A model generated the notes under the pieces. The model was not told the origin of the DNA. It did not search any database and saw only the letters and a program-made list of their open reading frames with translations. From Flavobacterium agri (GTDB lineage Bacteria; Bacteroidota; Bacteroidia; Flavobacteriales; Flavobacteriaceae), in the NCBI RefSeq assembly GCF_013401995.1, contig NZ_JACBJI010000001.1, positions 1 through 64,000 of the forward strand: a stretch of DNA of 64,000 nucleotides. The letters are read 5' to 3'. Positions 1-64,000 of this stretch are shown one piece after another. The first letter of the stretch is position 1, and the number at the start of each line of letters is the position of its first letter. Made by a program: the position numbers and the translations under genes.

Positions 1-2
1 CG

Positions 3-101
3 CTCCTTCTGCAGCATCCCGAAAGGATAGTAATCAAAAAGATTCCAATCGATGATTATCAGTGGCTTGATAAGACTTTTGGAAACCCGAAAAAGTGTTG
101 A
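3..101 (+). CDS. C-terminal end of an unidentified protein (5' end outside the window)
   Basis: One + strand frame is open from the window edge to a TGA at 99-101, encoding about 32 residues that end DKTFGNPKKC. The other two + frames are closed within the first 60 bases. The tail is too short for any family to be recognised. It would end about 180 bases before the first gene of the secretion cluster. It could also be a chance open frame, since it is only about 100 bases long. Confidence 0.35.
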   Translation, partial: LLLQHPERIVIKKIPIDDYQWLDKTFGNPKKC

Positions 102-208
102 AATACCAAAAATCGACTTAAAAAAACAAAGAACCTGGACGAATGCAGCGTCGTAGGAAATGTATGAAAATTTAACGGTTTCCCAAACGTTAATTATCTC
201 TTAAAAAG

Positions 209-216
209 TATCTTTG
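209..216 (+). promoter_or_regulatory. Possible -7 element of the secretion cluster promoter
   Basis: The sequence TATCTTTG fits the Bacteroidota -7 consensus TAnnTTTG and lies about 70 bases before the ATG at 285. No clear TTTG -33 partner is visible at 17-23 bases upstream, so the call rests on the -7 box and on position at the head of the gene cluster. Confidence 0.4.
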
Positions 217-284
217 CAGCAGTCGGTTACGATGTCATGAAACGCTGTCGCCCGATTTCCCAACACCAACCACCAAACGACATT

Positions 285-977
285 ATGAAATACGCTATAC
301 TGGCGATACTTTGTTCGGTCCACGTCTTGAACGGTGATCCGTATTCCATCAAACGGGTATCCGACGCCAATTTCCGATACGAATTCCACACCACGGCCAA
401 AACTACCGCCATTCGCGAGCACAAGACGTACTTTTGGTTTCGCGGCGGTGCGATCCACAGCGCAAAAGGTGGTGCCGCCGGAGAGCTTCTCGATCAGGAA
501 TACTCCAAATTCTACCACAGCAACCAATTGGCCGAGAAAGGTAATTTCAACAAAGGGCTGCAAACGGGACGTTGGAAGTCATGGTACGAGAACGGCAACC
601 TGCAATCCACGCAATATTGGAACAACGGACTCAGGTCGGGCATGTACATGCTGTACGACCAAAACGGTAACCTATCCGAAAAAGGCAACTACAAAAGAGG
701 TGAGAAACACGGTGCCTGGGTACGTTATGCAGTCAAGGACACACTCTGGTTCAAGAACGGTGAGCAATATACCAAAGCAAAACCGCTGACCAAGGCCCAA
801 AAAGAGAAAGCGAAAGCCGACAAAGAACAGGAACGCCAGCAAAAACAGCAAGTTAAGGAACTACAAAAACAAAAGAAGGCCGCCCTAAAAGAAACGGCGG
901 CCGCCAAAAATTCCGATACCGCGAAAAAACCGGGCTTCTTCAAAAGGTTGTTTTCCAAGAAAGAAACCAAAAAATGA
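285..977 (+). CDS. Exported MORN-repeat protein at the head of the secretion cluster
   Basis: The protein has about 230 residues from the ATG at 285, which opens with MKYAILAILCSVHVLNG, a short hydrophobic export-type segment. An upstream in-frame ATG at 237 would add 16 polar residues before this segment and is less likely. The middle (about residues 75-150) carries three or four MORN_2-type units of the form G.Y..G...G.W..Y..NG.L, as in the 'toxin-antitoxin system YwqK component' family. These are usually structural or binding repeats. The C-terminal third is rich in K, Q, E and A, probably a long charged helix, and ends in KRLFSKKETKK. The gene overlaps the next one by ATGA, so it is probably translated together with the pilus-like genes. 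Its function is not known. A role as a periplasmic or surface accessory of the machine is inference from gene order alone. Confidence 0.7.
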   Translation: MKYAILAILCSVHVLNGDPYSIKRVSDANFRYEFHTTAKTTAIREHKTYFWFRGGAIHSAKGGAAGELLDQEYSKFYHSNQLAEKGNFNKGLQTGRWKSWYENGNLQSTQYWNNGLRSGMYMLYDQNGNLSEKGNYKRGEKHGAWVRYAVKDTLWFKNGEQYTKAKPLTKAQKEKAKADKEQERQQKQQVKELQKQKKAALKETAAAKNSDTAKKPGFFKRLFSKKETKK

Positions 978-2185
978 TCCGCGCGAACAGCCTGATATAT
1001 GCGATTTATATCTGCCTGATCGTCGGGATCCTGTGCGGGGCGCTGTTGCTTGTCGGCAGCCTTCACGAACGTCTCAACGTTTTTTACGGGCTGCAGTCCG
1101 AACTGTACCTCGACAACCTTTCCACGACGAACTTCGCGCTGGGCAACAACTTGGAGCCTGTCGACGTTCCCGAACAAGAAGACGGGATACGATCGGAATA
1201 TACCACTCGCATGCACGGGCTTATCGAGGTTCTCGAGGTGCGGTCGATCCGCGATCGGGACACGGTGGCCTCGGCTTATCTGACGGGTCGCCGTGACGAT
1301 TCGCCATTGGCTTTGTACACCGCCGATTTCTCGGACATGCTCAACCTGACCGGAAACGTGAAAGTGTCAGGAGACATGAAGCTGCCGCTCGGGCGTACCA
1401 AACAGGCCAATATCAACCATCAGAAGAACGAGATTGACCTCTCGGGCAAGGTCATGCCGTCCGATCGCTTCCTTCCCGAGCTGGCGGACAAGTGTGCCGC
1501 ATTCTACGAGGAATCCCGCACATGGACGTCACAACCGCTTTCCAATGTACCCAAAACGGGCGATTTGTTGTATTACCATTCTTTCGAGTCGCCGCGCCTA
1601 ACCGTATTGCTGCCGAGCCCTTTGCTGCAAAAAGCGATATTCAGGGGCAATTACGCACTCGTGGCCCGGGATTCTATCGTGGTGGATGCCTCGACGGTTC
1701 TCGAAGACGTGCTGCTCATCGCTCCGAAGATCGTCATTGGCGATAATTTCCGCGGGACGGTGCAGGCATTCGCGACGCGTTCGATCAGGGTTGGGAAAGA
1801 GGTGCGTCTGGATTATCCATCGGTACTTTGCGTACGCAATACGGGAAAGGAAAAGATGCAGATTGAAACCGGAGATGGTTTTTCGGTCAAAGGCCTTGTC
1901 GTGGTTACGGGCAACGATTTTCTCAACGTAGATAAAGCCCGAATACTGTTTGCCGACGATGCCAGGATTACAGGCACGGTATACTGTTCGGGGACTTTAA
2001 TCGCCAAAGGCAAAATCAACGGAACCGTCTATGCTTCGCGTTTGGCTTACGCATTTGGGGGAACCGACTGGCTCAACTGCCTTGGCGATATCGAGATCGA
2101 TGCCCGAAAACCGAAACAATTTTTAGACATACCGGTATTTTCCGGCCAAAATCACGCGTATGGCATCATCAAGAAAGTATTGTAA
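974..2185 (+). CDS. Membrane-anchored bactofilin-like protein of the secretion cluster
   Basis: This 403-residue protein starts at an ATG that overlaps the previous stop (ATGA). One N-terminal membrane helix (about residues 7-27, IYAIYICLIVGILCGALLLV) is followed by a long extracytoplasmic part. The C-terminal half (about residues 225-370) has short alternating hydrophobic strands with G/N turns (VLEDVLLIAPKIVIGDNF, ARITGTVYCSGTLIAKGKIN), the look of a right-handed beta-helix of the bactofilin/polymer-forming type. The place in the operon, directly before two minor pseudopilins, and the single N-terminal helix are those of GspK or PilX. However, no prepilin cleavage site with Glu at position +5 is visible. 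It may be a lineage-specific replacement for a minor pilin, and that is inference. I do not recognise a named family. Confidence 0.75.
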   Translation: MIRANSLIYAIYICLIVGILCGALLLVGSLHERLNVFYGLQSELYLDNLSTTNFALGNNLEPVDVPEQEDGIRSEYTTRMHGLIEVLEVRSIRDRDTVASAYLTGRRDDSPLALYTADFSDMLNLTGNVKVSGDMKLPLGRTKQANINHQKNEIDLSGKVMPSDRFLPELADKCAAFYEESRTWTSQPLSNVPKTGDLLYYHSFESPRLTVLLPSPLLQKAIFRGNYALVARDSIVVDASTVLEDVLLIAPKIVIGDNFRGTVQAFATRSIRVGKEVRLDYPSVLCVRNTGKEKMQIETGDGFSVKGLVVVTGNDFLNVDKARILFADDARITGTVYCSGTLIAKGKINGTVYASRLAYAFGGTDWLNCLGDIEIDARKPKQFLDIPVFSGQNHAYGIIKKVL

Positions 2186-2486
2186 GGCAAATTCCCTTTT
2201 GGAGTCGGTGATCGCCCTTACGGTGATATCGGTATGCGTCTACATTTCGATGGTCGTTTATGCGCGTGCCTTGTCACATCGCAACAGCGTTTCCTTTTCG
2301 GCTGCATCCAATCGGCTGGCCGAAACGTTTTATTTGTGCGAACTCCACAACGAGGTCGTACGCAAGGACATCAGCATAGAGGAAACCTGGCTCAATACCG
2401 CACTCAAAGAACAGACCGTGATTTTGTCCGACAGTCTCGGCCATGACAAACAGCAACAGACCTTTTATATTTATGACAACCCGTAA
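2160..2486 (+). CDS. Minor pseudopilin (GspI-like)
   Basis: A 108-residue protein whose start codon lies inside the end of the preceding gene. After a 10-residue basic leader comes A-NSLLESVIALTVISV, a class III prepilin signal: cleavage before the hydrophobic stretch, Glu at +5, then about 20 hydrophobic residues. The LLESVIAL core is closest to GspI/PilV-type minor pseudopilins. The remainder is a small periplasmic head of about 70 residues. It would be processed by the peptidase encoded at 4567-5052 and join the tip of the pseudopilus. The residue before the cleavage site is Ala instead of the usual Gly, a feature shared by all three pseudopilins in this cluster. Confidence 0.8.
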   Translation: MASSRKYCKANSLLESVIALTVISVCVYISMVVYARALSHRNSVSFSAASNRLAETFYLCELHNEVVRKDISIEETWLNTALKEQTVILSDSLGHDKQQQTFYIYDNP

Positions 2487-2970
2487 CGCCGTTCGTGCCT
2501 TTTCCGTAGTCGAAGCCATGGTGGGCCTCGTAGTCATGGCTGTGGTCATCGGCCTGGTGTTTGTCGTGTTTTCGATATTGTCGCGCCAGCTGAGCGACCT
2601 GCGTTACCAAAACGAGAAAGTTTCGGACGTGAACCGGCTTTCCTGGGTCATGCAACGCGACATGTTCGGCAGCCGGGAGTTGTCTTACACCGAAGAGCGT
2701 TTGGAATTCAGTGATTACAAAGGTCAATCCGCCTATTTCGAGTTCGGTGATAGCGCTATCGTACGGCATTCCGAGACGTTCGCCGATACTTTCCACATCC
2801 GTCCGATTTCGGTTTTGTTGGACACCATCGGAAACGTATCGGGCAAAAAGACGATGAGCAGGCTGCAACTTGTTTTCGACCTCGACGCACGCGTCGACTC
2901 GTTGCGCTTCTATAAAAATATTTATCCCGCCGAAAGGCTCAATGCGAATCAAGATGTCAATCGACCTTAA
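2473..2970 (+). CDS. Minor pseudopilin (GspJ-like)
   Basis: The start at ATG 2473 is preferred to an upstream in-frame codon at 2443 because it gives the short basic leader MTTRNAVRA ahead of FSVVEAMVGLVVMAVV, a prepilin N-terminus with Glu at +5. The mature protein has about 155 residues, including a soluble head with predicted strands ending in a segment that resembles GspJ-type minor pilins. The gene overlaps the one before it and the one after it, so the pseudopilin pair and GspF are translationally coupled. Assignment to GspJ instead of another minor pilin class is tentative, because the head domain is divergent. Confidence 0.78.
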   Translation: MTTRNAVRAFSVVEAMVGLVVMAVVIGLVFVVFSILSRQLSDLRYQNEKVSDVNRLSWVMQRDMFGSRELSYTEERLEFSDYKGQSAYFEFGDSAIVRHSETFADTFHIRPISVLLDTIGNVSGKKTMSRLQLVFDLDARVDSLRFYKNIYPAERLNANQDVNRP

Positions 2971-4081
2971 TACCTACAAGACGGCGGCTGCGCAAAAAAG
3001 CGTCAGATCTAAACCTGATCAAAAGGCACAGTTGTCCTTATCTAAAGGGTTTTCCGACAAGAAGAAGGAAGTCTTCTACAGGGAACTCGGCATATTGCTA
3101 CGTTCGGGTGTCGATTTCAAAAAGGCCCTCGAAATCGTATCCCAACAGTTCGACAAGAAAGGCGAGCAGGAGCTCATACTCGGGATCAAGAGCCAGATCG
3201 TGCGAGGCAAACGCATTTACGAATCGATGAGGGAAACCGGGCAATTTTCCCCTTACGAATTCTACAGCGTACAGATAGGCGAGGAAACGCGAAAACTCGA
3301 AGAAGTATTGACCGAACTCCAAAAGTATTTCGGGCGCAAAATCGCGATGCGTCGCCAAATCGTGTCGGTCCTCACATATCCGTGCATCGTTATGTTGGTG
3401 ACGCTTTTGGTGCTTTGGTTCATGCTTTCCAAAGTCGTGCCGATGTTCAGCTCGGTTTTCAGACAGTTCGGAGGAGAACTGCCCGCGAGCACCAAATTCA
3501 TCCTGATGCTCTCGCGGCATTCGGGCGCCATGTTCCTTGGCGTATTGCTATTGGCGGCGGGTTTTGTAACCCTGCATTACCTGTACGGCAAGACCGATAC
3601 GTACAGGCGCGTCACATCGGGTATCGCGATACGTATCCCGTATTTCGGGCAGTTGATCCGAAAGATATACATTGCGCGTTTCTGCCAGTCGATGAGCCTG
3701 TTGCTGTCCTCACGCACGACACTGATTACTTCGTTATCGTTGACTTCTAAGATGATACGCTTCTATCCGATAGAGGCGGCAATGCCCAAAATTCGCGAAA
3801 CGATCACCAAAGGCAGTTCTTTTAGCGACAGTCTTCGCGACCATAAGATTTTCGACGGCAAACTCGTCTCCATGGTCGAAGTAGCCGAGCACGTAAATCA
3901 GTTGGACACCATGTTCGCCAGGCTTACCGAACAGTACAATGAGGACATCGGTTACCAGAGCAAGATGATAGGGGTGGTCCTCGAACCGATGATCATCATC
4001 ATCATCGGCATAATCGTAGGCGTGATAATGGTTTCCATGTATGCGCCCATGTTCGAACTCAGCAAAATTATACATACTTAA
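2954..4081 (+). CDS. gspF: Type II secretion / type IV pilus platform protein (GspF/PilC family)
   Basis: From ATG 2954 (MSIDLNTYK) the protein has 375 residues; an ATG at 2942 is an alternative. It shows two T2SSF domains: KKEVFYRELGILLRSGVDF..AL near residue 40 and ARFCQSMSLLLSSRTTLITSL near residue 240. Three membrane segments lie near residues 140-160, 190-215 and 345-368, the last very rich in Ile. GspF/PilC sits in the inner membrane and couples the cytoplasmic ATPase to pilin assembly. The first pair of helices lies after domain 1 and the last at the C-terminus, as in the family. The start overlaps the GspJ-like gene by 17 bases. A strong promoter follows directly downstream, so the transcript may be strengthened from there on. 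Confidence 0.92.
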   Translation: MSIDLNTYKTAAAQKSVRSKPDQKAQLSLSKGFSDKKKEVFYRELGILLRSGVDFKKALEIVSQQFDKKGEQELILGIKSQIVRGKRIYESMRETGQFSPYEFYSVQIGEETRKLEEVLTELQKYFGRKIAMRRQIVSVLTYPCIVMLVTLLVLWFMLSKVVPMFSSVFRQFGGELPASTKFILMLSRHSGAMFLGVLLLAAGFVTLHYLYGKTDTYRRVTSGIAIRIPYFGQLIRKIYIARFCQSMSLLLSSRTTLITSLSLTSKMIRFYPIEAAMPKIRETITKGSSFSDSLRDHKIFDGKLVSMVEVAEHVNQLDTMFARLTEQYNEDIGYQSKMIGVVLEPMIIIIIGIIVGVIMVSMYAPMFELSKIIHT

Positions 4082-4084
4082 AAC

Positions 4085-4114
4085 TTTGTTAAGAATGAAA
4101 AAAGCGTATTTTTG
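4085..4114 (+). promoter_or_regulatory. Consensus Bacteroidota promoter in front of the major pseudopilin gene
   Basis: TTTG at 4085-4088 is separated by 18 bases from TATTTTTG at 4107-4114, a full match to TTTG-N(17-23)-TAnnTTTG. The predicted transcript starts near 4121, about 15 bases before the ATG at 4136. It lies in one of the few real gaps in the cluster. An extra promoter here would raise the amount of the most abundant subunit relative to the platform and minor pilins. Confidence 0.75.
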
Positions 4115-4135
4115 GAACCTTCAACCACAAACATT

Positions 4136-4570
4136 ATGAAGTCCCTGAAATCCAGTTTGAAAAGACGGGTCCGTCATGGCTATGTCAAGGCGTATTCACT
4201 TAACGAGATACTTATCGTGTTGTGCATCATCGGGATATTGTTGTTGCTCGTGTTGCCCAATCAGACTTCGGTAGTCAGCCAAGCCAAATCGATAGAGGCA
4301 CAAGCCATGCTCAACCAGGTTTACGGACTTCAGAAAAGTCATTTTTACCGTTTTTCCAAATATGCGGGCAACCTCGAGGAAATCGGTTTCGAGCAGGAAC
4401 CCACGGTAGATGAGGGCGGCCAGGCCGTATACCGTATCGAGATCGTCGAGTCCTCGGCCAACGCTTTCATGGCGAGGGCTACTGCCGTTTCCGATCTTGA
4501 CGGCGATGGCGAATTCAACACCTGGGAAATAGATTCGAAGAAAATTTTAAGGGAAGTCGTAAAAGATTGA
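4136..4570 (+). CDS. Major pseudopilin (GspG-like)
   Basis: The 144-residue precursor starts at ATG 4136, placed about 15 bases after the predicted transcription start. A 19-residue basic leader (MKSLKSSLKRRVRHGYVKA) precedes YSLNEILIVLCIIGILLLLV, a prepilin segment with Glu at +5 and a long hydrophobic helix ending in Pro. The C-terminus holds DLDGDGEFNTWEID, an acidic loop like the calcium-binding loop of GspG. This, and the dedicated promoter, point to the major subunit of the pseudopilus. It is followed by a TTGA overlap with the peptidase gene. The Ala before the cleavage site is unusual for the family but consistent within the cluster. Confidence 0.85.
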   Translation: MKSLKSSLKRRVRHGYVKAYSLNEILIVLCIIGILLLLVLPNQTSVVSQAKSIEAQAMLNQVYGLQKSHFYRFSKYAGNLEEIGFEQEPTVDEGGQAVYRIEIVESSANAFMARATAVSDLDGDGEFNTWEIDSKKILREVVKD

Positions 4571-5052
4571 AAGCACTTTTTGTTTTTGGTCTGGTGGCCT
4601 GCCTGGCCCTTATTTTCATCCAGGACCTCAAGTACAGGAAAATACACGTTGCGGCTCCTCTGTCGGTTTTCATTATGGCCGAGGGAATCAAAGGGTTTTC
4701 CTTGCATTGGCAAAGGATAGTGGCGGTCAACCTGCTTTTCCTGCTCGTCGTGATGGCTGCCATGGTCGCCTACATGAGCATCAGGAAGAAAGCGATACTC
4801 AACCCGTTCGAGCATTATTTCGGGCTGGGCGACCTTTTGTTCTATGCCGCGATAACACCTCTGTTCCTGCTTACCGATTACATCGCGTATTTCATCGGCT
4901 CGATGCTGTTCGCGCTTTTGCTCAGTACCGTTTTCCGAAAACGCATCGCACAGGACAACATCCCGTTGGCTGGGTTTTCGGCCGTGTTCCTCATAGCCGT
5001 TTTGGGTTGCGACCTGCTGTTGCCGTTCCCGAAAATAATTTTGCCTAACTGA
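4567..5052 (+). CDS. Short type 4 prepilin peptidase (A24 family)
   Basis: A 161-residue membrane protein with six or so hydrophobic segments. Both catalytic aspartates of the A24 family are visible: D20 in FIQDLKYRKI and D89 in FGLGDLLFY (the GxGD motif). The N-terminal methyltransferase half with its CxxC zinc motif found in PilD is missing, so this is the short peptidase-only form. It would cleave the leaders of the three pseudopilins encoded just upstream. The start is a TTG that overlaps the previous stop (TTGA), and no ATG is available before the first helix. Confidence 0.85.
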   Translation: MKALFVFGLVACLALIFIQDLKYRKIHVAAPLSVFIMAEGIKGFSLHWQRIVAVNLLFLLVVMAAMVAYMSIRKKAILNPFEHYFGLGDLLFYAAITPLFLLTDYIAYFIGSMLFALLLSTVFRKRIAQDNIPLAGFSAVFLIAVLGCDLLLPFPKIILPN

Positions 5053-5055
5053 AAC

Positions 5056-6456
5056 ATGGACGAAATCATCATAACCGAAGACAACCGCCACGCCATTTCA
5101 AACTACATGGCGAATTCCTACAAGATACTGCCTCAGGAAGTGTATCCTGAAGCGTTGGTGCTGTATTGTGCCGAAAAAACGGACTACACGGATATCACCG
5201 ACGAGCTCGAGTTGCTATTGGGCAAGAAAGTGACGTTCACTCCGTATCCTTCCCATCTTGTGGAAAAGGCATTGTCGCGGTATTACCGCCAGGAGCGCCA
5301 AGAATTATCGAGGACACTTAATCTCGAGAAAGGCGATTTCCTCGAGGAATTGCTTGCGGAGGCAAAATCGTTGAAAAGCAGCGATATCCATTGCGAAGTG
5401 TATGAAAATTCAGCGCGTGTCAGGTTGCGTGTGGACGGCCAGTTGCTCGACCGTTACAAACTCGACAGGGACAGTTACCAGGAATTGGTCAACAAGATCA
5501 AGATCATGGCCAAGCTCAACATCACAGAGAAGAGGTTGCCGCAAGACGGCAGGATCACGACACCCGCATTCGATATCCGCGTTTCCATATTGCCTACTTT
5601 GTTCGGCGAAAAGATTGTGATGCGCCTTCTGGGACAGGACGCCTCGAAGATCGACCTCGATACTTTGGGGTTCGAACCCGAAGCGCTCAAAGAATACCTA
5701 GAGGCCATCCGCAAGCCCAACGGCATCATCCTGATCAGCGGTCCTACCGGATCGGGCAAGACCACGACCCTGTATGCCACATTGCGTCTGCTCAACGATT
5801 CAAGGAGAAACATCCTTACTGTGGAAGACCCGATTGAATACATCCTCAAAGGCATCAACCAGGTGCAGCTCAAAGAAGATATCGGGCTTACATTTTCGGC
5901 GGCGTTGCGTTCGTTCCTGCGCCAGGATCCCGATATCATCATGCTGGGCGAAATACGCGATGCCGAGACCGCGCTGATGGCCATTCGTGCCTCGCTCACC
6001 GGACACTTGGTCTTGTCTACCATACATACGAATTCGGCCTTGGGAACGGTTTCACGTCTCGTCGATATGGGTGTGCCCGCGTATCTTATAGCCGAAACGC
6101 TCAACCTTTCGGTGGCGCAAAGGCTCATCAGGAAACTTTGTCCCGACTGTAAAGAAGAAATACCGTACCAACCCGAAGATTTCCCTGGCGGATTCCGCAT
6201 CCCGTATGAACCGGATCGGCTTTTCAGGGCAAAAGGGTGCAACAATTGCTTCCATACCGGATACAAAGGCAGGCGCGCGTTGTATGAAATCGTGCGCATC
6301 ACGCCACAGGTATCGGATGCGATCAAGACTGGCGCGCTCGATACTTTTCTAGAAAACAAAGAAGAATACAAATCGCTATCCGAAAAGGCTTTCGACGTGC
6401 TCGGCGCGGGCGAGACCTCTCTCGAAGAAATCTACTCCATATTACTCAACGCCTGA
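5056..6456 (+). CDS. gspE: Assembly ATPase of the secretion/pilus machine (GspE/PilB family)
   Basis: The 466-residue cytoplasmic protein powers pseudopilin assembly. It has a short N-terminal N1E-like domain, then the Walker A motif GPTGSGKTTTLY near residue 230, the Asp box around VEDPIEY, Walker B DPDIIMLGEIRDAETA near residue 292, and the His box LVLSTIHTNSA. Two zinc-finger pairs, CPDC near 362 and CNNC near 396, are diagnostic for GspE/PilB and absent from PilT. The gene follows the peptidase by 3 bases. No PilT-like retraction ATPase is found in the cluster, which favours a secretion-type pseudopilus over a retractile twitching pilus. Confidence 0.95.
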   Translation: MDEIIITEDNRHAISNYMANSYKILPQEVYPEALVLYCAEKTDYTDITDELELLLGKKVTFTPYPSHLVEKALSRYYRQERQELSRTLNLEKGDFLEELLAEAKSLKSSDIHCEVYENSARVRLRVDGQLLDRYKLDRDSYQELVNKIKIMAKLNITEKRLPQDGRITTPAFDIRVSILPTLFGEKIVMRLLGQDASKIDLDTLGFEPEALKEYLEAIRKPNGIILISGPTGSGKTTTLYATLRLLNDSRRNILTVEDPIEYILKGINQVQLKEDIGLTFSAALRSFLRQDPDIIMLGEIRDAETALMAIRASLTGHLVLSTIHTNSALGTVSRLVDMGVPAYLIAETLNLSVAQRLIRKLCPDCKEEIPYQPEDFPGGFRIPYEPDRLFRAKGCNNCFHTGYKGRRALYEIVRITPQVSDAIKTGALDTFLENKEEYKSLSEKAFDVLGAGETSLEEIYSILLNA

Positions 6457-6458
6457 TT

Positions 6459-8369
6459 ATGATAAAAAAACTCCTGCTCGTTGTTTTGTTTGCTTGCTCG
6501 TGCTCATTGTCCGCCCAACAGGACGTGCTCGAGCTCAACAGGCGTTTCGATGATTTCGCCAAGCAGAAGAAGGAACTCAACAACGTGATCAAGCTCGACA
6601 TTTCGGGTCTTTCGCTATATGATCTTATCCTTTCCATAGCCGAGAACAACCGTTTGAACGTAAGTGTGGACTCGGACCTGAACATTCCCGTGGTCAACAA
6701 CTTTTACGACGTCACGGTAAAGGACGCCTTCGTGTTCCTGGCCGCCAAATACGATCTGGAAGTCGAGTTCATGAGCAACATCATCATCTTCCGCAAGCGC
6801 AAGGAAGTCAAGTTGCCCGAGAAGAAACTACCCAAAATCATCGACGTGAAATACAACAAGGAGAACGATTTCCTGTCGGTGCATCTTGAGAACGATACAT
6901 TGGAAACCGCGGTACAGGCCATCGTAGACGCCTCGGGCAAAAACATCATCATGTCGCCAGAGGTCAGGAGCCAGCGCGTATCGGCCTACATATTGAACCG
7001 TCCGTTCGATCAGGTCGTGGAAATGATCGGAAAGTCCAACGGGCTGCAATCGTACAAAGACGAAACCGGCGTGTTTTACTTTGAGAAGCAGACACAAAAA
7101 AACACAGAGACAACATTCAGCGACCGCAATGGCCAAAAGCCGAAATCGAAAAGCGGCGGCGGCACGGCACTGGGTACGTTCGAGGTCACGGTTCTCGAAA
7201 ACGGACTGCTCAGCGTCAGAGCCAACGCGGCCGATGCGGCCGAACTGCTTACCGATGCGGCCGAAAAGCTACATGTGAATTATTTCATCTACAACAAACC
7301 CGAAAATGAGAAAACCTCGCTGATGGCGACGGGCATTACGTTCGACGATCTTCTGGAGCATATCCTCAAGGGTAAGAAATACTCGTACAAGAAAGAAGGC
7401 AACTTTTATCTGATTGGCGAACATGCCACAGAAGGTTTGCGCGCTACAGAAATGGTGCAGCTCGAGAACCGTTCGATAGAACTGGTGTTGGCTTCGCTTC
7501 CGAAAGTGTTTTCCGAAAAACTCGAGCTCAAGGAATTCAAGGAACTCAACGGATTGATCGTATCGGGGCCGAGAAGTGTGATCGACGAGCTCAAGATATA
7601 CCTCAAGCAAGTCGACAAGGTCGTACCTCTTGTGCAGATCGAGGTCATCATCGTACAGTACAAAAAAGCATATGGCATACAGACCGGTATAAAATCGGGT
7701 ATAGACAAGTCGAATGAGAAAGTGACCAGCGGCTTGCTTTTCCCGACCACAGACGTGACGCTCAACAGTTCGTCGGTCAACAGTCTCATCGATGCCTTCA
7801 ACGGATTGGGATTCATAAAACTCGGCAAGGTGACCGACGCCTTTTACCTGAACCTTCAGTTCCTCGAGAACAATTCGCTGCTCAAGATAGAGTCCACGCC
7901 TAAAATAGCGACGCTCAGCGGACACGAGGCTACGCTTTCGATAGGAGAGACCAATTATTATTTTGAACAGAACAATCAATTGATAAACAGCGGGTTGGGG
8001 AATAACGTGCTGCAATCCGGTTCATGGAAGCAGACCGACGCGAACCTCAAGGTCTCGATCATGCCTTTCGTGTCGACCGATGAGAACGTGACCTTGAATA
8101 TTCAGGTAGAAAAGAGTTCCTTTTTGGGAAGGGCTGCCGAGACCGCTCCTCCGGGCAAGGCGACCCAGAATTTCCAGTCGCTGGTCAGGGTCAAAAACGG
8201 CGAGATGGTACTCTTGGGCGGATTGGATGAATTGTCCAAGGAAAATACAGGATCGGGTACGCCTTTGATTTCGCGCATACCGATCATCAAATGGTTCTTC
8301 AGCAGCAGGAACAAGACCAAGTCGAATTCCAAACTGCACCTGTTCATAAAGCCGACGATCGTATATTGA
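6459..8369 (+). CDS. gspD: Secretin, outer-membrane channel of the type II-like system (GspD/PilQ)
   Basis: A 636-residue protein with a cleavable signal (MIKKLLLVVLFACSCSLSAQ). The first part holds a small STN/N0-like domain (about residues 45-110, LILSIAENNRLNVSVDSDL), followed by further N-domains. The C-terminal secretin domain ends with the family signature: VRVKNGEMVLLGGL, then GTPLISRIPIIKWFFSS and LHLFIKPTIVY. Multimers form the gated pore through which substrate or pseudopilus passes. A low-complexity linker rich in N, K, S and G lies near residue 225. A lipobox reading (LFAC) is possible but has Phe at -2, so ordinary signal peptidase cleavage after SLSA is preferred. The stop overlaps the next start by ATGA. 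Confidence 0.93.
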   Translation: MIKKLLLVVLFACSCSLSAQQDVLELNRRFDDFAKQKKELNNVIKLDISGLSLYDLILSIAENNRLNVSVDSDLNIPVVNNFYDVTVKDAFVFLAAKYDLEVEFMSNIIIFRKRKEVKLPEKKLPKIIDVKYNKENDFLSVHLENDTLETAVQAIVDASGKNIIMSPEVRSQRVSAYILNRPFDQVVEMIGKSNGLQSYKDETGVFYFEKQTQKNTETTFSDRNGQKPKSKSGGGTALGTFEVTVLENGLLSVRANAADAAELLTDAAEKLHVNYFIYNKPENEKTSLMATGITFDDLLEHILKGKKYSYKKEGNFYLIGEHATEGLRATEMVQLENRSIELVLASLPKVFSEKLELKEFKELNGLIVSGPRSVIDELKIYLKQVDKVVPLVQIEVIIVQYKKAYGIQTGIKSGIDKSNEKVTSGLLFPTTDVTLNSSSVNSLIDAFNGLGFIKLGKVTDAFYLNLQFLENNSLLKIESTPKIATLSGHEATLSIGETNYYFEQNNQLINSGLGNNVLQSGSWKQTDANLKVSIMPFVSTDENVTLNIQVEKSSFLGRAAETAPPGKATQNFQSLVRVKNGEMVLLGGLDELSKENTGSGTPLISRIPIIKWFFSSRNKTKSNSKLHLFIKPTIVY

Positions 8370-9550
8370 TGAAACCCATATTCTCCAAAATATTCGGCTT
8401 GGACAAGATCAGGGTCATAGGCGTTTCCGGAACGGGAGACCGTCTCGATTACCGCGTGCTCGTTGTCCACAAGAAGAACAATGAGTTGTTGGTGGTTTCG
8501 AGTCACGGCTATACCGATTTTTCCGAAATCACGGCAAATTGCGAGCGCGACCTTCCCGTTGTACTGGTAATCAATGTCAAAGGCGTGCTGTATCGGAAGA
8601 TCGACCTTAACGACCAGGACGATCTTACCTGGCAACGCAGCATCGATTTCGAAAGCCTTTCCTATACGGGTTACCAAACCGAGGACGCGTTGCTGTTCAT
8701 GGGTTTTTGCCGCAAGAACGTAGCCGAAGACATCACGGCCACGTTCACCAAGTCAGGTTATGCGATACTTGATTTGTTTACGGGAGTTTTCCATACGGCT
8801 TTATTGGCGCGCGCGGTCAACCGTGATGAAATTGCCATAGACGATATGCGCCTGCACTTCGACAACGGCAGGCTTATCGGCTTCGGCAAACAGGAAGCGT
8901 CCGCAGAAACCAGTTATGCCATAGGGACTACCCAAATAAAAGGCGCTTTCCTTCCGTTGTATGCCGCTGCAGTTGTACATTTTGCGCCCGCTTCCGAAAT
9001 AGTAAAGGACAACAACGGCAATTTTTCTACCGAAGAACTGCGCTACAAGAAGGCTTTCCGGTATCTCGGTATCTCGATGCTGGTTTTTTTCCTGGTGTCA
9101 TTGGCCGCAAGTTATGCGCTTACCCAATATTACCTTGGGCAGAACGCCCAACTCGACATGTACAACCTCTATTCCGACAAGGCGTACCGCGAAATGCTCG
9201 AAATGGAGAAGGAGAACGGAGAAAAACGCACCATCGTTAACCAATCAGGTATACTGTCGGACAAGTTCCTGAGTTTCTACGCCTACGAAATCCTTCAAGG
9301 AGTGCCTCCGGGTGTGCAGCTTAACGAACTCAAGGTGAATCCGTTGCGTTATGCTCTAGACGACAAGAAACCCGTGGAATTCGAACAAAAAGTGATCTAT
9401 CTCAAAGGCTACCTGTCCAACGACGCCGGGTTCAACCAATGGGTGCAGACGCTCAAGAAACTCGATTGGGTAGCCGAGCTGCGGCTTCAAAGCCTGTCAA
9501 GGGACAAAGGCCAGCACAGGATTTTCGAAATTAAAATAGCCGTGAAGTGA
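8369..9550 (+). CDS. GspL / PilM-PilN-like inner-membrane assembly protein
   Basis: From ATG 8369, which overlaps the secretin stop, the protein has 393 residues. An upstream in-frame codon at 8291 would lie within the secretin gene. Residues 1-220 form a cytoplasmic domain with the strand pattern of the actin-like GspL/PilM fold (VIGVSGTGDRLDYRVLVV near the start). A single membrane helix follows near 235-255 (LGISMLVFFLVSLAASYAL), then a periplasmic part with a coiled segment and a small alpha/beta domain as in PilN (ILQGVPPGVQLNELKVNP, YLKGYLSNDAGFNQWVQTL). This PilM-PilN fusion layout is that of GspL. It would connect the ATPase to the periplasmic parts. Sequence similarity is weak, so the call rests on topology and position. 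Confidence 0.75.
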   Translation: MKPIFSKIFGLDKIRVIGVSGTGDRLDYRVLVVHKKNNELLVVSSHGYTDFSEITANCERDLPVVLVINVKGVLYRKIDLNDQDDLTWQRSIDFESLSYTGYQTEDALLFMGFCRKNVAEDITATFTKSGYAILDLFTGVFHTALLARAVNRDEIAIDDMRLHFDNGRLIGFGKQEASAETSYAIGTTQIKGAFLPLYAAAVVHFAPASEIVKDNNGNFSTEELRYKKAFRYLGISMLVFFLVSLAASYALTQYYLGQNAQLDMYNLYSDKAYREMLEMEKENGEKRTIVNQSGILSDKFLSFYAYEILQGVPPGVQLNELKVNPLRYALDDKKPVEFEQKVIYLKGYLSNDAGFNQWVQTLKKLDWVAELRLQSLSRDKGQHRIFEIKIAVK

Positions 9551-10068
9551 TGTTCGAAAAATACACTTACAAACAGAAACTGTTGGCCCTGATGGCCATT
9601 TTCGTACTGATGGCGGCAACAGCCTACAAAAGGTCGTACCGCAACCTGTTCGAGCTCTATTTTCAAAATGCCGAACTCAAGGCAAAAGCAGTTGACATCA
9701 AGAAAAAATCGGCTGAATTCGCGAGAATCAGGAAAGACAAGCAAACTTTCGATGCCTTGTTGGGAAGCGAAAAAGGAAGTAAAGAGCTGGTTCAGCAGAA
9801 TATCATGGCCTTCACTTCGAGGCGCGGCGGGGTTTCGATTCAGGAATTGGCTCCCATCCATTCGTTTTCGACCGAAGACTACCAAGCCAACACCAACCAG
9901 CTCGACGTGACCGGCTCGCTCGACGGTATGTTGCGGCTCGCCTATGGTTTCGAGACCGATTTTCGCGATTCGAGGCTGTTCGCCCTGCATTTTTACAAGA
10001 CCAAATTCAATATGAGGGAAACCTTGCACCTTAAACTATTTTTCCAGAATTATGAAAGCAATAAATAA
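9550..10068 (+). CDS. GspM / PilO-like protein
   Basis: The ATG at 9550 overlaps the GspL-like stop. The 172-residue product has a short cytoplasmic N-terminus, one membrane helix near residues 12-25 (LLALMAIFVLMAATAY), a coiled coil near 40-75 (AELKAKAVDIKKKSAEF) and a small periplasmic domain with a ferredoxin-like strand/helix pattern. This is the layout of GspM and PilO, which pair with GspL/PilN. Its position right after the GspL-like gene repeats the order gspL-gspM or pilN-pilO in Proteobacteria. The end overlaps the next gene by 17 bases. Confidence 0.72.
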   Translation: MFEKYTYKQKLLALMAIFVLMAATAYKRSYRNLFELYFQNAELKAKAVDIKKKSAEFARIRKDKQTFDALLGSEKGSKELVQQNIMAFTSRRGGVSIQELAPIHSFSTEDYQANTNQLDVTGSLDGMLRLAYGFETDFRDSRLFALHFYKTKFNMRETLHLKLFFQNYESNK

Positions 10069-11008
10069 GATTGTACTGATCCTGCTCGGCTTGCTGTGCT
10101 TTTCCTGCGAGGACATCATCGAAGAAGATATTTCGGACGACACGGTCACCGCAGTTTTCCCTTCGCCGGGAACGGTCGTGCAAAGCAACGTGGTCACGTT
10201 CCAATGGCAGTCGCTCGAAGGGGCCGACGAATACCGCGTGCAGGTCTACTCCTCGAACCAGGTAATTGTGGCCGACACGCTTTTTTCAGGCACTCAGGCT
10301 ACATTGCCCATGAATCCCGGGCATTACCAGTGGCGCGTACGAGGTGAGAATTCGGCATATGAATCTTCGTATTCGTTCCCGAACGCGTTCGATGTCGTCG
10401 AATCCGATGACCTGAGTCAACAGCAGGTTATCCTTACGGCACCTGCGCCCGACCACCTGACCAATGCGCCCGATTTCATCCTTTCGTGGGAAGAACTTTC
10501 TGCTGCCGATTATTACCGCCTTGAAATACTCGATGTTACCAATTCGAGCAGCCTGGTCTATTCCCAGGACAACATTACCCAAACATCGTTGACGTTGAAC
10601 ACTACCATGATCGACCAGGAAGGAGAATACAAATGGCGGGTGAAAGCCGTAAACGCCGACGGTAGTACGGTATTCAGCAGCAGAAATTTCTCGCTCGACA
10701 TGACCGTACCCAACGCCCCCCAAAACAGTCTTCCCGCAGACGAAGCCAATTTCGAGCCAGCCCAAACCGTGAGTTTCAGTTGGACGCAACCACAGGATTC
10801 AGGTGTGATCCAGTCTGCGATTTCCTATATCATAGAAATATCGACAAACCAAGGCTTCACAAACATTATCCAGTCCTCGAGCGTATCTGCAACGAACTTC
10901 CAGCAGGCTTTTGCCAATACGGGCGACTATTACTGGCGCGTCAAGGCAAAAGATGCCGCCGGAAACATCAGCGTTCCCGGACCCGTATATAAATTTACCG
11001 TAGAGTGA
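10052..11008 (+). CDS. Lipoprotein with three fibronectin type III-like domains
   Basis: The 318-residue precursor begins with a lipoprotein signal (KIVLILLGLLCFSC followed by EDIIEEDISDD). The acidic residues right after Cys suggest sorting to the outer membrane or cell surface. Three repeats of about 90 residues follow, each with a W...Y.V.V pattern: VTFQWQSLEGADEYRVQV, FILSWEELSAADYYRLEI and VSFSWTQPQDSG. Each ends in YQWRVRG, YKWRVKA or YYWRVKA, typical of Fn3 domains. It lies between the GspM-like and GspC-like genes and overlaps both. No standard T2SS operon that I know of has such a gene at this place. It could be a secretin-associated lipoprotein (pilotin-like), a substrate, or a surface adhesin of the system. 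Confidence 0.8.
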   Translation: MKAINKIVLILLGLLCFSCEDIIEEDISDDTVTAVFPSPGTVVQSNVVTFQWQSLEGADEYRVQVYSSNQVIVADTLFSGTQATLPMNPGHYQWRVRGENSAYESSYSFPNAFDVVESDDLSQQQVILTAPAPDHLTNAPDFILSWEELSAADYYRLEILDVTNSSSLVYSQDNITQTSLTLNTTMIDQEGEYKWRVKAVNADGSTVFSSRNFSLDMTVPNAPQNSLPADEANFEPAQTVSFSWTQPQDSGVIQSAISYIIEISTNQGFTNIIQSSSVSATNFQQAFANTGDYYWRVKAKDAAGNISVPGPVYKFTVE

Positions 11009-11541
11009 AAGACAAGAAACTCTTCAGCCGCTTGCTCGCCCTAGCTGTAGCCGGTATCTGGATAGCCGTGGGCTACAAATACGTGAGCCGTTTTTTCTTT
11101 GAGGGCGAAACCGTATCTCCCCAAAATTATGCGGCATCCGCAAAAGAAGTGAGCCTACCGCATAAAGACACTTTCAAGATGGAAACGTTGAGGCGAAACC
11201 CGTTCACGGGAAACATGGAAACGCCCAGGATCAGCACCCGAAGCGCAACGGTTTCTTACAGAAAGACAAGTGCAGAGCGCAAGCCTATCGTACGCGCGCC
11301 AGAGATGAAATTTCCTGAGATCGAATACTTCGGTTTTGTGAAATCGAACAACGGAAGCTCCGAATTGGCCATGCTCAAAATAAATGGCAAGATGTCAAGG
11401 TTGTATTTGAATGGCAAATCTGATGGGATCACCGTGAGGAAAATCGCGAAAGATTCTGTCGTCGTGCAATGCGGGAAACAGAAAAAAGTGATCGGTCGCG
11501 CCGGTGTCGTCCAAAAAAAGCCGGCGATCGCAAAGAAATAA
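11005..11541 (+). CDS. GspC / PilP-like bitopic protein
   Basis: The start is a GTG overlapping the previous stop (GTGA). The 178-residue product has one N-terminal membrane helix (about residues 9-26), a Pro/Ser/Thr-rich linker, then a small basic beta domain: IEYFGFVKSNNGSSELAMLKING near 105-130 and KIAKDSVVVQCGKQKKVI near 147-164. This repeats the pattern of the HR domain of GspC and of PilP, in which short strands around G.V......A.L..NG contact the secretin. RNPFTGN before the beta domain resembles the RDPF/RNPF motif common in GspC. It is the last gene of the cluster. The next gene is on the other strand 11 bases later. Confidence 0.75.
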   Translation: MKDKKLFSRLLALAVAGIWIAVGYKYVSRFFFEGETVSPQNYAASAKEVSLPHKDTFKMETLRRNPFTGNMETPRISTRSATVSYRKTSAERKPIVRAPEMKFPEIEYFGFVKSNNGSSELAMLKINGKMSRLYLNGKSDGITVRKIAKDSVVVQCGKQKKVIGRAGVVQKKPAIAKK

Positions 11542-11552
11542 AAGCTCGGAGT

Positions 11553-12179
11553 TTATTCCTCGCTTAAGATATAAGCCGTACGGATCACGTCGAGATTGAC
11601 GAAAGTACGCATGAAGTCAGGTCGGTCGGCGTACATATTATCGGCCTCGGGCATAGTGCGTTCGCCATAACCCGAATACAATTCCTCTACGACTTCCATG
11701 CCTTTAGAGACTTGGCCGAGCGCGGGATAACCCTTTACGCCATCCACGAATGTCGTATCGAGTCTGATATTGTGGTTGAGGTTGATGAACAGCTCGAGGT
11801 CTCGCGTTTCCTTGCCGTATCGCGCAAAACTGATTGTGCCTTTCTTGTTGCCCAAACGGACGGGTTCATCGGGGATTTTTACCGAACGCCATTGTTCCAT
11901 GACCGCCACATCGGTATTTCCGAACTGGGCGACGTAATTCGGCACGACGCGGTAAAACACCGAATTGTCATAATAACCGTGCGAAATCAACTGGTACAAG
12001 CGATCTGCGGCCGCCGGAGAATTGCTTCGTCTTATCTCGATCTCGAAATTGCCCTTGGTGGTTTCGAAGCGGGCCGAGAAGGTTTCGGGCGCTTTTTCTG
12101 TCGTCCATTCCTTTTCGAATTTCGATCGGGAACAAGCGATAAACGTAAAGACCAAAAGAAGCAATGTAATTTTTCGCAT
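11553..12179 (-). CDS. Cyclophilin-type peptidyl-prolyl isomerase, lipoprotein
   Basis: From the ATG at 12179 the product has 208 residues and starts MRKITLLLLVFTFIACS, a lipoprotein signal. An in-frame codon 22 residues upstream would hide this signal. The cyclophilin domain shows FETTKGNFEIEI, AADRLYQLISHGYYDNSVFYRVV and GTISFAR, matching the start of the bacterial cyclophilin fold. The normally conserved catalytic FHR is FYR and the GTGxGG loop is degenerate, so activity may be low. It would act on proline bonds of envelope proteins, and a second isomerase of another family is encoded 700 bases away. Confidence 0.85.
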   Translation of the reverse strand: MRKITLLLLVFTFIACSRSKFEKEWTTEKAPETFSARFETTKGNFEIEIRRSNSPAAADRLYQLISHGYYDNSVFYRVVPNYVAQFGNTDVAVMEQWRSVKIPDEPVRLGNKKGTISFARYGKETRDLELFINLNHNIRLDTTFVDGVKGYPALGQVSKGMEVVEELYSGYGERTMPEADNMYADRPDFMRTFVNLDVIRTAYILSEE

Positions 12180-12249
12180 CGGATTTTCGTAAAATGAAAT
12201 TGCCGGAAAACCTCGTTCGAAGCATTCCGGCAATATAAAAATCAATCGA

Positions 12250-12756
12250 TTATTTCGCGCTGACCGGAATCGTCAATTTGTCCCAGGTCAATGAAAAACC
12301 TTTTGCGTTTACTTTGTATGTGAGCTTTTCGGTTTTTTCCTTCTCGCTCACACCTTTCACTTTCACGCGCAATTGGTCGTCAGACTGCTTGTAATCGTAA
12401 GCTCCCCATTGTTTGGATGTCTTATTGAAAATGACCGTCGCGCTGTTGTCTTTTTCAGGTATGATGAAAAACGAATATTTGCCTGCAGGCAGTTTTTGTC
12501 CTTCGATCGTCAAATCCTGGTTCGTCTCGAAAGTCGTGGCTTCGTTCGCACCGGCTCTCCAAACCTCGCCGTAAGGAACGAGTTTGCCCCAAATTTCGCG
12601 ATCGCGTACCGAAGGCGCACCGTAATTGATCGTTACCGTCGCATTTCCGATTTTTCCAGTTGCGGTTTCCGCCGGGCTTTTAGGTTTTTCCTGAGCTTGG
12701 ATGTTGGTCGCCAAAAGTGCTACGAAAAGCAAGATGGCGGTTTTTAGTTGTTTCAT
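12250..12756 (-). CDS. Secreted DUF2911 family protein
   Basis: The start at ATG 12756 gives 168 residues with a signal peptide (MKQLKTAILLFVALLATNIQAQ). The mature part has the DUF2911 pattern: GNATVTINYGAPSVRDREIWGKLVPYGEVWRAG, then ATTFETNQDLTIEGQKLPAGKYSFF, given here as two separate stretches of the family core. A -7 box lies 22 bases upstream of the start. DUF2911 proteins are widespread in Bacteroidota, probably periplasmic, and of unknown function. The gene ends 70 bases before the cyclophilin gene, on the same strand. Confidence 0.85.
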   Translation of the reverse strand: MKQLKTAILLFVALLATNIQAQEKPKSPAETATGKIGNATVTINYGAPSVRDREIWGKLVPYGEVWRAGANEATTFETNQDLTIEGQKLPAGKYSFFIIPEKDNSATVIFNKTSKQWGAYDYKQSDDQLRVKVKGVSEKEKTEKLTYKVNAKGFSLTWDKLTIPVSAK

Positions 12757-12777
12757 GTCGTACGTTTTAGGTTTGCT

Positions 12778-12785
12778 CAAATTTA
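12778..12785 (-). promoter_or_regulatory. -7 promoter element of the DUF2911 gene
   Basis: On the minus strand the sequence TAAATTTG matches TAnnTTTG. It is placed so that transcription would begin about 15 bases before the ATG at 12756. No clear TTTG -33 box was seen. Confidence 0.5.
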
Positions 12786-12889
12786 GCGAAAAAGCCAAAG
12801 TGCGTGTCGGCGTTGGCAAGTGTTTAACAACATGCAGATGTCGCGGATATTGTTTTTGGCTACCTTCGTGATTCAACAATCCGATTGCC

Positions 12890-13288
12890 ATGAAAAGAAT
12901 TTACTTGATTTGTGCGACAGCTCTTTTGTTCGGATGTTCGGGCAAAACGATCCAGACCGCGTCGGGCTTGCGTTACCGTATTCTCGAGAAAGGTTCGGGA
13001 GAAGCCGCGAAAGAAGGCGACGAGATACTTTTGTACGAAACCACGAGTTATAGGAACGGAACGGTATTGTATTCCAATTACGATTCCAATTCGCCCGTAA
13101 AAGTACTCATCGGCGGCAATCAGGCCACACAGGCCGTGGACGAAGGATTGCGCGGCATGAAGGTAGGCGAGGTGCGCGAAATCGTTGCGCCTCCGCATTT
13201 GGTCAAACGCAAGAATTATCCCGACAATGTTTCGCCCGATTCGACATTGGTGATAAAAATGAGGTTGGATGAAATCCTTCGCAACTAA
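12890..13288 (+). CDS. FKBP-type peptidyl-prolyl isomerase, lipoprotein
   Basis: A 132-residue protein with a lipoprotein signal (MKRIYLICATALLFGCSG). The FKBP domain is recognisable: ASGLRYRILEKGSGEAAKEGDEI, with the central GLRGMKVGEVREIVAPPHL and the terminal VIKMRLDEI strand. The active-site hydrophobic residues are only partly kept, and the segment normally reading FDSS is YSNYDSN, so this is a divergent member. It probably sits in the envelope and helps fold exported proteins. The gene starts within a divergent promoter region shared with the DUF2911 gene. The next gene follows 22 bases later. Confidence 0.85.
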   Translation: MKRIYLICATALLFGCSGKTIQTASGLRYRILEKGSGEAAKEGDEILLYETTSYRNGTVLYSNYDSNSPVKVLIGGNQATQAVDEGLRGMKVGEVREIVAPPHLVKRKNYPDNVSPDSTLVIKMRLDEILRN

Positions 13289-13310
13289 AAACCGAAATCG
13301 TTTCAACGAT

Positions 13311-13961
13311 ATGAAATCGACGATAACATTGTGTTTGTTGCTTTTGTGCTCAAGTGTATTCGGCCAATCCCGAACTGTCGAAGCACTCGATTCATTTGTT
13401 CTCGACTTCACCAAAAAGCTCAAACGCGACAAAATATCGAACATCATCATCTACAAAAGCTATTCTTCCGAAAGCACAACCCAAGTCAATACGGCCGATT
13501 ACGATTGCAGCGACGAGTTTTGGTCCAACCCGTCTTACGTGATGTGGCAAGATCGAAAAATGACCTACCTCACACGGTTTGATATGTGCCATCGGTACAC
13601 GCAAATAACGATAGACGACCACGGTTTTTGGCAGGATTTCCAGAAGCATGAGAAGCAGCTGAAAGCCGAAGAGCTCAAGGATTTCGAATTCATTTCCGAG
13701 GAAAAAGACACGTTGTCTTATGTTTCGGCTCACGGCACTTTCAAGGAATTCACGTATTTGGGAAGAAAACAACAAATCAAAAAAACGGTCGGGCTCATGG
13801 TACTTTCCGAAACGACGGCCCAAGGCGAGAAGAACATCAATTACGATTATAATTCGAATTCCAGAACGATGGTTGTTATCCGAAAGCTCGATGCGATAAT
13901 AGCCGAAAACGAACGTTTGCTCAAAGTAGCCAAATCGATCACAACCCATCCAACCAAATGA
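13311..13961 (+). CDS. Secreted protein of unknown function
   Basis: The ATG at 13311 is chosen because it gives a signal peptide (MKSTITLCLLLLCSSVFGQS); an in-frame codon at 13269 would place polar residues in front and overlap the FKBP gene. The 216-residue product has no domain I recognise. It has strand-rich segments such as KISNIIIYKSYSSESTTQ and a polar C-terminal helix. Its stop overlaps the start of the next gene (ATGA), which suggests that the two act together. The three-gene run with the FKBP isomerase may form one transcript. Confidence 0.7.
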   Translation: MKSTITLCLLLLCSSVFGQSRTVEALDSFVLDFTKKLKRDKISNIIIYKSYSSESTTQVNTADYDCSDEFWSNPSYVMWQDRKMTYLTRFDMCHRYTQITIDDHGFWQDFQKHEKQLKAEELKDFEFISEEKDTLSYVSAHGTFKEFTYLGRKQQIKKTVGLMVLSETTAQGEKNINYDYNSNSRTMVVIRKLDAIIAENERLLKVAKSITTHPTK

Positions 13962-14464
13962 AACGACTTGTATTTTCCGTAATCGTACTTCTCGTGGTTT
14001 CCTGCAAAAAGCAACAGACCGATATTCCCCGAAAACCGGCAGATTCCAAAACGGCCAAAATAGATTGGGAAAAGTTCGAACGCGATGTTTTTCAAAGTAT
14101 CGACAGTGTAGAAAAAGCCTCCGAACAAACCAGAAGACAGCACTTACTGAAGCTTATGGAATATTCAGATAACGTCGACGGATCGGTTTCCGAAGCCTAC
14201 GGCATGTTCGCTTTCGAGTATATGGAGAAGTATCCGAAACTATTTTTCGAGGTGCTCACGTCAACAGATACAGCCGTTGTGCGTAAATGGGCAAAGGCCA
14301 GTTCGGGAGAAGTTCTGATTCTGGCCGAAAACGACCATCAGAAAGACAGTATCCTCAAGCTTGTGCAAAACCATCATTTCGCCCAAAGAAAGACATTCAA
14401 TGCTGTCGAAACCGAACTCGACAAATTATATCTCGAGAAACTGGACGCCGCGATCCATCGATAG
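13958..14464 (+). CDS. Putative lipoprotein of unknown function
   Basis: This 168-residue protein has a clear lipoprotein signal (MKRLVFSVIVLLVVSCKKQ). The mature part is mainly helical and charged, with no known domain seen: KFERDVFQSIDSVEKASEQTRR and FNAVETELDKLYLEKLDAA look like amphipathic helices. It starts within the end of the upstream gene. The gene converges with a very large T9SS protein gene on the other strand, with 5 bases between the two stops. Confidence 0.7.
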   Translation: MKRLVFSVIVLLVVSCKKQQTDIPRKPADSKTAKIDWEKFERDVFQSIDSVEKASEQTRRQHLLKLMEYSDNVDGSVSEAYGMFAFEYMEKYPKLFFEVLTSTDTAVVRKWAKASSGEVLILAENDHQKDSILKLVQNHHFAQRKTFNAVETELDKLYLEKLDAAIHR

Positions 14465-14469
14465 ACATA

Positions 14470-17400
14470 TCAACGCTTCAACGAGAAGTGCGCGCTGAAA
14501 TCCTTCTTTTTGCCGCTGCGATCGGTATAGTTGAGTTTGAACCAATAATCGGTAGAAGGCAATTCCCGACCGTTGAAAGTACCGTCCCAACCCGTGGTCG
14601 TCGACGGATCCATTTCTTTGAGCAATTTGCCGTAACGATCGAAAATATACACGCGAGCTCCGGGATTCGGAAGGCCCGAAATCGTCCAGGCATCGTGGAA
14701 ACCGTCTCCGTTCGGTGTAAAATACCTTGGATAATAGAGGATGAAAAACGAAACGCTGCCGATCGCGCAACCGTCAATATCGCGAACCTCGACCATATGT
14801 TCTCCCGAATCGAGCCCGTCAAAATAACCGTCGTTCAACTGAAGCTGTTCGCCGTCGAGCAGATACGAGAAATTACCCGATCCGCCGGTCACTAAAATAT
14901 GCACGTTTCCGTGTCCTTCGAAATCACGCGGTACTTGGGCGGTTATTGTAATTCCGCCATATTCCGTCACCGTGGCCTGGGCCGATGACATGCAACCCGA
15001 AACCACATTTTCCACCGTAACCGAATAGATGCCTTGAGTCATGGCCAAATGTGCCGGCGTTGTTGTGGTAAGCGGGTTTCCGTCCAAACTCCATTGGAAC
15101 GCATAACCCGAAGCAGGCAATCCGGTGTCGAGCAAAACGCCCGAAGGATTGTCGGCACACAAAAGCGTATCGTGTAAAACAGGCGTCGGCAGTGGGTTTA
15201 CGGTAACCGTCAATAGTACCGAGGTGGCACATTGTCCGGCGTTCGGCGTGAAAACATAACTGCCGCTTGCCGTATTTGAAATCACCGACGGATTCCAACT
15301 TCCCGAAACCCCGTTCGGGGAAACGTTGGCCAAAGTCGGAGCGGCGTCGTTCTGGCAAATGGTCAATGATGTGGCGAAATCCGGAACGATCGAATTCGTC
15401 ACCGAAACGTTCAACGTCACCGTCAATGCGCATTGTCCCGCGTTCGGCGTGAAGACATAACTGCCGTTTGCCGTATTTGAAATCACAGATGGATTCCAGC
15501 TTCCCGAAACACCGTTCGGGGAAACGTTAACCAAAGTCGGAACAGCATCGTTCTGGCAAATCGCCAAACTCGTCACAAAATCCGGAACGATCGAATTCGT
15601 CACCGAAACGTTCAACGTCACCGCCGACGCACATTGTCCCGCGTTCGGCGTGAAAATATAACTGCCGCTTGTTGTGTTTGAAATCACCGACGGATTCCAG
15701 CTTCCCGAAATTCCGTTCGGGGAAACGTTAACCAAAGTTGGAGAGACGTCGTTCTGGCAAATCGCCAAGCTTGTCGAGAAATCCGGAACGATCGAATTGG
15801 TCACCGAAACGGTCAACGTCACCGCCGATGCGCATTGTCCGGCGTTCGGCGTGAAGACATAACTGCCGCTCGCCGTATTTGAAATCACTGTCGGATTCCA
15901 ACTTCCCGAAACACCGTTCGGGGAAACGGAGTTCAAAGTCGGCACGGTGTCGTTCTGGCAAATCGCCAAACTCGTCGCGAAATTCGGAACGATGGAATTG
16001 GTCACCGAAACGTTCAACGTAACCGCCGATGCACATTGTCCGGCGTTCGGCGTGAAAATATAAGTGCCGCTTGCTATGTTTGAAATCACCGACGGATTCC
16101 AGCTTCCCGAAACACCGTTCGGGGAAACGTTGGCCAAAGTCGGAACGGCGTCATTCTCGCAAATCGTCAAACTCGTCGCGAAATTCGGAACGATCGGATT
16201 GGTCACCGAAACGCTCAACGTCACCGCCGACGCGCATTGTCCTGCGTTCGGCGTGAAAATATAACTGCCGCTTGCCGTATTTGAAATTGTCGATGGATTC
16301 CAGCTTCCCGTAATTCCGTTCGGAGAAACGGAGTTCAAAGTCGGAACGGCGTCGTTCTCGCAAATCGTCAAACTCGTCACGAAATCCGGAACGATCGAAT
16401 TCGTCACCGAAACGTTCAACGTCACCGCCGACGCGCATTGTCCTGCGTTCGGCGTGAAAATATAACTGCCGCTTGCCGTATTTGAAATTGTCGATGGATT
16501 CCAGCTTCCCGACACGCCGTTCGGGGAAACGTTGGCCAAAGTCGGAACGGCGTCGTTCTGGCAGATCGTCAAGCTCGTCGCGAAATCCGGAACGATCGAA
16601 TTCGTCACCGAAACGTTCAACGTCACCGCCGAGGCGCATTGTCCTGCGTTCGGCGTGAAAATATAACTGCCGCTTGCCGTATTTGAAATTGTCGATGGAT
16701 TCCAGCTTCCCGTAATTCCGTTCGGAGAAACGGAGTTCAAAGTCGGAACGGCGTCGTTCTGGCAGATCGTCAAACTCGTCACGAAATCCGGAACGATCGG
16801 ATTGGTCACCAAAACGTTCAACGTCACGGATGAGGCGCATTGTCCGGCGTTCGGCGTGAAGATATAACTGCCGTTTGCCGTATTCGAAATTGTCGATGGA
16901 TTCCAGCTTCCCGTAATTCCGTTCGGAGAAACGGAGTTCAAAGTCGGAACAACATCGTTCTGGCAAATCGTCAAACTCGTCGCGAAATCCGGAACGATCG
17001 AATTCGTCACCGAAACGTTCAACGTCACCGCCGACGCGCATTGTCCCGCGTTCGGCGTGAAGATATAACTGCCGCTTGCCGTATTTGAAATCACTGTCGG
17101 ATTCCAAGTACCCGTAATCCCATTTGGCGAAACGTTAGCCAATGTCGGGACTACATCTCCGCTGCAAATGACCAACGAAGTCTGAAAATCGGGAGTAAGC
17201 GCTGGAGTGACCGTCATCTGGGCCGCGTGGCTTACCACCGATGAGCCGGCCGACGTCATCTGGCAATAATACTGGCTCTCGTCAAAACCTGCGGGCACGG
17301 GCGAAATGGTCAGCGTAGTGGTTTGGCCGCCCGAAAAAGGAGAGGTGTTGGGCACGTTGACCCAATTACCCGCCGCGTCGAGTTTTTTCCATTGATAGGT

Positions 17401-18822
17401 GAATCCGCCGGGAAGCGCATTGACCGAAAAAGCCGCCTGGGCGTTTTCGCAAGTCGACACGCTCAAAGGGCTTGTAGGCGTCGGCGGTATGTTCTGCTGT
17501 ACGTCGTGCTGGCCGATATCGGCACAATTTTCTGTGGTGAAAGTATCCCAATGGCTCGGGTTGAAAGTCGGCAGGGGCGCGACCACATTGGGTTTGCGGA
17601 TGACCGAATAACCGACGTTTTGCGGCGCTTGTACGTCGTCGATCCAAACCCCGTTATTGTAAAGCCGGAATTCGTCGTTCGCGTTGAATCCGGTCGAATA
17701 ATATTGGTTGCCCGTAATGTTGCACGGGATCGTGCCCGTTCCGATACCGATCAAAAAAATACTTCCCGCAGGCATGCTTCCCACAAGGTTGATCGTATAA
17801 AAAGTCGTGCCTCCGACGTCACCGTATCGCCTGATAGAATAACCATTGAGGTTAACCGTGGCGTTCGTGCCGTTGTAGAGTTCTATGACGCCTCCGTCGC
17901 CTGCCTGCGCGTCGTAGAGCTCCGAAATATAGATGTCCGACGAATAATTCTGCGTCGCGTTCGAAGCGATTTGCGTAAAGTTTTGTGCGGAAAAACCTTG
18001 GCATCCGTTGGTCGTCACGCTGATCGGACCTATGGTGTTTCCGGCAGGTACATACGCTTTTATCTCGGTATCCGAAACGACCGTAAACGAAGAAGCGATC
18101 CCGTTGAACGCGACCTGGCTCGTACCCGAACCCGATGTAAAGCCGCTTCCCGAAATCGTCACAAGCGTATTTTGAGGACCAGAAACGGGAAAAATCGAAG
18201 AAACGGTCGCGCCGCTGCAATTCGAGGTCACGCTGCCGTTGAGCGTGAAATCGTCGAGGCGGAATGTGCCATTGCCCGTATTCCCACTAAGCGACAACGT
18301 GATCTGTACCGTTCCCGTAACGCCCGAAATCGTCGTACTTACGGGAATCGTTCCCGTGGAAGCGCCAATCGTAGGCACGATTCCCGAACCTACAGAAGTC
18401 CCGTTGACCGACAGCGTCCAGTTTTGTGGGCCGGCAGCGCTGCGTTGCGTCCAAAAACCGAAAGAGTTGAGCTGCATCTGGAAATTGGCCGCAACCTGTA
18501 AAGTCAATGTTATGGTGGCCGCGGTTGCGGTCGTAAGTCGGATGGCTTGTCCCGCCGAGCCTGTCGCGCTCGTCCACGCGTTTGCGGTGTTGGTCCAGGA
18601 CGAACCCGACAGGTGCGAGTCAATCATCGTCGGGGCAACGGTATACGGATGCGTCGAAATGGTCGTACTGCCGAAATCGTGCTGATAGATTTGAGCCGTG
18701 CCCGAAAAGCAGATGCACATCAGTAAAGGCATGAGGAATCGGCTTAAACGCGGAAGAAAATAGTGTTCAGGCAAAATAGGGATCGTTTGGTTATCGTAAA
18801 TGCTGTTGTTTTTACCGCACAA
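14470..18822 (-). CDS. Giant T9SS type B surface protein with ten 67-residue tandem repeats
   Basis: This 1450-residue protein is exported by the type IX system. The N-terminus contains a hydrophobic signal (RLSRFLMPLLMCICFSGTAQ) after an unusually long 24-residue leader; an internal ATG at 18732 would give a shorter form. Domains in order: a beta-rich segment (about 45-195), an IPT/TIG domain (200-280), a lamin-tail-like domain (290-430, DIYISELYDAQAGDGGVIEL), an Ig-like domain (440-535), ten near-identical 67-residue repeats (543-1212), one more Ig-like/HYR-type region, and the gliding-motility-associated type B C-terminal domain (1370-1450, YFTPNGDGFHDAWTISGL). Type B domains direct export and surface attachment. 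It is probably an adhesin-like or stalk-like surface protein, and its ligand cannot be told. Confidence 0.9.
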   Translation of the reverse strand: MCGKNNSIYDNQTIPILPEHYFLPRLSRFLMPLLMCICFSGTAQIYQHDFGSTTISTHPYTVAPTMIDSHLSGSSWTNTANAWTSATGSAGQAIRLTTATAATITLTLQVAANFQMQLNSFGFWTQRSAAGPQNWTLSVNGTSVGSGIVPTIGASTGTIPVSTTISGVTGTVQITLSLSGNTGNGTFRLDDFTLNGSVTSNCSGATVSSIFPVSGPQNTLVTISGSGFTSGSGTSQVAFNGIASSFTVVSDTEIKAYVPAGNTIGPISVTTNGCQGFSAQNFTQIASNATQNYSSDIYISELYDAQAGDGGVIELYNGTNATVNLNGYSIRRYGDVGGTTFYTINLVGSMPAGSIFLIGIGTGTIPCNITGNQYYSTGFNANDEFRLYNNGVWIDDVQAPQNVGYSVIRKPNVVAPLPTFNPSHWDTFTTENCADIGQHDVQQNIPPTPTSPLSVSTCENAQAAFSVNALPGGFTYQWKKLDAAGNWVNVPNTSPFSGGQTTTLTISPVPAGFDESQYYCQMTSAGSSVVSHAAQMTVTPALTPDFQTSLVICSGDVVPTLANVSPNGITGTWNPTVISNTASGSYIFTPNAGQCASAVTLNVSVTNSIVPDFATSLTICQNDVVPTLNSVSPNGITGSWNPSTISNTANGSYIFTPNAGQCASSVTLNVLVTNPIVPDFVTSLTICQNDAVPTLNSVSPNGITGSWNPSTISNTASGSYIFTPNAGQCASAVTLNVSVTNSIVPDFATSLTICQNDAVPTLANVSPNGVSGSWNPSTISNTASGSYIFTPNAGQCASAVTLNVSVTNSIVPDFVTSLTICENDAVPTLNSVSPNGITGSWNPSTISNTASGSYIFTPNAGQCASAVTLSVSVTNPIVPNFATSLTICENDAVPTLANVSPNGVSGSWNPSVISNIASGTYIFTPNAGQCASAVTLNVSVTNSIVPNFATSLAICQNDTVPTLNSVSPNGVSGSWNPTVISNTASGSYVFTPNAGQCASAVTLTVSVTNSIVPDFSTSLAICQNDVSPTLVNVSPNGISGSWNPSVISNTTSGSYIFTPNAGQCASAVTLNVSVTNSIVPDFVTSLAICQNDAVPTLVNVSPNGVSGSWNPSVISNTANGSYVFTPNAGQCALTVTLNVSVTNSIVPDFATSLTICQNDAAPTLANVSPNGVSGSWNPSVISNTASGSYVFTPNAGQCATSVLLTVTVNPLPTPVLHDTLLCADNPSGVLLDTGLPASGYAFQWSLDGNPLTTTTPAHLAMTQGIYSVTVENVVSGCMSSAQATVTEYGGITITAQVPRDFEGHGNVHILVTGGSGNFSYLLDGEQLQLNDGYFDGLDSGEHMVEVRDIDGCAIGSVSFFILYYPRYFTPNGDGFHDAWTISGLPNPGARVYIFDRYGKLLKEMDPSTTTGWDGTFNGRELPSTDYWFKLNYTDRSGKKKDFSAHFSLKR
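15187..17196 (-). repeat. Ten tandem 201-bp repeats inside the giant T9SS gene
   Basis: Ten direct repeats of exactly 201 bases (67 codons) run through this stretch. Each unit encodes the pattern (V/T)P(D/N)F.TSL.IC..D..PTL..VSPNG(I/V)(S/T)G(S/T)WNP, then ISN..SG(S/T)Y(I/V)FTPNAGQCA. Units 2-10 are nearly identical also at DNA level; unit 1 (about 16994-17196) is the most divergent. Such repeats can expand or shrink by recombination. Confidence 0.95.
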
Positions 18823-18910
18823 AATTAGAAGGCCGCATGGTCATAATCGCTTGGCTTTCAATTATTAAATTGTTATAAAACAGTAAGTTAAAGTCGATTT
18901 TGAGATCTTG

Positions 18911-21310
18911 TCAACTCTTGCGGACCACATACACCCAACCCGTTTTCACGTTTCCGCCAACGGTCGTGATCGCGTAGTAATAGGTCGCGTCGGGCAGGTC
19001 GTTTCCGTTGTCCGACTGGCCGTGCCATTGGTCGGTGTAGTTTTTACGGTTGTAGACTTCTGTGCCGTACCGGTTGTAGATCTTGAGTTCGGAAACCCCG
19101 AATCCGGTGAGGTCGAAACTGTCGTTGAACGAATCGCCGTTAGGGGAAATGCCTTTCGGGATCGAACACAATATACCGTTTACCGTAACCGGTGCAGTGC
19201 CGTTGCAACCATCGTTCGTGCTCACCGACAATTGGAACGTCGCCGGAAAATCGATTGTCATGGTTTGCGTCAATCCGGAAACATTCAATTCGGCGGAATT
19301 CCCGACCACAGGCCCGTTTTGCAACGTCCATTCGAACGAATCGAATTGATTTTCCTGATTTGCGTGAAGCATGTAACTGCCGTTCTCGCAACCTTGCGAA
19401 ATCGCGACATCCAAAGTCGTGATCGAAACCGAAAGCGATGCGGTTTGCGCGCATTGCCCGGTGTCCGGAGTAAATGTATACGTGGCGTTTTGTGTCGATG
19501 AAATTACGGATGGCGTCCAACTGCCGGTAATGCCGTTCGGTGAAACGGTTTGCAAAATCGGGGCCGGCGAACCGTTGCAAAGCGTGAATTGCGTCTCGAA
19601 ATCCGGGATGATCGGTGTCGTTACGGTTACGGTAAGTGTGACCGATGTGGCGCATTGTCCCGCATTCGGCGTGAAGATATAACTGTCGCTTTGGCTGGCA
19701 TTTATCACCGACGGATTCCACGATCCGCTAATGCCGTTCGGCGAAGTCGTAGCCAAAACAGGAATGGTCGAAGACGCGCAAATTGTAAGATTCGTCTCAA
19801 AATCGGGCACGATCTGCGAAACCACGTTTACGGTAAGCGTTGCATTTTGGGCGCATTGACCAGAATTCGGAGTAAAAATATACGTTGCGTTCGTATTGGT
19901 ATTTATCGTCGACGGATTCCAGGTTCCCGAAATGCCGTTCGGTGAAGTCGTCGCCAAAACCGGAGGCGTGGTTCCGGAACATACGGTAAGTTGTGTCGCG
20001 AAATTCGGGATGATGCCGTTCGAGACCGTGACCGATAGCGTTACCGGAACGGCGCATTGCCCCACATTCGGCGTAAACACATAAGAACCGCTCGTATTCG
20101 TATTGATCACCGAAGGATTCCATGTTCCTGAAATGCCGTTCGGTGAAGTAGTCGCCAAAACCGGTGGCGTACTGCCTGCACATACGCTGAGTTGGGTTGC
20201 GAAATTCGGGACGATGCCTCCGTTAGAAACGGTTACCGACAACGTGACCGGATTCGCGCATTGTCCCGCATTAGGTGTAAAAACATAATTTCCGCTTTGC
20301 GTATTGTTGATCGTTGACGGATTCCAGCTTCCCGAAATCCCGTTGGGCGAAACGTTGGCCAAATTCGGTGCGGCCTGACCGTTGCAAAGCGAAAGGCTCG
20401 TCTGGAAATTCGGCGTGACCGAAGTAGAAACGGTAATGGTCACCGTGTCCGATATCGTCGCCCCGCAAGCATTCGTTGCGGTAAGCGTCAATGTGATCGT
20501 GCCGTTTGCCTGGAGCGGAAGCGTATAGTTCGAAGTAAGGCTTGCGGTATTCGAAAAGCTGCCTTGCGTCGCCGACCATTGCGTCGATTGTGCGCCTTGC
20601 GATTGTGCGTTGAGGTTTACCGTGCTTCCGGCGCAGGCCGTGATGTTGTTACCCGCATGTATCGTAAATGGCGGAACGGGTGCCGAACAGCCGTTGTTGA
20701 TATACGTCGGTGTGCCGTTGTTCGCGAAAAGCACGGTCGCTCCGTCGGCGGGAACGGTCGCTCCGGATTGGTTGACCAATAATGCGCGGTCATACGTGAC
20801 GGTATCGGTACAACTTCCGAACGAAATCGACAATGTACGTGTACCCGTTCCCGAATTGGCGAAATGCCCGCCCGTGACGGTCGTATTGTTCTGGTAAAGG
20901 ATATAGAAATCTTCGGTTATCGCACCGAATTGGTTCAATGGTGTGTCGAGGTTGAAGCTCGTCACCAGAATCACGTTGGCGTTGGCAGGCAACAGTCCGT
21001 TTGTGGGCTCTAGCAGTTGGCCGCAGCCTCCGGCATCGAGTATGTCGGCGTTTAGAGCGGCCGTTTTGGAAGCGGTCACGGTATTCTGCAACAATCCCTG
21101 CCAATTGTTATTCGGCCAGTCGACGCTGAGGTTCGAGGTGTTGAGGTTGGCGTTCCCGACCTTGAAGCGCACCATTTCGTTGAGTCCTTCCTGTGTTCCG
21201 CAGGCATCTACAAGTATGCTTTCGATTTGGATGCATTGGGATTGCGAAGAGAACGATGCAAAAAGTCCGAAAATCAGCAAAAGTCGCGTATAGGTGTTTT
21301 TCCAGTTCAT
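18911..21310 (-). CDS. T9SS type B surface protein with five 67-residue repeats
   Basis: A 799-residue protein with a signal peptide (RLLLIFGLFASFSSQSQC). Residues about 25-225 resemble the N-terminal region of secreted Flavobacterium proteins with a lamin-tail-like pattern (SILVDACGTQEGLNEMV at the start). An Ig-like segment follows, then five 66-68 residue repeats (about residues 299-633) of the same family as in the neighbouring giant gene, then another Ig-like region. The type B C-terminal domain follows (ISPNGDSFNDSFDLTGFG, with LKIYNRYGTEVY and WHGQSDNG). The gene lies 88 bases upstream of the giant gene on the same strand, and the two were probably formed by duplication. Confidence 0.9.
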   Translation of the reverse strand: MNWKNTYTRLLLIFGLFASFSSQSQCIQIESILVDACGTQEGLNEMVRFKVGNANLNTSNLSVDWPNNNWQGLLQNTVTASKTAALNADILDAGGCGQLLEPTNGLLPANANVILVTSFNLDTPLNQFGAITEDFYILYQNNTTVTGGHFANSGTGTRTLSISFGSCTDTVTYDRALLVNQSGATVPADGATVLFANNGTPTYINNGCSAPVPPFTIHAGNNITACAGSTVNLNAQSQGAQSTQWSATQGSFSNTASLTSNYTLPLQANGTITLTLTATNACGATISDTVTITVSTSVTPNFQTSLSLCNGQAAPNLANVSPNGISGSWNPSTINNTQSGNYVFTPNAGQCANPVTLSVTVSNGGIVPNFATQLSVCAGSTPPVLATTSPNGISGTWNPSVINTNTSGSYVFTPNVGQCAVPVTLSVTVSNGIIPNFATQLTVCSGTTPPVLATTSPNGISGTWNPSTINTNTNATYIFTPNSGQCAQNATLTVNVVSQIVPDFETNLTICASSTIPVLATTSPNGISGSWNPSVINASQSDSYIFTPNAGQCATSVTLTVTVTTPIIPDFETQFTLCNGSPAPILQTVSPNGITGSWTPSVISSTQNATYTFTPDTGQCAQTASLSVSITTLDVAISQGCENGSYMLHANQENQFDSFEWTLQNGPVVGNSAELNVSGLTQTMTIDFPATFQLSVSTNDGCNGTAPVTVNGILCSIPKGISPNGDSFNDSFDLTGFGVSELKIYNRYGTEVYNRKNYTDQWHGQSDNGNDLPDATYYYAITTVGGNVKTGWVYVVRKS
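19411..20415 (-). repeat. Five tandem repeats of about 201 bp, related to those of the neighbouring gene
   Basis: Five units of 66-68 codons encode .PNF.TQL..C.....P.L...SPNGISG(S/T)WNPS.I......Y.FTPN.GQCA. They keep the same length and motif as the ten units at 15187-17196, but differ more from each other, so this array looks older or less homogenised. Confidence 0.9.
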
Positions 21311-21393
21311 CAGAATTATTTAAACCGGGCAAAACTAAAGCTGGAATGTGTTGTGAACTTGGACTTTGGGTTATGGAATGGTTAAGGTTCGCA

Positions 21394-22485
21394 TCAGGCC
21401 GTTGCACGAGCCTCGTTTCCGAACTTTTTGAGGATGCGGTAATGCGAACGCAATGCGGTCAGGAAGGTGCGGTTTTCAATATAGGGGATATTGAACTCGA
21501 TTGCCGTCTCTTTGAGTATTTTCCCGATCGCCGGATAATGGATATGGCATATCGTCGGGAACAGATGGTGTTCGATCTGACGATTCAATCCGCCCAAAAG
21601 AAACGCGGCCGTACGACTTTGTGTAGAAAAATTCGCCGTGGTATGCATTTGGTGTTCGGCCCAGTTTTCCTCTATGCTTCCGGAATCGTTCGGGGTAGGG
21701 AAGCCGGTTCCTTCAACTACATGCGCCAATTGGAACACGAGTCCCATCGTAAGGCCTTGCGCCAAATGCATCACGAGAAACCCGACGAGGATTTGATACC
21801 AGGCCGCATCGAGCACCAACAAAGGCAGCAGCACGAACAGCGACAGGTAGACAGCTTTATAAAAAAATAGGTTGAAGTATTCTATTTTCGGATGCTTCGC
21901 TTCGAACGGCCCCATAGTCGGCTGGAAGAACTTCTTGAAATCCTTGCGGAAAAGCCACGAAAGTGACGCCAAGCTATACAATTGAAACGCGTAAAGGTGC
22001 TGGTATTTCTGGATATGGCGAATCGGTTCGCACGAAGTGATCCTGATCAGTCCCGGCGCAATGTCGATATCCTCGTCATGGCCCGGAATATTCGTATAGT
22101 TGTGGTGCACGAGATTGTGCGAAATGCTCCACACATAAGGATTGGCGCCCAATAGGTTGAACAACCAGCTCAATATCTTATTGACGGTCTTGCTTTCCGA
22201 AAAAGATCCGTGGATCGCGTCGTGGCAAACATTGAATCCGACGAAGGCGCTGACCATTCCAAGTAATGCAGACAAGCCCAACATCGTCCAAATCGTAAAC
22301 GAATTCGAAATGATGGCCGCATAAAGTCCGAAGAACGCGAACAGATACAAGCTCGTCTTGAACCACATCGCACCATTGGCTTTCTTGGAAAGGTTGGCTT
22401 CGCGGAAGTACGAATTGACGCGCGAATTGGCCACAGAGAGGAATCGGGATTTAGAAGCCCCTTGGAATTTTACGGTAGATAGCAT
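21394..22485 (-). CDS. Acyl-lipid / acyl-CoA fatty acid desaturase
   Basis: From the ATG at 22485 (MLSTVKFQ) the protein has 363 residues; an in-frame codon 16 residues upstream is less likely. All three histidine boxes of membrane desaturases are present: HDAIH near residue 92, HNLVHH near 127 and QIEHH near 303. The last, with Gln in first place, is typical of the linoleoyl-CoA (delta-6/delta-5) desaturase group. Four membrane segments surround them. No N-terminal cytochrome b5 domain is present, so electrons must come from another protein. It adds a double bond to membrane fatty acids, and a cold-shock gene lies divergently next to it. A paralogue is encoded at 36755-37855. Confidence 0.9.
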   Translation of the reverse strand: MLSTVKFQGASKSRFLSVANSRVNSYFREANLSKKANGAMWFKTSLYLFAFFGLYAAIISNSFTIWTMLGLSALLGMVSAFVGFNVCHDAIHGSFSESKTVNKILSWLFNLLGANPYVWSISHNLVHHNYTNIPGHDEDIDIAPGLIRITSCEPIRHIQKYQHLYAFQLYSLASLSWLFRKDFKKFFQPTMGPFEAKHPKIEYFNLFFYKAVYLSLFVLLPLLVLDAAWYQILVGFLVMHLAQGLTMGLVFQLAHVVEGTGFPTPNDSGSIEENWAEHQMHTTANFSTQSRTAAFLLGGLNRQIEHHLFPTICHIHYPAIGKILKETAIEFNIPYIENRTFLTALRSHYRILKKFGNEARATA

Positions 22486-22725
22486 TTGGGAGGAAAAAAT
22501 AACAGCCGAAGCCGCGGTAGTGAAAAATAGCATGTGGGAACTAACCCTTTGTGTTATAACTCTGTTTTTCGGTCAAAAGTGCGCGCGGACGCTTTTATTG
22601 TCTAAGATTTAACATAAAGATCGATTTTGGGAAGACGAGTCCGATTAAAGTCCGCATAAAAATACACGAAATTGAAAACTTTCAAATTAAATATTTAAAA
22701 TATTAAAAAGTTTTAAATAAAAATG

Positions 22726-22733
22726 TACTTTTG
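22726..22733 (+). promoter_or_regulatory. -7 promoter element of the cold-shock gene
   Basis: TACTTTTG matches TAnnTTTG and lies 16 bases before the ATG at 22750, in a strongly AT-rich stretch. The predicted leader is only about 10 bases, unlike the long cold-shock leaders of enteric cspA genes. No exact TTTG -33 box is visible. Confidence 0.5.
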
Positions 22734-22749
22734 CTTCAAATTTTTTAAA

Positions 22750-22941
22750 ATGAAAGAAGGAACAATCAAGTTTTTCAATGAAGCAAAAGGCTTCGGATTT
22801 ATCACTCCGGATAACGGAGGAGATGATGTGTTCGTACATGAAAGTGGCCTCAACGGCCGCGTTCGTGAAAATGACAAGGTTACCTATTCCGTAGAACAAG
22901 GGAAAAAAGGGCCTAACGCAGTGAACGTAACGGTTATTTAA
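22750..22941 (+). CDS. Cold-shock domain protein (CspA family)
   Basis: The 63-residue product starting [18 protein letters not shown] is a single OB-fold cold-shock domain. RNP1 (KGFGFI) and RNP2 (DVFVH) are both intact; these aromatic residues stack on single-stranded RNA or DNA. An in-frame codon 9 residues upstream lies at the promoter and is not used. The length matches small flavobacterial Csp proteins. It acts as an RNA chaperone. The gene is monocistronic, with its own promoter and a strong terminator right after the stop. Confidence 0.95.
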
Positions 22942-22960
22942 GATATTTGTTACTTGAATA

Positions 22961-22989
22961 AAAGCCGACTTGAAAGAGTCGGCTTTTTT
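22961..22989 (+). terminator. Rho-independent terminator of the cold-shock gene
   Basis: A perfect 10-base stem (AAAGCCGACT with AGTCGGCTTT) around a 6-base loop is followed by a T run. It lies 20 bases after the stop codon. Confidence 0.88.
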
Positions 22990-23011
22990 GTTTGTGTCTG
23001 CTTTTGGCAAT

Positions 23012-23036
23012 AAAAAAGGCCGGTTCCCCGGCCTGG
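23012..23036 (-). terminator. Terminator of the T9SS type A gene
   Basis: On the minus strand a GGCCGG/CCGGCC stem with a 4-base loop is followed by TTTTTTA. It begins directly after the stop codon of the gene at 23038-23997. Confidence 0.8.
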
Positions 23037-23037
23037 C

Positions 23038-23997
23038 TTAATTCTTTAATATTTTCCCTTCTTCGACAAATCTTCCGTCCTTGTCATAAACTTTGTAGGG
23101 ATAGACATCTACAGGATATTTGCTAAGATCGATTTGCGTATCGAGAGCTTGTTTGCCAATGATCGTTTTGCCTTTCGAATCGAATACGGTAACGGTATAA
23201 CCTTCGGTGTTTTCGCCTTGAAGCGTCACGATGCCTTTTGTCGGGTTAGGTACTGGAACGATCGTCGATTTGCTTTCTTTTATCGCGCCGGTGCGGTAAC
23301 CGTCCATAGGATCGCAATCAGGATGCAGGAAGCAGGTGCGTGCCGAAGCCGAACCGAATCCCGGTATGTGGTAAGGGCCGGTTGCAGGTCCTGAATAATA
23401 TTTGTTGGTGGTCGTACCGTTGGTGATGATCACGCCGAACGAGATGATCGGGTTGTCGGGGCATTTTTCCCACACCTGCGCATTGAGGCCGTATGCCGAC
23501 CCGGGCGTATAATCGGCATATATCCAGAACCATTGATACGAAAGTCCCGATGCGCCAAGTCCTGTTCCGCTGATAAAGAACTCGTTGAGCGTGCCTAAAT
23601 AAGGGTCTGTGGTCAAAGGTGAAGCTGGGTCGAATCCGAAGCAACTGAACTTCGGCATTGGCGTCGCACCGCCCACGACATTGCCGTTAAAGGTACATTC
23701 GTGGCAGCCGGTCTCGTCGAAATAAGTGAGTTCAATGCTGAAAGGGCCGACGCCGAGTGCCGATATCGTGACCGAACTTCCGGTATCGCTTCCCGAAATC
23801 TTGATGTTCCCAACCGTAGAGTTGGCCGTGGCGTTGGGATCGCCGTTGATGTCCCAGTCGTAACAGTCGCTGCACTGGGCGGCGACGGCAGAGGTAAAGG
23901 TAGCGTTCGTGCCTGCCGTGATCGTAGACGGTCCGTTGATACACTGCGCGTTCCCGAGGGAATAGCACAACAATCCAAATGCAAGTAATTTTTTCAT
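23038..23997 (-). CDS. Secreted protein with T9SS type A sorting domain
   Basis: A 319-residue protein with a signal peptide (MKKLLAFGLLCYSLGNAQ). The middle is a beta-rich, PKD-like region (GPSTITAGTNATFTSAVA..C..CYDWDI) with many Cys pairs. The last 80 residues form a type A C-terminal domain: VPNPTKGIVTLQGE, YTVTVFDSKGKTI, YPYKVYDKDGRFVEEGKILKN. This sends it through T9SS to the surface or medium. Its function is unknown. It is flanked by its own terminator and by a 270-base gap upstream with no recognisable gene. Confidence 0.85.
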   Translation of the reverse strand: MKKLLAFGLLCYSLGNAQCINGPSTITAGTNATFTSAVAAQCSDCYDWDINGDPNATANSTVGNIKISGSDTGSSVTISALGVGPFSIELTYFDETGCHECTFNGNVVGGATPMPKFSCFGFDPASPLTTDPYLGTLNEFFISGTGLGASGLSYQWFWIYADYTPGSAYGLNAQVWEKCPDNPIISFGVIITNGTTTNKYYSGPATGPYHIPGFGSASARTCFLHPDCDPMDGYRTGAIKESKSTIVPVPNPTKGIVTLQGENTEGYTVTVFDSKGKTIIGKQALDTQIDLSKYPVDVYPYKVYDKDGRFVEEGKILKN

Positions 23998-24270
23998 AAG
24001 TATGATAGATTAAGGATTAATACGCTGCGAAAACAGGGTATTTGCATTTGGAAGTCATAAAAATAGGCAAAGGAGTTTACCGTTGGTCGATGGTGGGGTT
24101 TTTGGGAGGAAATTTTTTTTGGATGACGGTAGATCTGAACACATGCTTGTTACGAAATGTCAGTAAATGGTAAAAGATTCCATTATACGATGACAAAGAA
24201 TTACCGGACGAGCGAAGAATAGTCAACTCATTGGGAAAATCTGTCTGGCGTTTTACATGTAAAACCATAA

Positions 24271-25169
24271 TCACGTCTTTGGTACAAGTCCATAAATAAA
24301 TTCCGTAAAAGCGTCGACCCTTGTATAGATTCCTCCTTCTCCGCAAGGATTACTTGCGCCGTCGGTAGCCCTCGACGTAAGCCCGGCCAATTTTCGAACG
24401 CCGTCGACGATTATGTAGGCAGGTCCGCCGCTGTCGCCGTTGCACGAATCGAATCCTTTACCTCCGGCAACGAATTCGAGATCCGATTCATATCCGTAGC
24501 GTACTTCATCCGCGTCGAGATTTTGGCTCGGAAACCTCCTGATGCTGGTAATATCGACGTTGACCTCTCTTTTTGTGCCGAATCCTACGGTGCTGTACAC
24601 GTCTTCATTTCCAAAACCTACCAAAGTAGTCTTTTGGGCGGCATTGACTTCCGTATCGATTGCAATCGGTACGGGCGTTGTCCTGGCGTCAGCTCCTAAA
24701 ACGATGACACATATATCATAGTATTTCTTGGTCTGTTGATAGCCGATATGCGGTATGGCTTTTTTGGCTTGGATGATTTCCGCTTCCGCAAGTGAATTTT
24801 GGCTATTCGTCCCAAGAGCACTACGTAAGAATTAGACGGATTGTAGCAATGTGCTGCGGTCAGGACAATTCTTGGATGAATGAGGACGCCGGAACAAAAC
24901 CAGTCCAGCGAACCGTTGCTGTTTCTCCTGCCTACTAAAGCGCAATCCGGATAGCCGCCATGACCTACCTTTTTGCCTCCGACGATTCTCATTAAGACGT
25001 CGAGGCTGAAATCCTTCATTTCACGATCGGACAACCCTCTTTTATTTGCGTCGGTGACCAGGTTTTCGGATATGATTTCAACAAGATCGTTATATTTTTC
25101 ATTTAACCTGCGGTAGGAGGTTTCCGCATCGAATTCCTTCGAGCAATTACATTTTTTGTGAGCAGACAT
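24271..25169 (-). pseudogene. Trypsin-like serine protease (S1) split by a one-base frameshift
   Basis: Two minus-strand frames together encode one S1 protease of about 299 residues. The first frame (25169 to about 24812) carries RIVGGKKVGHGGYPDCALVG and the catalytic His in VLTAAHC. After VVLLG the reading must shift by one base at the triplet CCC at 24811-24813. The second frame then gives TNSQNSLAEAEIIQAKK, the catalytic Asp in YYDICVIVLGA, and the catalytic Ser in DSCNGDSGGPAYI near the end. All three catalytic residues are therefore kept, and adding a single G would restore the gene. No signal peptide is seen at the N-terminus, which is polar (MSAHKKCNCSKEF). It could be a recent pseudogene, a sequencing error in a G run, or a phase-variable gene. 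Confidence 0.85.
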
Positions 25170-25216
25170 TTTAAAAGGAATTAATAGTTATGAATTTTGA
25201 TGATCGTTTCTATTGG

Positions 25217-26053
25217 CTATTTCTCAAAGATTTCGGCATTGAACACAATCCCGATATTGGGATGGAAACCCTTGAAACCCGAAACGGGCAATTCTTCTTC
25301 ACTTCCTTTTACCGTGCGGAAATCGGCGAATATCTGGAAGTAATTATACTGGAACGTGACCTTGGCACCCCATGAGTTCACGCTCGTGGCAAGAGGCGAA
25401 TCTTCGTCGCCTGTCAACAGGTATTTATAGTCCTCTTTTCCAGGGTTGGGAACATCCAGGAAAGCCAGGTAAGGCGAAATCGCGAAACTGACCTTGTCGT
25501 TACCTTCGACAAACAAGTATTGCAGGTTCAAACCGAACGAGTTGTTGAGCGTGTAGAAATTGCGCGTCGAATCTTCGTTGCGGCCTTTGATGGTTTTGTT
25601 CGCAAACTCGTAGAAAGGTCCCACCAGATAGTAATTTGGCTTGTTGCCGAAAACGAAATTGAGGGTTGTGCTTGCAGAGAAAGAGTTTTTACCCACATCG
25701 GGAAAAAGTATCGTGCTTACGGCAAGGCTATCGGTATTGGAAGCATTGACGTTGAAACCGAAATTGATGTCCACGAATGCAGGGATGCCTTTTATCGTAC
25801 CCTTGAAAGGTCTGATATAACCCGATAATTTTCCCGAAGCATTGATTTCATTGAATGTTTCGGTGTTAGTATTCCCGATTCCGTAAAGGCCGAATGTCGG
25901 AAGGCCGGTGGCGTCGAATTGAGTCGCGCCGACAAACCTGGGTCCGCCGCCGGCGTTGACCGGACTAAAAGGCACGAATGACCGCGAGCTCATCTGAGCC
26001 GACAGCGATCCGCTCATTAAAGCGGAAATCAAAAAAAAGTAAAATTGTTTCAT
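25217..26053 (-). CDS. Exported beta-barrel-like outer membrane protein
   Basis: The 278-residue product has a signal peptide (MKQFYFFLISALMSGSLSAQ). The mature part alternates polar and aromatic/hydrophobic residues in strands (VDINFGFNVNASN, FSASTTLNFVFGNK, YYLVGPFYEF, VTFQYNYFQIFADF), and the end is HPNIGIVFNAEIFEK. This fits an outer-membrane beta barrel of 10-12 strands. I do not recognise a named family. The gene stands alone, with a 380-base gap upstream. Confidence 0.7.
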   Translation of the reverse strand: MKQFYFFLISALMSGSLSAQMSSRSFVPFSPVNAGGGPRFVGATQFDATGLPTFGLYGIGNTNTETFNEINASGKLSGYIRPFKGTIKGIPAFVDINFGFNVNASNTDSLAVSTILFPDVGKNSFSASTTLNFVFGNKPNYYLVGPFYEFANKTIKGRNEDSTRNFYTLNNSFGLNLQYLFVEGNDKVSFAISPYLAFLDVPNPGKEDYKYLLTGDEDSPLATSVNSWGAKVTFQYNYFQIFADFRTVKGSEEELPVSGFKGFHPNIGIVFNAEIFEK

Positions 26054-26250
26054 ATGTTAAAAATTTTGGTTTGCGCTTTTTGGGTAAACGATAGGAGCAA
26101 AAGGAATGCAATAATAGATTGACCATCGGCCGAAAAAAGCCTCTGCCAAATGCAATACCGAAAGTGTTGGGAGAATATTTGTTTTGGAATAATAAACATA
26201 CACTTTAATTGCGTAAAACAAAAATACCGCGTGAAATATCGCTGATGTAT

Positions 26251-26286
26251 AGTGTTTTACATATTGGATAGCAGTGTTTCACATAT
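26251..26286. promoter_or_regulatory. Pair of 14-bp direct repeats, possible operator, in a 382-base gene-free gap
   Basis: AGTGTTTTACATAT (26251-26264) and AGTGTTTCACATAT (26273-26286) match in 13 of 14 positions, and their starts are 22 bases apart, about two turns of the helix. They lie in the gap 26054-26435 between two divergent genes. Such spacing is typical for dimeric regulators binding one face of DNA. The rest of the gap is AT-rich and shows no gene, tRNA or clear terminator. Confidence 0.35.
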
Positions 26287-26435
26287 GTTCCGTGTACGGA
26301 GAATATTCACACATCGACATGAATATACCCGCTACAGCTAATTTCAAAATGTTAATTAGGAATGTGTCCATCATGACTTTGGAAAAATTCCAATACTTTT
26401 ACCGACATAGGATTCACCGCGAAACGTGAGGATTG

Positions 26436-27803
26436 ATGAAAAAACACCAATACGCCATAGTCGACATCGAAACCACCGGGGGCAATGCTTCGGGCAGCCG
26501 CATTACCGAAATCGCGATCGTGATTCACGACGGTGTGCAGGTAATCGAAAAATGGGAAACATTGGTAAATCCGCAAAAAGAGATACCGTTGCCTATTTTT
26601 GCGCTCACCGGTATCAACAACGAAATGGTTAAGGACGCGCCCATTTTCGGCGACATCGCCCAAACGGTGTACGACTTGCTTTCCGACCGCATTTTCGTGG
26701 CTCATAACGTCAACTTCGATTATTCGTTCGTACGCCACCAATTGGAACAGGAAGGGTTCAGATGGACGGCGCGCAAACTGTGTACCGTTCGTGCCGCACG
26801 CAAAGTACGCCCCGGATTGGGTTCGTACAGCCTCGGAAACCTGTGCCGCGTTCTGGATATTTCGATAGAGAACCGACACCGCGCGGGTGGCGATGCCGAT
26901 GCGACCGTCGTATTGTTTTCGCGACTGCTCGAGTGGGACACCGAAGGCGAGATCGCCAAGATGCTCAAAAAGACTTCGCAAGACCAGCGATTGCCTCCTA
27001 ACTTGCCGCCTGAAGACTTTGAGCGCCTGCCCGAAAAACCGGGTGTGTATTATTTTTACGACCGTTCCAAAAAGGTGATTTACGTTGGCAAGGCCGTCAA
27101 CATCAAAAAGCGCGTGACGTCGCATTTCACGGGCCATAAGATCACGTCACAACGGCAACTTTTTCTGCGCGACATCCACGGCATCTCGTTCGAGACCTGT
27201 GGAAACGAACTCATGGCGTTGCTGCTCGAATGTGTCGAAATCAAAAAACTGTGGCCTACGTATAATAGAGCTTTAAAACGTTTCGAGCCCAAGTTCGGGC
27301 TTTTCGGATACGAGGCACGCAACGGTTACCATTACCTCGCGATTGGAAAAGTGGGCAAATACCAAACCTGTCTCGAGACTTTCAATTCCCAACACGAGGC
27401 TGTCAGGGCACTACTTGATCTTTCCGATCGCTTCCGCATCGACCAAAGGTTCTGTAAATACGGAAGCGTGATCGAAGGTGTGCCGTTTCCGAAAACCGAT
27501 AAGGAAAACCTTCCCGATGTGGAACAACACAACAAGAAAGTCACCGGCCTTATAGATTCCCTATCGACAGACAGGCAGAGCTTTGCCATTATAGACAAAG
27601 GCCGTAGCGAAGACGAACGCAGTTGTATCTGGGTAGAGGAAGGCCGTTTTTACGGAATGGGCTATATGGCTTCCGACATCACAATTACCGAACCTTCACA
27701 AGTAAAAGAACACGTCACGCCTTACAAAAGCAACCACTATATCATGCAGCTCGTCAATACATATGCAGGCAAATATTCAGGTAAGGTACTTTTAGACAGA
27801 TAA
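26436..27803 (+). CDS. DnaQ-like 3'-5' exonuclease fused to a GIY-YIG nuclease domain
   Basis: The ATG at 26436 is preferred to a TTG one codon before. The 455-residue protein has a DEDDh exonuclease domain (about residues 5-165): VDIETTGG, HNVNFDYSF and HRAGGDADAT hold the acidic and His residues. A GIY-YIG domain follows (about 195-275): KPGVYYFYDRSKKVIYVGKAVNIKKRV, quoted as the KPGVYYF and VIYVGKA motifs with the catalytic Arg after them. The C-terminal 180 residues have no clear family. This layout is found in Bacteroidota and Actinobacteria proteins related to the UvrC-like nuclease Cho. A role in DNA repair is likely; uvrA lies in the same window but is not linked to it. Confidence 0.88.
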   Translation: MKKHQYAIVDIETTGGNASGSRITEIAIVIHDGVQVIEKWETLVNPQKEIPLPIFALTGINNEMVKDAPIFGDIAQTVYDLLSDRIFVAHNVNFDYSFVRHQLEQEGFRWTARKLCTVRAARKVRPGLGSYSLGNLCRVLDISIENRHRAGGDADATVVLFSRLLEWDTEGEIAKMLKKTSQDQRLPPNLPPEDFERLPEKPGVYYFYDRSKKVIYVGKAVNIKKRVTSHFTGHKITSQRQLFLRDIHGISFETCGNELMALLLECVEIKKLWPTYNRALKRFEPKFGLFGYEARNGYHYLAIGKVGKYQTCLETFNSQHEAVRALLDLSDRFRIDQRFCKYGSVIEGVPFPKTDKENLPDVEQHNKKVTGLIDSLSTDRQSFAIIDKGRSEDERSCIWVEEGRFYGMGYMASDITITEPSQVKEHVTPYKSNHYIMQLVNTYAGKYSGKVLLDR

Positions 27804-27902
27804 TCAATGTATCGGTTACCTAAATTTTAAGCCCGTCCTAACACAACCCAACCCTATGTTTTCCTACCTTTAAGTGATCCTAAGTTAATGGATTGGGTGT
27901 GC

Positions 27903-27938
27903 GAAAGCCGGGATTTCCCTAAGTTCCGGCTTTCTTAC
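27903..27938 (+). terminator. Terminator after the exonuclease/GIY-YIG gene
   Basis: GAAAGCCGG (27903-27911) and CCGGCTTTC (27926-27934) form a perfect 9-base stem with a 14-base loop, followed by a weak T-rich tail. It lies between converging genes. Confidence 0.6.
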
Positions 27939-27953
27939 TTTGAAAGCCGAATT

Positions 27954-28646
27954 TCAGGCTTCTTTCGCGAGCCGTTCCTTTAGGATCGTAATGCCTTCGG
28001 TAGCGCTCGTTGAAATCACTTCAAGCCTGTGGCCGATTCCCGAAATACCTGCCGGTTTCGGGTCGATATAGAATACCGGGACGTCTGGCCGAGTATACGA
28101 AACGAGTCCGGCTGCCGGATACACTTGCAACGAAGTCCCGATCACCGCAAAAATATCGGCTTGGTCGGTCAAATGAACCGCTTCTTCCAAAGCCGGGACT
28201 TCCTCTCCGAACCATACGATATGAGGGCGTAGTTGAAAACCGTCGGGATCGGTATGGGTCGAATACAAATCATCTTCCCAATCGAGGATATGGTTCGGGT
28301 TGCCGATGCTGCGCACTTTCAAAAGCTCGCCATGCAGATGCAATACAGACGTACTTCCTCCTCTCTCGTGAAGGTTGTCGACATTTTGGGTGATGATATG
28401 CACCTCGAAATCCTTTTCCAATTCCGCTAATCCGGTATGGGCCGCATTAGGCCGTACTTCCTTGAGTTGGCGACGGCGTTGGTTGTAGAAATCCAAAACT
28501 AATTCGGGGTTTTTACGCCATCCTTCGGGCGAAGCGACTTCCATGACGTCGTGGCCTTCCCACAATCCGTCGGCATCGCGGAACGTCTTGATTCCTGATT
28601 CGGCCGAAATTCCGGCACCTGTGAGCACCACTAATTTTTTCTTCAT
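27954..28646 (-). CDS. Sirtuin (Sir2 family) NAD-dependent protein deacylase without zinc cysteines
   Basis: From ATG 28646 the protein has 230 residues. NAD-binding motifs are clear: LTGAGISAESGIKTFRD at the start, TQNVDNLHERGG in the middle, HLHGEL with the catalytic His, and IGTSLQVYPAAGL later. The pair Tyr-x-x-Arg (YNQR near residue 54) marks the SIRT5/CobB-like class that removes succinyl, malonyl or glutaryl groups from lysines. The four cysteines of the structural zinc site are absent; the protein has no Cys at all. A polar loop, RSIGNPNHILDWEDDL, takes the place of the zinc ribbon. The gene stands alone, with a repeat-rich region upstream. Confidence 0.92.
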   Translation of the reverse strand: MKKKLVVLTGAGISAESGIKTFRDADGLWEGHDVMEVASPEGWRKNPELVLDFYNQRRRQLKEVRPNAAHTGLAELEKDFEVHIITQNVDNLHERGGSTSVLHLHGELLKVRSIGNPNHILDWEDDLYSTHTDPDGFQLRPHIVWFGEEVPALEEAVHLTDQADIFAVIGTSLQVYPAAGLVSYTRPDVPVFYIDPKPAGISGIGHRLEVISTSATEGITILKERLAKEA

Positions 28647-28664
28647 GTTACTAAGATAGAGGTT

Positions 28665-28870
28665 AGCCACGAATTACGCGAATGCCGTTAATTCTGATGC
28701 AGTTGTTACTGTGTTTTTAGCCACAAATTACACGAATGACACAAATAATAATTCAATTGATCCGTGATATTCGTGACTTAAAATTGCAGTAAAATCAGAT
28801 AAAGATTAGTGATATTCGTGCAATTCGTGGCGTTAAAATAAATATCGGTTAATTAGCGCCATTCGTGGCC
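28665..28870. repeat. Cluster of short interspersed repeats (CACGAATT type)
   Basis: AGCCACGAATTACGCGAATG (28665-28684) and AGCCACAAATTACACGAATG (28719-28738) are direct copies with 17 of 20 matches. Inverted copies of the same core, such as ATATTCGTG and CAATTCGTGGC, follow up to 28870. Flavobacterium genomes often hold such families between genes. The 218-base gap contains nothing else that I can name. Confidence 0.7.
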
Positions 28871-28876
28871 CAAAAA

Positions 28877-29341
28877 CTACCTCGAGCTTACATCCGATTG
28901 CGAAACGTTCGAGCTTTCATTCTCGATTTTCCACGCGCCATCCACAAGTTTCCATTGCGTCAGATACGTTCCCGAAATCTTTTTCCCGTCTACACTCGCG
29001 ATCCAGATGCCTTTGTCGATCGCCACGGAATCGGTCACCGAAATGCTGTTCGATTTAAGGTCGACGAACCGGAAACCTTCGCTGTACAAAGTTTGGAAGT
29101 ACTTTTGGATGTTCGCGCTTCCGCAGATTTCGGCACTTGGCCCGGGTACCGAACAGGCCGATTCGAGATAAGTTGCTTTTACGGCGTCCATCTTGCCCGA
29201 ATTGAACGCTTGCAAGAAGTTGTCGTTGGCTTTCGCGAGCGCTTTTTCCACTTTGTTCTGTGCGAACCCCTGTGAGGTCGCAATAAAGAAAATCGCGATG
29301 GCCATCGCCACCGGCGTCGATAAGATCATAAGTTTTTTCAT
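28877..29341 (-). CDS. NTF2-like (DUF4440/SnoaL-type) domain part, readable alone as an exported protein
   Basis: Within the frameshifted gene an ATG at 29341 opens a 154-residue reading frame with MKKLMILSTPVAMAIAIFFI as a signal or membrane segment ending in GFAQ. The mature part has the cone-like NTF2 pattern: NDNFLQAFNSGKMDAVKATY near the start, then FQTLYSEGFRFVDLKSNSIS and YLTQWKLVDGAWKIENE at the end, as in DUF4440/SgcJ proteins. It may be translated separately, in which case it is a small exported protein. I think it is more likely the C-terminal half of the HTH fusion, because the frame is open for 60 further codons upstream. Confidence 0.5.
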   Translation of the reverse strand: MKKLMILSTPVAMAIAIFFIATSQGFAQNKVEKALAKANDNFLQAFNSGKMDAVKATYLESACSVPGPSAEICGSANIQKYFQTLYSEGFRFVDLKSNSISVTDSVAIDKGIWIASVDGKKISGTYLTQWKLVDGAWKIENESSNVSQSDVSSR

Positions 29342-29610
29342 GGTATTCGTTTTTAAGTTAAACAAGTCCGCCAGTCTGTCGCGAAATGTAAGTCGGTCTG
29401 TTTGGCTGGTCGAAGGACTACCCGTGTAAGCCTCTTGTCCCAAAGCGCTGAAAATGGTTTTCACCGTAAAGCTTCGGGTTCTACTTCTGCCGATTCTATG
29501 CGCTGTATGGTCCGGACAGTAACGTTGCACATCTCGGCGAGTTCGGCTTGGGTCAGTCCTTTTTCAATCCGCAAAGACGCGACCTTTTTTGCTAATGCTG
29601 GCTGTTTCAT
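28877..29610 (-). pseudogene. HTH regulator with membrane segment and NTF2-like domain, frameshifted
   Basis: An ORF from ATG 29610 encodes a helix-turn-helix domain: MKQPALAKKVASLRIEKGLT, then QAELAEMCNVTVRTIQRIES, ending at a stop at 29461 after only 49 residues. The family usually continues as EVxPRSFTVKTILAAL. This continuation (RTRSFTVKTIFSALG) is found in the next frame. One missing C in the CCC/GGG triplet at 29476-29478 explains the break: the extra base would give EVEPRSFTVKTIFSALG. That second frame stays open through LADLFNLKTNTMKK into the whole NTF2-like domain ending at 28877. The intact gene would encode about 244 residues: HTH, linker, one membrane helix and an extracytoplasmic NTF2-like sensor or enzyme domain. 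Confidence 0.75.
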
Positions 29611-29704
29611 AATACTCGGCAAAGTTTGGATGAACTTAAAAACAGGACAAAAATAATGATTGTCTTTCTGACGACATTCTCACGACAAGTTTATTCAGAA
29701 GGCT

Positions 29705-30064
29705 GTAGCAGTAACGAAGTTTGTTACTCCCCTTTACAAAATTGATTCTACCGGAGACACATTTTGCGCAGCGCGCAAGCAAAATGTCAATAAACACTTC
29801 CACTTAGTCGCGCCGTTAATCGCATAGGCGGGTGCCTGGCCGGCGAAGGTTCGGAAAAAAACGAAAAGCTGTTTGAGCGCAGCGAGTTCTTTTCGTTTCC
29901 GAACCTTGGGCGATGTCAGGTCGCGGTTGCGATTTGGCGCTACGCATTTTTGCTTCTTTTGTTGCGAAACAAATCGAAGACCAAGAGGAGACTTGACGCA
30001 TCACAAGACCTTCCGGGCCTGAAGATTCAGCGCAGCTAAAAGAAGGCCCGCTGCAGGCGAAATA
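29705..30064. repeat. Structured intergenic repeat, copy A, upstream of trmH
   Basis: This 360-base element in the gap 29611-30105 shares blocks with copy B at 30775-31053, in the same orientation. Blocks in order: CTTTACAAAATTG.TTCTACC, a hairpin with arms ACATTTTGC (29759-29767) and GCAAAATGT (29779-29787), a long hairpin with arms at 29846-29868 and 29889-29907 around the 20-base loop CTGTTTGAGCGCAGCGAGTT, then ATGTCAGGTCGC, CATTTTTGCTTCTTTTGTTG and AAAAGAAGGCCCGCTGCA. Copy A has about 70 extra bases before the last block. No gene was found in the gap. Confidence 0.85.
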
Positions 30065-30105
30065 TCACCGAATGCAAAGCATTTAAAAACTTTTATCTTT
30101 ATACC

Positions 30106-30768
30106 ATGATCGATCTCAAACTCTTAAATCATCTCGAATCCTTCTTAACAGATTCAAGAAAAGCCAAATTCCTCGACGTACTTTCGCGCCGCACGAATCA
30201 CTTCACCGTCGCGATGGAAGACGTCTACCAACTGCACAACACCAGCGCCGTGATGCGTTCCTGCGAGGTTTTCGGAATACAACAGCTTCATGTGATAGAG
30301 GAAAAATACGGTAAGAGCATCGACAAGGAAATCGCGATGGGAGCCGAAAAATGGGTCGACATCAACCGTTTCGCCAACATGCAGGATTGTATAGACGACC
30401 TGAAAGCCAAAGGATACAAGATCATCGCGACTACGCCGCATAATGACGATTGTACGCTCGAAGCATTCGACATCACGCAAAAATCGGCCATTTTCTTCGG
30501 AACGGAGCGCAACGGATTATCGCCCGAAGTCATCGCCCAAGCCGACGGTTTCCTAAAAATCCCGATGGTCGGATTCACGGAAAGTCTTAACATATCGGTC
30601 TCGGCTGCTATCATCCTGCAAAATTTGACCTCACGCCTCAGGAATTCCGACATCGACTGGAAGTTATCCGAAGCCGAAATCCTCGAAAAACGCCTCGACT
30701 GGGCGCGCAAATCCATCAAGGATATAAAACGCATCGAGTCCAGATTTCTCGAGACCCGATTGGAATAG
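30106..30768 (+). CDS. trmH: tRNA (guanosine-2'-O-)-methyltransferase TrmH
   Basis: A 220-residue SPOUT-class enzyme that methylates the ribose of guanosine 18 in tRNA using S-adenosylmethionine. The three SpoU motifs are present: HNTSAVMRSCEVFGIQQLHV near residue 44, AIFFGTERNGLSPEV near 127, and IPMVGFTESLNISVSAAIIL near 155. The last two form the knotted cofactor pocket. The N-terminal helix region (LDVLSRRTNHFTVAMEDVYQ) fits TrmH more than RlmB. The gene has structured repeats on both sides and no close partner. Confidence 0.92.
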   Translation: MIDLKLLNHLESFLTDSRKAKFLDVLSRRTNHFTVAMEDVYQLHNTSAVMRSCEVFGIQQLHVIEEKYGKSIDKEIAMGAEKWVDINRFANMQDCIDDLKAKGYKIIATTPHNDDCTLEAFDITQKSAIFFGTERNGLSPEVIAQADGFLKIPMVGFTESLNISVSAAIILQNLTSRLRNSDIDWKLSEAEILEKRLDWARKSIKDIKRIESRFLETRLE

Positions 30769-30774
30769 GAGGGA

Positions 30775-31053
30775 GTAGCAGTTAACAGCTTCCCTTTACA
30801 AAATTGGTTCTACCGGAGACACATTTTGCGCAGCGCGCAAGCAAAATGTCAATAAATACTTACGCTTTTCAGCGCCATGATCGCGCAGGCGGGCACCAGA
30901 CTTTCTGAAAATCCGAAGAAATGAAATACTGTTTGAGCGCAGCGAGTTTATTTCATTTCCGGATTGAGGAAATGTCAGGTCGCCTTAGCGGTCGCGCTAA
31001 AGGCATTTTTGCTTCTTTTGTTGCCAAACAAAAGAAGGCCCGCTGCAAGCGAC
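30775..31053. repeat. Structured intergenic repeat, copy B, downstream of trmH
   Basis: This copy keeps the same block order as copy A. Its long hairpin has arms 30910-30928 and 30949-30965 with quite different sequence from copy A but still complementary, and exactly the same 20-base loop at 30929-30948. A further perfect stem, CTTCTTTTGTT with AACAAAAGAAG, lies at 31012-31036. It fills nearly the whole 320-base gap between trmH and the YARHG lipoprotein gene. Confidence 0.85.
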
Positions 31054-31088
31054 GTCATTTTACAACACACGCTCACAGCCAGTGTATA

Positions 31089-31946
31089 TCAACGCCCAAA
31101 ATACTCATAATAATCCTCCGCATACTTCTCAAACCTCACCAACAACTTGATATTCTCCTTCTCAACCGCGGTAAGATCCTTCTCGACATCGGTAGAAACC
31201 GGTACGTACCAGTCGAAACGCGTAAAGAAACGGTTTTGGTTCTCGTTTTTGAAAATATATCCGTGGCGTGCGTAAATCGTGTTGCGCAACAATTGCAGAT
31301 CGGTTTTTTTGAGGTTTTTCAAATCGGATTCCTTGAATTTTTGGGTGGAAGCGTTAAGCACGTATGTAGCTTCGGTAGAAACCGGATACGACGGGCGTAT
31401 GTATTTTTTCCTCGAGGCTTTTTCCTTTTTCGGGTTGTCCCAATCGATAAAATTCACCGAATCGGTCATCACCTCGGCACGGTACTCGGGCTTTTTACGT
31501 TCCAACGGGAATTCTACAGCTGGCAGGTTGTCTTTGGGCGAGGCTTCGATAAATCCTTTGAGATTGCCGTTTTCGAACACAAGTTTTTGCTCGAGTTGTT
31601 TGCGCAGCTTGTCATTCCAGAATCGGAAGGTAAGCTCGAGACTGTTCTGATTCTCGGTCACTTTGCCGTGCACGTATTGCGATTTCCCATCTATGCTGCG
31701 GTTGCCGATCACGGTTTTGTGTTTGCTGTCGATCCTTGTAATGATATAGGTGACCGTGCGCGATGCGGATGCGTTTTGCTCATCGGGCAGTTTACCCGTC
31801 CATGCACCGTACAATTGCGTATAAGGGCTGTCGTCGTTTACTGTCGTCGCGTGGTTCAACGCGAGCAGTTTTTCGTTCTTTTCCGTTTCCTTTAGCGAGC
31901 ACGAGGCCGCCGAAACCAACAAGGCAAGCAAAACAAGTTTTTTCAT
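31089..31946 (-). CDS. YARHG domain lipoprotein
   Basis: A 285-residue protein with lipoprotein signal MKKLVLLALLVSAASCS. The C-terminal 85 residues hold the YARHG domain, named after its core motif: LRNTIYARHGYIFKN, followed by FTRFDWYVPVS and ENIKLLVRFEKYAEDYY. The middle part has repeated beta strands (TVTYIITRIDSKHKTVIGNR, LELTFRFWNDKLRKQLEQ). The YARHG domain is thought to act outside the cytoplasm, possibly binding peptidoglycan or another envelope part; this is not proven. Its start overlaps the stop of the DUF2306 gene (ATGA), so the two are cotranscribed. Confidence 0.88.
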   Translation of the reverse strand: MKKLVLLALLVSAASCSLKETEKNEKLLALNHATTVNDDSPYTQLYGAWTGKLPDEQNASASRTVTYIITRIDSKHKTVIGNRSIDGKSQYVHGKVTENQNSLELTFRFWNDKLRKQLEQKLVFENGNLKGFIEASPKDNLPAVEFPLERKKPEYRAEVMTDSVNFIDWDNPKKEKASRKKYIRPSYPVSTEATYVLNASTQKFKESDLKNLKKTDLQLLRNTIYARHGYIFKNENQNRFFTRFDWYVPVSTDVEKDLTAVEKENIKLLVRFEKYAEDYYEYFGR

Positions 31947-32587
31947 TTCCTAAGTTTTTTGGTTAACAGATATTCGGCAAGCAAAAGATTGGGGATCCAG
32001 CCCAGCCAGGCTACTATTTTATAGACATCCATCGGATTAGGTTCGAAAAAGAAAACGATCAGCACTTTCCACAGCCGCAACGTGATCGCCGAAAATGCGA
32101 GCGCGAAGCTTCTCCACATCCACTTTTTATGGTCGATGATCTCGCGTTTACGGATGCTTTCGACGCCTTTCCAAGTAAACCAAAACCATAGCGCGCCCAA
32201 AAGCACGAACGAGATCTTGGCCATGAGCCCGCCATTGGCATGGAAGCCGATATAAATCCCCGACGGTGCCGAAAGCAACAATACGACATAAGCGTAAAGA
32301 CGACCGTTGTAACGGTGTACTTGCGGGAATTTGTGCAGGATCCGCGAACTGAACTGCGTGAACCCGGCGAGCAAAACAAAAATGGAACTGTAGACGTGTA
32401 TATAGAAAATCGGCAGATATTCCGGGAAAGAAGTCACCTCATACTGCTTGATGCGCAAAAAAGCGATGTCCGCGTCGAACGGGATGTATTGCACTGTTAT
32501 GCGTATCATCAGGTAAAAGAAGACGGTAAACACCGACAACCAGAACCAAGGCGATAAAGCGGACAAAGTGAGTGATTTTCCGTTCAT
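31943..32587 (-). CDS. DUF2306 family integral membrane protein
   Basis: A 214-residue protein with six predicted membrane helices: the first at about residues 13-33, then pairs near 60-80, 98-118, 125-142, 160-178 and 190-205. Motifs typical of DUF2306 are HVYSSIFVLLAGFTQF, the HRYNGRLYAYVVLL region and RKREIIDHKKWMWRSFALAFSAI, with conserved His residues that might bind haem or metal. Function is unknown. It is the first gene of a two-gene operon with the YARHG lipoprotein. Confidence 0.85.
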   Translation of the reverse strand: MNGKSLTLSALSPWFWLSVFTVFFYLMIRITVQYIPFDADIAFLRIKQYEVTSFPEYLPIFYIHVYSSIFVLLAGFTQFSSRILHKFPQVHRYNGRLYAYVVLLLSAPSGIYIGFHANGGLMAKISFVLLGALWFWFTWKGVESIRKREIIDHKKWMWRSFALAFSAITLRLWKVLIVFFFEPNPMDVYKIVAWLGWIPNLLLAEYLLTKKLRK

Positions 32588-32661
32588 TTTAACGTAACGG
32601 AAGAAGTGTAGGAAATATTTTAACAGGAATAACGAAACCGGATTTAAAAATTAAGAAATCG

Positions 32662-32931
32662 CTAAAGGATTCCTTTTCCGTCATTCACGCTCTCAAAAAT
32701 GGTCAATAATAGAACCAAAAGCGACGTTCCAAGAAAGAAAACGCCAAGATAAGTGAGTTGTAGTTTTGGCCAGCCATTGCTTTTTTGCCTATCCAAAAAA
32801 CGCTTCGTCGCCGGAATGTTTTCGAGCAACAATAAAGTCAACAAACTCGTGACAGTGGTAAGTACCAGAAAGAAGAAAAGCAGCAGCAATACGGCAGATC
32901 CCGTAATCCCGGAAAGGAAAATGTTTGTCAT
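32662..32931 (-). CDS. Small membrane protein of unknown function
   Basis: An 89-residue protein with two strongly hydrophobic segments (VLLLLFFFLVLTTVTSLLTL near the start and YLGVFFLGTSLLVLLLTIFE near the end), separated by a basic loop (ATKRFLDRQKSNGWPK). The C-terminus is DGKGIL. No family is recognised. Codon use is like that of its neighbours, and the gene is separate from the DUF2306 operon by 74 bases, so it is probably real but unproven. Confidence 0.6.
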   Translation of the reverse strand: MTNIFLSGITGSAVLLLLFFFLVLTTVTSLLTLLLLENIPATKRFLDRQKSNGWPKLQLTYLGVFFLGTSLLVLLLTIFESVNDGKGIL

Positions 32932-32955
32932 GGCCAGCCTCGTTTGCGCAAACCT

Positions 32956-32985
32956 ATAAAAAAAGCCGCGATGTTTATCCGCGGC
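32956..32985 (-). terminator. Terminator after the carboxypeptidase-regulatory-like gene
   Basis: GCCGCG (32965-32970) and CGCGGC (32980-32985) form a stem; on the minus strand it is followed by TTTTTTT. It lies just after the stop at 33007. Confidence 0.78.
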
Positions 32986-33006
32986 CCGATATTCTATGGC
33001 AAGAAA

Positions 33007-33771
33007 TCACTTGCTTTTCAAAATCTTGTATTCCTCGTAACATTCGCTGATCGCCTCCAAAACCTGCAAGTCGTTCGCGGTCTTGGCAAACGATTCCGAA
33101 TAGTTGCAACGCGCCAAGATCTCGGGCAAATCCTTTTTGTCTATGCCCAGAAGCACGGCGATCGTCTCGCGGTCGTATTTCGATTCGAGAAGGCTGCGGA
33201 TATTCGGGTCTTTCTTGAGGTCCTTGATCTTGCGCAGTTCTTTTGGTTTTTTTCCGAAGAAGTTATACAGAGCGTCGGCAGGGTTGAAAATCGCGCCCAT
33301 GACCTTGCCGAAAGCGCCCGGAGCATACGACCCGCCTTCGTAAGCGCTGTTAAGTCCGGCGATGCTGTAACGGTGGTCTTCCTTGTTCGGGATCAGTTTA
33401 GTATCCACTTCAAGATAACCCGTTAGCTGGTACGGCTGGATGATGACTTCCTCGAGCGCGATGGCTTTTTCGGTAAGCTGGATCGTCGTGCTTTTGTTTT
33501 TGACCCAGTCGTTGGTCACACGCACCTTGATCGGCTGGAAACCGATTAGTGAGAAGTGAAGCGTGTCGTTTACTTCGGCCTCGATCTTGAAACGTCCGTA
33601 CTCGTCGGTCATCGCGCCTTTTATCTTGTTGAGGTTGATGATGTTCACCCCGGCCAATGGCAAAGACGTGTTATCGTTCGAGACGATACCCGAAATTTGC
33701 GGTGCGGGCTGGTTCTGGGCGAAAAGGCTGAACGACAGCACAAAAAAAAGTAAGACTGTAAACGATCTCAT
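33007..33771 (-). CDS. Exported carboxypeptidase-regulatory-like domain protein
   Basis: The ATG at 33771 gives 254 residues and a signal peptide (MRSFTVLLFFVLSFSLFAQ). An in-frame codon 31 residues upstream is less plausible. Residues about 28-110 form a CarboxypepD_reg-like (CNA-B type) beta domain: ISGIVSNDNTSLPLAGVNI, GAMTDEYGRFKIEAEVNDTL, FSLIGFQPIKV. This domain is also found in front of TonB-dependent receptors. The rest is helical and charged (KPKELRKIKDLKKDPNIRSL) without a known family. There is no barrel, so it is probably a periplasmic protein. Confidence 0.8.
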   Translation of the reverse strand: MRSFTVLLFFVLSFSLFAQNQPAPQISGIVSNDNTSLPLAGVNIINLNKIKGAMTDEYGRFKIEAEVNDTLHFSLIGFQPIKVRVTNDWVKNKSTTIQLTEKAIALEEVIIQPYQLTGYLEVDTKLIPNKEDHRYSIAGLNSAYEGGSYAPGAFGKVMGAIFNPADALYNFFGKKPKELRKIKDLKKDPNIRSLLESKYDRETIAVLLGIDKKDLPEILARCNYSESFAKTANDLQVLEAISECYEEYKILKSK

Positions 33772-33871
33772 GTTTGGTTTTAAAGTGCTAAAAGTAGTAA
33801 AACGGGCTAAGATTAAAAGGTGATGACCCGTAATTATTAATAAATTAACAACCCTCGGAAGCACCTAATTC

Positions 33872-33907
33872 AAAAAAGCAAATCCCAACCGTTAAAGATT
33901 GGGATTT
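33872..33907 (-). terminator. Terminator after the DEAD-box helicase gene
   Basis: AAATCCCAA (33880-33888) pairs with TTGGGATTT (33899-33907). On the minus strand the stem is followed by a TTTTTT run; T residues on the other side allow some stopping in both directions. Confidence 0.8.
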
Positions 33908-33946
33908 GTTTTTTTGAATTTGGAATTTCTTTCAGGCTTGCCCGAA

Positions 33947-35872
33947 TCAGTCTTTTTTCGAACGTCTCGGTTTCGGAGTGTCGAAACTATCCGAACGACG
34001 TGGTGAGCGCGGTGCGAAGCTGTCCGGTCTTTTCTTGTCCGAACCTTCGTTTTTAGCGAAAGGTTTCTTGTCTCCGAACGATTTTTTCTCGCCGAAAGGC
34101 TTCTTGTCGCCGAACTTCTTGTCGCCGAACTTCTTGTCACCGAACGATTTCTTGTCCCCGAACGATTTTTTCTCGCCGCGGAAACCGCCTCCGAATGATC
34201 CGCCGCCTCTCGAGAAACCTCCTCCGCGTCCGTTGTGGTCGCGTCTTGAGTTGTTCGAACTGCCTTCGTTCTTGGAAACCTCTACGTTGATGCGTCGGCC
34301 TTCAAGCGTGATGTTGTTGAGTTTTTCCATGACCATTTCGGTATGCTCGGCATCGGTGTTGAAGAAAGAGAAACCTTCCTTTACGTCGACTTTGTATACG
34401 TCGTCACGGCCAAGTTCAAGCACTTCTTTAAGGAAATCCTTGAGTTGCATCCAATCGAAGTCATCGCGTGACCCGATGTTGATGAAGTAACGTACGGCCG
34501 CTCCGCCATCGCGTGTGGAAACGGTATCACGACGCTCACGATCGCCTGTCTGTGCAGACAGATCGCGTGTTTTCTTATAATACGTGATGAATCGGTTGAA
34601 TTCTACCGAAACCATTTTTTTGATCAATTCCTCTTTCGTAAGGTCTTTCATCACCTCGTAGATCGCAGGCAAATAGCTGTCGATCTCGTGATCCACTTCT
34701 ACATCCTTGATTTTGTTGGCAAGGTGGAAAAGCTGGATTTCGCAGATCTCGATGCCCGAAGGAACCGGTTTCTCCTCGAATTTCTGGCGGATGATGCGTT
34801 CGATCATCGCAATTTTGCGCAACTCGCTTTTGGTGATGATCACGATCGAAGTCCCCAATTTTCCGGCACGACCTGTACGGCCCGAGCGGTGGTTGTAAGT
34901 TTCGATTTCGTCGGGCAATTGGTAGTTGATTACGTGCGTTACGTTATCGACGTCGATTCCACGCGCGGCCACATCTGTAGCGACCAACATCTGGATCGCA
35001 CGTCCGCGGAACGATTTCATTACAGAGTCGCGTTGTGCCTGAGACAAATCACCGTGCAAAGCGGCGGCGTTGTATCCGTCCTCGATGAGTTTTTCGGCAA
35101 CGTGCTGCGTATCGCGTTTCGTACGGCAAAAAATAACAGAGAAAATATCGGGGTTCGCATCGGCCAAACGCTTGAGCGCTTCGTAACGGTCGCGTGCGTT
35201 CACCATGTAGAATTCGTGGGAAACGGTCGCGGAACCCGAGTTTTTCGTCCCGACCGTGATTTCTGTAGGATCGCTCATGAACTCTTTTGCGATGCGCGCC
35301 ACTTCGGCAGGCATCGTAGCCGAGAACAACCACGTTTTCTTTTCGTCGGGCGTAGTCGACAAAATAGCGACGATGTCTTCGTAAAAGCCCATGTTGAGCA
35401 TTTCGTCGGCCTCGTCGAGCACGCAATAGTTGATTTGTGTGATGTTGACCAAACCGCGGTTGATCATGTCCTGCATACGGCCCGGAGTAGCCACGATGAT
35501 CTGTGCGCCTTTGCGGACTTCGCGTGCTTGTTCGGTAATCGATGAGCCACCGTAAACAGCTACGGTGTGCAATCCTTTTACGTATTTCGAGTAATGCTTG
35601 ATCTCGTTGGTGATCTGCAAACAAAGTTCGCGTGTAGGGGCGAGGATAAGCGCTTGTGTATTCTTGTTATTGACATCCAGTTTCTGGATAAGTGGAAAAC
35701 CGAACGCGGCCGTTTTACCGGTTCCGGTCTGCGCAAGTGCGACGATGTCTATTTCGTCGGCCAACAATAGGGGAATCGCCTTTTCCTGTACTTCTGATGG
35801 AGTCTCAAATCCCATGTCCGCGACAGCCTGTAAAAGGGATTCGTTTAGTCCTAATTGTTCAAATTTGTTCAT
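33947..35872 (-). CDS. DEAD-box RNA helicase with DbpA-type RNA-binding domain (DeaD/CsdA-like)
   Basis: A 641-residue ATP-dependent RNA helicase. The core shows the Q motif (FEQLGLNESLLQAV), motif I AQTGTGKTAAF, Ia PTRELCLQI, motif II DEAD, motif III SAT, and motif VI HRSGRTGR. A DbpA-like RNA-binding domain lies near 465-550 (RYFINIGSRDDFDWMQLKDF). The tail of about 90 residues is basic and low in complexity: a Gly/Arg-rich part (GRGGGFSRGGGSFGGGFRG), then several copies of FGDKK/FGEKK, then an Arg/Pro-rich end. It unwinds structured RNA, probably in ribosome assembly and at low temperature. Transcription starts from a -7 box at 35895-35902. Confidence 0.95.
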   Translation of the reverse strand: MNKFEQLGLNESLLQAVADMGFETPSEVQEKAIPLLLADEIDIVALAQTGTGKTAAFGFPLIQKLDVNNKNTQALILAPTRELCLQITNEIKHYSKYVKGLHTVAVYGGSSITEQAREVRKGAQIIVATPGRMQDMINRGLVNITQINYCVLDEADEMLNMGFYEDIVAILSTTPDEKKTWLFSATMPAEVARIAKEFMSDPTEITVGTKNSGSATVSHEFYMVNARDRYEALKRLADANPDIFSVIFCRTKRDTQHVAEKLIEDGYNAAALHGDLSQAQRDSVMKSFRGRAIQMLVATDVAARGIDVDNVTHVINYQLPDEIETYNHRSGRTGRAGKLGTSIVIITKSELRKIAMIERIIRQKFEEKPVPSGIEICEIQLFHLANKIKDVEVDHEIDSYLPAIYEVMKDLTKEELIKKMVSVEFNRFITYYKKTRDLSAQTGDRERRDTVSTRDGGAAVRYFINIGSRDDFDWMQLKDFLKEVLELGRDDVYKVDVKEGFSFFNTDAEHTEMVMEKLNNITLEGRRINVEVSKNEGSSNNSRRDHNGRGGGFSRGGGSFGGGFRGEKKSFGDKKSFGDKKFGDKKFGDKKPFGEKKSFGDKKPFAKNEGSDKKRPDSFAPRSPRRSDSFDTPKPRRSKKD

Positions 35873-35894
35873 TATGAATTTTTAAAATTGGGTG

Positions 35895-35902
35895 CAAAGG
35901 TA
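35895..35902 (-). promoter_or_regulatory. -7 promoter element of the DEAD-box helicase gene
   Basis: On the minus strand TACCTTTG matches TAnnTTTG, 23 bases before the ATG at 35872. A TTTG -33 box is not clear. Confidence 0.5.
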
Positions 35903-35963
35903 GAGTTAATAAGTGGGTAAACCTATTCGCTTTGTCTTTTATTTGTGATTGAGAATCAAATAG

Positions 35964-36536
35964 TTACTTTTTAAGGAAAGAGACGAGCTTCGAAAATGCG
36001 ATACCGCGATGGCTCATGGCGGCCTTTTCACGCATCGGAATTTGCGCAAAAGTCAGGTTTTTTCCTTCGGGTATGAAAATCGGATCGTATCCAAATCCTT
36101 GGTCGCCAAGTTTCTCCTCGATGATTTGTCCGCGCACGATTCCGTCGAACAGATATTGCTTGCCGTTGAGGTTCAACGCGATGACCGTTTTGAATTGCGC
36201 GCCTCGGTTTTCCTCGCCTTGAAGCGCATCGAGCAATTTGTCCATATTCGCATTCGCGTCTTTGGCTTCACCGGCATATCGGGCCGAATACACGCCGGGC
36301 GCACCGTCGAGCGCAACGACTTCGAGACCCGAATCGTCCGAAAAACAATCGTAACCGTAATTTTTGGTCACATAATCGGCTTTTAGGATGGCGTTGCCTT
36401 CAATAGTGTCTGCGGTTTCGGGAATGTCTTCGGTACAGCCGATGTCATCGAGACCGAGCAATTCGATTTCTGGAGGAAGCATCGCTTTGATTTCGGCTAT
36501 TTTGTTTGGGTTGGCGGAGGCGAAAACTAATTTCAT
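35964..36536 (-). CDS. rdgB: Non-canonical purine NTP pyrophosphatase (RdgB/HAM1)
   Basis: From ATG 36536 the product has 190 residues (MKLVFASANPNKIAEIKAML). An in-frame codon 16 residues before it lacks support. It removes ITP, XTP and their deoxy forms from the nucleotide pool by hydrolysis to the monophosphate and pyrophosphate. Typical motifs are the start SANPNKIAEI, the metal site DCFSDDSGLEVVALDGAPGV with the ARYAG motif after it, and the C-terminal QGFGYDPIFIP and SHRGIAF. The gene stands between the DEAD-box gene and a repeat-rich gap. Confidence 0.93.
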   Translation of the reverse strand: MKLVFASANPNKIAEIKAMLPPEIELLGLDDIGCTEDIPETADTIEGNAILKADYVTKNYGYDCFSDDSGLEVVALDGAPGVYSARYAGEAKDANANMDKLLDALQGEENRGAQFKTVIALNLNGKQYLFDGIVRGQIIEEKLGDQGFGYDPIFIPEGKNLTFAQIPMREKAAMSHRGIAFSKLVSFLKK

Positions 36537-36559
36537 GGTTGTGGTTGGGGATGTTGTTA

Positions 36560-36728
36560 GGAACGCAGATGACGCAGATGACAAGGATTTGCGCAGATTT
36601 TTATAGTTGATTTAAAAATCTAAGATTAATACAAACGTTTGAAAATAATGCAACAAATCAGGAATAACTTGCTAAATGATGGATACGAATCAGCGTCAAT
36701 CAGCGCAAATCAGCGTCATCAGCGTTCC
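36560..36728. repeat. Imperfect inverted pair of intergenic repeats (GGAACGCxGATGACGCxGAT)
   Basis: GGAACGCAGATGACGCAGAT at 36560-36579 and its inverted partner at 36709-36728, whose reverse complement reads GGAACGCTGATGACGCTGAT, match in 18 of 20 positions. Related CGCAGATTT / CAGCGTCAATCAGCGCAAAT blocks lie between. They fill most of the 218-base gap between rdgB and the desaturase gene. Similar short repeats are common between genes in Flavobacterium. Confidence 0.65.
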
Positions 36729-36754
36729 AAAAAAGCGTTCCAAAAAAGGTCGGA

Positions 36755-37855
36755 TTAAAGTTCGCCAGTTCTCAAAATATTCTCCGGATGCCCGCAATTC
36801 TTAAGCAATCGGAAATGCGAACGCACCGCATGCGTAAACGGATAACACGTATACGGCAAATCGTATTCCTTCGCATATTTCTTGATGATAGGCGTGATGT
36901 GCGGATAATAGGTGTGCGCCACCGCCGGGAACAAATGATGGGCGACATGATGCGTGAAACCGCCGTAAATGAAATTCGCAAGCGTGCTGTCGGCACTGAA
37001 ATCCTTGGTGACGATCATTTGGTGTTCGGCCCAGGTCGTTTGGAATTTCCCGTCTTCGGGAGCGATCGGGAACGCCGCATCCTCATCCACGTGCGTGGAA
37101 ACCAAAGCGATTACGCCCAAAGCGCTCGCCGAGAAGTGATATACGAACCACGCGCCCAGAATCACGTACCACGGTTGCGGAAGCAATAAGATCGGAAGTA
37201 TCAGCAAATAACAAAGGTTGAAGATCTTGGCCGCGAACAATTTGTAGAACTCGACCGTCGGGATTTTCGTGAGTTGCTTCACGTAGTTGTCCTTATTTCC
37301 GAAAAAATCCTTGAAATCGCGCAGATACAGCCAGTTCAGCGTATACAACGGATAAATGAACCACATATAGATATGCTGGTACTTGTGGGCGTTGAGCAAA
37401 GTGCTGTTTGGGAAAATACGGATGATGTCGCTTTGCTTGATGTCGATATCCCAATCGGGAACGTTAGGCAGCGGATGGTGAAGTCCGATATGCCGCTTTT
37501 GCCAAAGCCAGTTGTTCGTCCCGAAAAGCTCGAGCACATACATGAACGCATGGTTGTATTTCGGCTTTTTGAAAAGCGCTCCGTGTGCCGCATCGTGAAA
37601 TGCGTTGATGAACAACATGATGGTCGTAAAGCCAAGTAAAATGTAAAAAAAGAACAACAACGCGGTGTTGCTTCCGAATAGCAGAATGCACGCGTAAAAC
37701 CCGAAATACATAGCCACGAAAAGAAAGGCTTTGGCTATGTTGAGCTTGTGGAAATAATCGTTCTTAAGTACGGTTTCCTCTACCTCGCGGTGCAGTTTCA
37801 TGTAGAAATCATCCGGCTTCGGTCTTTGAAAAACCGGTCGTTTGACTTTGTCCAT
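36755..37855 (-). CDS. Fatty acid desaturase, second paralogue
   Basis: The 366-residue membrane protein has the histidine boxes HDAAHG near residue 87, HIGLHH near 121 and HHVAHH near 310, with the WAEHQM stretch that also occurs in the other desaturase of this window. The third box has His-Val-Ala-His-His in place of QIEHH, so it belongs to a different branch, and its position specificity cannot be read from the sequence. It has four or five membrane segments and no cytochrome b5 domain. The gene is single, in a gap with repeats on one side and the response regulator gene on the other. Confidence 0.88.
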   Translation of the reverse strand: MDKVKRPVFQRPKPDDFYMKLHREVEETVLKNDYFHKLNIAKAFLFVAMYFGFYACILLFGSNTALLFFFYILLGFTTIMLFINAFHDAAHGALFKKPKYNHAFMYVLELFGTNNWLWQKRHIGLHHPLPNVPDWDIDIKQSDIIRIFPNSTLLNAHKYQHIYMWFIYPLYTLNWLYLRDFKDFFGNKDNYVKQLTKIPTVEFYKLFAAKIFNLCYLLILPILLLPQPWYVILGAWFVYHFSASALGVIALVSTHVDEDAAFPIAPEDGKFQTTWAEHQMIVTKDFSADSTLANFIYGGFTHHVAHHLFPAVAHTYYPHITPIIKKYAKEYDLPYTCYPFTHAVRSHFRLLKNCGHPENILRTGEL

Positions 37856-37953
37856 CTGTGTTCGTTTTTGTTTGGCGTAAAATTAACCTCCGCGCGTAAT
37901 CGGTACAAAAAGGCTTTGTTAAAAAAAACTAAAATTATATCAAACGCCCTTTT

Positions 37954-38406
37954 TTACAGATGAAGCATGAAGGTGTCCCGGTTCAATCCCTTAAAGCGCA
38001 GGCTCCAGTCGGTATGCATCACGGTGCTGATCATTTTCTTGAGCATGTTGTAATCGTTGGGTTTCTTAATGTACAGGTTCGCACCGCTTTTGAACGTGGC
38101 GTCAATGTCCGAATCCAAAGAAGAAGTCGAATAGACCGCTATCGAAGTGTGGCTGAAGCGCGAATTGGAACGGATTTCTTCTATGCATTCGAAACCGCTC
38201 TTGCGCGGCATGTTCAGGTCCAGGATGACGACATCGGGTGTGGCTTCTTCAGAATTGAGATAGTCCATAAGTTCCTTGCCGTCGCAAAACGTGCGAAGCT
38301 CACCTTGCATGTCCAACTCGCTGAAAGCCTCGCGGAAAAAACTGCGGTCGTCATCGTCGTCGTCCGTAAGCACTATACGGGCAGATGACGGTTTGTTTGG
38401 TTTCAT
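37954..38406 (-). CDS. Single-domain response regulator
   Basis: From ATG 38406 (MKPNKPSSARIVLTDDDDDD) it has 150 residues: one receiver domain and a short tail. The acidic pocket DDDDD at the start of strand 1, the phospho-acceptor Asp in VVILDLNMPRKSGFEC, Thr/Ser in VYSTSS and Lys in LYIKKP are all kept. There is no output domain, as in CheY-like proteins, and no histidine kinase gene is adjacent. The tail SLRFKGLNRDTFMLHL is short. An 11-bp tandem repeat lies 200 bases upstream of its start. Confidence 0.9.
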   Translation of the reverse strand: MKPNKPSSARIVLTDDDDDDRSFFREAFSELDMQGELRTFCDGKELMDYLNSEEATPDVVILDLNMPRKSGFECIEEIRSNSRFSHTSIAVYSTSSLDSDIDATFKSGANLYIKKPNDYNMLKKMISTVMHTDWSLRFKGLNRDTFMLHL

Positions 38407-38608
38407 GGCCCTTTGTATTGTGTCTGCCCAACTTCTTCCCCGAAATTGGATTGGCAGGCGGTTCGATACTAAAGGTAAAACAAAATATTGTGTTTTGGTC
38501 AATTCGTATCAATTATTCTGACCGATGTTTACAAATCGTTACGGATTCCTCAAAAACGGAAGAATATACCCACAGAGAAGTCGTTTCCACCGATTCGAAT
38601 CGAGTAAA

Positions 38609-38696
38609 AGTGCGGTCAAAGCGTAGTCAAAGTGCGGTCAAAGCGTAGTCAAAGCGTAGTCAAAGCGTAGTCAAAGCGTAGTCAAAGTGTAGTCAA
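38609..38696. repeat. Eight tandem 11-bp repeats (AGCGTAGTCAA)
   Basis: Eight exact 11-base units run end to end: five read AGCGTAGTCAA (units 2, 4, 5, 6 and 7), two read AGTGCGGTCAA (units 1 and 3) and one reads AGTGTAGTCAA (unit 8). Every unit ends GTCAA. They lie in the 382-base gap between the response regulator and a T9SS gene, where no gene is seen. The period is about one helical turn. Confidence 0.92.
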
Positions 38697-38734
38697 GTGC
38701 GATAAACCGCATGCGTTTTCGGATAATTCGAAAC

Positions 38735-38766
38735 ATAAAAAAAACCGCCTCGAAAAGAAGCGGTTT
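38735..38766 (-). terminator. Terminator after the T9SS type A gene
   Basis: AAACCGC (38742-38748) and GCGGTTT (38760-38766) form a stem; on the minus strand it is followed by a run of T. It stands 22 bases after the stop at 38789. Confidence 0.78.
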
Positions 38767-38788
38767 ATGATTATTCGCGATAACGGAA

Positions 38789-39706
38789 TTATTCCACGAT
38801 GAGTTTTCTCGAAATTCCGCTTTCGGTCTTGACGATGTAAACGCCGGTCTTAAAGCTGCGCGTATCGATCGTCGTCGTCTCTTTTGCCTTGTATACGGCC
38901 TTTCCGAGCAAATCGAAAACCGTTACCGTCTGCGGTTGGCTCAACTGTACGATGCCGTGACGCGTAGGATTCGGCGACATAGAGAACGTCTGGATTTGCG
39001 GTTGGTTTACGCTGAGTGCCGTTTGGGCGATTACCGTCACCACGTCGAAACGCACGGTGCCTAGCCCGTCGTAAGTCGATGCCGCAGTAGCCGACAAGTA
39101 TGTATTGGTCGTCGGATCGAAGGCTCCCACGATGCGGAAAGCCGCGTTCGGATTGTTGTCCAAAGCCGTCACCGAAGAAAGGCTCACGGTCCTGTTGGTG
39201 TACCAAACGTCTCCGGTAGTACCCGAAGCTCCAGGAGTGAAAGTAAATGTCTGCGCATCTACCCAAGTAGGGATCGCCACATTAACGTTGGTCGTATATT
39301 GTACCACATAGGTATTTCCGGCCTTGTTACTCAAGCGTTGATCAAAACGCAAGGTAATGCCTTGGTAACCCGCCGTGCTTACGTTGAACTGCGTACCGGC
39401 CGTCTTGTTAGCGGTTCCCTGAGCCGGATAAGTAGACGTATTCCAGGCGTAATTGGGCGGAGAAGTAGTCTCGGTCTCAAATGTTCCTGCCGAAGTATTG
39501 CCATTAGCGAATGTAGCGGTCGTATTCCCGACAAGGAAAGCCGTAGCCGATGTCAACGATGTAGAAGACATAGGCGAAAAAGAATCACCGGGAACGGTCG
39601 TGTTCGACGGTCCGTTGAAATTCCATTGTGCGACAGTCACCTGGCCCATAGAAACGGCCGAAAAGAACAACGCGAGCAACGTAAAGAAAGAGTAATTTTT
39701 ATTCAT
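38789..39706 (-). CDS. Secreted protein with T9SS type A sorting domain
   Basis: The 305-residue protein has a signal peptide (MNKNYSFFTLLALFFSAVSMGQ). The middle is a beta-sandwich rich in Thr, Ser and Asn (VAQWNFNGPSNTT near the start; YQGITLRFDQRLSNKAGNTY; FRIVGAFDPTTNTYL), similar to the lectin-like region of many secreted flavobacterial proteins. The last 75 residues are a type A C-terminal domain: FSMSPNPTRHGIVQLSQP, VFDLLGKAVY, TGVYIVKTESGISRKLIVE. It is exported by T9SS. The substrate is unknown. Confidence 0.85.
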   Translation of the reverse strand: MNKNYSFFTLLALFFSAVSMGQVTVAQWNFNGPSNTTVPGDSFSPMSSTSLTSATAFLVGNTTATFANGNTSAGTFETETTSPPNYAWNTSTYPAQGTANKTAGTQFNVSTAGYQGITLRFDQRLSNKAGNTYVVQYTTNVNVAIPTWVDAQTFTFTPGASGTTGDVWYTNRTVSLSSVTALDNNPNAAFRIVGAFDPTTNTYLSATAASTYDGLGTVRFDVVTVIAQTALSVNQPQIQTFSMSPNPTRHGIVQLSQPQTVTVFDLLGKAVYKAKETTTIDTRSFKTGVYIVKTESGISRKLIVE

Positions 39707-39977
39707 CGGTCATAAAGGTTTTAATTGGTTGCGAAACTATTGATTTTGTGTGAAATAAAGGTAAAGACATTTCGCTTATCGTTTCCGATTTAACCTAAAC
39801 TTAATTTTGGCGATACGTTTCCGATTCTTTAAGCATCGGGTAGAATAACCTTACAAATCGGTCTTTTTTTTAAGCGTGAAATGTATCGCAGGCACAAGCA
39901 AAGCCTGTTGGCAAAGCGATAGCCATAAAAAATAAAGCTAAAATGCCACATCGGTTTCGGCATTAGGTTGAAATACT

Positions 39978-39985
39978 TATTTTTG
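39978..39985 (+). promoter_or_regulatory. -7 promoter element of the alpha-oxoamine synthase gene
   Basis: TATTTTTG matches TAnnTTTG and lies 38 bases before the ATG at 40023. The 316-base gap upstream (39707-40022) has no gene; it holds a 10-bp direct repeat GTTTCCGATT at 39781-39790 and 39817-39826. Confidence 0.5.
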
Positions 39986-40022
39986 CACGCGAACCGAAAA
40001 AGGTTCCAATCACTCCACAATT

Positions 40023-41291
40023 ATGGTTAAAGATCTTTTCGAAAGAATCCAGAAAAATAAAGGCCCGTTGGGCAAATGGGCTTCCCAGGCCGAAGGCTAT
40101 TACGTATTCCCGAAACTCGAAGGCGATTTGGGCCCGAGAATGCAGTTCCACGGCAAGGAAATCCTCAACTGGTCCATCAACGATTATCTCGGATTGGCCA
40201 ACAACCCCGAAGTGCGCAAGGCCGACGCCGATGCCGCTCTCGAATACGGTTCGGCCTATCCGATGGGCGCTCGTATGATGAGCGGTCACACCGACCTTCA
40301 CGAACAACTGCAGAATGAACTTGCCGCTTTCGTCCAAAAAGAAGCGGCTTACCTGCTCAATTTCGGCTATCAGGGAATGGTCTCCACGATCGACGCTTTG
40401 GTCACCAAGAACGACATCATCGTATACGACGTGGATTCCCACGCGTGTATCATCGACGGTGTGCGTCTTCATATGGGCAAGCGTTTCACGTACAAGCACA
40501 ACGATGTCGAAAGCATCGAGAAGAACTTGCAGCGCGCAACCAAAATGGCTCAGGAAACCGGAGGCGGAATCCTTTTGATTACAGAAGGCGTTTTCGGGAT
40601 GCGCGGCCAACAAGGCAAGATCAAGGAAATTGTCGAACTCAAGAAGAAATACAACTTCAGGTTGTTGGTAGACGACGCCCACGGTTTCGGTACGCTTGGT
40701 AAAACGGGCGCCGGGGCAGGCGAGGAGCAAGGCTGCCAGGACGGGATCGATGTGTATTTCTCTACTTTCGCCAAATCTATGGCTTCGATCGGAGCGTTTA
40801 TCGCCGGAGACAAAGACGTAATCGATTACCTCAAATACAATTTGCGTTCGCAGATGTTCGCGAAAGCCCTTCCGATGATTTTCACCAAAGGCGCTTTGAA
40901 ACGTCTTGAAATGTTGCGTTCGATGCCGGAACTCAAAGACAAACTGTGGGAAAACGTGAACGCGTTGCAGAACGGTTTGAAGGAACACGGCTTCGATATT
41001 GGCGACACGAATACTTGCGTCACTCCGGTTTACCTCGAAGGTTCGATTCCGGAGGCGATGATGCTCGTGAACGATTTGCGCGAGAACTACAACATTTTCC
41101 TTTCAATCGTCGTATATCCGGTTATCCCGAAAGGCATCATCCTTTTGCGCATGATCCCGACGGCTTCGCATACGTTGGCCGACATACAGGAAACGCTCAA
41201 GGCTTTCGATGCGATCCGCGAGAAACTACAATCGGGCAAATACCTCGAATTGGCGCAGAAGCACACGGTGGATGTGTCTGATGAACGATAA
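40023..41291 (+). CDS. PLP-dependent alpha-oxoamine synthase (serine palmitoyltransferase / cysteate acyltransferase type)
   Basis: The 422-residue enzyme joins an amino acid to an acyl-CoA with loss of CO2. The PLP-binding Lys is in FSTFAKSMASIGAF near residue 246, preceded by the pyridine-nitrogen Asp in LLVDDAHGFGTLG near 215 and His in DVDSHACIIDG near 140. The N-terminal FPKLEGDLGPRMQFHGKEIL region and SINDYLGLANNPEV are typical of this family. In Bacteroidota the enzyme starts synthesis of sphingolipids (from serine) or of the sulfonolipid capnine (from cysteate), the latter linked to gliding. Which amino acid is used here cannot be told by eye. Glycine C-acetyltransferase is a less likely alternative. 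Confidence 0.85.
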   Translation: MVKDLFERIQKNKGPLGKWASQAEGYYVFPKLEGDLGPRMQFHGKEILNWSINDYLGLANNPEVRKADADAALEYGSAYPMGARMMSGHTDLHEQLQNELAAFVQKEAAYLLNFGYQGMVSTIDALVTKNDIIVYDVDSHACIIDGVRLHMGKRFTYKHNDVESIEKNLQRATKMAQETGGGILLITEGVFGMRGQQGKIKEIVELKKKYNFRLLVDDAHGFGTLGKTGAGAGEEQGCQDGIDVYFSTFAKSMASIGAFIAGDKDVIDYLKYNLRSQMFAKALPMIFTKGALKRLEMLRSMPELKDKLWENVNALQNGLKEHGFDIGDTNTCVTPVYLEGSIPEAMMLVNDLRENYNIFLSIVVYPVIPKGIILLRMIPTASHTLADIQETLKAFDAIREKLQSGKYLELAQKHTVDVSDER

Positions 41292-41311
41292 TTTTAAATC
41301 GTAAATAAACT

Positions 41312-41344
41312 AAAACCGCCTCCTTTTGGGAAGCGGTTTTTTTA
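41312..41344 (+). terminator. Terminator after the alpha-oxoamine synthase gene
   Basis: AAAACCGC and GCGGTTTT form an 8-base stem with a 13-base loop and a T run. It lies between two converging genes, and on the minus strand the A run becomes T, so it may serve both. Confidence 0.85.
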
Positions 41345-42742
41345 TTCGTGTGATTTGAGTGCCTGCCATTTTCCGTCGTCGTTGATGCGATAACTGGCCT
41401 CGCGCGGAAACTTGAGCGTCGATTTCGGGATTGCAAGGTCGGTTTCGCCCCAAGATGATTTGGGCGTAGTCGGCAAAAACCAAAAGAATTCGGTCAGTGT
41501 CTTCACCTGAGACTGGAACACGTCGAGGTAAACGCCTCCCAAATGATTCAAATTCAGATAGAACACAAAGGCTTTGAGTTGTGGCGAATTCTCTAGCCAA
41601 AAAGACGTGTTCTCGAACAGTACTTTCGTGACGTAGTGATTTGCGAATTTTACACTTAACGAACTGAACCAACCGTCGGGATAAGTTTTGGCTTCTTCGA
41701 GCATGCCTTTTTTGACCGCTTTCGTCGCGCTTGAATACAAATTGCCAAGGTCGATCATCGCGGTGCAGGCTTCGGCTTTTTTCTGGAAATCGGCAATATC
41801 GAGATGGTTCATTACCAATGCGCCAATGAAAGCAACGGCCATCTCGGATTCCCTTTTGTCGAAATACGAAAGCGAGATGTGGTTCTTGTCGAAATGGTCG
41901 CTTTCGAGTTTGTTGATTTCCTTTTTGGTCAACGCGGCCTGTGCGAACGACTCCAATCCGGCATTATCGCCAATCCTGTTCTTGATGAGGTTCAGATAGC
42001 GCTTTTCGGCTTTGGCCTTGAAATTCGGATTGGAGTTAAGCGCTTCAATTGCCTTGTTCGCTTTGGCTTCGCTTCCGGATTCCATAAACGCGTAAATGTC
42101 TTCAAGTTTTGAGACGTCTAAAGTGAGGTCTTCGGCCGGAGGCGTGTACAACGTGGTCAATCCGGGAATTTCAGGTATCGATTTGAGGATCGTTTCGTCC
42201 TTTGAAACGTACACGTACAAGGTTTCGAGCTTTTTGTCCAAAGCCGAATACAAGCATTGCATCTCTCGGTCGGCACTCGCAAAGTCGAATTCACGCGGGC
42301 CACTTTCGTCTTCGATCTTGGTGACGATGTCGAGATTGAGTTCGTCTTCCTCTTCATCGAACGAAAACTTGACGAGAACTTCTTCTTTCTTGTCCTGGTT
42401 CGGGCCCGCTTTGGTTTCGCTTACGATGAGTCGGAGCAGCAATTCCGCATCGGCGGCCTGGTATCGGAATCCGTTTTCCTTCGAAATCGTGAAGTGTACG
42501 AGCGTCTCCCGCGGGAATTCACGCACGATCTCGCTCACCACATTGGTCAATTTGAAATCCTGTCCGGGCAGCGGATCCCATGAGTTCAGGGCTTCGGGGA
42601 TTTCCATGCTCATGCGTCCATTTATGAAGGTGCGGAATGCTTTTCCCGATCCTTGCGTGCGCGAACTTTCGATGATTACGCCGGGTTCGAGTTGGTCTTT
42701 GATCGCGTCAAAAAACAGATCCAGTTTTTCTTGATGGTTCAT
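41342..42742 (-). CDS. Cytoplasmic protein of unknown function
   Basis: This 466-residue protein has no signal peptide and no membrane segment. It is acidic and mixed helix and strand in structure (HQEKLDLFFDAIKDQLEPG at the start; VLVKFSFDEEEDELNLDIV in the middle). I recognise no family. Codon use and the ATG with normal spacing support a real gene. It is followed after 27 bases by a second unknown gene on the same strand, and the two may form an operon. It converges with the alpha-oxoamine synthase gene over a shared terminator. Confidence 0.7.
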   Translation of the reverse strand: MNHQEKLDLFFDAIKDQLEPGVIIESSRTQGSGKAFRTFINGRMSMEIPEALNSWDPLPGQDFKLTNVVSEIVREFPRETLVHFTISKENGFRYQAADAELLLRLIVSETKAGPNQDKKEEVLVKFSFDEEEDELNLDIVTKIEDESGPREFDFASADREMQCLYSALDKKLETLYVYVSKDETILKSIPEIPGLTTLYTPPAEDLTLDVSKLEDIYAFMESGSEAKANKAIEALNSNPNFKAKAEKRYLNLIKNRIGDNAGLESFAQAALTKKEINKLESDHFDKNHISLSYFDKRESEMAVAFIGALVMNHLDIADFQKKAEACTAMIDLGNLYSSATKAVKKGMLEEAKTYPDGWFSSLSVKFANHYVTKVLFENTSFWLENSPQLKAFVFYLNLNHLGGVYLDVFQSQVKTLTEFFWFLPTTPKSSWGETDLAIPKSTLKFPREASYRINDDGKWQALKSHE

Positions 42743-42769
42743 GTCGTTGTTTGGTTATTGGTGGTTTTG

Positions 42770-43195
42770 TTACTGTAATTTCGATAGCCATTCCCTGAGA
42801 TTCTGGAACAGGCTTGGGTTGCGGTTCAGGAAAACCTCGAACTCTTTCTTTTGCTTGCGTATTTTGAGATCGTCGAAATCGTGTCCGATGTCGGTCGTGA
42901 CTTCCCAGCCCAAAATTTCACATTGCTCGAGCTTGTTGTCGATTTTCTGCAGTTCGGAGAGCAAAGCTTCGTAGGCTTCGATTTTTTCGGGAGCGAGTAC
43001 GTCGAACAACCTTTCGTAAAACATCCATCGGTTGTATTCCGATTCGTCGGGAAGTTCGCGCGAAAGCTGGTAAATCCTGAAATGAAGCTCGAAGGTTTTC
43101 ATATACAGGTTCTCGAAAGTTCCGAAGCGTTCGAGTATGGCCGGGCCTATTTCGCCATCGTTCGAATAGAATTTAAGGGTTTTAAGTCCTCTCAT
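42770..43195 (-). CDS. Small cytoplasmic helical protein of unknown function
   Basis: The ATG at 43195 (MRGLKTLKFYSNDGEIGPAI) gives 141 residues; an in-frame codon 20 residues upstream overlaps a terminator stem and is unlikely. It is mostly helical, with many acidic and aromatic residues (MKTFELHFRIYQLSRELPDE; LLSELQKIDNKLEQCEILGW). No known domain was seen. It is the first gene of a probable pair with the 466-residue unknown protein, 27 bases downstream. Confidence 0.68.
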   Translation of the reverse strand: MRGLKTLKFYSNDGEIGPAILERFGTFENLYMKTFELHFRIYQLSRELPDESEYNRWMFYERLFDVLAPEKIEAYEALLSELQKIDNKLEQCEILGWEVTTDIGHDFDDLKIRKQKKEFEVFLNRNPSLFQNLREWLSKLQ

Positions 43196-43221
43196 GTCGT
43201 TGGTTTGGTTTCGCAAAATAG

Positions 43222-43250
43222 AAAAAAGCCGTTTATCTGGAACGGCTTCT
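43222..43250 (-). terminator. Terminator after the 333-residue exported protein gene
   Basis: AAGCCGTT (43226-43233) and AACGGCTT (43241-43248) form an 8-base stem with a 7-base loop. On the minus strand it is followed by TTTTTTC. Confidence 0.75.
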
Positions 43251-43271
43251 TTCAAGGTTAGGATTGAGTTT

Positions 43272-44273
43272 TCAAGGTTTTACACACTTGCAGTTGACTT
43301 CTTTTTCATCCGAATAGCCTTCAAGATATATTTCGTCCTGGTATTTCACACCGTCGAAATCCTGGAAGAAATCGTACTCGCGATACGCGCATTTGCCGTT
43401 TTTCGAAGTCGCTATGGCGGCCGATACGAAACGACGCAACGGGCGTCCGGTGACTTTATGCGTGAGGATGTTCCATTTTTGCGAAACGACGCGTACTTCC
43501 TTGACTTCGCCAGCTCCGGTCGACATTTTGTCGTTCTTGAAGGCCGTGATGATTTTCGGGATTATGGTCTTGTCTGTCATTTTCGCCGTCGGAAGGCAAA
43601 CGTTCGGATCGTTCGCATCGATGACGTTCTTGGCCACGGTAAGCGTAAATTCGCCGGTCGCCACGACAGGACCTTCTTTGGTTTCGGGATAATCCATGTA
43701 CGGCAGGATTTCCATCTTGAATTTGTGGTCGCCCATGCCGAGTTTGGCCTGTTGCTCCTTTACGAAGTCAGGGAACAGGTTCGTGCCGATGAAATACGTG
43801 TCGTCTGCCGATTTGAGCGCGCCTTTGAACGTGGTCCACTTTTCTTTTTCCTCGCTGTCGAATTGTTTTTCCTGGATGATGCTAAAGCCCGCTTCTGCAC
43901 CATCGAGAAACCATCGGATTTTATACTTCGCATGTGTGCCGATAATGAGGCTGCTTTCTTTCGGATACATTTTCTGAACGTAATTGAACAGCGAATTGTC
44001 CATGTAAACGCGAAAATAAATCGGGCTTCCGAGCGTGGCTTTCGTAAGGAACGCGGCCTCGTTTTCCTGGGTTTTCTTGATGTCGGTATCGGTAGAGGCG
44101 AAAACGATCTTACCCATGTATTTTTGATGCATCGGACTGCTCACGCCTTCTGTAGGAACTTCCGATTTGGTTGCGGACTTCGCGGCTTTTTCTCCTCTTT
44201 TGAGCAGGCCGACCAATTGCGCCTGGCTGCTGATCGACAGGCTCAAGACGGCAAAAAATAAAATTTTCTTCAT
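43272..44273 (-). CDS. Exported protein of unknown function
   Basis: From ATG 44273 the product has 333 residues with a signal peptide (MKKILFFAVLSLSISSQAQ). An in-frame codon 36 residues upstream precedes the promoter. The mature part begins with a short basic helix (LLKRGEKAAKSATKSEVP) and continues with beta-rich segments, such as SPIYFRVYMDNSLFNYVQKM and HKFKMEILPYMDYPETK, ending in CKCVKP. No family is recognised. Its promoter and that of the sensor kinase face away from each other. Confidence 0.72.
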   Translation of the reverse strand: MKKILFFAVLSLSISSQAQLVGLLKRGEKAAKSATKSEVPTEGVSSPMHQKYMGKIVFASTDTDIKKTQENEAAFLTKATLGSPIYFRVYMDNSLFNYVQKMYPKESSLIIGTHAKYKIRWFLDGAEAGFSIIQEKQFDSEEKEKWTTFKGALKSADDTYFIGTNLFPDFVKEQQAKLGMGDHKFKMEILPYMDYPETKEGPVVATGEFTLTVAKNVIDANDPNVCLPTAKMTDKTIIPKIITAFKNDKMSTGAGEVKEVRVVSQKWNILTHKVTGRPLRRFVSAAIATSKNGKCAYREYDFFQDFDGVKYQDEIYLEGYSDEKEVNCKCVKP

Positions 44274-44295
44274 AGTTCGATATTTGGTTCGCAAG

Positions 44296-44303
44296 CAAAT
44301 GTA
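44296..44303 (-). promoter_or_regulatory. -7 promoter element of the exported protein gene
   Basis: On the minus strand TACATTTG matches TAnnTTTG, 22 bases before the ATG at 44273. Confidence 0.55.
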
Positions 44304-44388
44304 TTTTGATTGCAAAACGGGAAACCTACCGTTCACAACGTTTTTTGCACAAAGTGCCTCAAGGTTAAAAATCAAAAGCACAGATGTT

Positions 44389-44396
44389 TATTTTTG
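44389..44396 (+). promoter_or_regulatory. -7 promoter element of the sensor kinase gene
   Basis: TATTTTTG matches TAnnTTTG. It lies only 6 bases before the first candidate start (44403) and 15 bases before the next (44412), so the message would be nearly leaderless. Confidence 0.5.
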
Positions 44397-44402
44397 TCGC
44401 AA

Positions 44403-47315
44403 ATGCCAAACATGTCTGTCGCCAAATCGCTTTTGTTTCTGTTGTTTTTGTTCTGCCAAACGGTTTTGGGTCAACAATTGCAATTCGAGAACATGGGAAC
44501 GCGTATTTCGCTTCCGTCGCAGGAATCCTATAACATCATGCAGGATTCGAAAGGCTATATCTGGTTTTCTACCGAACAGGGATTTTGCCGTTATGACGGA
44601 AACGAGACCGTGATTTTCGACCGACGTAACGGCTTGCCCGAAGGCGCGGTTTACAGCGTGACCGAAGATCGCAAAGGTCGTTTGTGGCTGCTCACGGCCA
44701 AGAATCGCATCCTTATACTCGAGGACGGAAAGTTGCGCGAGGCATCGTTTTCGAAAAAATTCCAACAACAAACCAACAGGGAAATTGCGTATTCGCTTTC
44801 GCTTATAGGGAATTCGTTGTATATCGGTACCGAAGACGATACGTATCTCGCCGACATAGAAACCGGAACGTTCACGACGCTTCCGAGCCTTGAAAAAAAT
44901 CCCGAATTGGCCGTAATGGAAAAAGCGGGACGACTGATCGCGTTATCGGTGAACCGCATTCCGGCCACGCTTTGGTCTGCGAGTTCGCCCTATAATATCG
45001 AACTGATCCGCAAAGATGGAACCCGGACCGAAATCCTGCTCCCAAAAGTGTCGCCTTCGTTCCAAAGATTGAATACCTATTCCAATTCGAACGGCAATTT
45101 CTTTACCGTGATGAACCAGATCGTCAAGGTTTCGGATACGCTTTCGATACATGCGATGCCCAAACGCGTGCTTTGCGTGCAATCCGATCGCGACGGCGGC
45201 TTGTGGATCGGCATGATCGAAGAAGGGCTTTATTATTTCAAGGATGGCGATCTGTCGAAGCCGCCCGTCAAAACGCTCAAAGGCTATTCGGTTTCGGGAT
45301 TGGTACAAGATACCGAAGGCAATATCTGGTGTACGACGCTTGAAAAAGGCGTCTTCCGATGTCTTAACAAAAATGTGGTCAATTTTGCCAACGTACCCGG
45401 TCTTGAAAAGAACGTCAATCTGCTCAAAACCATAGACGGCATCACGTACTGTTCTTCGCAGGCGCGCGAAATGATCAGTTTGGGTCAACACAAAATCAAA
45501 CGGCACTATATCAACACGTCGTCCAATGAGATGATCACCGATATCCTCAAAGTTCCGGGTGGTTTTTACATCGGCGGAAAAGGAACTGCGGTATTTGCAG
45601 ATACGGCTTTTGCCAACACCAAAAGTTTTCGGAATGAGCAAAACCTTTTGTGGTCGGCTTCCCAATTCGAATGGGTAGGCGATAGGTTGTTCGGTTTGAG
45701 TTTCGGCTTTATAATCGAGGCTAAAGGGCTGATGATGGAAAAAACGATCGATCTGCACGCGCGATCTCGATGTTTCCAACATTACAAGGACGATCTTTTC
45801 CTTTTCGCTTCGGGAAACGAATTGCGGTTGGCCGATATCGTCACCAAAAAGATCTCACGAATTCCGAACATCAACGCCAATGTGACCAAAATCCTCAAAA
45901 CGGCTTCCGAAACCATCTGGATTGCAACGAAAGGCGACGGTTTGTATCTTTTTTCGAATGGCAAAGCAATCGCGGTAAACGAACGATTCGGGATCAAGGC
46001 GCGCATGCTGTACGATATCCTTGAGCAAGGCGATAATCTTTGGATCGGTTCAAACCAAGGATTGCTCAAGATTTCGCTGAAGATGCGAAAAGCAGAACAA
46101 TACGATACCGAAAACGGATTGCCGTCCAACGAAGTCTACAAATTGTCGCTCGACGGCAACCGTTTGTTCCTGTCGACTTTGGAAGGCGTGTGTGTCTTGC
46201 CGATAGATGCCAAGATCGTAAATGATGTCGCACCGAGAATTTACCTGAACCAGACACAAGTAAACGGATTTACGGTCAAGTCGCTTTCAGGCCGCGAACT
46301 CGATCACCGCAGCAATTCCTTTTCATTCGTGTTCGACGTGATTTCGTTCAAAGGAGAAACCAGATTGCGTTACAAACTCGAAGGACGTGACGACCAATTT
46401 TCGGTCGTAAAAGCAAACCGCATCTCGATCGACAATTTAGAACCCGGCGATTACAAACTCGTCGTTTTCGCGCTCAACAACGACGGATTTCAAAGCAAAG
46501 CGCCCGTCGAAATCAAATTCGCAATAGCCAAACCGTTCTGGCAGGAAATCTGGTTCGTGTTGCTGTGTATCGGTTTGTCGGGGCTTTTGGTGTATGCCGT
46601 CGTGCTTCGGATCATCGGCAACGTGAGAATCAAGGAAGCCGAAAAGACACGCGTGAACCAATTGATTGCCAACAGCCGTCTTTCGGCGATCCAGGCGCAG
46701 ATGAATCCGCATTTCATATTCAACGCGATCAACAGCATCCAGAATTACATCCTCAAGAAAAAAGATGCCGAAGCTTATGATTACCTGGCCAAGTTCAGCA
46801 AGCTGATCCGATTGGTGCTACTGCATTCGCAAAAACAGCTGTTGACGCTTCACGAGGAGTTGGAAACGCTTGGGCTTTATGTAGAATTGGAGCAGCTTCG
46901 TTTCGATAACCGTTTCGATTTCGTGCTGTCAGTTCCCGATGAAATCGATACGTACCAGACGTTGATCCCGACGATGGTATTGCAGCCGTATGTCGAGAAC
47001 GCCATCTGGCACGGACTCATGAACCTTGACGGGCAAAGGCGTGGCCGCATCGAGATCGGCATCGGGCAACAAGGCGATAAATTGCTCGTGACCATTACCG
47101 ACAACGGCGCCGGACGCAAAAAAGCGATGGAATACGAAAAAACGGGCCGCCACGAATCGATCGCGCTCAAGCTTATGGACGAACGACTCGAAATCATCAA
47201 CAAAATGTATAGTGAAAACAGTCTGAGCTGTGAAATCGAAGACCTTTTCGACCAAAACGGTCAGGCCGCCGGAACGCGAGTGAAACTTTGTTTGCCCATC
47301 TTAAACCACGACTGA
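44403..47315 (+). CDS. LytS-type sensor histidine kinase with two-component-regulator propeller
   Basis: From ATG 44403 (MPNMSVAKS) the protein has 970 residues; ATG 44412 is possible. A signal peptide (LLFLLFLFCQTVLGQ) leads to an outside sensor of about 700 residues, made of propeller repeats such as QDSKGYIWFSTEQGFCRYDG and RKGRLWLLTAKN, ending in a Y_Y_Y-type domain (LRYKLEGRDDQFSVV). One membrane helix follows (IWFVLLCIGLSGLLVYAVVL). The kinase domain is of the HisKA_7TM/LytS class: AIQAQMNPHFIFNAINSIQN with the phosphorylated His, then VLQPYVENAIWHGL and GAGRKKA for ATP. The LytTR regulator follows after 1 base. Confidence 0.92.
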   Translation: MPNMSVAKSLLFLLFLFCQTVLGQQLQFENMGTRISLPSQESYNIMQDSKGYIWFSTEQGFCRYDGNETVIFDRRNGLPEGAVYSVTEDRKGRLWLLTAKNRILILEDGKLREASFSKKFQQQTNREIAYSLSLIGNSLYIGTEDDTYLADIETGTFTTLPSLEKNPELAVMEKAGRLIALSVNRIPATLWSASSPYNIELIRKDGTRTEILLPKVSPSFQRLNTYSNSNGNFFTVMNQIVKVSDTLSIHAMPKRVLCVQSDRDGGLWIGMIEEGLYYFKDGDLSKPPVKTLKGYSVSGLVQDTEGNIWCTTLEKGVFRCLNKNVVNFANVPGLEKNVNLLKTIDGITYCSSQAREMISLGQHKIKRHYINTSSNEMITDILKVPGGFYIGGKGTAVFADTAFANTKSFRNEQNLLWSASQFEWVGDRLFGLSFGFIIEAKGLMMEKTIDLHARSRCFQHYKDDLFLFASGNELRLADIVTKKISRIPNINANVTKILKTASETIWIATKGDGLYLFSNGKAIAVNERFGIKARMLYDILEQGDNLWIGSNQGLLKISLKMRKAEQYDTENGLPSNEVYKLSLDGNRLFLSTLEGVCVLPIDAKIVNDVAPRIYLNQTQVNGFTVKSLSGRELDHRSNSFSFVFDVISFKGETRLRYKLEGRDDQFSVVKANRISIDNLEPGDYKLVVFALNNDGFQSKAPVEIKFAIAKPFWQEIWFVLLCIGLSGLLVYAVVLRIIGNVRIKEAEKTRVNQLIANSRLSAIQAQMNPHFIFNAINSIQNYILKKKDAEAYDYLAKFSKLIRLVLLHSQKQLLTLHEELETLGLYVELEQLRFDNRFDFVLSVPDEIDTYQTLIPTMVLQPYVENAIWHGLMNLDGQRRGRIEIGIGQQGDKLLVTITDNGAGRKKAMEYEKTGRHESIALKLMDERLEIINKMYSENSLSCEIEDLFDQNGQAAGTRVKLCLPILNHD

Positions 47316-47316
47316 C

Positions 47317-48072
47317 ATGAAACCCATAACCGTTTTTCTCGTAGACGACGAAACCGACAGCCGCGAAGTCATGGCCGCATTGCTTTCGCGCCATTTTCCC
47401 GATTTGCGGATCGTCGGTGAAGCTTCGAATGCCGAAGACGCGTATCACGGCATACAAAAATCAAAACCCGATCTGGTTTTCCTCGACATACAAATGCCGA
47501 AAGGCGACGGTTTTTCACTGTTAAGACGATTTACAGAGATTCCGTTCGAAGTGATTTTCGTGACGAGTTTCGACCAATTTGCGATCAACGCGATCCGATT
47601 CAGCGCGCTCGATTACCTGCTCAAACCCGTAGAGATTTTCGATCTGCAGCGCGCTGTGAAACGAGCGGTTGAAGTCATCGGAAAAAAACTCGACAACAGC
47701 GTGAGGATCGTGAACCTGTTGCACGGTCTCGACGAAAAAGCCGACGCTTCGATTGCAGTACATTCGGGCGACAAAGTAAGGCTGCTGCCGACGCGCGACG
47801 TGGTTTTCATTGAAGGCGACGGACGATACAGCCACGTCAGCATGTGCAATGGCGAACGTTTCACCACGGCGATTTATCTCAAGGATTTCGAGGATTATTT
47901 CGGGGAAGCGTCTTTTTTTGTGCGTATCAGCAAAGACCGATTGCTCAACGTGAACCATATCGTATCGTATACGAAGGGCGAACCTTGCATCATACAAACC
48001 GTTACGGGTGAGGCTTTCGAAACTTCAAGAAGACGTAAGCAGGATGTATTGGCCAGGATTTCGCGAAAATGA
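47317..48072 (+). CDS. LytTR family response regulator
   Basis: A 251-residue protein that pairs with the sensor kinase just upstream. The N-terminal receiver domain has the acidic pair in FLVDDETDSREV, the phospho-acceptor Asp in LVFLDIQMPKGDGF and Lys in LLKPVEIF. The C-terminal LytTR DNA-binding domain covers about 145-245: VVFIEGDGRYSHVSM, FVRISKDRLLNVNHIVSY. Such pairs often regulate envelope or cell-surface genes. The targets are not known here; the 22-bp spaced repeats at 26251-26286 are one place to look. Confidence 0.93.
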   Translation: MKPITVFLVDDETDSREVMAALLSRHFPDLRIVGEASNAEDAYHGIQKSKPDLVFLDIQMPKGDGFSLLRRFTEIPFEVIFVTSFDQFAINAIRFSALDYLLKPVEIFDLQRAVKRAVEVIGKKLDNSVRIVNLLHGLDEKADASIAVHSGDKVRLLPTRDVVFIEGDGRYSHVSMCNGERFTTAIYLKDFEDYFGEASFFVRISKDRLLNVNHIVSYTKGEPCIIQTVTGEAFETSRRRKQDVLARISRK

Positions 48073-48132
48073 TTGGGAATTCGTTAACGGCTCGTTCCAT
48101 TCAGGATGTGTACTTTTAAAAAAACATCACAC

Positions 48133-48606
48133 ATGAAAACCCAAATTTTCGTTGCGCTTGCAGCATTGTCGTTGGCTTCTTGCAGCCAGAAATCCGAAAA
48201 GACCGAAACCGCTTCCGAAAAAGACACGGTTTCAATCGAAAAACCAGAAGAAGTACAGATCAAGGAATGCTACGCGTTCGTTCAGCAAAAAGACACGATT
48301 TCGCTTTCGATCGATCAGGACGGAGCCGATGTAAAAGGCAACCTGCGTTTCAAAAACTACGAAAAGGACAGCAGCAGCGGCGAAGTGGAAGGCGAATATT
48401 CGGGCGATACGTTGAAACTCGCCTACACGTTCCAATCGGAAGGGACGACTTCCAAACGCGAAATGCGCTTTTTGAGAAGCGGGAATTCCCTGATCATGGG
48501 AATCGGTGACATGCAGGACAAAGACGGCACGTTGTCGTTCACCAAACCGCTAGCGGTAAAATACGACAAAAGCCTTGTGCTCGTAAAAACCGAATGCGCC
48601 GATTGA
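48133..48606 (+). CDS. Putative lipoprotein of unknown function
   Basis: From ATG 48133 the product has 157 residues and a lipoprotein signal (MKTQIFVALAALSLASCSQK). The mature part starts with a charged linker (KSEKTETASEKDTVSIEK) and then beta strands (QIKECYAFVQQKDTISLSID, GDTLKLAYTFQSEG) like a small beta barrel or lipocalin-like fold. No family is recognised. Its stop is next to the stop of the converging 129-residue gene. Confidence 0.75.
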   Translation: MKTQIFVALAALSLASCSQKSEKTETASEKDTVSIEKPEEVQIKECYAFVQQKDTISLSIDQDGADVKGNLRFKNYEKDSSSGEVEGEYSGDTLKLAYTFQSEGTTSKREMRFLRSGNSLIMGIGDMQDKDGTLSFTKPLAVKYDKSLVLVKTECAD

Positions 48607-48996
48607 TTACTTGGTTTTGACCATTTCCACTTCGAAAACCGCATCGGCGAAATTCGAGCTCAACCGCGCAGTGGCTTTGTTCCCGTCAACGGCTATGAAT
48701 TCTACCTTGACCTCGTTTTTCGGGTCGGACGCCATTGCGTTTTGGCCTTCAAGGACTTTCCTGTTTTTGACGACATAGGTGCATTCATCGATCCAAACCA
48801 CATCGTATTGGGCTTTGTAGCCGTGTTTGGCATTGGTTTCGGTCTGTATGTTGCCCTTGCGCTCGATTACGCTGACACCCGTTTCGGCGTCACCGATTTC
48901 GAACGTCCCGTCGTGGAAGTTTTTACAATCAGGTTTTTTTTGGGCGCTTGCCATTCCCGTTATCAGTAGAACGATCAGAAGCGATAAGTTTTTCAT
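48607..48996 (-). CDS. Small secreted protein of unknown function
   Basis: The 129-residue product has a signal peptide (MKNLSLLIVLLITGMASAQK). The mature part begins KPDCKNFHDGTFEIGD and is rich in beta strands (YDVVWIDECTYVVKNRKVL). Similar small proteins are common in Flavobacteria, and some carry the misleading name DNA topoisomerase IV. Two Cys residues could form a disulfide. It is the last gene of a three-gene operon, 1 base after the GNAT-like gene. Confidence 0.78.
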   Translation of the reverse strand: MKNLSLLIVLLITGMASAQKKPDCKNFHDGTFEIGDAETGVSVIERKGNIQTETNAKHGYKAQYDVVWIDECTYVVKNRKVLEGQNAMASDPKNEVKVEFIAVDGNKATARLSSNFADAVFEVEMVKTK

Positions 48997-48997
48997 A

Positions 48998-50119
48998 TCA
49001 AAGGTTTTTGATGAACGTCGCGCGTCGTTTGGTCACGGGCGAATTGAAGAATTTCCAGAGATTGTGGATCGCGTGGTTTTCCTCGAGTTCGGGCGTCCTC
49101 ACGCAATATTTGATGCCGTTGGCTTTGAACGATCGGAAATATTCGGCCATGATCACTGCGGTAAGGCCTTTATTCTGCCAGTCCGGGTCGACACCGATCA
49201 GGTAAAACAGCACTTCGTCCGTGTGTTTTTTCGCCCACAACAGACGCAGCCAACCGAATGGCCACAAACTTCCGTCCGAATCCTTAAGCGCTTTCGAAAG
49301 CGACGGCATGCAGATGCTGAACGCGATGAGTTTGCCGTTCTCGTCCTCGATGAATTTGAGGAAATCGGGATTGACCATATCGATGTACTTGTCCTTGAAG
49401 AACTTTTTCTGCCGGTCGGAAATGCCCACGAAAGACGTCAGCTTGGCATACGAATCGTTGAACAAATCGAACATAGGGTCGATAAACGGCATGACTTCGG
49501 CAATCGTCTTCGGATTGTACACCTTGAGGTTGTAGCGTTTGCGGATCAGCGGATCGGCTTTGAGATAAGGCGCGACCTGTTCTTCGTTCGGAAACACGAA
49601 CCTACTTTCGACGAATTCCTTTTCCTTGACGAATCCGAGTTGTTTGAAATGTTCGATGTAGTATTCGTGGTTGTACCAGGTGATCATCGTGCTCATCTCG
49701 TCGAATCCCATTATCAGCGCACCTACTTTGTCGAGATTCGAGAAACCCATCGGGCCTTCTATGTTGTCGAGGTTGTGTTTCTTTCCGAGTTCCTCGACTT
49801 TTTCGAGAAGCGCTTTGGTGACTTCGATATCGTCTATCACGTCGAACCAACCGAAACGCACTTTTTTCTTGTTGAGGTCGTTGACTTCGCTCCAATTGAC
49901 GATGGCCGCCACACGACCTACGGCTTTCCCGTTTTTGTACGCCATGTAGAAATACGCTTCGGCATATTCGAAAACCGGATTCACGTCTTTGTCGAAAGAC
50001 ATGAGTTCCTCGGCGATCAACGGCGGCACCCAATACGGGTTGTTTTTATATATCGAAAACGGAAATTTGACGAATTCGGTGAGTTCCTGCTTCGTCTTTT
50101 TTTCTTGTATGGTGATCAT
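48998..50119 (-). CDS. GNAT-like acyltransferase family protein
   Basis: A 373-residue protein with two GNAT-like halves. The first part has NPYWVPPLIAEELMSFDKD and AYKNGKAVGRVAAIVNW, as in a family of Bacteroidota proteins sometimes listed as GTP cyclohydrolase or hypothetical. The C-terminal half has FYLIGVDPDWQNKGLTAVIM, the acetyl-CoA binding loop pattern (V.P..Q.KG.....). The substrate is unknown. Its start overlaps the stop of the upstream outer-membrane gene by one base, so expression is coupled to it. Confidence 0.75.
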   Translation of the reverse strand: MITIQEKKTKQELTEFVKFPFSIYKNNPYWVPPLIAEELMSFDKDVNPVFEYAEAYFYMAYKNGKAVGRVAAIVNWSEVNDLNKKKVRFGWFDVIDDIEVTKALLEKVEELGKKHNLDNIEGPMGFSNLDKVGALIMGFDEMSTMITWYNHEYYIEHFKQLGFVKEKEFVESRFVFPNEEQVAPYLKADPLIRKRYNLKVYNPKTIAEVMPFIDPMFDLFNDSYAKLTSFVGISDRQKKFFKDKYIDMVNPDFLKFIEDENGKLIAFSICMPSLSKALKDSDGSLWPFGWLRLLWAKKHTDEVLFYLIGVDPDWQNKGLTAVIMAEYFRSFKANGIKYCVRTPELEENHAIHNLWKFFNSPVTKRRATFIKNL

Positions 50120-51111
50120 TACGGTTGTTCAGGCGTTTCGTTCTCGATCGCGTCCTTGCGCTTTTTGTCTTTCTTGTCTTTTTCCTTCTTCTTTTTCTTG
50201 TCTTCCTTGCTCATTTCTTTTTCTTCGCCCGGAAGTCTCAAAATCACGTCTTCGTAAAGACCGTCGAATCTCCAGGAAACGCCCAATCCGGCTTGAAGTA
50301 CGGAAGGCGTGTCTTTTACGTTGACTCCGAAATTCACGTCGAGCTGCAGGTTGGTTTCCAAAAGATAGGCACCGCCCGCGCGGAAAATCAAATCGCCGTA
50401 ATAATCAGACTGGAAGCCTTGGTTTTCCACGAAAGCCGACCAACGATCGTTGATGCCTCGCGTCAACGTGACGACATAGCCCAATGTTTCGTAGTTCGAT
50501 CCGAATTTATCCATGTAAATGTTCGACACCAACACGTAACGACCCAATTGGTTTTGGGTGATGAGCATGCCTTTGAGCGATGCGGTACGTTGATCCGTCG
50601 GCGGGAATTTATCCGACAGGTGAAGGTTCACACCCGCATATACGCCCACGGCCGGAATCAGGTTTCTCCATTTGAATTTGTGGTTCGCTTTCCAGCTGTA
50701 GAGGTTGGGTTTGCGATCCACGTAATTCTTGTTCGGATCATAAACGAGGTATTTCGCACCCAGATAAGCGGTTTTGAACCCGCTGCGCGTCTCGTCTTCT
50801 ATGCCGACATCGGGATAATTGTATTTGTCGTATTGGTATTGCAGTTCGCCAATGAATTCCAACTGCTCGAAAAACGCGCCGTAACGCACGACGAGATCCG
50901 ATTGCAATCCTTTGGAATCCCAACCCAGAAGGCTGTGGTCTTCCTTGACGCCCGTAAAGCCCAATTCGCCTTGCAAAATCGTCTTTCCGACCGAAAAAGC
51001 GGCCATCGATTCGCCCGGACGGTTCGAGTTGATGACATCGGTAAACTGTGCGGAAACGAAGGTTGAACAACAAATTGCGGCGGCGGAAAACAAGGATTTC
51101 AATTTAGGCAT
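50119..51111 (-). CDS. Outer-membrane barrel protein with a lysine-rich tail
   Basis: The ATG at 51111 gives 330 residues and a signal peptide (MPKLKSLFSAAAICCSTFVSAQ). The mature part fits the transporter-like family related to Phenol_MetA_deg: INSNRPGESMAAFSVGKTIL at the start and alternating strands up to LQAGLGVSWRFDG. After the last strand comes an unusual tail of about 45 residues rich in Lys, Asp and Glu (SKEDKKKKKEKDKKDKKRKD). It is the first gene of a three-gene minus-strand operon with the GNAT-like and a small secreted protein. The family could transport or only sense hydrophobic compounds. Confidence 0.8.
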   Translation of the reverse strand: MPKLKSLFSAAAICCSTFVSAQFTDVINSNRPGESMAAFSVGKTILQGELGFTGVKEDHSLLGWDSKGLQSDLVVRYGAFFEQLEFIGELQYQYDKYNYPDVGIEDETRSGFKTAYLGAKYLVYDPNKNYVDRKPNLYSWKANHKFKWRNLIPAVGVYAGVNLHLSDKFPPTDQRTASLKGMLITQNQLGRYVLVSNIYMDKFGSNYETLGYVVTLTRGINDRWSAFVENQGFQSDYYGDLIFRAGGAYLLETNLQLDVNFGVNVKDTPSVLQAGLGVSWRFDGLYEDVILRLPGEEKEMSKEDKKKKKEKDKKDKKRKDAIENETPEQP

Positions 51112-51141
51112 ACTACAGGTTTTACTGTTTTTCAAGATTTT

Positions 51142-51149
51142 CAAAAGTA
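51142..51149 (-). promoter_or_regulatory. -7 promoter element of the outer-membrane/GNAT operon
   Basis: On the minus strand TACTTTTG matches TAnnTTTG, about 30 bases before the ATG at 51111. An identical box faces the other way 53 bases on. Confidence 0.55.
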
Positions 51150-51202
51150 CTGTTTTATTATTTATTTAAGAACGAATTTCGGCCGTCCTATGTTGTATTT
51201 CG

Positions 51203-51210
51203 TACTTTTG
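51203..51210 (+). promoter_or_regulatory. -7 promoter element of the DUF4834 gene
   Basis: TACTTTTG matches TAnnTTTG, 17 bases before the ATG at 51228. Confidence 0.55.
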
Positions 51211-51227
51211 AAAAAAAATCCTTGATT

Positions 51228-51509
51228 ATGGAAATGGCGAGTTTCAGCAATTTCTTGAGAACGCTGGTTTACATCATAGCTTTTTATTACATCTTGCGCT
51301 TTTTGTCGCGCCTGCTTTTCCCTATCCTCGTAAAAAAGGCGGTCGAGCATGCCCAGGACGATATGCGCCAGCAATTCGGCTCTTACCAAAACCCGAACGA
51401 CAACTACCGCCGCAATGACGGAGAGGTGACCGTCGACGCTTCAAACGCCCCAAAATCAAAAGAAACCAAAAAAGTGGGCGAGTATATCGATTACGAGGAA
51501 ATCGATTGA
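51228..51509 (+). CDS. DUF4834 family small membrane protein
   Basis: From ATG 51228 the product has 93 residues; a TTG two codons earlier is less likely. One membrane helix near residues 8-30 (FLRTLVYIIAFYYILRFLSR) is followed by an amphipathic basic segment and a polar tail ending KKVGEYIDYEEID. This layout is that of DUF4834, a family conserved in Bacteroidota and of unknown function. It stands 57 bases before the YfhO-like gene, which has its own promoter. Confidence 0.82.
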   Translation: MEMASFSNFLRTLVYIIAFYYILRFLSRLLFPILVKKAVEHAQDDMRQQFGSYQNPNDNYRRNDGEVTVDASNAPKSKETKKVGEYIDYEEID

Positions 51510-51540
51510 TTCAGGTTCGTGCCCGTCCTTAATTTTTGAC

Positions 51541-51548
51541 TATTTTTG
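51541..51548 (+). promoter_or_regulatory. -7 promoter element of the surface-polysaccharide-type operon
   Basis: TATTTTTG matches TAnnTTTG, 18 bases before the ATG at 51567. Confidence 0.5.
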
Positions 51549-51566
51549 GGCTGAATTTTACCAATC

Positions 51567-53987
51567 ATGAAGCAAATCTCCAAGTATTACCCGCACTTAA
51601 TCGCAATTGTCGGATTCGTGCTCGTATCCCTGATTTATTTTTATCCGGTCCTGTCGGGCAAAAAACTCTACCAGTCGGACATCGCCCAATTCACGGGTAT
51701 GGCCAAGGAACAGAACGATTTTCGCGCTGCGGGAAAAGGCGAACCGTATTGGACGAATTCGTCTTTCGGAGGCATGCCGACGTACCAAATGGGTGCGAAT
51801 TACCAGCACGACTACATTGGTAAACTTGACGATCTGTTGCGTTTCCTTCCGCGACCGGCCGATTATCTTTTTCTTTATTTCCTCGGGTTTTACAGCCTAT
51901 TGCTCGTATTGAAAACCGATCCGCTCAAAGCGTTTTTGGGCGCGCTGGCTTTCGGATTCTCGACGTATATGATCGTGATTCTCGGTGTCGGACACAATGC
52001 CAAAGCCCATGCGATCGCATATATGCCGATGGTTGTGGCCGGCGTTTTGCTCGTCTTCAGGCGAAAATACATTACCGGCGGATTACTCACGATGATAGCT
52101 GCGGCTCTCGAAATTAACGCGAACCACTTCCAGATGACGTATTATTTGCTGTTTTTGCTGCTTGCGATCGTCGTTTATTACCTCTATAAAGCCGTCAAAC
52201 AAAAGGATTTCAAACCCTTATTGGTATCGTTTGGGATTTTTGCAGGTGCGGGAATCCTCGCGGTTGGCGTGAACGCGTCCAATTTGTTGGCTACGGCCGA
52301 ATATACCGATTTCAGTATCCGAGGAAAAAGCGAGCTTACGTTCAAACCCGACGGTTCGGCCAACGACACCAAATCGGCTATGGAATACGATTACATCACC
52401 GAATACAGTTACGGGATCCTTGAGAGTTTCAACCTGATCGCGCCTCGTCTTTTCGGAGGTTCTAACGGTGAAAAACTCGACGATAACAGCGCCACTTACG
52501 AATTCCTGATTTCTCAAGGCGTTCCTCAGGACCAAGCCCAACACGGAATCGACAGCATGCCGTTGTATTGGGGCGACCAGCCGTTGGTAGCGGCTCCGGC
52601 CTATATTGGCGCGGTGGTTTTCTTTCTGGCGATCCTTGCGTTTTTTGTGGACGACCGCAAAATCAAATACGCGTTTTTGGCAGGTGCGATCCTTTCGCTT
52701 TTGCTTTCATGGGGCAAGAATTTCCCGGCACTCACGAATTTCTTTATCGATTACGTGCCTTTGTACGATAAGTTTCGCGCGGTTTCCTCGATCCAGGTCG
52801 TGCTCGAGCTTTGCGTTCCGGTTTTGGCCGTGATGGGATTGCAGTCGTTTTTCGCATCCGATAAGCAAGACCGACTCAAGAAATTGTATATGGCTTCGGG
52901 TGTTTTCATCGGAATCATGGCCTTGCTGCTCGTCATAAAAGGACAATTCACTTTCGGTGGCGGAAGCGATGATATGTTGCGCCAGTCCTACGGTCCGGAG
53001 TTCGTCGACGCGCTCAAGAAAGACCGTTCGAGTTTTTATTCTGCCGATTTGTTGCGTTCGACCGTTCTTGTGCTTGCGGCAGCCGCAGCCTTGTGGTTTT
53101 TCCTCAAGAACAAGATTTCGCAGACGACCGCTTTGGTGATCGTAGGCGTGGTCATGATCGGCGACCTTTTCTTTATCGACAAGAATTATGTCGAAGCTGA
53201 CGATTTCGTCGATGCGCGTTATGTCGATATGCCTTTCGAACCGACCCAAGTCGACCAAGCGATCATGCAGGACACGACGCATTACCGCGTTTTCGAGATC
53301 AATGCGATCCATAACGCGCGTACTTCGTATTTCCATAAATCGCTTTCGGGTTACAGCGCTGTGCGTCCGAGAAGGATGGAACAATTGCTCGAATACCAGA
53401 TCGCGAAGAACAACCTCGAAGTGTTGAACCTTTTGAATACGAAATACGTGATCCAAACCAACGAAAAAGGTGAGGAGTTCGCAATCCCGAATCCCGATGC
53501 GAACGGCAATGCGTGGTTCGTGAAACAGGTCAATGAAGTCACGTCGGCCGATGCCGAGATGAAAGCGCTAGACAAGCTCGATTCCAAAAACGTGGCCGTG
53601 GTCAACGCAAAGGAATTCGGCAAACAGCTTTCGGCCAAAACGTTTGCGAAAGACAGCACGGCGTCGATACAAGTCGTCAAGTACGAACCGAACCATCTCA
53701 AGTACAAAACCGATAATGCGAACGCCGGATTGGCCGTATTTTCCGAAATGTATTACCCTTACGGATGGAATGCCTACGTAGATGGCAAAAAAGCTGAAAT
53801 CCTACGTGCCGACTATGTATTGCGCGCCTTGTCGTTACCGGCCGGAAAACACACCGTAGAATTCAAATTCGAACCGCAAGTCGTCAGGACGGGAGGTAAT
53901 ATCACGCTCGGAAGTTCGGTACTTATGTTGCTTTTGGCAGCCGCAGGAATCTATTTCGAACGCAAAAAGAAGCAGGCAGCACATTGA
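51567..53987 (+). CDS. YfhO-family multi-spanning membrane protein
   Basis: The 806-residue protein has about 12-13 membrane helices, with the first near residues 10-30 and the last near 775-795 (ITLGSSVLMLLLAAAGIYF). The first outer loop has YQSDIAQFTGMAKEQNDF and the PYWTNSSFGGMPTYQMG motif, common to YfhO-like proteins of Bacteroidota. A large extracytoplasmic domain lies near 560-760 (VFSEMYYPYGWNAYVDGKKA), which is the YfhO signature. These proteins resemble GT-C glycosyltransferases and may add sugar to lipid carriers or teichoic-type polymers. It overlaps the next gene by TTGA. Confidence 0.88.
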   Translation: MKQISKYYPHLIAIVGFVLVSLIYFYPVLSGKKLYQSDIAQFTGMAKEQNDFRAAGKGEPYWTNSSFGGMPTYQMGANYQHDYIGKLDDLLRFLPRPADYLFLYFLGFYSLLLVLKTDPLKAFLGALAFGFSTYMIVILGVGHNAKAHAIAYMPMVVAGVLLVFRRKYITGGLLTMIAAALEINANHFQMTYYLLFLLLAIVVYYLYKAVKQKDFKPLLVSFGIFAGAGILAVGVNASNLLATAEYTDFSIRGKSELTFKPDGSANDTKSAMEYDYITEYSYGILESFNLIAPRLFGGSNGEKLDDNSATYEFLISQGVPQDQAQHGIDSMPLYWGDQPLVAAPAYIGAVVFFLAILAFFVDDRKIKYAFLAGAILSLLLSWGKNFPALTNFFIDYVPLYDKFRAVSSIQVVLELCVPVLAVMGLQSFFASDKQDRLKKLYMASGVFIGIMALLLVIKGQFTFGGGSDDMLRQSYGPEFVDALKKDRSSFYSADLLRSTVLVLAAAAALWFFLKNKISQTTALVIVGVVMIGDLFFIDKNYVEADDFVDARYVDMPFEPTQVDQAIMQDTTHYRVFEINAIHNARTSYFHKSLSGYSAVRPRRMEQLLEYQIAKNNLEVLNLLNTKYVIQTNEKGEEFAIPNPDANGNAWFVKQVNEVTSADAEMKALDKLDSKNVAVVNAKEFGKQLSAKTFAKDSTASIQVVKYEPNHLKYKTDNANAGLAVFSEMYYPYGWNAYVDGKKAEILRADYVLRALSLPAGKHTVEFKFEPQVVRTGGNITLGSSVLMLLLAAAGIYFERKKKQAAH

Positions 53988-55261
53988 AAAAGGTACTCAT
54001 CATAACGTATTATTGGCCGCCAGCCGGAGGACCGGGTGTGCAACGCTGGCTGAAATTCGTAAAGTACCTGCCGGAATTCGGGATCGAACCAATCGTTTAC
54101 ATTCCCGAAAATCCGACGTATCCCATCCTAGATCAGGCATTGTCTAAAGACGTGTCGCCCAACGTCGCGATCATCAAGAGAAAAATTTTCGAACCGTATG
54201 CATTAGCCGGATTGTTCGCGAAGAACAAGGTGAAGAAAATGAGCGCCGGAATCATTCCGAACAGCCACAAACAAAGCTTTACCGAAAAAGTGGCGCTTTG
54301 GATACGCGGCAATATTTTCATACCCGATGCACGCGTGTTCTGGGCAAAACCTTCGGCGAAATTTCTCGACAAATACATACGCGAGAACGACATCGATACG
54401 ATCATTACGACGGGTCCGCCTCACAGTTTGCATCTGATCGGATACAGGCTCAAAAAGAAGCTCGATTTGCATTGGGTTGCCGATTTTCGCGATCCGTGGA
54501 CGACCATCGGTTACCAAAAAGACCTTAAACTTTCGACGTATTCGGAATACCGTCACAAGAAATGGGAGCGTCGCATCCTCAACGCCGCCGACCAGATCGT
54601 CGTGACAAGCGGTACGACCAAGCACGATTTTTCGCAAATCACCAAAAAGCCGATCGAAATCATCACGAACGGTTTCGATCAGGAAAAAGTGGCGTCGGTA
54701 CCGTTGGACCACAAATTTTCGCTGGCGCACATCGGTTCGTTGCTTTCCGAACGCAACCCCGCTTTCCTATGGCAGGTCTTGAGCGAACTCGTAAATGAAG
54801 TTCCCGGATTCTCGGATCATTTCGAACTCAAGCTCATCGGCACGTTGAGTCCAGAGGTTTTGGAGTCGATCCATTTGTACCAACTCGACAGTTTTGTGAA
54901 CAATCCGGGTTATCTGCCGCACGACGAGGCGATCAAACAGCAGAGAAGCTCACAGGTTTTGTTGCTCATAGAGATCAATTCGCTGCATACGCGAAGCATC
55001 ATTCCGGGCAAGCTTTTCGAGTATATGGTTTCGGGGCGACCGATTTTGGCTTTAGGCCCGAACGGCTCGGACATTGCCGAAATCATCGAGCATACGAGTA
55101 CCGGCATTTTCATCGACTACGGCGGAAAAGACGTGCTCAAACGCACCATTCTCGCGTTTTATGAATCGTATCTCGAGGGCAACCTTACGGTAGAGCCCGT
55201 TGAACTCGAGCAATATTCGCGTCGCAACCTTACGCGGAAACTTTCGGAACTCCTTCACTAG
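53984..55261 (+). CDS. Glycosyltransferase (GT4-like)
   Basis: A 425-residue cytoplasmic or membrane-bound enzyme. The start is a TTG that overlaps the stop before it (TTGA); the next residues, KKVLIITYYWPPAGGPGVQ, are the normal N-terminus of this group, so the TTG must be used. The N-terminal Rossmann domain has WVADFRDPWTTIGY, and the C-terminal half has HIGSLLSERNPAFLWQVL and IPGKLFEYMVSGRPILALGP, which form the nucleotide-sugar site of GT4-type transferases. It would add one sugar to a surface glycan. A flippase gene starts right after the stop. Confidence 0.9.
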   Translation: MKKVLIITYYWPPAGGPGVQRWLKFVKYLPEFGIEPIVYIPENPTYPILDQALSKDVSPNVAIIKRKIFEPYALAGLFAKNKVKKMSAGIIPNSHKQSFTEKVALWIRGNIFIPDARVFWAKPSAKFLDKYIRENDIDTIITTGPPHSLHLIGYRLKKKLDLHWVADFRDPWTTIGYQKDLKLSTYSEYRHKKWERRILNAADQIVVTSGTTKHDFSQITKKPIEIITNGFDQEKVASVPLDHKFSLAHIGSLLSERNPAFLWQVLSELVNEVPGFSDHFELKLIGTLSPEVLESIHLYQLDSFVNNPGYLPHDEAIKQQRSSQVLLLIEINSLHTRSIIPGKLFEYMVSGRPILALGPNGSDIAEIIEHTSTGIFIDYGGKDVLKRTILAFYESYLEGNLTVEPVELEQYSRRNLTRKLSELLH

Positions 55262-56728
55262 ATGGGCATCGTAATCAAACAGTCGATCAGCAACACGGTC
55301 ATTACCTATGTGGGTTTTGCGATAGGTGCGGCTAATACGCTGTTCATGTATCCGCATATACTGGGCAAAGATTTTTACGGATTGACGGGTTATGTGCTTT
55401 CCGCAGCCAATGTGATCATGCCGCTTATGGCGTTTGGCGTTCACAATACGCTGGTGAAATTTTTTAGCGGTTACAGGAGCGAGCAAGAAAAGGACCGTTT
55501 CCTGACCTACCTGCTTTTACTGCCGTTGCTCGTTGCCGTGCCGTTGCTCATATTGAGTTTGGTCTTTTACGAACCCGTAGCAGCTTTGCTTTCCAAAAAG
55601 AACCCGATCATTTTCGACTATTGCTGGCAAATCCCGCTGATTGGGCTTTTCATGGCATATTTTGAAATTTTCTACGCTTGGGTAAAAGTGCATCTCAAGT
55701 CGGTTTTCGGAAGTTTCGCAAGAGAAATCTTATTGCGATTACTCATCACCGCGGGGCTTTTCACCGTGTTTTTCAAATGGATTTCGGCCGGTACTTTCGT
55801 GAACCTGACGGTATTGATTTACGGTGTCATTACAATCGTTATGGGAATCAGCGCATTTAAAGTGCGTCAGTTCAAGGCCGATTTGCGCTTTCCCGAAAAC
55901 AGGAAAGCGGTTTTCAATTATTCGATTTATATCATCCTTTCGGGAAGCATCGCCAATATGTTGCTCGACCTCGACAAATTCATGATGGGATTTTACATCC
56001 ATATCGACAACATCGCTTTTTATAACGTGGCGATTTTCATAGCTACCGTCATTTCGGTGCCAAGTCGCGCGATGCACCAGATCGCTTATCCGATTACGGC
56101 AAAACTTATGGCCGAGGATAAGTATATCGAACTCAATGAGCTGTACAAAAAGACTTCGATTTCACTGCAATTGGTGGGCGGTTTGGTTTTTGTCGGCATT
56201 CTTGTGAATATCAAACAGGTGTATCTTTTGTTGCCCGCCGAGTATGGGCAAGGGATGTTTACAGTTTTCGTGATCGGGCTCTCGAAGTATTTGGATTTGA
56301 TTTTGGGCAATAACAACGCGATCATCTTCAATTCGAAATATTACCGTGCGGTGTTGTTGCTGGGCTTGCTCCTTGCGGCTTTGATGATAGGTTTGAATAT
56401 GTTCCTGATTCCCAAAATGGGAATTGACGGTGCGGCTTTGGCGACTTTGGCTTCGATCGCGCTTTACAGCCTGTCGAAATTGTTGTTCGTGGTGTTCAAG
56501 ATGAAGCTGTATCCGTTTTCGAAACAGACTTTGTATTCTTTCGCGATTCTGACGGCGACCTTTTGCATGTTCTATTATTGGGATTTTCCGTTCCATCCGA
56601 TCCCGAACATCGCGTTGAAATCGATTTTGGTGACGGTGTTTTTCATAGGAATCAATTATTGGCTCAGGATTTCTCCCGACGTGAATTCCGTAATCGACAA
56701 AGGATTCGCGCTATTGAGACGCAAGTGA
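55262..56728 (+). CDS. Oligosaccharide flippase (Wzx-like, MATE/MOP superfamily)
   Basis: A 488-residue protein with 12-14 membrane helices over its whole length. The N-terminus has ISNTVITYVGFAIGAANTLF and YPHILGKDFYGLTGYVLS, typical of polysaccharide biosynthesis flippases. A loop of charged residues near 75 (SGYRSEQEKDRF) and paired helices to the end follow. It would move lipid-linked sugar units across the inner membrane for the glycan built by the previous genes. No space separates its ATG from the stop of the glycosyltransferase gene. Confidence 0.9.
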   Translation: MGIVIKQSISNTVITYVGFAIGAANTLFMYPHILGKDFYGLTGYVLSAANVIMPLMAFGVHNTLVKFFSGYRSEQEKDRFLTYLLLLPLLVAVPLLILSLVFYEPVAALLSKKNPIIFDYCWQIPLIGLFMAYFEIFYAWVKVHLKSVFGSFAREILLRLLITAGLFTVFFKWISAGTFVNLTVLIYGVITIVMGISAFKVRQFKADLRFPENRKAVFNYSIYIILSGSIANMLLDLDKFMMGFYIHIDNIAFYNVAIFIATVISVPSRAMHQIAYPITAKLMAEDKYIELNELYKKTSISLQLVGGLVFVGILVNIKQVYLLLPAEYGQGMFTVFVIGLSKYLDLILGNNNAIIFNSKYYRAVLLLGLLLAALMIGLNMFLIPKMGIDGAALATLASIALYSLSKLLFVVFKMKLYPFSKQTLYSFAILTATFCMFYYWDFPFHPIPNIALKSILVTVFFIGINYWLRISPDVNSVIDKGFALLRRK

Positions 56729-56740
56729 TTTATGTAACCG

Positions 56741-57310
56741 ATGCGGAAATTCGTTTGTTGTTTGATCGTGATGGCTGCAGTTGTCGGATGCGGTACGAAA
56801 GGCGATGCTTTTAAATCTGATATCAAGCACGCATTCCTCGAATGGAAAAAATCCGAAATTTCCGAAGGCCATTATTTTGCGATGGACAGTTGCAACGGTG
56901 ATTATTTCGTGCGTATGGATTCGCTAGGTCTCGAATCGTCGGATGCGCCTGGAATTCCCGACGAGGAATCGGAAATCGAATACGATTTTGCCGATTTGAA
57001 TTCGGATGGGAAACAGGACGCGTTGATCACTTTCGCGCCGCGACAATGCGATGGAGGAAATGCCGCCATGTGGTCGCAAATACAGCTGTTGGCTTTGTCG
57101 CACAACAATTCGTATAAAATTGACGCCGCTTTTTTCGACGAGATCGACAGCGGAAAAGGATTTTTCCATTTGGATAGTGCGGCCACGTCTGCGGTTTTCG
57201 GCACGTACTACGAATTTGGGGAGAACGACGGACATTGCTGTCCGGGAATCGAGAAACCGATCCGCATCGATATGGGTACGAAAAAACTCGAGTTTTACAA
57301 AAAGCGGTAA
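56741..57310 (+). CDS. Putative lipoprotein of unknown function
   Basis: The 189-residue product has a lipoprotein signal (MRKFVCCLIVMAAVVGCGTK). The mature part has DFADLNSDGKQDALITFAP, an Asp-rich loop like an EF-hand/FG-GAP calcium motif, and Cys residues near the end (GHCCPGIEKPIRI). No named family is recognised. It follows the flippase gene by 12 bases and may be the last gene of the operon. Confidence 0.75.
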   Translation: MRKFVCCLIVMAAVVGCGTKGDAFKSDIKHAFLEWKKSEISEGHYFAMDSCNGDYFVRMDSLGLESSDAPGIPDEESEIEYDFADLNSDGKQDALITFAPRQCDGGNAAMWSQIQLLALSHNNSYKIDAAFFDEIDSGKGFFHLDSAATSAVFGTYYEFGENDGHCCPGIEKPIRIDMGTKKLEFYKKR

Positions 57311-57337
57311 TCGGAAACGATTGCACAAAAAGAAAAT

Positions 57338-57360
57338 CCTCCGGAAAACTCCGAAGGACT
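57338..57360 (-). terminator. Terminator after the YD-repeat-like exported protein gene
   Basis: TCCTCCGGA and TCCGAAGGA form a stem with one mismatch and a 5-base loop. On the minus strand it is followed by TTTTCTTTTT. It lies in the gap between converging genes. Confidence 0.6.
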
Positions 57361-57396
57361 TTCAAAAACAAACCAACCAATCTAAACTTCAACTAA

Positions 57397-58023
57397 CTAT
57401 TTTTTCACTTCAAGCTTCGGTTCGATCTTGTCTTTCGTACCGTCTTGCTTATAGTAGTAATAATCATCATTATCGTCGTTCCATGAACTTCCGCCTTGAT
57501 AGCCGCCATAGTTGCCTTGGTGTTGGCCGCTCCAAGAGTTGTTCACGCGTCCTTGTGTTCCGATGATGCGTCCGTAGCGATCGTACAAGATCTTAAGCCC
57601 GCCGACTTGCATCAACGCATAACGGTTGTAGCTCATATAAACAGAACCGATCCGTTTTACGCGTCCGCGACTGTCATAGTTCAGGAATACGTTCCCGACT
57701 CTTCTTACACGACCTTGTGCGTCGTGCTCGATACGGACAGCGCCGTTATTTGTGCCAGGCGCTCCGTATGTGGTGTTCATCTCGTTGCCGCGACGTCCTT
57801 TGCGATAGTAATACGCATCGTCTGAATTGACGGTAGGAACCGTGTTGAAATCGATCTGCCCATCGGCAAAAACAAAGAACTCGATGCCTCTTTCGCTGAA
57901 CACGATCGGTTCAGCATCGGCGACGGCTACCGGATAACGCACCTCGAAATCTATTTTTTCTGAGGCTTTAACGCTGCTTCCCATTAGGAAGACTGACGCT
58001 ACAAAAAGTGTAATGGTTTTCAT
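57397..58023 (-). CDS. Exported protein with short YD/GR repeats, function unknown
   Basis: The ATG at 58023 gives 208 residues and a signal peptide (MKTITLFVASVFLMGSSVKA). In-frame codons further upstream would add a long basic leader. The middle has short repeats of the form YD..GRV.RIG (HDAQGRVRRVGNVFLNYD, SRGRVKRIGSVYMSYNRY, LYDRYGRIIGTQGRV), similar to RHS/YD units but shorter. The C-terminal part is rich in Gly, Tyr, Asn and Asp (GNYGGYQGGSSWNDDNDDYY), then KIEPKLEVKK. No known family name. It is probably periplasmic or on the surface. Confidence 0.75.
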   Translation of the reverse strand: MKTITLFVASVFLMGSSVKASEKIDFEVRYPVAVADAEPIVFSERGIEFFVFADGQIDFNTVPTVNSDDAYYYRKGRRGNEMNTTYGAPGTNNGAVRIEHDAQGRVRRVGNVFLNYDSRGRVKRIGSVYMSYNRYALMQVGGLKILYDRYGRIIGTQGRVNNSWSGQHQGNYGGYQGGSSWNDDNDDYYYYKQDGTKDKIEPKLEVKK

Positions 58024-58144
58024 GATCTTCAATTTTTTGGGATGCCTACTCTTTCGATTTTGGGCTTTCTCGAACGGAGGGTTATTCCGTCGACCGGTAC
58101 AATTCAAGTTGCGTGCCAAAAAAAAATCCGCATGCGTCGGGAAA

Positions 58145-58184
58145 CGTTTATAGGCGTTTGTAAATGTTTGTAAACGCTTGTTTT
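58145..58184. repeat. Four 10-bp direct repeats (CGTTTGTAAA)
   Basis: The units CGTTTATAGG, CGTTTGTAAA, TGTTTGTAAA and CGCTTGTTTT follow each other with a 10-base period. They stand in the 249-base gap between divergent genes starting at 58023 and 58273. Confidence 0.6.
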
Positions 58185-58272
58185 TCATAGGTGTAAAATC
58201 TTAAAAAATATTTTTTGTGATTGCTGTTTTGGGCTTTTGATTATATTCGCGAAGCATTTAACAAATTTGACC

Positions 58273-59460
58273 ATGCCTCGAATTTTACGTCCGCTTTTGG
58301 GATTTGCATTGTTGTCGTTCTCGACCGTGTGCAACGCCCAATCGTTCATCTCTTTCTACAATCAGGTTGCGGGACAGGTTTCCCAGACCAACATTACCCA
58401 GACGCTTACCGAATTCGAGAATTTCGGCATCAAATACAGAGGAACTTCGGCCCAGGCCAATGCGCTTAACTGGTTGAAAGCGAAATACCAAAGCTTCGGA
58501 TATTCGGCTTCGCAAATCGTGGAAGATCCTTTTTCGTATAGCGGCTCAACGTGCAAGAATCTCGTGGTGACCAAAATCGGGACGACGTATCCGAATACTT
58601 TCGTGATCATCGACGGTCATTACGATACGGTCGGCGGACCGGGCACGAACGACAACGGCAGTGGAACGGCCATTTTACTTGAGATCGCACGTTTATTGAA
58701 AGACATCCCGACCGAATATTCGATCAAGTTCATCCACTTTGCAGGAGAAGAAGACGGATTGGTTGGCAGCCAGCACTATGTAGATGCCGTAGTGAACGGC
58801 ACAACTCCTAAAATGGATATCCGCGTTTTGGTCAACATAGACGAAGTGGGAGGCGTTTCGGGAGAGACAAACAATACCATCACTTGCGAGAAAGATCAAA
58901 GTAACAGTCCTTCGTCGAACAACGCGGCTTCGGCTACCAAAACGACCGAACTGGCCAATTGCATGGAACTGTATTCGGTTCTTGAAACGACAATTTCGAA
59001 CGCGTACGCTTCCGATTATATGCCGTTCGAGGACAATGGCGAAATCATCACCGGATTGTATGAAACCAACGAATCGCCTTATCCGCACGGGCCAAACGAC
59101 ACTTTCGTGAATATGGATCCCGTGTATGTCTTCAACGTATGCCAGGGCATGACGGGAGCGGCTTTGCATTTTGCAGTGGCTTGTACGAGCTGCAGTTTGG
59201 GCGTGCAGCAACAGTCGGTCGATGCGGGTGTTTCGGTTTTCCCGAATCCGGCGAACGACGTTTTGTATGTGAACAAAGGAGATTTGGGTAATTACTCGTA
59301 TGAATTGGTCAACGTTTTGGGCCAGACCGTACGCAACGGGAAATTTTCAAACCCGAATGAAACCGAAAGCATCGCGACCGATCGCCTGCAAAGCGGACTT
59401 TATGTTTTGAAGTTGCATTCCGGTGCGACGGAAATCACCAAAAAAGTTGTGATAAAATAA
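58273..59460 (+). CDS. M28 family zinc aminopeptidase with T9SS type A sorting domain
   Basis: From ATG 58273 (MPRILRPLLGFALLSFS) the precursor has 395 residues with a signal peptide ending CNAQ. The M28 zinc site is complete: His and Asp in IIDGHYDTVGGPGTNDNGSG, Glu pair in HFAGEEDGLVGSQ, Asp in LVNIDEVGG and the last His in ESPYPHGPNDTF. The C-terminal 75 residues are a T9SS type A domain (VSVFPNPANDVLYVNKG, YELVNVLGQTV, SGLYVLKLHSGATEITKK). It removes N-terminal residues from peptides outside the cell. A terminator follows the stop at once, so it is a single-gene unit. Confidence 0.93.
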   Translation: MPRILRPLLGFALLSFSTVCNAQSFISFYNQVAGQVSQTNITQTLTEFENFGIKYRGTSAQANALNWLKAKYQSFGYSASQIVEDPFSYSGSTCKNLVVTKIGTTYPNTFVIIDGHYDTVGGPGTNDNGSGTAILLEIARLLKDIPTEYSIKFIHFAGEEDGLVGSQHYVDAVVNGTTPKMDIRVLVNIDEVGGVSGETNNTITCEKDQSNSPSSNNAASATKTTELANCMELYSVLETTISNAYASDYMPFEDNGEIITGLYETNESPYPHGPNDTFVNMDPVYVFNVCQGMTGAALHFAVACTSCSLGVQQQSVDAGVSVFPNPANDVLYVNKGDLGNYSYELVNVLGQTVRNGKFSNPNETESIATDRLQSGLYVLKLHSGATEITKKVVIK

Positions 59461-59464
59461 AAGC

Positions 59465-59489
59465 AAGCCTTCGAAAGAGGGCTTTTTTT
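59465..59489 (+). terminator. Terminator after the M28 peptidase gene
   Basis: AAGCC and GGCTT form a short stem, partly extended through the TTCGAA region, followed by TTTTTTT. It lies directly after the stop codon. Confidence 0.7.
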
Positions 59490-59533
59490 ATGGCGTGACG
59501 TTGCGTACATTTAAACAAATAAATCTTGAGGCC

Positions 59534-60001
59534 ATGAACAACAAATCCAAAAAGAGAAACCAGGGAATATTCGAGGTGTTCGCCTCAAAAGTCACAAAGG
59601 CGACGGGCAGTACGGGCGCTTTTTTATTGGCCTTTTTCACCGTCATCGCGTGGGCCGTCACGGGACCGATTTTTCAGTATTCCGAAACCTGGCAGCTCGT
59701 CATCAATACGGGTACGACGATCGTGACTTTTCTTATGGTTTTCCTGATCCAGAAGTCGCAGAACAAGGATTCTATGGCGATCCAACTAAAACTTAACGAA
59801 CTCGTCGCTTCGCACAAATATGCAAGCAACCGATTGATAGACGTGGAAGATTTGTCCGAGGCCGAACTTGAAGCGCTTCACCAATATTATCTCAAGCTAA
59901 GCGAGCTGTGTAAAAAAGAGGATTCGCTTTTACATACGCATTCGGTCGATGAAGCCGAAGAAGTGCATAAGGCCAAAAGCCATAAACGCCCCGAAGCATG
60001 A
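59534..60001 (+). CDS. Low-affinity iron permease family protein
   Basis: From ATG 59534 the product has 155 residues; an in-frame codon 13 residues earlier is unlikely. Two membrane helices lie near 25-45 (TGAFLLAFFTVIAWAVTGPI) and 55-73 (LVINTGTTIVTFLMVFLIQK). The rest is a charged helical tail (QLKLNELVASHKYASNRLID). The GPIF..SETWQL..NT.T.I.TFLMVFLIQ.SQ.. motif is that of the iron permease family related to yeast Fet4; the bacterial members are short and transport is not proven. A terminator follows. Confidence 0.85.
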   Translation: MNNKSKKRNQGIFEVFASKVTKATGSTGAFLLAFFTVIAWAVTGPIFQYSETWQLVINTGTTIVTFLMVFLIQKSQNKDSMAIQLKLNELVASHKYASNRLIDVEDLSEAELEALHQYYLKLSELCKKEDSLLHTHSVDEAEEVHKAKSHKRPEA

Positions 60002-60048
60002 TCACCAATCAAGCACGAAAGAATTCTTTACGGATTTAGAGAAACACA

Positions 60049-60076
60049 AAGCCCCGAAATAATCCGGGGCTTTTTT
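60049..60076 (+). terminator. Terminator between the iron permease family gene and uvrA
   Basis: GCCCCG (60051-60056) and CGGGGC (60065-60070) form a stem with an 8-base loop, followed by TTTTTT on the + strand. Converging uvrA ends 17 bases further on. Confidence 0.82.
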
Positions 60077-60092
60077 ATCGATCATTACCGAA

Positions 60093-62879
60093 TCAAAGTT
60101 TCTCCTTGAGGTACTTTCCGGTAATCGATTCTTTATTCTTCACGATTTCTTCGGGCGTTCCGATCGCGAGCACATAACCGCCGTTTTCACCACCTTCAGG
60201 CCCGAGATCGATGATATGGTCGGCACATTTGATCAAATCGAGGTTGTGCTCGATAACGATGATCGAATGCCCTTGATCCAATAAAGCATCGAAAGAAGCC
60301 ATGAGTTTGTTGATGTCATGGAAGTGAAGACCTGTGGTCGGTTCATCGAAAACAAAAAGCGCTTTTTCCTTAGTCGCCCCTTTTACGAGGAACGATGCGA
60401 GCTTGATGCGTTGCGCTTCACCGCCCGAAAGTGTAGATGATGATTGTCCGAGTTGCACATATCCCAATCCTACGTCTTGCAAAGGCTGTAATTTCTGTAC
60501 GATTTTGGTTTGTTTGTGTTCCTTGAAAAAGGCGACGGCGTCATCGATCGTCATCGTCAAAATGTCGTCTATATTCTTGCCGTTGAACGTGACTTCGAGA
60601 ATTTCCTTCTTGAATCGCTTGCCGTTACAGGTTTCACAATTGAGTTGGACGTCGGCCATGAACACCATTTCCACGTTGATCGTGCCTTCGCCTTTGCAGG
60701 TTTCGCATCGGCCGCCGTCTACGTTGAACGAAAAGTGTTTCGCTTGGTAATTGCGAAGTTTCGACAGTTTTTCTTTAGCGAAAAGATCGCGTATGTCGTC
60801 GTAAGCCTTGATGTACGTGACCGGATTTGAACGCGAGCTTCTTCCGATCGGGTTCTGGTCTACATATTCGATGTGTCGGATGCGATGGTAATGCCCGCGC
60901 ATTTCACTGAATTGTCCGGCTTTTTCGCCCGCGCCTTCGAGTTGTTTCTGGACTGCCGGAAACAGAATTTTTTTGACGAGCGTACTTTTTCCGCTACCCG
61001 AAACACCCGTGATTACCGTCAGGACTTCGAGCGGGAACCGCACGTCTACGTTGCGCAGGTTGTTTTCGCGGGCGCCGAGTATTTCGATGTAATTGCTCCA
61101 TTTGCGGCGTGTCCTAGGTACTTTGATTTCGAGGTCGCCATTGAGGTATTTTGCCGTAAGCGATTCCGATTTGAGGATTTCGTCATAAGTACCGTACGCT
61201 ACGACTTCGCCACCGTGAGTTCCGGCTTCCGGGCCTATGTCGATGATGCGGTCGGAAGCTTTCATGATATCTTCGTCGTGTTCGACCACGATGACGGTAT
61301 TTCCGAGTTGTTTGAGTGAAATCAGCACGTTGATGAGCCTTTCGGTGTCTTTCGGATGCAGACCGATACTCGGTTCGTCGAGAATGTACATCGATCCGAC
61401 AAGCGAGCTACCCAAAGACGTCGCCAAATTGATGCGTTGGGATTCACCGCCCGAAAGCGAGGCCGATGTGCGGTTCAACGTCAGGTAATCGAGCCCGACT
61501 TCTACAAGGAAGCTCAATCGCGAGTTGATTTCGATCAGAAGACGTTTGGCGACTTGTTTGTCGTAATCCGAAAGTTGTAGATCGGCGAAAAACGGGACAA
61601 GACGCTTCATTGGCATATCGACCAAATCTGAAATCGTCATGCCTCCGATTTTGACGTAATTCGCCTCGGGACGCAATCTTTTGCCCTTGCACGACCAGCA
61701 TTTGGTTTTTCCGCGATAGCGCGACAACATCACACGGTTCTGGATTTTATAGTTTTTTTCCTCGAGTTCGCGGAAGAAATCGTTAAGTCCGGTAAAATAA
61801 GAGTTGCCTTCCCAAACAAGCGATTTCTGGGCATCGGTAAGTTCGAAAAACGGTTTGTGGATCGGGAAATCGAAACGATAGGCGTTGTTGACCAATTGGT
61901 CGCGGTACCAACCCATGCTTTCGCCTCTCCACGGATAAATCGCATTCTCGTACACCGAAAGCGAGGTATTCGGGATCACGAGTTCCTCATCGATGCCGAT
62001 CACGTTGCCATAGCCCTCGCAAACCGGGCAAGCGCCATACGGATTGTTGAAGCTGAACAAATGCACGTTGGGTTCGAGGAACGTCATGTCGTCGAGCTCG
62101 AAATTGCTGCTGAATTCACGGCGTTTGTCGCCATCGGCTTCCTGAAGGTACAATTCGCCCTTGCCTTCGTAAAATGCGGTCTGGACGGCATCCGAAAGGC
62201 GGTTGTAAAAATCTTCCTCGTCTTTTACGACGATCCGGTCTATGATGAGCAGGATGTCTTTATTATCTAGGGAATGCTGGTCGATTTCGTCCAATCGCAC
62301 CATATCTTTCCCGACCAAGATCCTGATGAAGCCTTGCTGCAAAAGCACTTTGAGCTTGTCTTCGAGTTCGCGTCCTTTTTCAAGATGGATAGGGGCGAGC
62401 AACAACAAACGCGTGCCTTCTTCGTATTTCTTGACGGCGTCGACGACATCGCTTACCGTATCTTTTTTGACTTCTTCGCCCGATATGGGAGAATACGTTT
62501 TGCCGATACGCGCAAACAGCAATTTAAGGTAGTCGTAAATTTCTGTAGACGTACCGACCGTAGAACGTGCATTCGTCGTATTTACCTTTTGCTCGATCGC
62601 GATGGCCGGTGCGATTCCTTTGATGTATTCTACTTTGGGTTTGTCGAGACGGCCCAGGAACTGACGCGCATACGACGACAAACTCTCCACATAACGGCGT
62701 TGTCCTTCGGCGTATAAAGTATCGAATGCCAGACTCGATTTGCCCGAGCCCGAAAGTCCGGTGATCACGACGAGTTCGTTTCTTGGTATCGCAACGCTCA
62801 AATCCTTCAGGTTGTGGATTTGGGCGCCTTTTATGATGATGTTTTTTTTGGGTTCTAACGTGCTGAAATCGGGCTGCAT
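60093..62879 (-). CDS. uvrA: Excinuclease ABC subunit A (UvrA)
   Basis: From ATG 62879 (MQPDFSTLEPKKNIIIKGAQ) the protein has 928 residues; a codon 15 residues upstream lies at the promoter. It finds DNA damage in nucleotide excision repair together with UvrB. Two ABC ATPase units are complete: Walker A GLSGSGKSSLAF and GVSGSGKSTLVK, signatures LSGGESQRINLA and LSGGEAQRIKLA. Zinc modules are CPVC near 287 with CWSC after it, and CETCKGEGTINVEM with NCETCNGKRF in the second half. The length fits the family. The uvrA terminator is shared with the iron permease family gene. Confidence 0.97.
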   Translation of the reverse strand: MQPDFSTLEPKKNIIIKGAQIHNLKDLSVAIPRNELVVITGLSGSGKSSLAFDTLYAEGQRRYVESLSSYARQFLGRLDKPKVEYIKGIAPAIAIEQKVNTTNARSTVGTSTEIYDYLKLLFARIGKTYSPISGEEVKKDTVSDVVDAVKKYEEGTRLLLLAPIHLEKGRELEDKLKVLLQQGFIRILVGKDMVRLDEIDQHSLDNKDILLIIDRIVVKDEEDFYNRLSDAVQTAFYEGKGELYLQEADGDKRREFSSNFELDDMTFLEPNVHLFSFNNPYGACPVCEGYGNVIGIDEELVIPNTSLSVYENAIYPWRGESMGWYRDQLVNNAYRFDFPIHKPFFELTDAQKSLVWEGNSYFTGLNDFFRELEEKNYKIQNRVMLSRYRGKTKCWSCKGKRLRPEANYVKIGGMTISDLVDMPMKRLVPFFADLQLSDYDKQVAKRLLIEINSRLSFLVEVGLDYLTLNRTSASLSGGESQRINLATSLGSSLVGSMYILDEPSIGLHPKDTERLINVLISLKQLGNTVIVVEHDEDIMKASDRIIDIGPEAGTHGGEVVAYGTYDEILKSESLTAKYLNGDLEIKVPRTRRKWSNYIEILGARENNLRNVDVRFPLEVLTVITGVSGSGKSTLVKKILFPAVQKQLEGAGEKAGQFSEMRGHYHRIRHIEYVDQNPIGRSSRSNPVTYIKAYDDIRDLFAKEKLSKLRNYQAKHFSFNVDGGRCETCKGEGTINVEMVFMADVQLNCETCNGKRFKKEILEVTFNGKNIDDILTMTIDDAVAFFKEHKQTKIVQKLQPLQDVGLGYVQLGQSSSTLSGGEAQRIKLASFLVKGATKEKALFVFDEPTTGLHFHDINKLMASFDALLDQGHSIIVIEHNLDLIKCADHIIDLGPEGGENGGYVLAIGTPEEIVKNKESITGKYLKEKL

Positions 62880-62899
62880 AGTGGCTGTGAAATAGTCTG

Positions 62900-62907
62900 C
62901 AAAAGTA
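62900..62907 (-). promoter_or_regulatory. -7 promoter element of uvrA
   Basis: On the minus strand TACTTTTG matches TAnnTTTG, about 20 bases before the ATG at 62879. No LexA-like palindrome was recognised around it. Confidence 0.5.
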
Positions 62908-63078
62908 CGCAATTCCGACGCCAATAGGAAATAGGCTTAACACCGATTTTGGAATGGGGTCACATTGTTAATTTTTCAATGTTTGAAGTTTGAAAGTGTC
63001 GATTATGTGCTAAATCCGCCCAAAATCAAGTTAAATGGAGGTATTATTGCGTAGCCGATGTTAATTTTTCAATTTTTA

Positions 63079-63111
63079 TTTGCACATTAGAAAATAATTG
63101 TTTTACATTTG
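63079..63111 (+). promoter_or_regulatory. Consensus Bacteroidota promoter of the sigma factor gene
   Basis: TTTG (63079-63082) and TACATTTG (63104-63111) are separated by 21 bases, a full match to the Bacteroidota housekeeping promoter. Transcription would start near 63118, leaving an AT-rich leader of about 90 bases. The gap 62880-63206 contains no other gene. Confidence 0.72.
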
Positions 63112-63206
63112 GTCATTCATTCACTTTAATTTAACAGGTACGCCTATCGCATAAAAATACTTTTAGAGATTCAGAAGAGTTCAACCAAAAACTAAAAGGT
63201 ATTTTT

Positions 63207-63791
63207 ATGGCTACTGTTAACATCCCCGACGCTTTATTGGTCAAGAATTACGTGGCAGGTGACGAAAACGCCTTGGCTACGCTTATCAGCAGGCACCAAT
63301 CCAAGATTTACGGATTTATCTATTCGAAAGTTACCGACAGGGATATTTCGGACGATATTTTCCAGGACACTTTCATCAAAGTCATCAAGACGTTAAAATC
63401 CAATTCGTATAACGAAGAAGGGAAGTTTTTGCCATGGGTGATGCGTATCGCACACAACCTGATCGTCGATCACTTTCGCCGTACCAAGAAAATGCCGATG
63501 TTCCGCGAAACTGAGGAATTTTCGATATTCTCTATCATGAGCGACGATGCGCCGAATGTAGAAGGTCAAATGATCACGACTCAGGTAGAAGACGATCTGA
63601 AGAAACTCATCCTCGAACTTCCGAAAGACCAAAAGGAAGTGCTTGAAATGCGCATCTATCAGGATTTGTCGTTCAAGGAAATCTCTGAAATCACCGGCGT
63701 AAGTATCAACACCGCATTAGGACGCATGCGTTACGCGCTCATGAACCTGCGCAAGGTCATCGACAAGCATCAAATAATTTTGACGAACTGA
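63207..63791 (+). CDS. Sigma-70 family RNA polymerase sigma factor (ECF type)
   Basis: The 194-residue protein has the two domains of short sigma factors. Region 2 covers about residues 22-95: LISRHQSKIYGFIYSKVTDR, DISDDIFQDTFIKVIKTL and FLPWVMRIAHNLIVDHFRR, which bind core enzyme and the -7 box. Region 4 covers about 130-185: LPKDQKEVLEMRIYQDLSFK, EISEITGVSINTALGRMRYA, which binds the -33 box. There is no anti-sigma gene with a membrane segment nearby; a very small ORF follows 48 bases later. Such factors in Bacteroidota without an anti-sigma partner may be controlled at the level of transcription. Confidence 0.92.
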   Translation: MATVNIPDALLVKNYVAGDENALATLISRHQSKIYGFIYSKVTDRDISDDIFQDTFIKVIKTLKSNSYNEEGKFLPWVMRIAHNLIVDHFRRTKKMPMFRETEEFSIFSIMSDDAPNVEGQMITTQVEDDLKKLILELPKDQKEVLEMRIYQDLSFKEISEITGVSINTALGRMRYALMNLRKVIDKHQIILTN

Positions 63792-63839
63792 CAATATTTT
63801 GAAATCACGTGCGTTTTAAGGGTAACAAACGCATTTGAT

Positions 63840-63983
63840 ATGGCAAAAATTTACACTACGAAACCGTTAGCCGCTTCGAAAATGTTACCTAAAAAAGAGA
63901 CCATCAATTTTTTATTGAATTACTCAAAAGCCTTGACTATCAAGAAAAAAGGCGCAATGATTTTTGAATGCATCGCTAACTGA
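63840..63983 (+). CDS. Small 47-residue protein downstream of the sigma factor gene
   Basis: An ATG at 63840 opens 47 codons to a TGA at 63981-63983. The product begins MAKIYTTKPLAASKMLPKKE and continues TINFLLNYSKALTIKKKGAM, ending FECIAN. It is basic with one amphipathic helix. I recall similar short proteins with a PLAASKMLPKKETI...LLNYSKAL core after sigma factor genes in Flavobacteria, so it is probably conserved; this is from memory and not checked. A hairpin with arms TGCGTTT (63810-63816) and AAACGCA (63827-63833) ends 6 bases before the ATG. Confidence 0.65.
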   Translation: MAKIYTTKPLAASKMLPKKETINFLLNYSKALTIKKKGAMIFECIAN

Positions 63984-64000
63984 AAAATAAAAATCCCATG

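What the first reader, a model, noticed from the sequence alone, without database searches (positions are those of the whole stretch)
285..11541. Complete type II secretion / type IV pilus-like gene cluster in a Flavobacteriaceae-type genome
About 12 overlapping genes encode all core parts of a pseudopilus machine: three prepilin-like proteins with Glu at +5, short prepilin peptidase, GspE with two zinc pairs, GspF, secretin, and GspL/M/C-like proteins. There is no PilT-like ATPase, which speaks for secretion or a non-retracting fibre. Export over the outer membrane in this phylum is mainly ascribed to T9SS, so a full second system is notable. The operon also has three parts not found in the standard T2SS gene sets I know: a MORN protein, a bactofilin-like protein and an Fn3 lipoprotein. 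Its substrates are unknown.
Basis: partly seen in the sequence, partly recalled or inferred. Interest (0 to 1): 0.78.

Follow-up and report, generated by a model that had tools for sequence, protein, structure and literature searches.

The report
Secretion machine tied to RHS toxins
A pilus-like secretion machine in Flavobacterium-type bacteria, known but of uncertain function, turns out to travel almost invariably with genes for a two-piece shell-forming (RHS) toxin, which makes it a likely dedicated export route for these weapons and gives a direct test of what the machine is for.

Summary
The cluster is real: 13 same-strand, mostly overlapping genes (285-11541) encode one pseudopilus/secretin machine, the "Bacteroidetes T2SS" of Wang 2017, placed nearer type IVa pili by Denise 2019. 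The "extra" genes are standard parts: in 69 relatives spanning F to C, the "bactofilin-like" gene occurs in 69, the Fn3 lipoprotein in 67, MORN in 61. The "bactofilin" is a fourth pilin without Glu5; its model (pLDDT 92.9) is a pilin helix plus beta-solenoid, with the tip pilin ComZ as first Foldseek match (E 0.002). Only one T2SSE-family ATPase in the genome passes the cut-off: no PilT.

New here: a link to RHS toxins. In a one-per-genus family sample, 38 of 38 machine genomes carry RHS cores, against 34 of 161 others. The Sec-signal "A" half of a split YD shell is in 38 of 38, against 3 of 34 RHS-positive machine-less genomes, and lies within 10 kb of GspE at 34 of 40 loci (0.5 expected), sometimes directly behind machine genes.

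Best explanation: a pilus-superfamily exporter dedicated to two-chain RHS toxins (0.62). Export itself is untested; 6 of 40 loci lack nearby A, and the Cytophaga cellulose phenotypes remain unexplained.

The parts
1..36 (-). possible end of an RHS core (reads ...DYYPFGMLQK) cut by the contig start; divergent from the operon
   Evidence: translation; 11 residues align to the RHS-core profile, 11.3 bits (weak by itself); the same place holds RHS-core ORFs in L014, L015, L017
285..977 (+). g1, exported MORN_2-repeat protein with a basic tail
   Evidence: Pfam PF07661 33 bits, over cut-off; present in 61 of 69 named loci that span F, D and C
   Evidence: N-termini of homologues; AF2 pLDDT 92.9; ComZ 6qvi, Foldseek rank 1, E 2.2e-3; VIA Z 12.1 over 211 residues of the solenoid, tied with ice-binding proteins; 69 of 69 loci
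2160..2486 (+). g3, minor pseudopilin (I-like), A|NSLLE
   Evidence: (ComGE model E 9e-4, below cut-off); 69 of 69 loci
2443..2970 (+). g4, minor pseudopilin (J-like), A|FSVVE
   Evidence: (N_methyl 0.042, below cut-off); 69 of 69 loci
2942..4081 (+). g5, GspF/PilC platform protein
   Evidence: Pfam T2SSF 1.8e-44
4136..4570 (+). g6, major pseudopilin (G-like), A|YSLNE
   Evidence: NCBIfam PilA, ComGC and GspG models match below cut-offs; conserved N-terminus in 27 sequences, the window's included
4567..5052 (+). g7, short prepilin peptidase (O-like)
   Evidence: Pfam A24 0.0085, below cut-off; 69 of 69 loci
5056..6456 (+). g8, GspE/PilB assembly ATPase, two CxxC pairs
   Evidence: Pfam T2SSE 414 bits; only PF00437 match over the cut-off in the genome
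6459..8369 (+). g9, secretin (D/PilQ-like)
   Evidence: Pfam Secretin 1.9e-34; profile against PDB sequences: PilQ 3.7e-30 first, T2SS GspD 2.4e-25
8366..9550 (+). g10, GspL-type protein: PilM-like cytoplasmic domain joined through one TM helix to a PilN-like periplasmic domain
   Evidence: AF2 pLDDT 87, pTM 0.61; Foldseek GspL/PilM E 1e-7; VIA GspL periplasmic domain 5hl8 Z 10.6, rmsd 2.3, 79 residues; homologue in L034 has PilN 4e-8
9547..10068 (+). g11, GspM/PilO-like
   Evidence: no own Pfam match; homologue in L034 has PilO 2.8e-9, over cut-off
10052..11008 (+). g12, lipoprotein with Fn3 domains; cysteine followed by an acidic stretch (CEDIIEEDI)
   Evidence: Pfam fn3 35 bits, three stretches; N-termini; alignment of 19; 67 of 69 loci
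11005..11541 (+). g13, GspC/PilP-like protein with N-terminal TM and HR-type domain
   Evidence: profile against PDB sequences: GspC 2lnv 0.008, PilP 2ivw 0.013; NCBIfam GspC_delta 9e-5, below cut-off; Pfam T2SSC 0.024, below cut-off

Best explanation
The operon builds one short, non-retracting pseudopilus machine of the type IV filament superfamily with a T2SS-like inner platform (fused GspL) and a PilQ/GspD-type secretin; its tip is a beta-solenoid pilin (g2). Its main task is to carry a two-chain RHS toxin across the outer membrane: chain A (Sec signal, start of a YD shell) and chain B (Sec signal, DUF6443, rest of the YD shell, RHS core, variable C-terminal toxin) reach the periplasm by Sec, meet there, and are pushed through the secretin by the growing tip; the Fn3 lipoprotein may hold or receive them at the outer membrane. 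Shown here by sequence or model: the parts, the pilin nature of g2, the fused GspL fold, the association and linkage with A/B. Inferred: the tip position of g2, that A and B form one shell, that they pass through this secretin, the order of events, and the roles of the Fn3 and MORN proteins.
For: Family sample (199 genomes, 198 genera): RHS core in 38 of 38 machine genomes against 34 of 161 others (Fisher 4e-21). Phylum sample (395): 32 of 32 against 110 of 363; DUF6443 27 of 32 against 31 of 363. A half: 38 of 38 machine genomes, 3 of 34 RHS-positive machine-less ones, 0 of 39 with neither; leaving out the 10 genomes whose genes built the profile, 28 of 28. A within 10 kb of GspE on the same contig at 34 of 40 machine loci, 0.54 expected, at most 6 in 200,000 simulations; 23 of 29 without those 10 genomes. 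On the same strand A follows GspE by about 80 bases (L030; likewise L031 from its likely start), M by 134 (L152), F by 146 (L147); a fused A-B lies between G and the tip pilin (L156). 51 of 80 named loci have A or B in the fetched stretch of up to 10 kb a side. Controls: genomes with only other GspE/PilB types show no enrichment (27 of 112 against 83 of 251) and 0 of 8 of their loci looked at have A or B nearby; a T6SS is found in 8 of the 38 machine genomes and not in the window's. The 6 B and 3 A proteins scanned show no T9SS sorting domain.
Against: Association is not transport. 6 of 40 loci have no A within 25 kb on the same contig (the window's own among them, where the contig begins; G226 is 34 kb off, G576 136 kb). 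Three machine-less genomes keep A, and 31 machine-less genomes of the phylum sample keep DUF6443, 27 of them without any T2SSE match at E 1e-20, so RHS proteins of this kind can exist without the machine. Five of the 32 phylum machine genomes lack DUF6443, and one (G219) has only a weak RHS-core match (7e-6). In Cytophaga hutchinsonii, mutants of the related D, F and G genes are defective in cellulose use and adhesion while extracellular proteins hardly change (Wang 2017), which does not point at toxins. A complete RHS shell may be too wide for a secretin, so the chains might have to pass singly (inference). The phylum cut-off at E 1e-90 was set by eye on the GspE list; adding the next five genomes gives 33 of 37. 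In 6 or more of the 32 phylum stretches only GspE of the machine was recognised nearby.
Confidence: 0.62

Rival explanations
1. A general type II-like secretion system for several enzymes and surface proteins; the RHS pair is one substrate or merely shares its genomic island by co-transfer.
For: Wang 2017 reports effects on cellulose-bound outer-membrane proteins and beta-glucosidase in C. hutchinsonii (sections 19, 24 read); machine presence is patchy (38 of 199 genomes), as expected for transferred islands.
Against: 38 of 38 and 32 of 32 co-occurrence with several different gene layouts, unlike one shared island; A rare in RHS genomes without the machine (3 of 34).
Confidence: 0.18
2. An adhesive or display fibre: A/B (teneurin-like) proteins are carried on the pilus tip as surface adhesins or contact weapons and are not released.
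For: Pilin with a large beta-solenoid; no PilT; loss of adhesion in C. hutchinsonii mutants (Wang 2017); teneurin domains in the protein beside the L032 machine.
Against: Short pseudopilin set with GspL-type fused platform and variable C-terminal ends, one with an HNH nuclease domain among 6 B proteins scanned (L142).
Confidence: 0.1
3. A DNA-uptake pilus with a ComZ-like DNA receptor at the tip; RHS toxins kill neighbours whose DNA is then taken up.
For: ComZ, the first Foldseek match, binds DNA and is placed at the pilus tip by its authors (PMC6561018, abstract read).
Against: No retraction ATPase in the genome; the match is one of fold at 10-12% identity, low TM-score (0.26) and E 2e-3, and ice-binding proteins score equally in the second look; would not explain why A tracks the machine more tightly than RHS in general.
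Confidence: 0.08

Closest known systems
Bacteroidetes 'T2SS' of Cytophaga hutchinsonii CHU_3191-3202 and Flavobacterium johnsoniae Fjoh_0611-0622 (Wang 2017, PMC5553014)
   Same: same phylum, same core set and order F-G-O-E-D-L-M-(one gene)-C as given there
   Different: Wang et al. left a gene unassigned between their candidates for M and C (CHU_3192; Fjoh_0621 likewise is not in their table); here that slot holds the Fn3 lipoprotein, by position only. The parts read describe no solenoid pilin and no RHS link
Type II secretion system (GspC-O)
   Same: secretin, GspE, GspF, fused GspL fold, GspC-like HR domain, a pilin without Glu5
   Different: curated GspD/E/F/G cut-offs missed, no separate GspH-like gene or PDZ domain recognised, major pilin far from GspG; Denise 2019 trees put the Cytophaga system with T4aP (passages read)
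Type IVa pilus
   Same: secretin closest to PilQ in the PDB sequence search, PilO-type g11 homologue, ATPase nearly as close to PilB as to GspE (471 and 482 bits)
   Different: no PilT in the genome; PilM- and PilN-like domains fused in one protein
ComZ, competence pilin of Thermus thermophilus (PDB 6qvi)
   Same: pilin with a large beta-solenoid, proposed to sit at the pilus tip
   Different: 10-12% identity, modest scores; DNA binding untested here
RHS/YD polymorphic toxins, Tc toxin B and C subunits, bacterial teneurins
   Same: B has the RHS core over cut-off and a variable C-terminus; A plus B is a YD shell split in two chains as TcB/TcC are (recalled)
   Different: both chains begin with what reads as a Sec signal; no SpvB Pfam match in the seven A proteins scanned; linked to a pseudopilus machine

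Membership tests
Type II secretion system | GspE ATPase with zinc CxxC pairs and GspF platform | tested here: met
   Pfam T2SSE 414 bits, T2SSF 151 bits; CPDC and CNNC
Type II secretion system | GspD, GspE, GspF, GspG over NCBIfam equivalog cut-offs | tested here: not met
   114 of 351, 482 of 630, 227 of 424, 24 of 89 bits
Type II secretion system | GspL: actin-like cytoplasmic domain fused to ferredoxin-like periplasmic domain | tested here: met
   AF2 model and PDB fold matches
Type II secretion system | tip pseudopilin GspK without Glu5 | tested here: inconclusive
   g2 is a pilin without Glu5, but its fold match is ComZ, not GspK, and tip position cannot be tested here
Type II secretion system | secretes folded periplasmic proteins | not testable with these tools
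   needs secretome of a mutant
Type IVa pilus | retraction ATPase PilT | tested here: not met
   one PF00437 match over the cut-off in the 99.99% complete genome, g8 itself
Type IVa pilus | separate PilM and PilN | tested here: not met
   one fused protein g10
Type IVa pilus | phylogenetic grouping of the machine with T4aP | not tested
   no tree made here; reported for the Cytophaga system by Denise 2019 (passages read)
RHS polymorphic toxins (the linked B genes) | RHS core domain over cut-off | tested here: met
   6 of 6 B proteins scanned
RHS polymorphic toxins (the linked B genes) | toxic C-terminus with immunity gene | tested here: inconclusive
   HNH domain in one of 6 B proteins scanned with Pfam; small ORFs often follow B, no assay possible
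Tc toxin complex | SpvB-type TcB subunit | tested here: not met
   no SpvB match at E 0.01 in 7 A proteins
T9SS substrate | C-terminal sorting domain on A or B | tested here: not met
   none in 6 B and 3 A proteins; the same search does find one in another window gene

The most novel reading that the evidence does not exclude
This is a secretion system of its own kind: a T4P-derived pseudopilus machine, independent of the proteobacterial T2SS, devoted to exporting RHS toxins made as two Sec-routed shell halves, the Bacteroidota counterpart of T6SS delivery of RHS effectors.
Probability: 0.42. Interest if true: 0.88.

Novelty: new variant of a known kind. Interest (0 to 1): 0.75.

Why it matters
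The Bacteroidetes 'T2SS' has had no agreed substrate, and Sec-exported RHS/teneurin-like toxins have had no obvious exporter (the 2026 teneurin paper says so for its own set, which is from other phyla; PMC13018210, passages read). A near-perfect link between the two makes both questions testable with a single deletion in a laboratory strain, explains the 'extra' genes of the cluster, and points to a contact-weapon route in a large phylum that is usually discussed in terms of T9SS and T6SS.

Tried and rejected
Considered and rejected: (a) g2 as a cytoskeletal bactofilin: its bactofilin match is below cut-off and it starts with a pilin helix. (b) T6SS as the carrier of the RHS proteins in machine genomes: found in only 8 of 38 (one TssC model). 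(c) T9SS as their carrier: no sorting domain in the 9 proteins scanned; not excluded for the rest. (d) The other GspE/PilB types (8 loci L046-L053, open frames 440 to 883 aa) as the same machine: no g2 relative found beside them, no A/B at 8 of 8, no RHS enrichment. (e) RHS core alone as the marker near the named loci gave only 26 of 80; the A profile raised this to 51 of 80. (f) The promoter and terminator scan of 1-12300 gave no more hits than shuffles. (g) A sequence profile of g10 against the PDB found nothing at E 1; the fold search did. (h) For g2 no PDB chain reaches Foldseek E 0.001, and the VIA list is shared by ice-binding proteins and lyases and covers the solenoid only, so the solenoid by itself says little. 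(i) The first 110 bases of the window share no 20-mer with the five stretches of the same genome that I compared, so the idea that the contig breaks at a repeated RHS cassette got no support there. (j) At first I read A as overlapping the GspE stop in L031; that came from taking the longest frame, and its likely start lies about 80 bases behind GspE. An early iterated 'Fn3' profile drifted into RHS proteins; it was rebuilt from 8 sequences for the counts given here, and that drift is how the RHS link was first seen. Dropped before a count: 11 of the 80 named loci that lack F, D or C in the fetched stretch. Not done: an ATPase tree; a species tree; a search of A in all 127 machine-less RHS-negative family genomes (20 of these were searched, plus 19 from the phylum sample).

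Searches for prior reports of the link: (DUF6443: no paper); of these results I saw the listings, and passages only of PMC7073777, PMC3482391, PMC5524665 and PMC13018210. Most papers of subscription journals are not in the library, so absence in print is not established.
Full report
What is there. Thirteen + strand genes from 285 to 11541 overlap or nearly touch (gaps -44 to +54). Profiles identify g5 as GspF, g8 as GspE and g9 as a secretin beyond doubt. The rest is weak in the window's own sequences but firmer through relatives or models: g11's relative in L034 is PilO (2.8e-9, over cut-off) and g10's relative there ends in PilN (4e-8); the AlphaFold2 model of g10 (pLDDT 87, pTM 0.61) joins a GspL/PilM-like cytoplasmic domain (Foldseek E 1e-7) to a GspL-like periplasmic domain (VIA Z 10.6, rmsd 2.3 over 79 residues), so g10 is a GspL-type fusion; g13 matches the GspC and PilP HR domains weakly (0.008 and 0.013). 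GspE has two CxxC pairs. The genome (3.98 Mb, 39 contigs, 99.99% complete) has one PF00437 match over the cut-off, g8, and two below it, hence no PilT.

The 'extra' genes. The bactofilin-like protein g2 has the cleavage site of the other pilins (RA|NSLIY beside KA|NSLLE, RA|FSVVE, KA|YSLNE) but no Glu5. Distant relatives show PilX/GspK-type starts (recalled pattern) such as EDGYALASMLLLLVILSF...YAAESG, although Pfam names none of the four such relatives scanned as PilX. The model (pLDDT 92.9) is a 54-residue helix followed by beta-strands. The first Foldseek match in the PDB is ComZ (6qvi, E 2.2e-3, probability 0.89, TM 0.26), a pilin with a solenoid head argued to sit at the pilus tip (PMC6561018, abstract); in the second look ComZ has Z 12.1 over 211 residues of the solenoid, tied with ice-binding proteins. 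So the machine has four pilins, one of them of a tip-like make. The Fn3 lipoprotein keeps its cysteine, in most loci followed by an acidic run like CDDILEEDI; in this phylum such runs mark surface export (recalled, not tested). Of the 80 named loci (Flavobacterium, Aquimarina, Kordia, Flagellimonas, Crocinitomix and others), 69 have F, D and C in the stretch: g2 is in 69, g12 in 67, g1 in 61, and 55 have exactly this 13-gene order. Other layouts exist, with the same genes shuffled into two or three blocks (L018; L020; L022 with L147; L025 with L152).

What was known. Wang et al. 2017 described this system in C. hutchinsonii and listed F. johnsoniae and three others; mutants of D, F and G lose cellulose growth and adhesion, extracellular proteins hardly change. 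Denise et al. 2019 found that it groups with T4aP and may be a protein secretion system derived independently of the T2SS. A columnaris paper lists such genes as partial T2SS and T4P (passages). I found no report of an RHS link in the searches named under Tried and rejected.

The RHS link. Neighbouring ORFs in fetched relatives proved to be RHS/YD-repeat proteins. I then tested co-occurrence on whole genomes. Family sample, 199 genomes in 198 genera: the machine (GspE relative, all 38 at 50% identity or more, no other genome with a match at E 1e-60) in 38, RHS core TIGR03696 in 72; 38 of 38 machine genomes have it against 34 of 161 others (one-sided Fisher 4e-21). Phylum sample, 395 genomes: machine-type GspE in 32 (E below 1e-90, chosen by eye on the list; the next five genomes would make it 33 of 37), RHS core 32 of 32 (one of them, G219, only at 7e-6) against 110 of 363, DUF6443 27 of 32 against 31 of 363. 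Within the window's genus, in that sample, DUF6443 is in 8 of 8 machine genomes and 4 of 16 others; RHS core in 8 of 8 and 9 of 16. Four genomes are shared by the two samples, so 66 distinct machine genomes all have an RHS core.

Controls. Genomes with only other GspE/PilB types show no enrichment (27 of 112 against 83 of 251), and none of 8 such loci looked at has A or B nearby. T6SS (TssC, PF17541), a known RHS carrier in other bacteria, is in 8 of 38 machine genomes and 14 of 161 others, and not in the window's genome; its own association with RHS is real but weaker (17 of 22 against 55 of 177).

The pair. Full-length RHS genes beside the machine mostly come as a pair: an upstream ORF of about 1000-1800 codons (A) with what reads as a Sec signal and the start of a YD shell (NI.IPL....PI.LSYH..GI.V...ASWVGLGW.LN.GG.I.R), often ending in YD repeats, then B with Sec signal, DUF6443, YD repeats, RHS core and a variable end (an HNH nuclease domain in L142). 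Some genomes have a fused chain (2721 codons, L039; 2257, L156) and close relatives of the window giant ones (3686-3919 codons for B). A profile of A (A3, 14 sequences) is found in 38 of 38 machine genomes, 3 of 34 RHS-positive machine-less genomes and 0 of 39 genomes with neither. Ten of the 38 supplied sequences to the profile; the other 28 all match. Of 40 machine loci in the 38 genomes, 34 have A within 10 kb of GspE on the same contig against 0.54 expected from gene number and genome size; without those ten genomes, whose stretches had been picked for nearby RHS, 23 of 29. The exceptions are G000, G470, G475, G559, G226 (34 kb) and G576 (136 kb). In the 32 phylum stretches L014-L045, 21 show A or B within the fetched DNA, and 51 of 80 named loci do (30 with A, 26 with an RHS core). 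In several, A follows a machine gene on the same strand at about 80 to 146 bases (L025, L030, L031 from its likely start, L147, L152), or a fused A-B lies between two machine genes (L156).

The window's own genome. A of 2039 codons and the start of a giant B-like ORF lie on contig C3, another A of 1145 codons on C36, RHS-core cassettes on C36, C13, C17 and C6. Contig C1, the window, starts a few hundred bases upstream of the operon in what may be an RHS core end (11 residues, 11.3 bits); several named contigs also end there. That repeated RHS cassettes broke the assembly is a guess; a look for shared 20-mers with five other stretches of this genome found none.

How it most likely works. A and B enter the periplasm by Sec. 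The ATPase g8 and platform g5 polymerise g6 under the pilins g2, g3, g4; the growing pseudopilus pushes cargo through the secretin g9, with g10, g11 and g13 linking inner platform and secretin and the Fn3 lipoprotein g12 at the outer membrane. No retraction motor is present, as in T2SS. The absence of T9SS sorting domains on the A and B proteins scanned (6 B, 3 A), in an organism that does encode T9SS cargo (window 14470-18822), fits a separate route. None of the transport steps is shown.

Limits. Co-occurrence was not corrected with a tree; one genome per genus reduces but does not remove shared descent. In some phylum stretches only GspE of the machine was recognised (L030 with G, L031, L033, L035, L037, L039, L043), so 'machine' there rests on GspE alone. 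Export, toxicity and immunity are untested. C. hutchinsonii phenotypes may mean that the machine also serves other cargo.

Noticed in passing
window 14470-18822 (-): 1450-aa protein with near-identical tandem repeats and a T9SS type B sorting domain (TIGR04131, 110.7 bits): the organism encodes T9SS cargo besides this machine.
   Followed up: partly
L164 (own genome, contig C36) 2296-8058: Array of short RHS-core C-termini each followed by a small ORF: looks like orphan Rhs-CT/immunity cassettes.
   Followed up: no
L014 15799, L015 15908, L017 15699, L064 2317, L066 2424, L072 2402, L141 2319: About 1-kb RHS-core fragments beginning near DYYPFGM sit divergently next to the MORN gene in several Flavobacterium, in the named loci with a small ORF behind: perhaps a recombination landing site beside the operon.
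   Followed up: partly
L162 4610-5765, L167 17646-18720: Two small ORFs (164-191 aa, and a ~204-aa lipoprotein-like one) precede the giant A gene in two genomes, and a 227-241-aa exported ORF lies just before B; possible chaperones or carriers.
   Followed up: no
L146 10375-14523: A half with an AXH match over cut-off and weak Hint/intein matches near its C-terminus, hinting at self-processing of the split toxin.
   Followed up: no
L046-L053: Other GspE/PilB types in other families of the phylum (open frames 440-883 aa), in 4 of the 8 loci with a second GspE-like gene nearby, with no RHS association; function not looked into.
   Followed up: no
L032 1-4848 (-): Teneurin-type protein (TTR, FN-plug, NHL domains) directly behind the GspC-like gene on the same strand.
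   Followed up: partly
L030, L031 (one genome): Two machine-type GspE genes in one genome, each with its own A gene about 80 bases behind it and no secretin recognised in the stretch: split machines that share parts?
   Followed up: no
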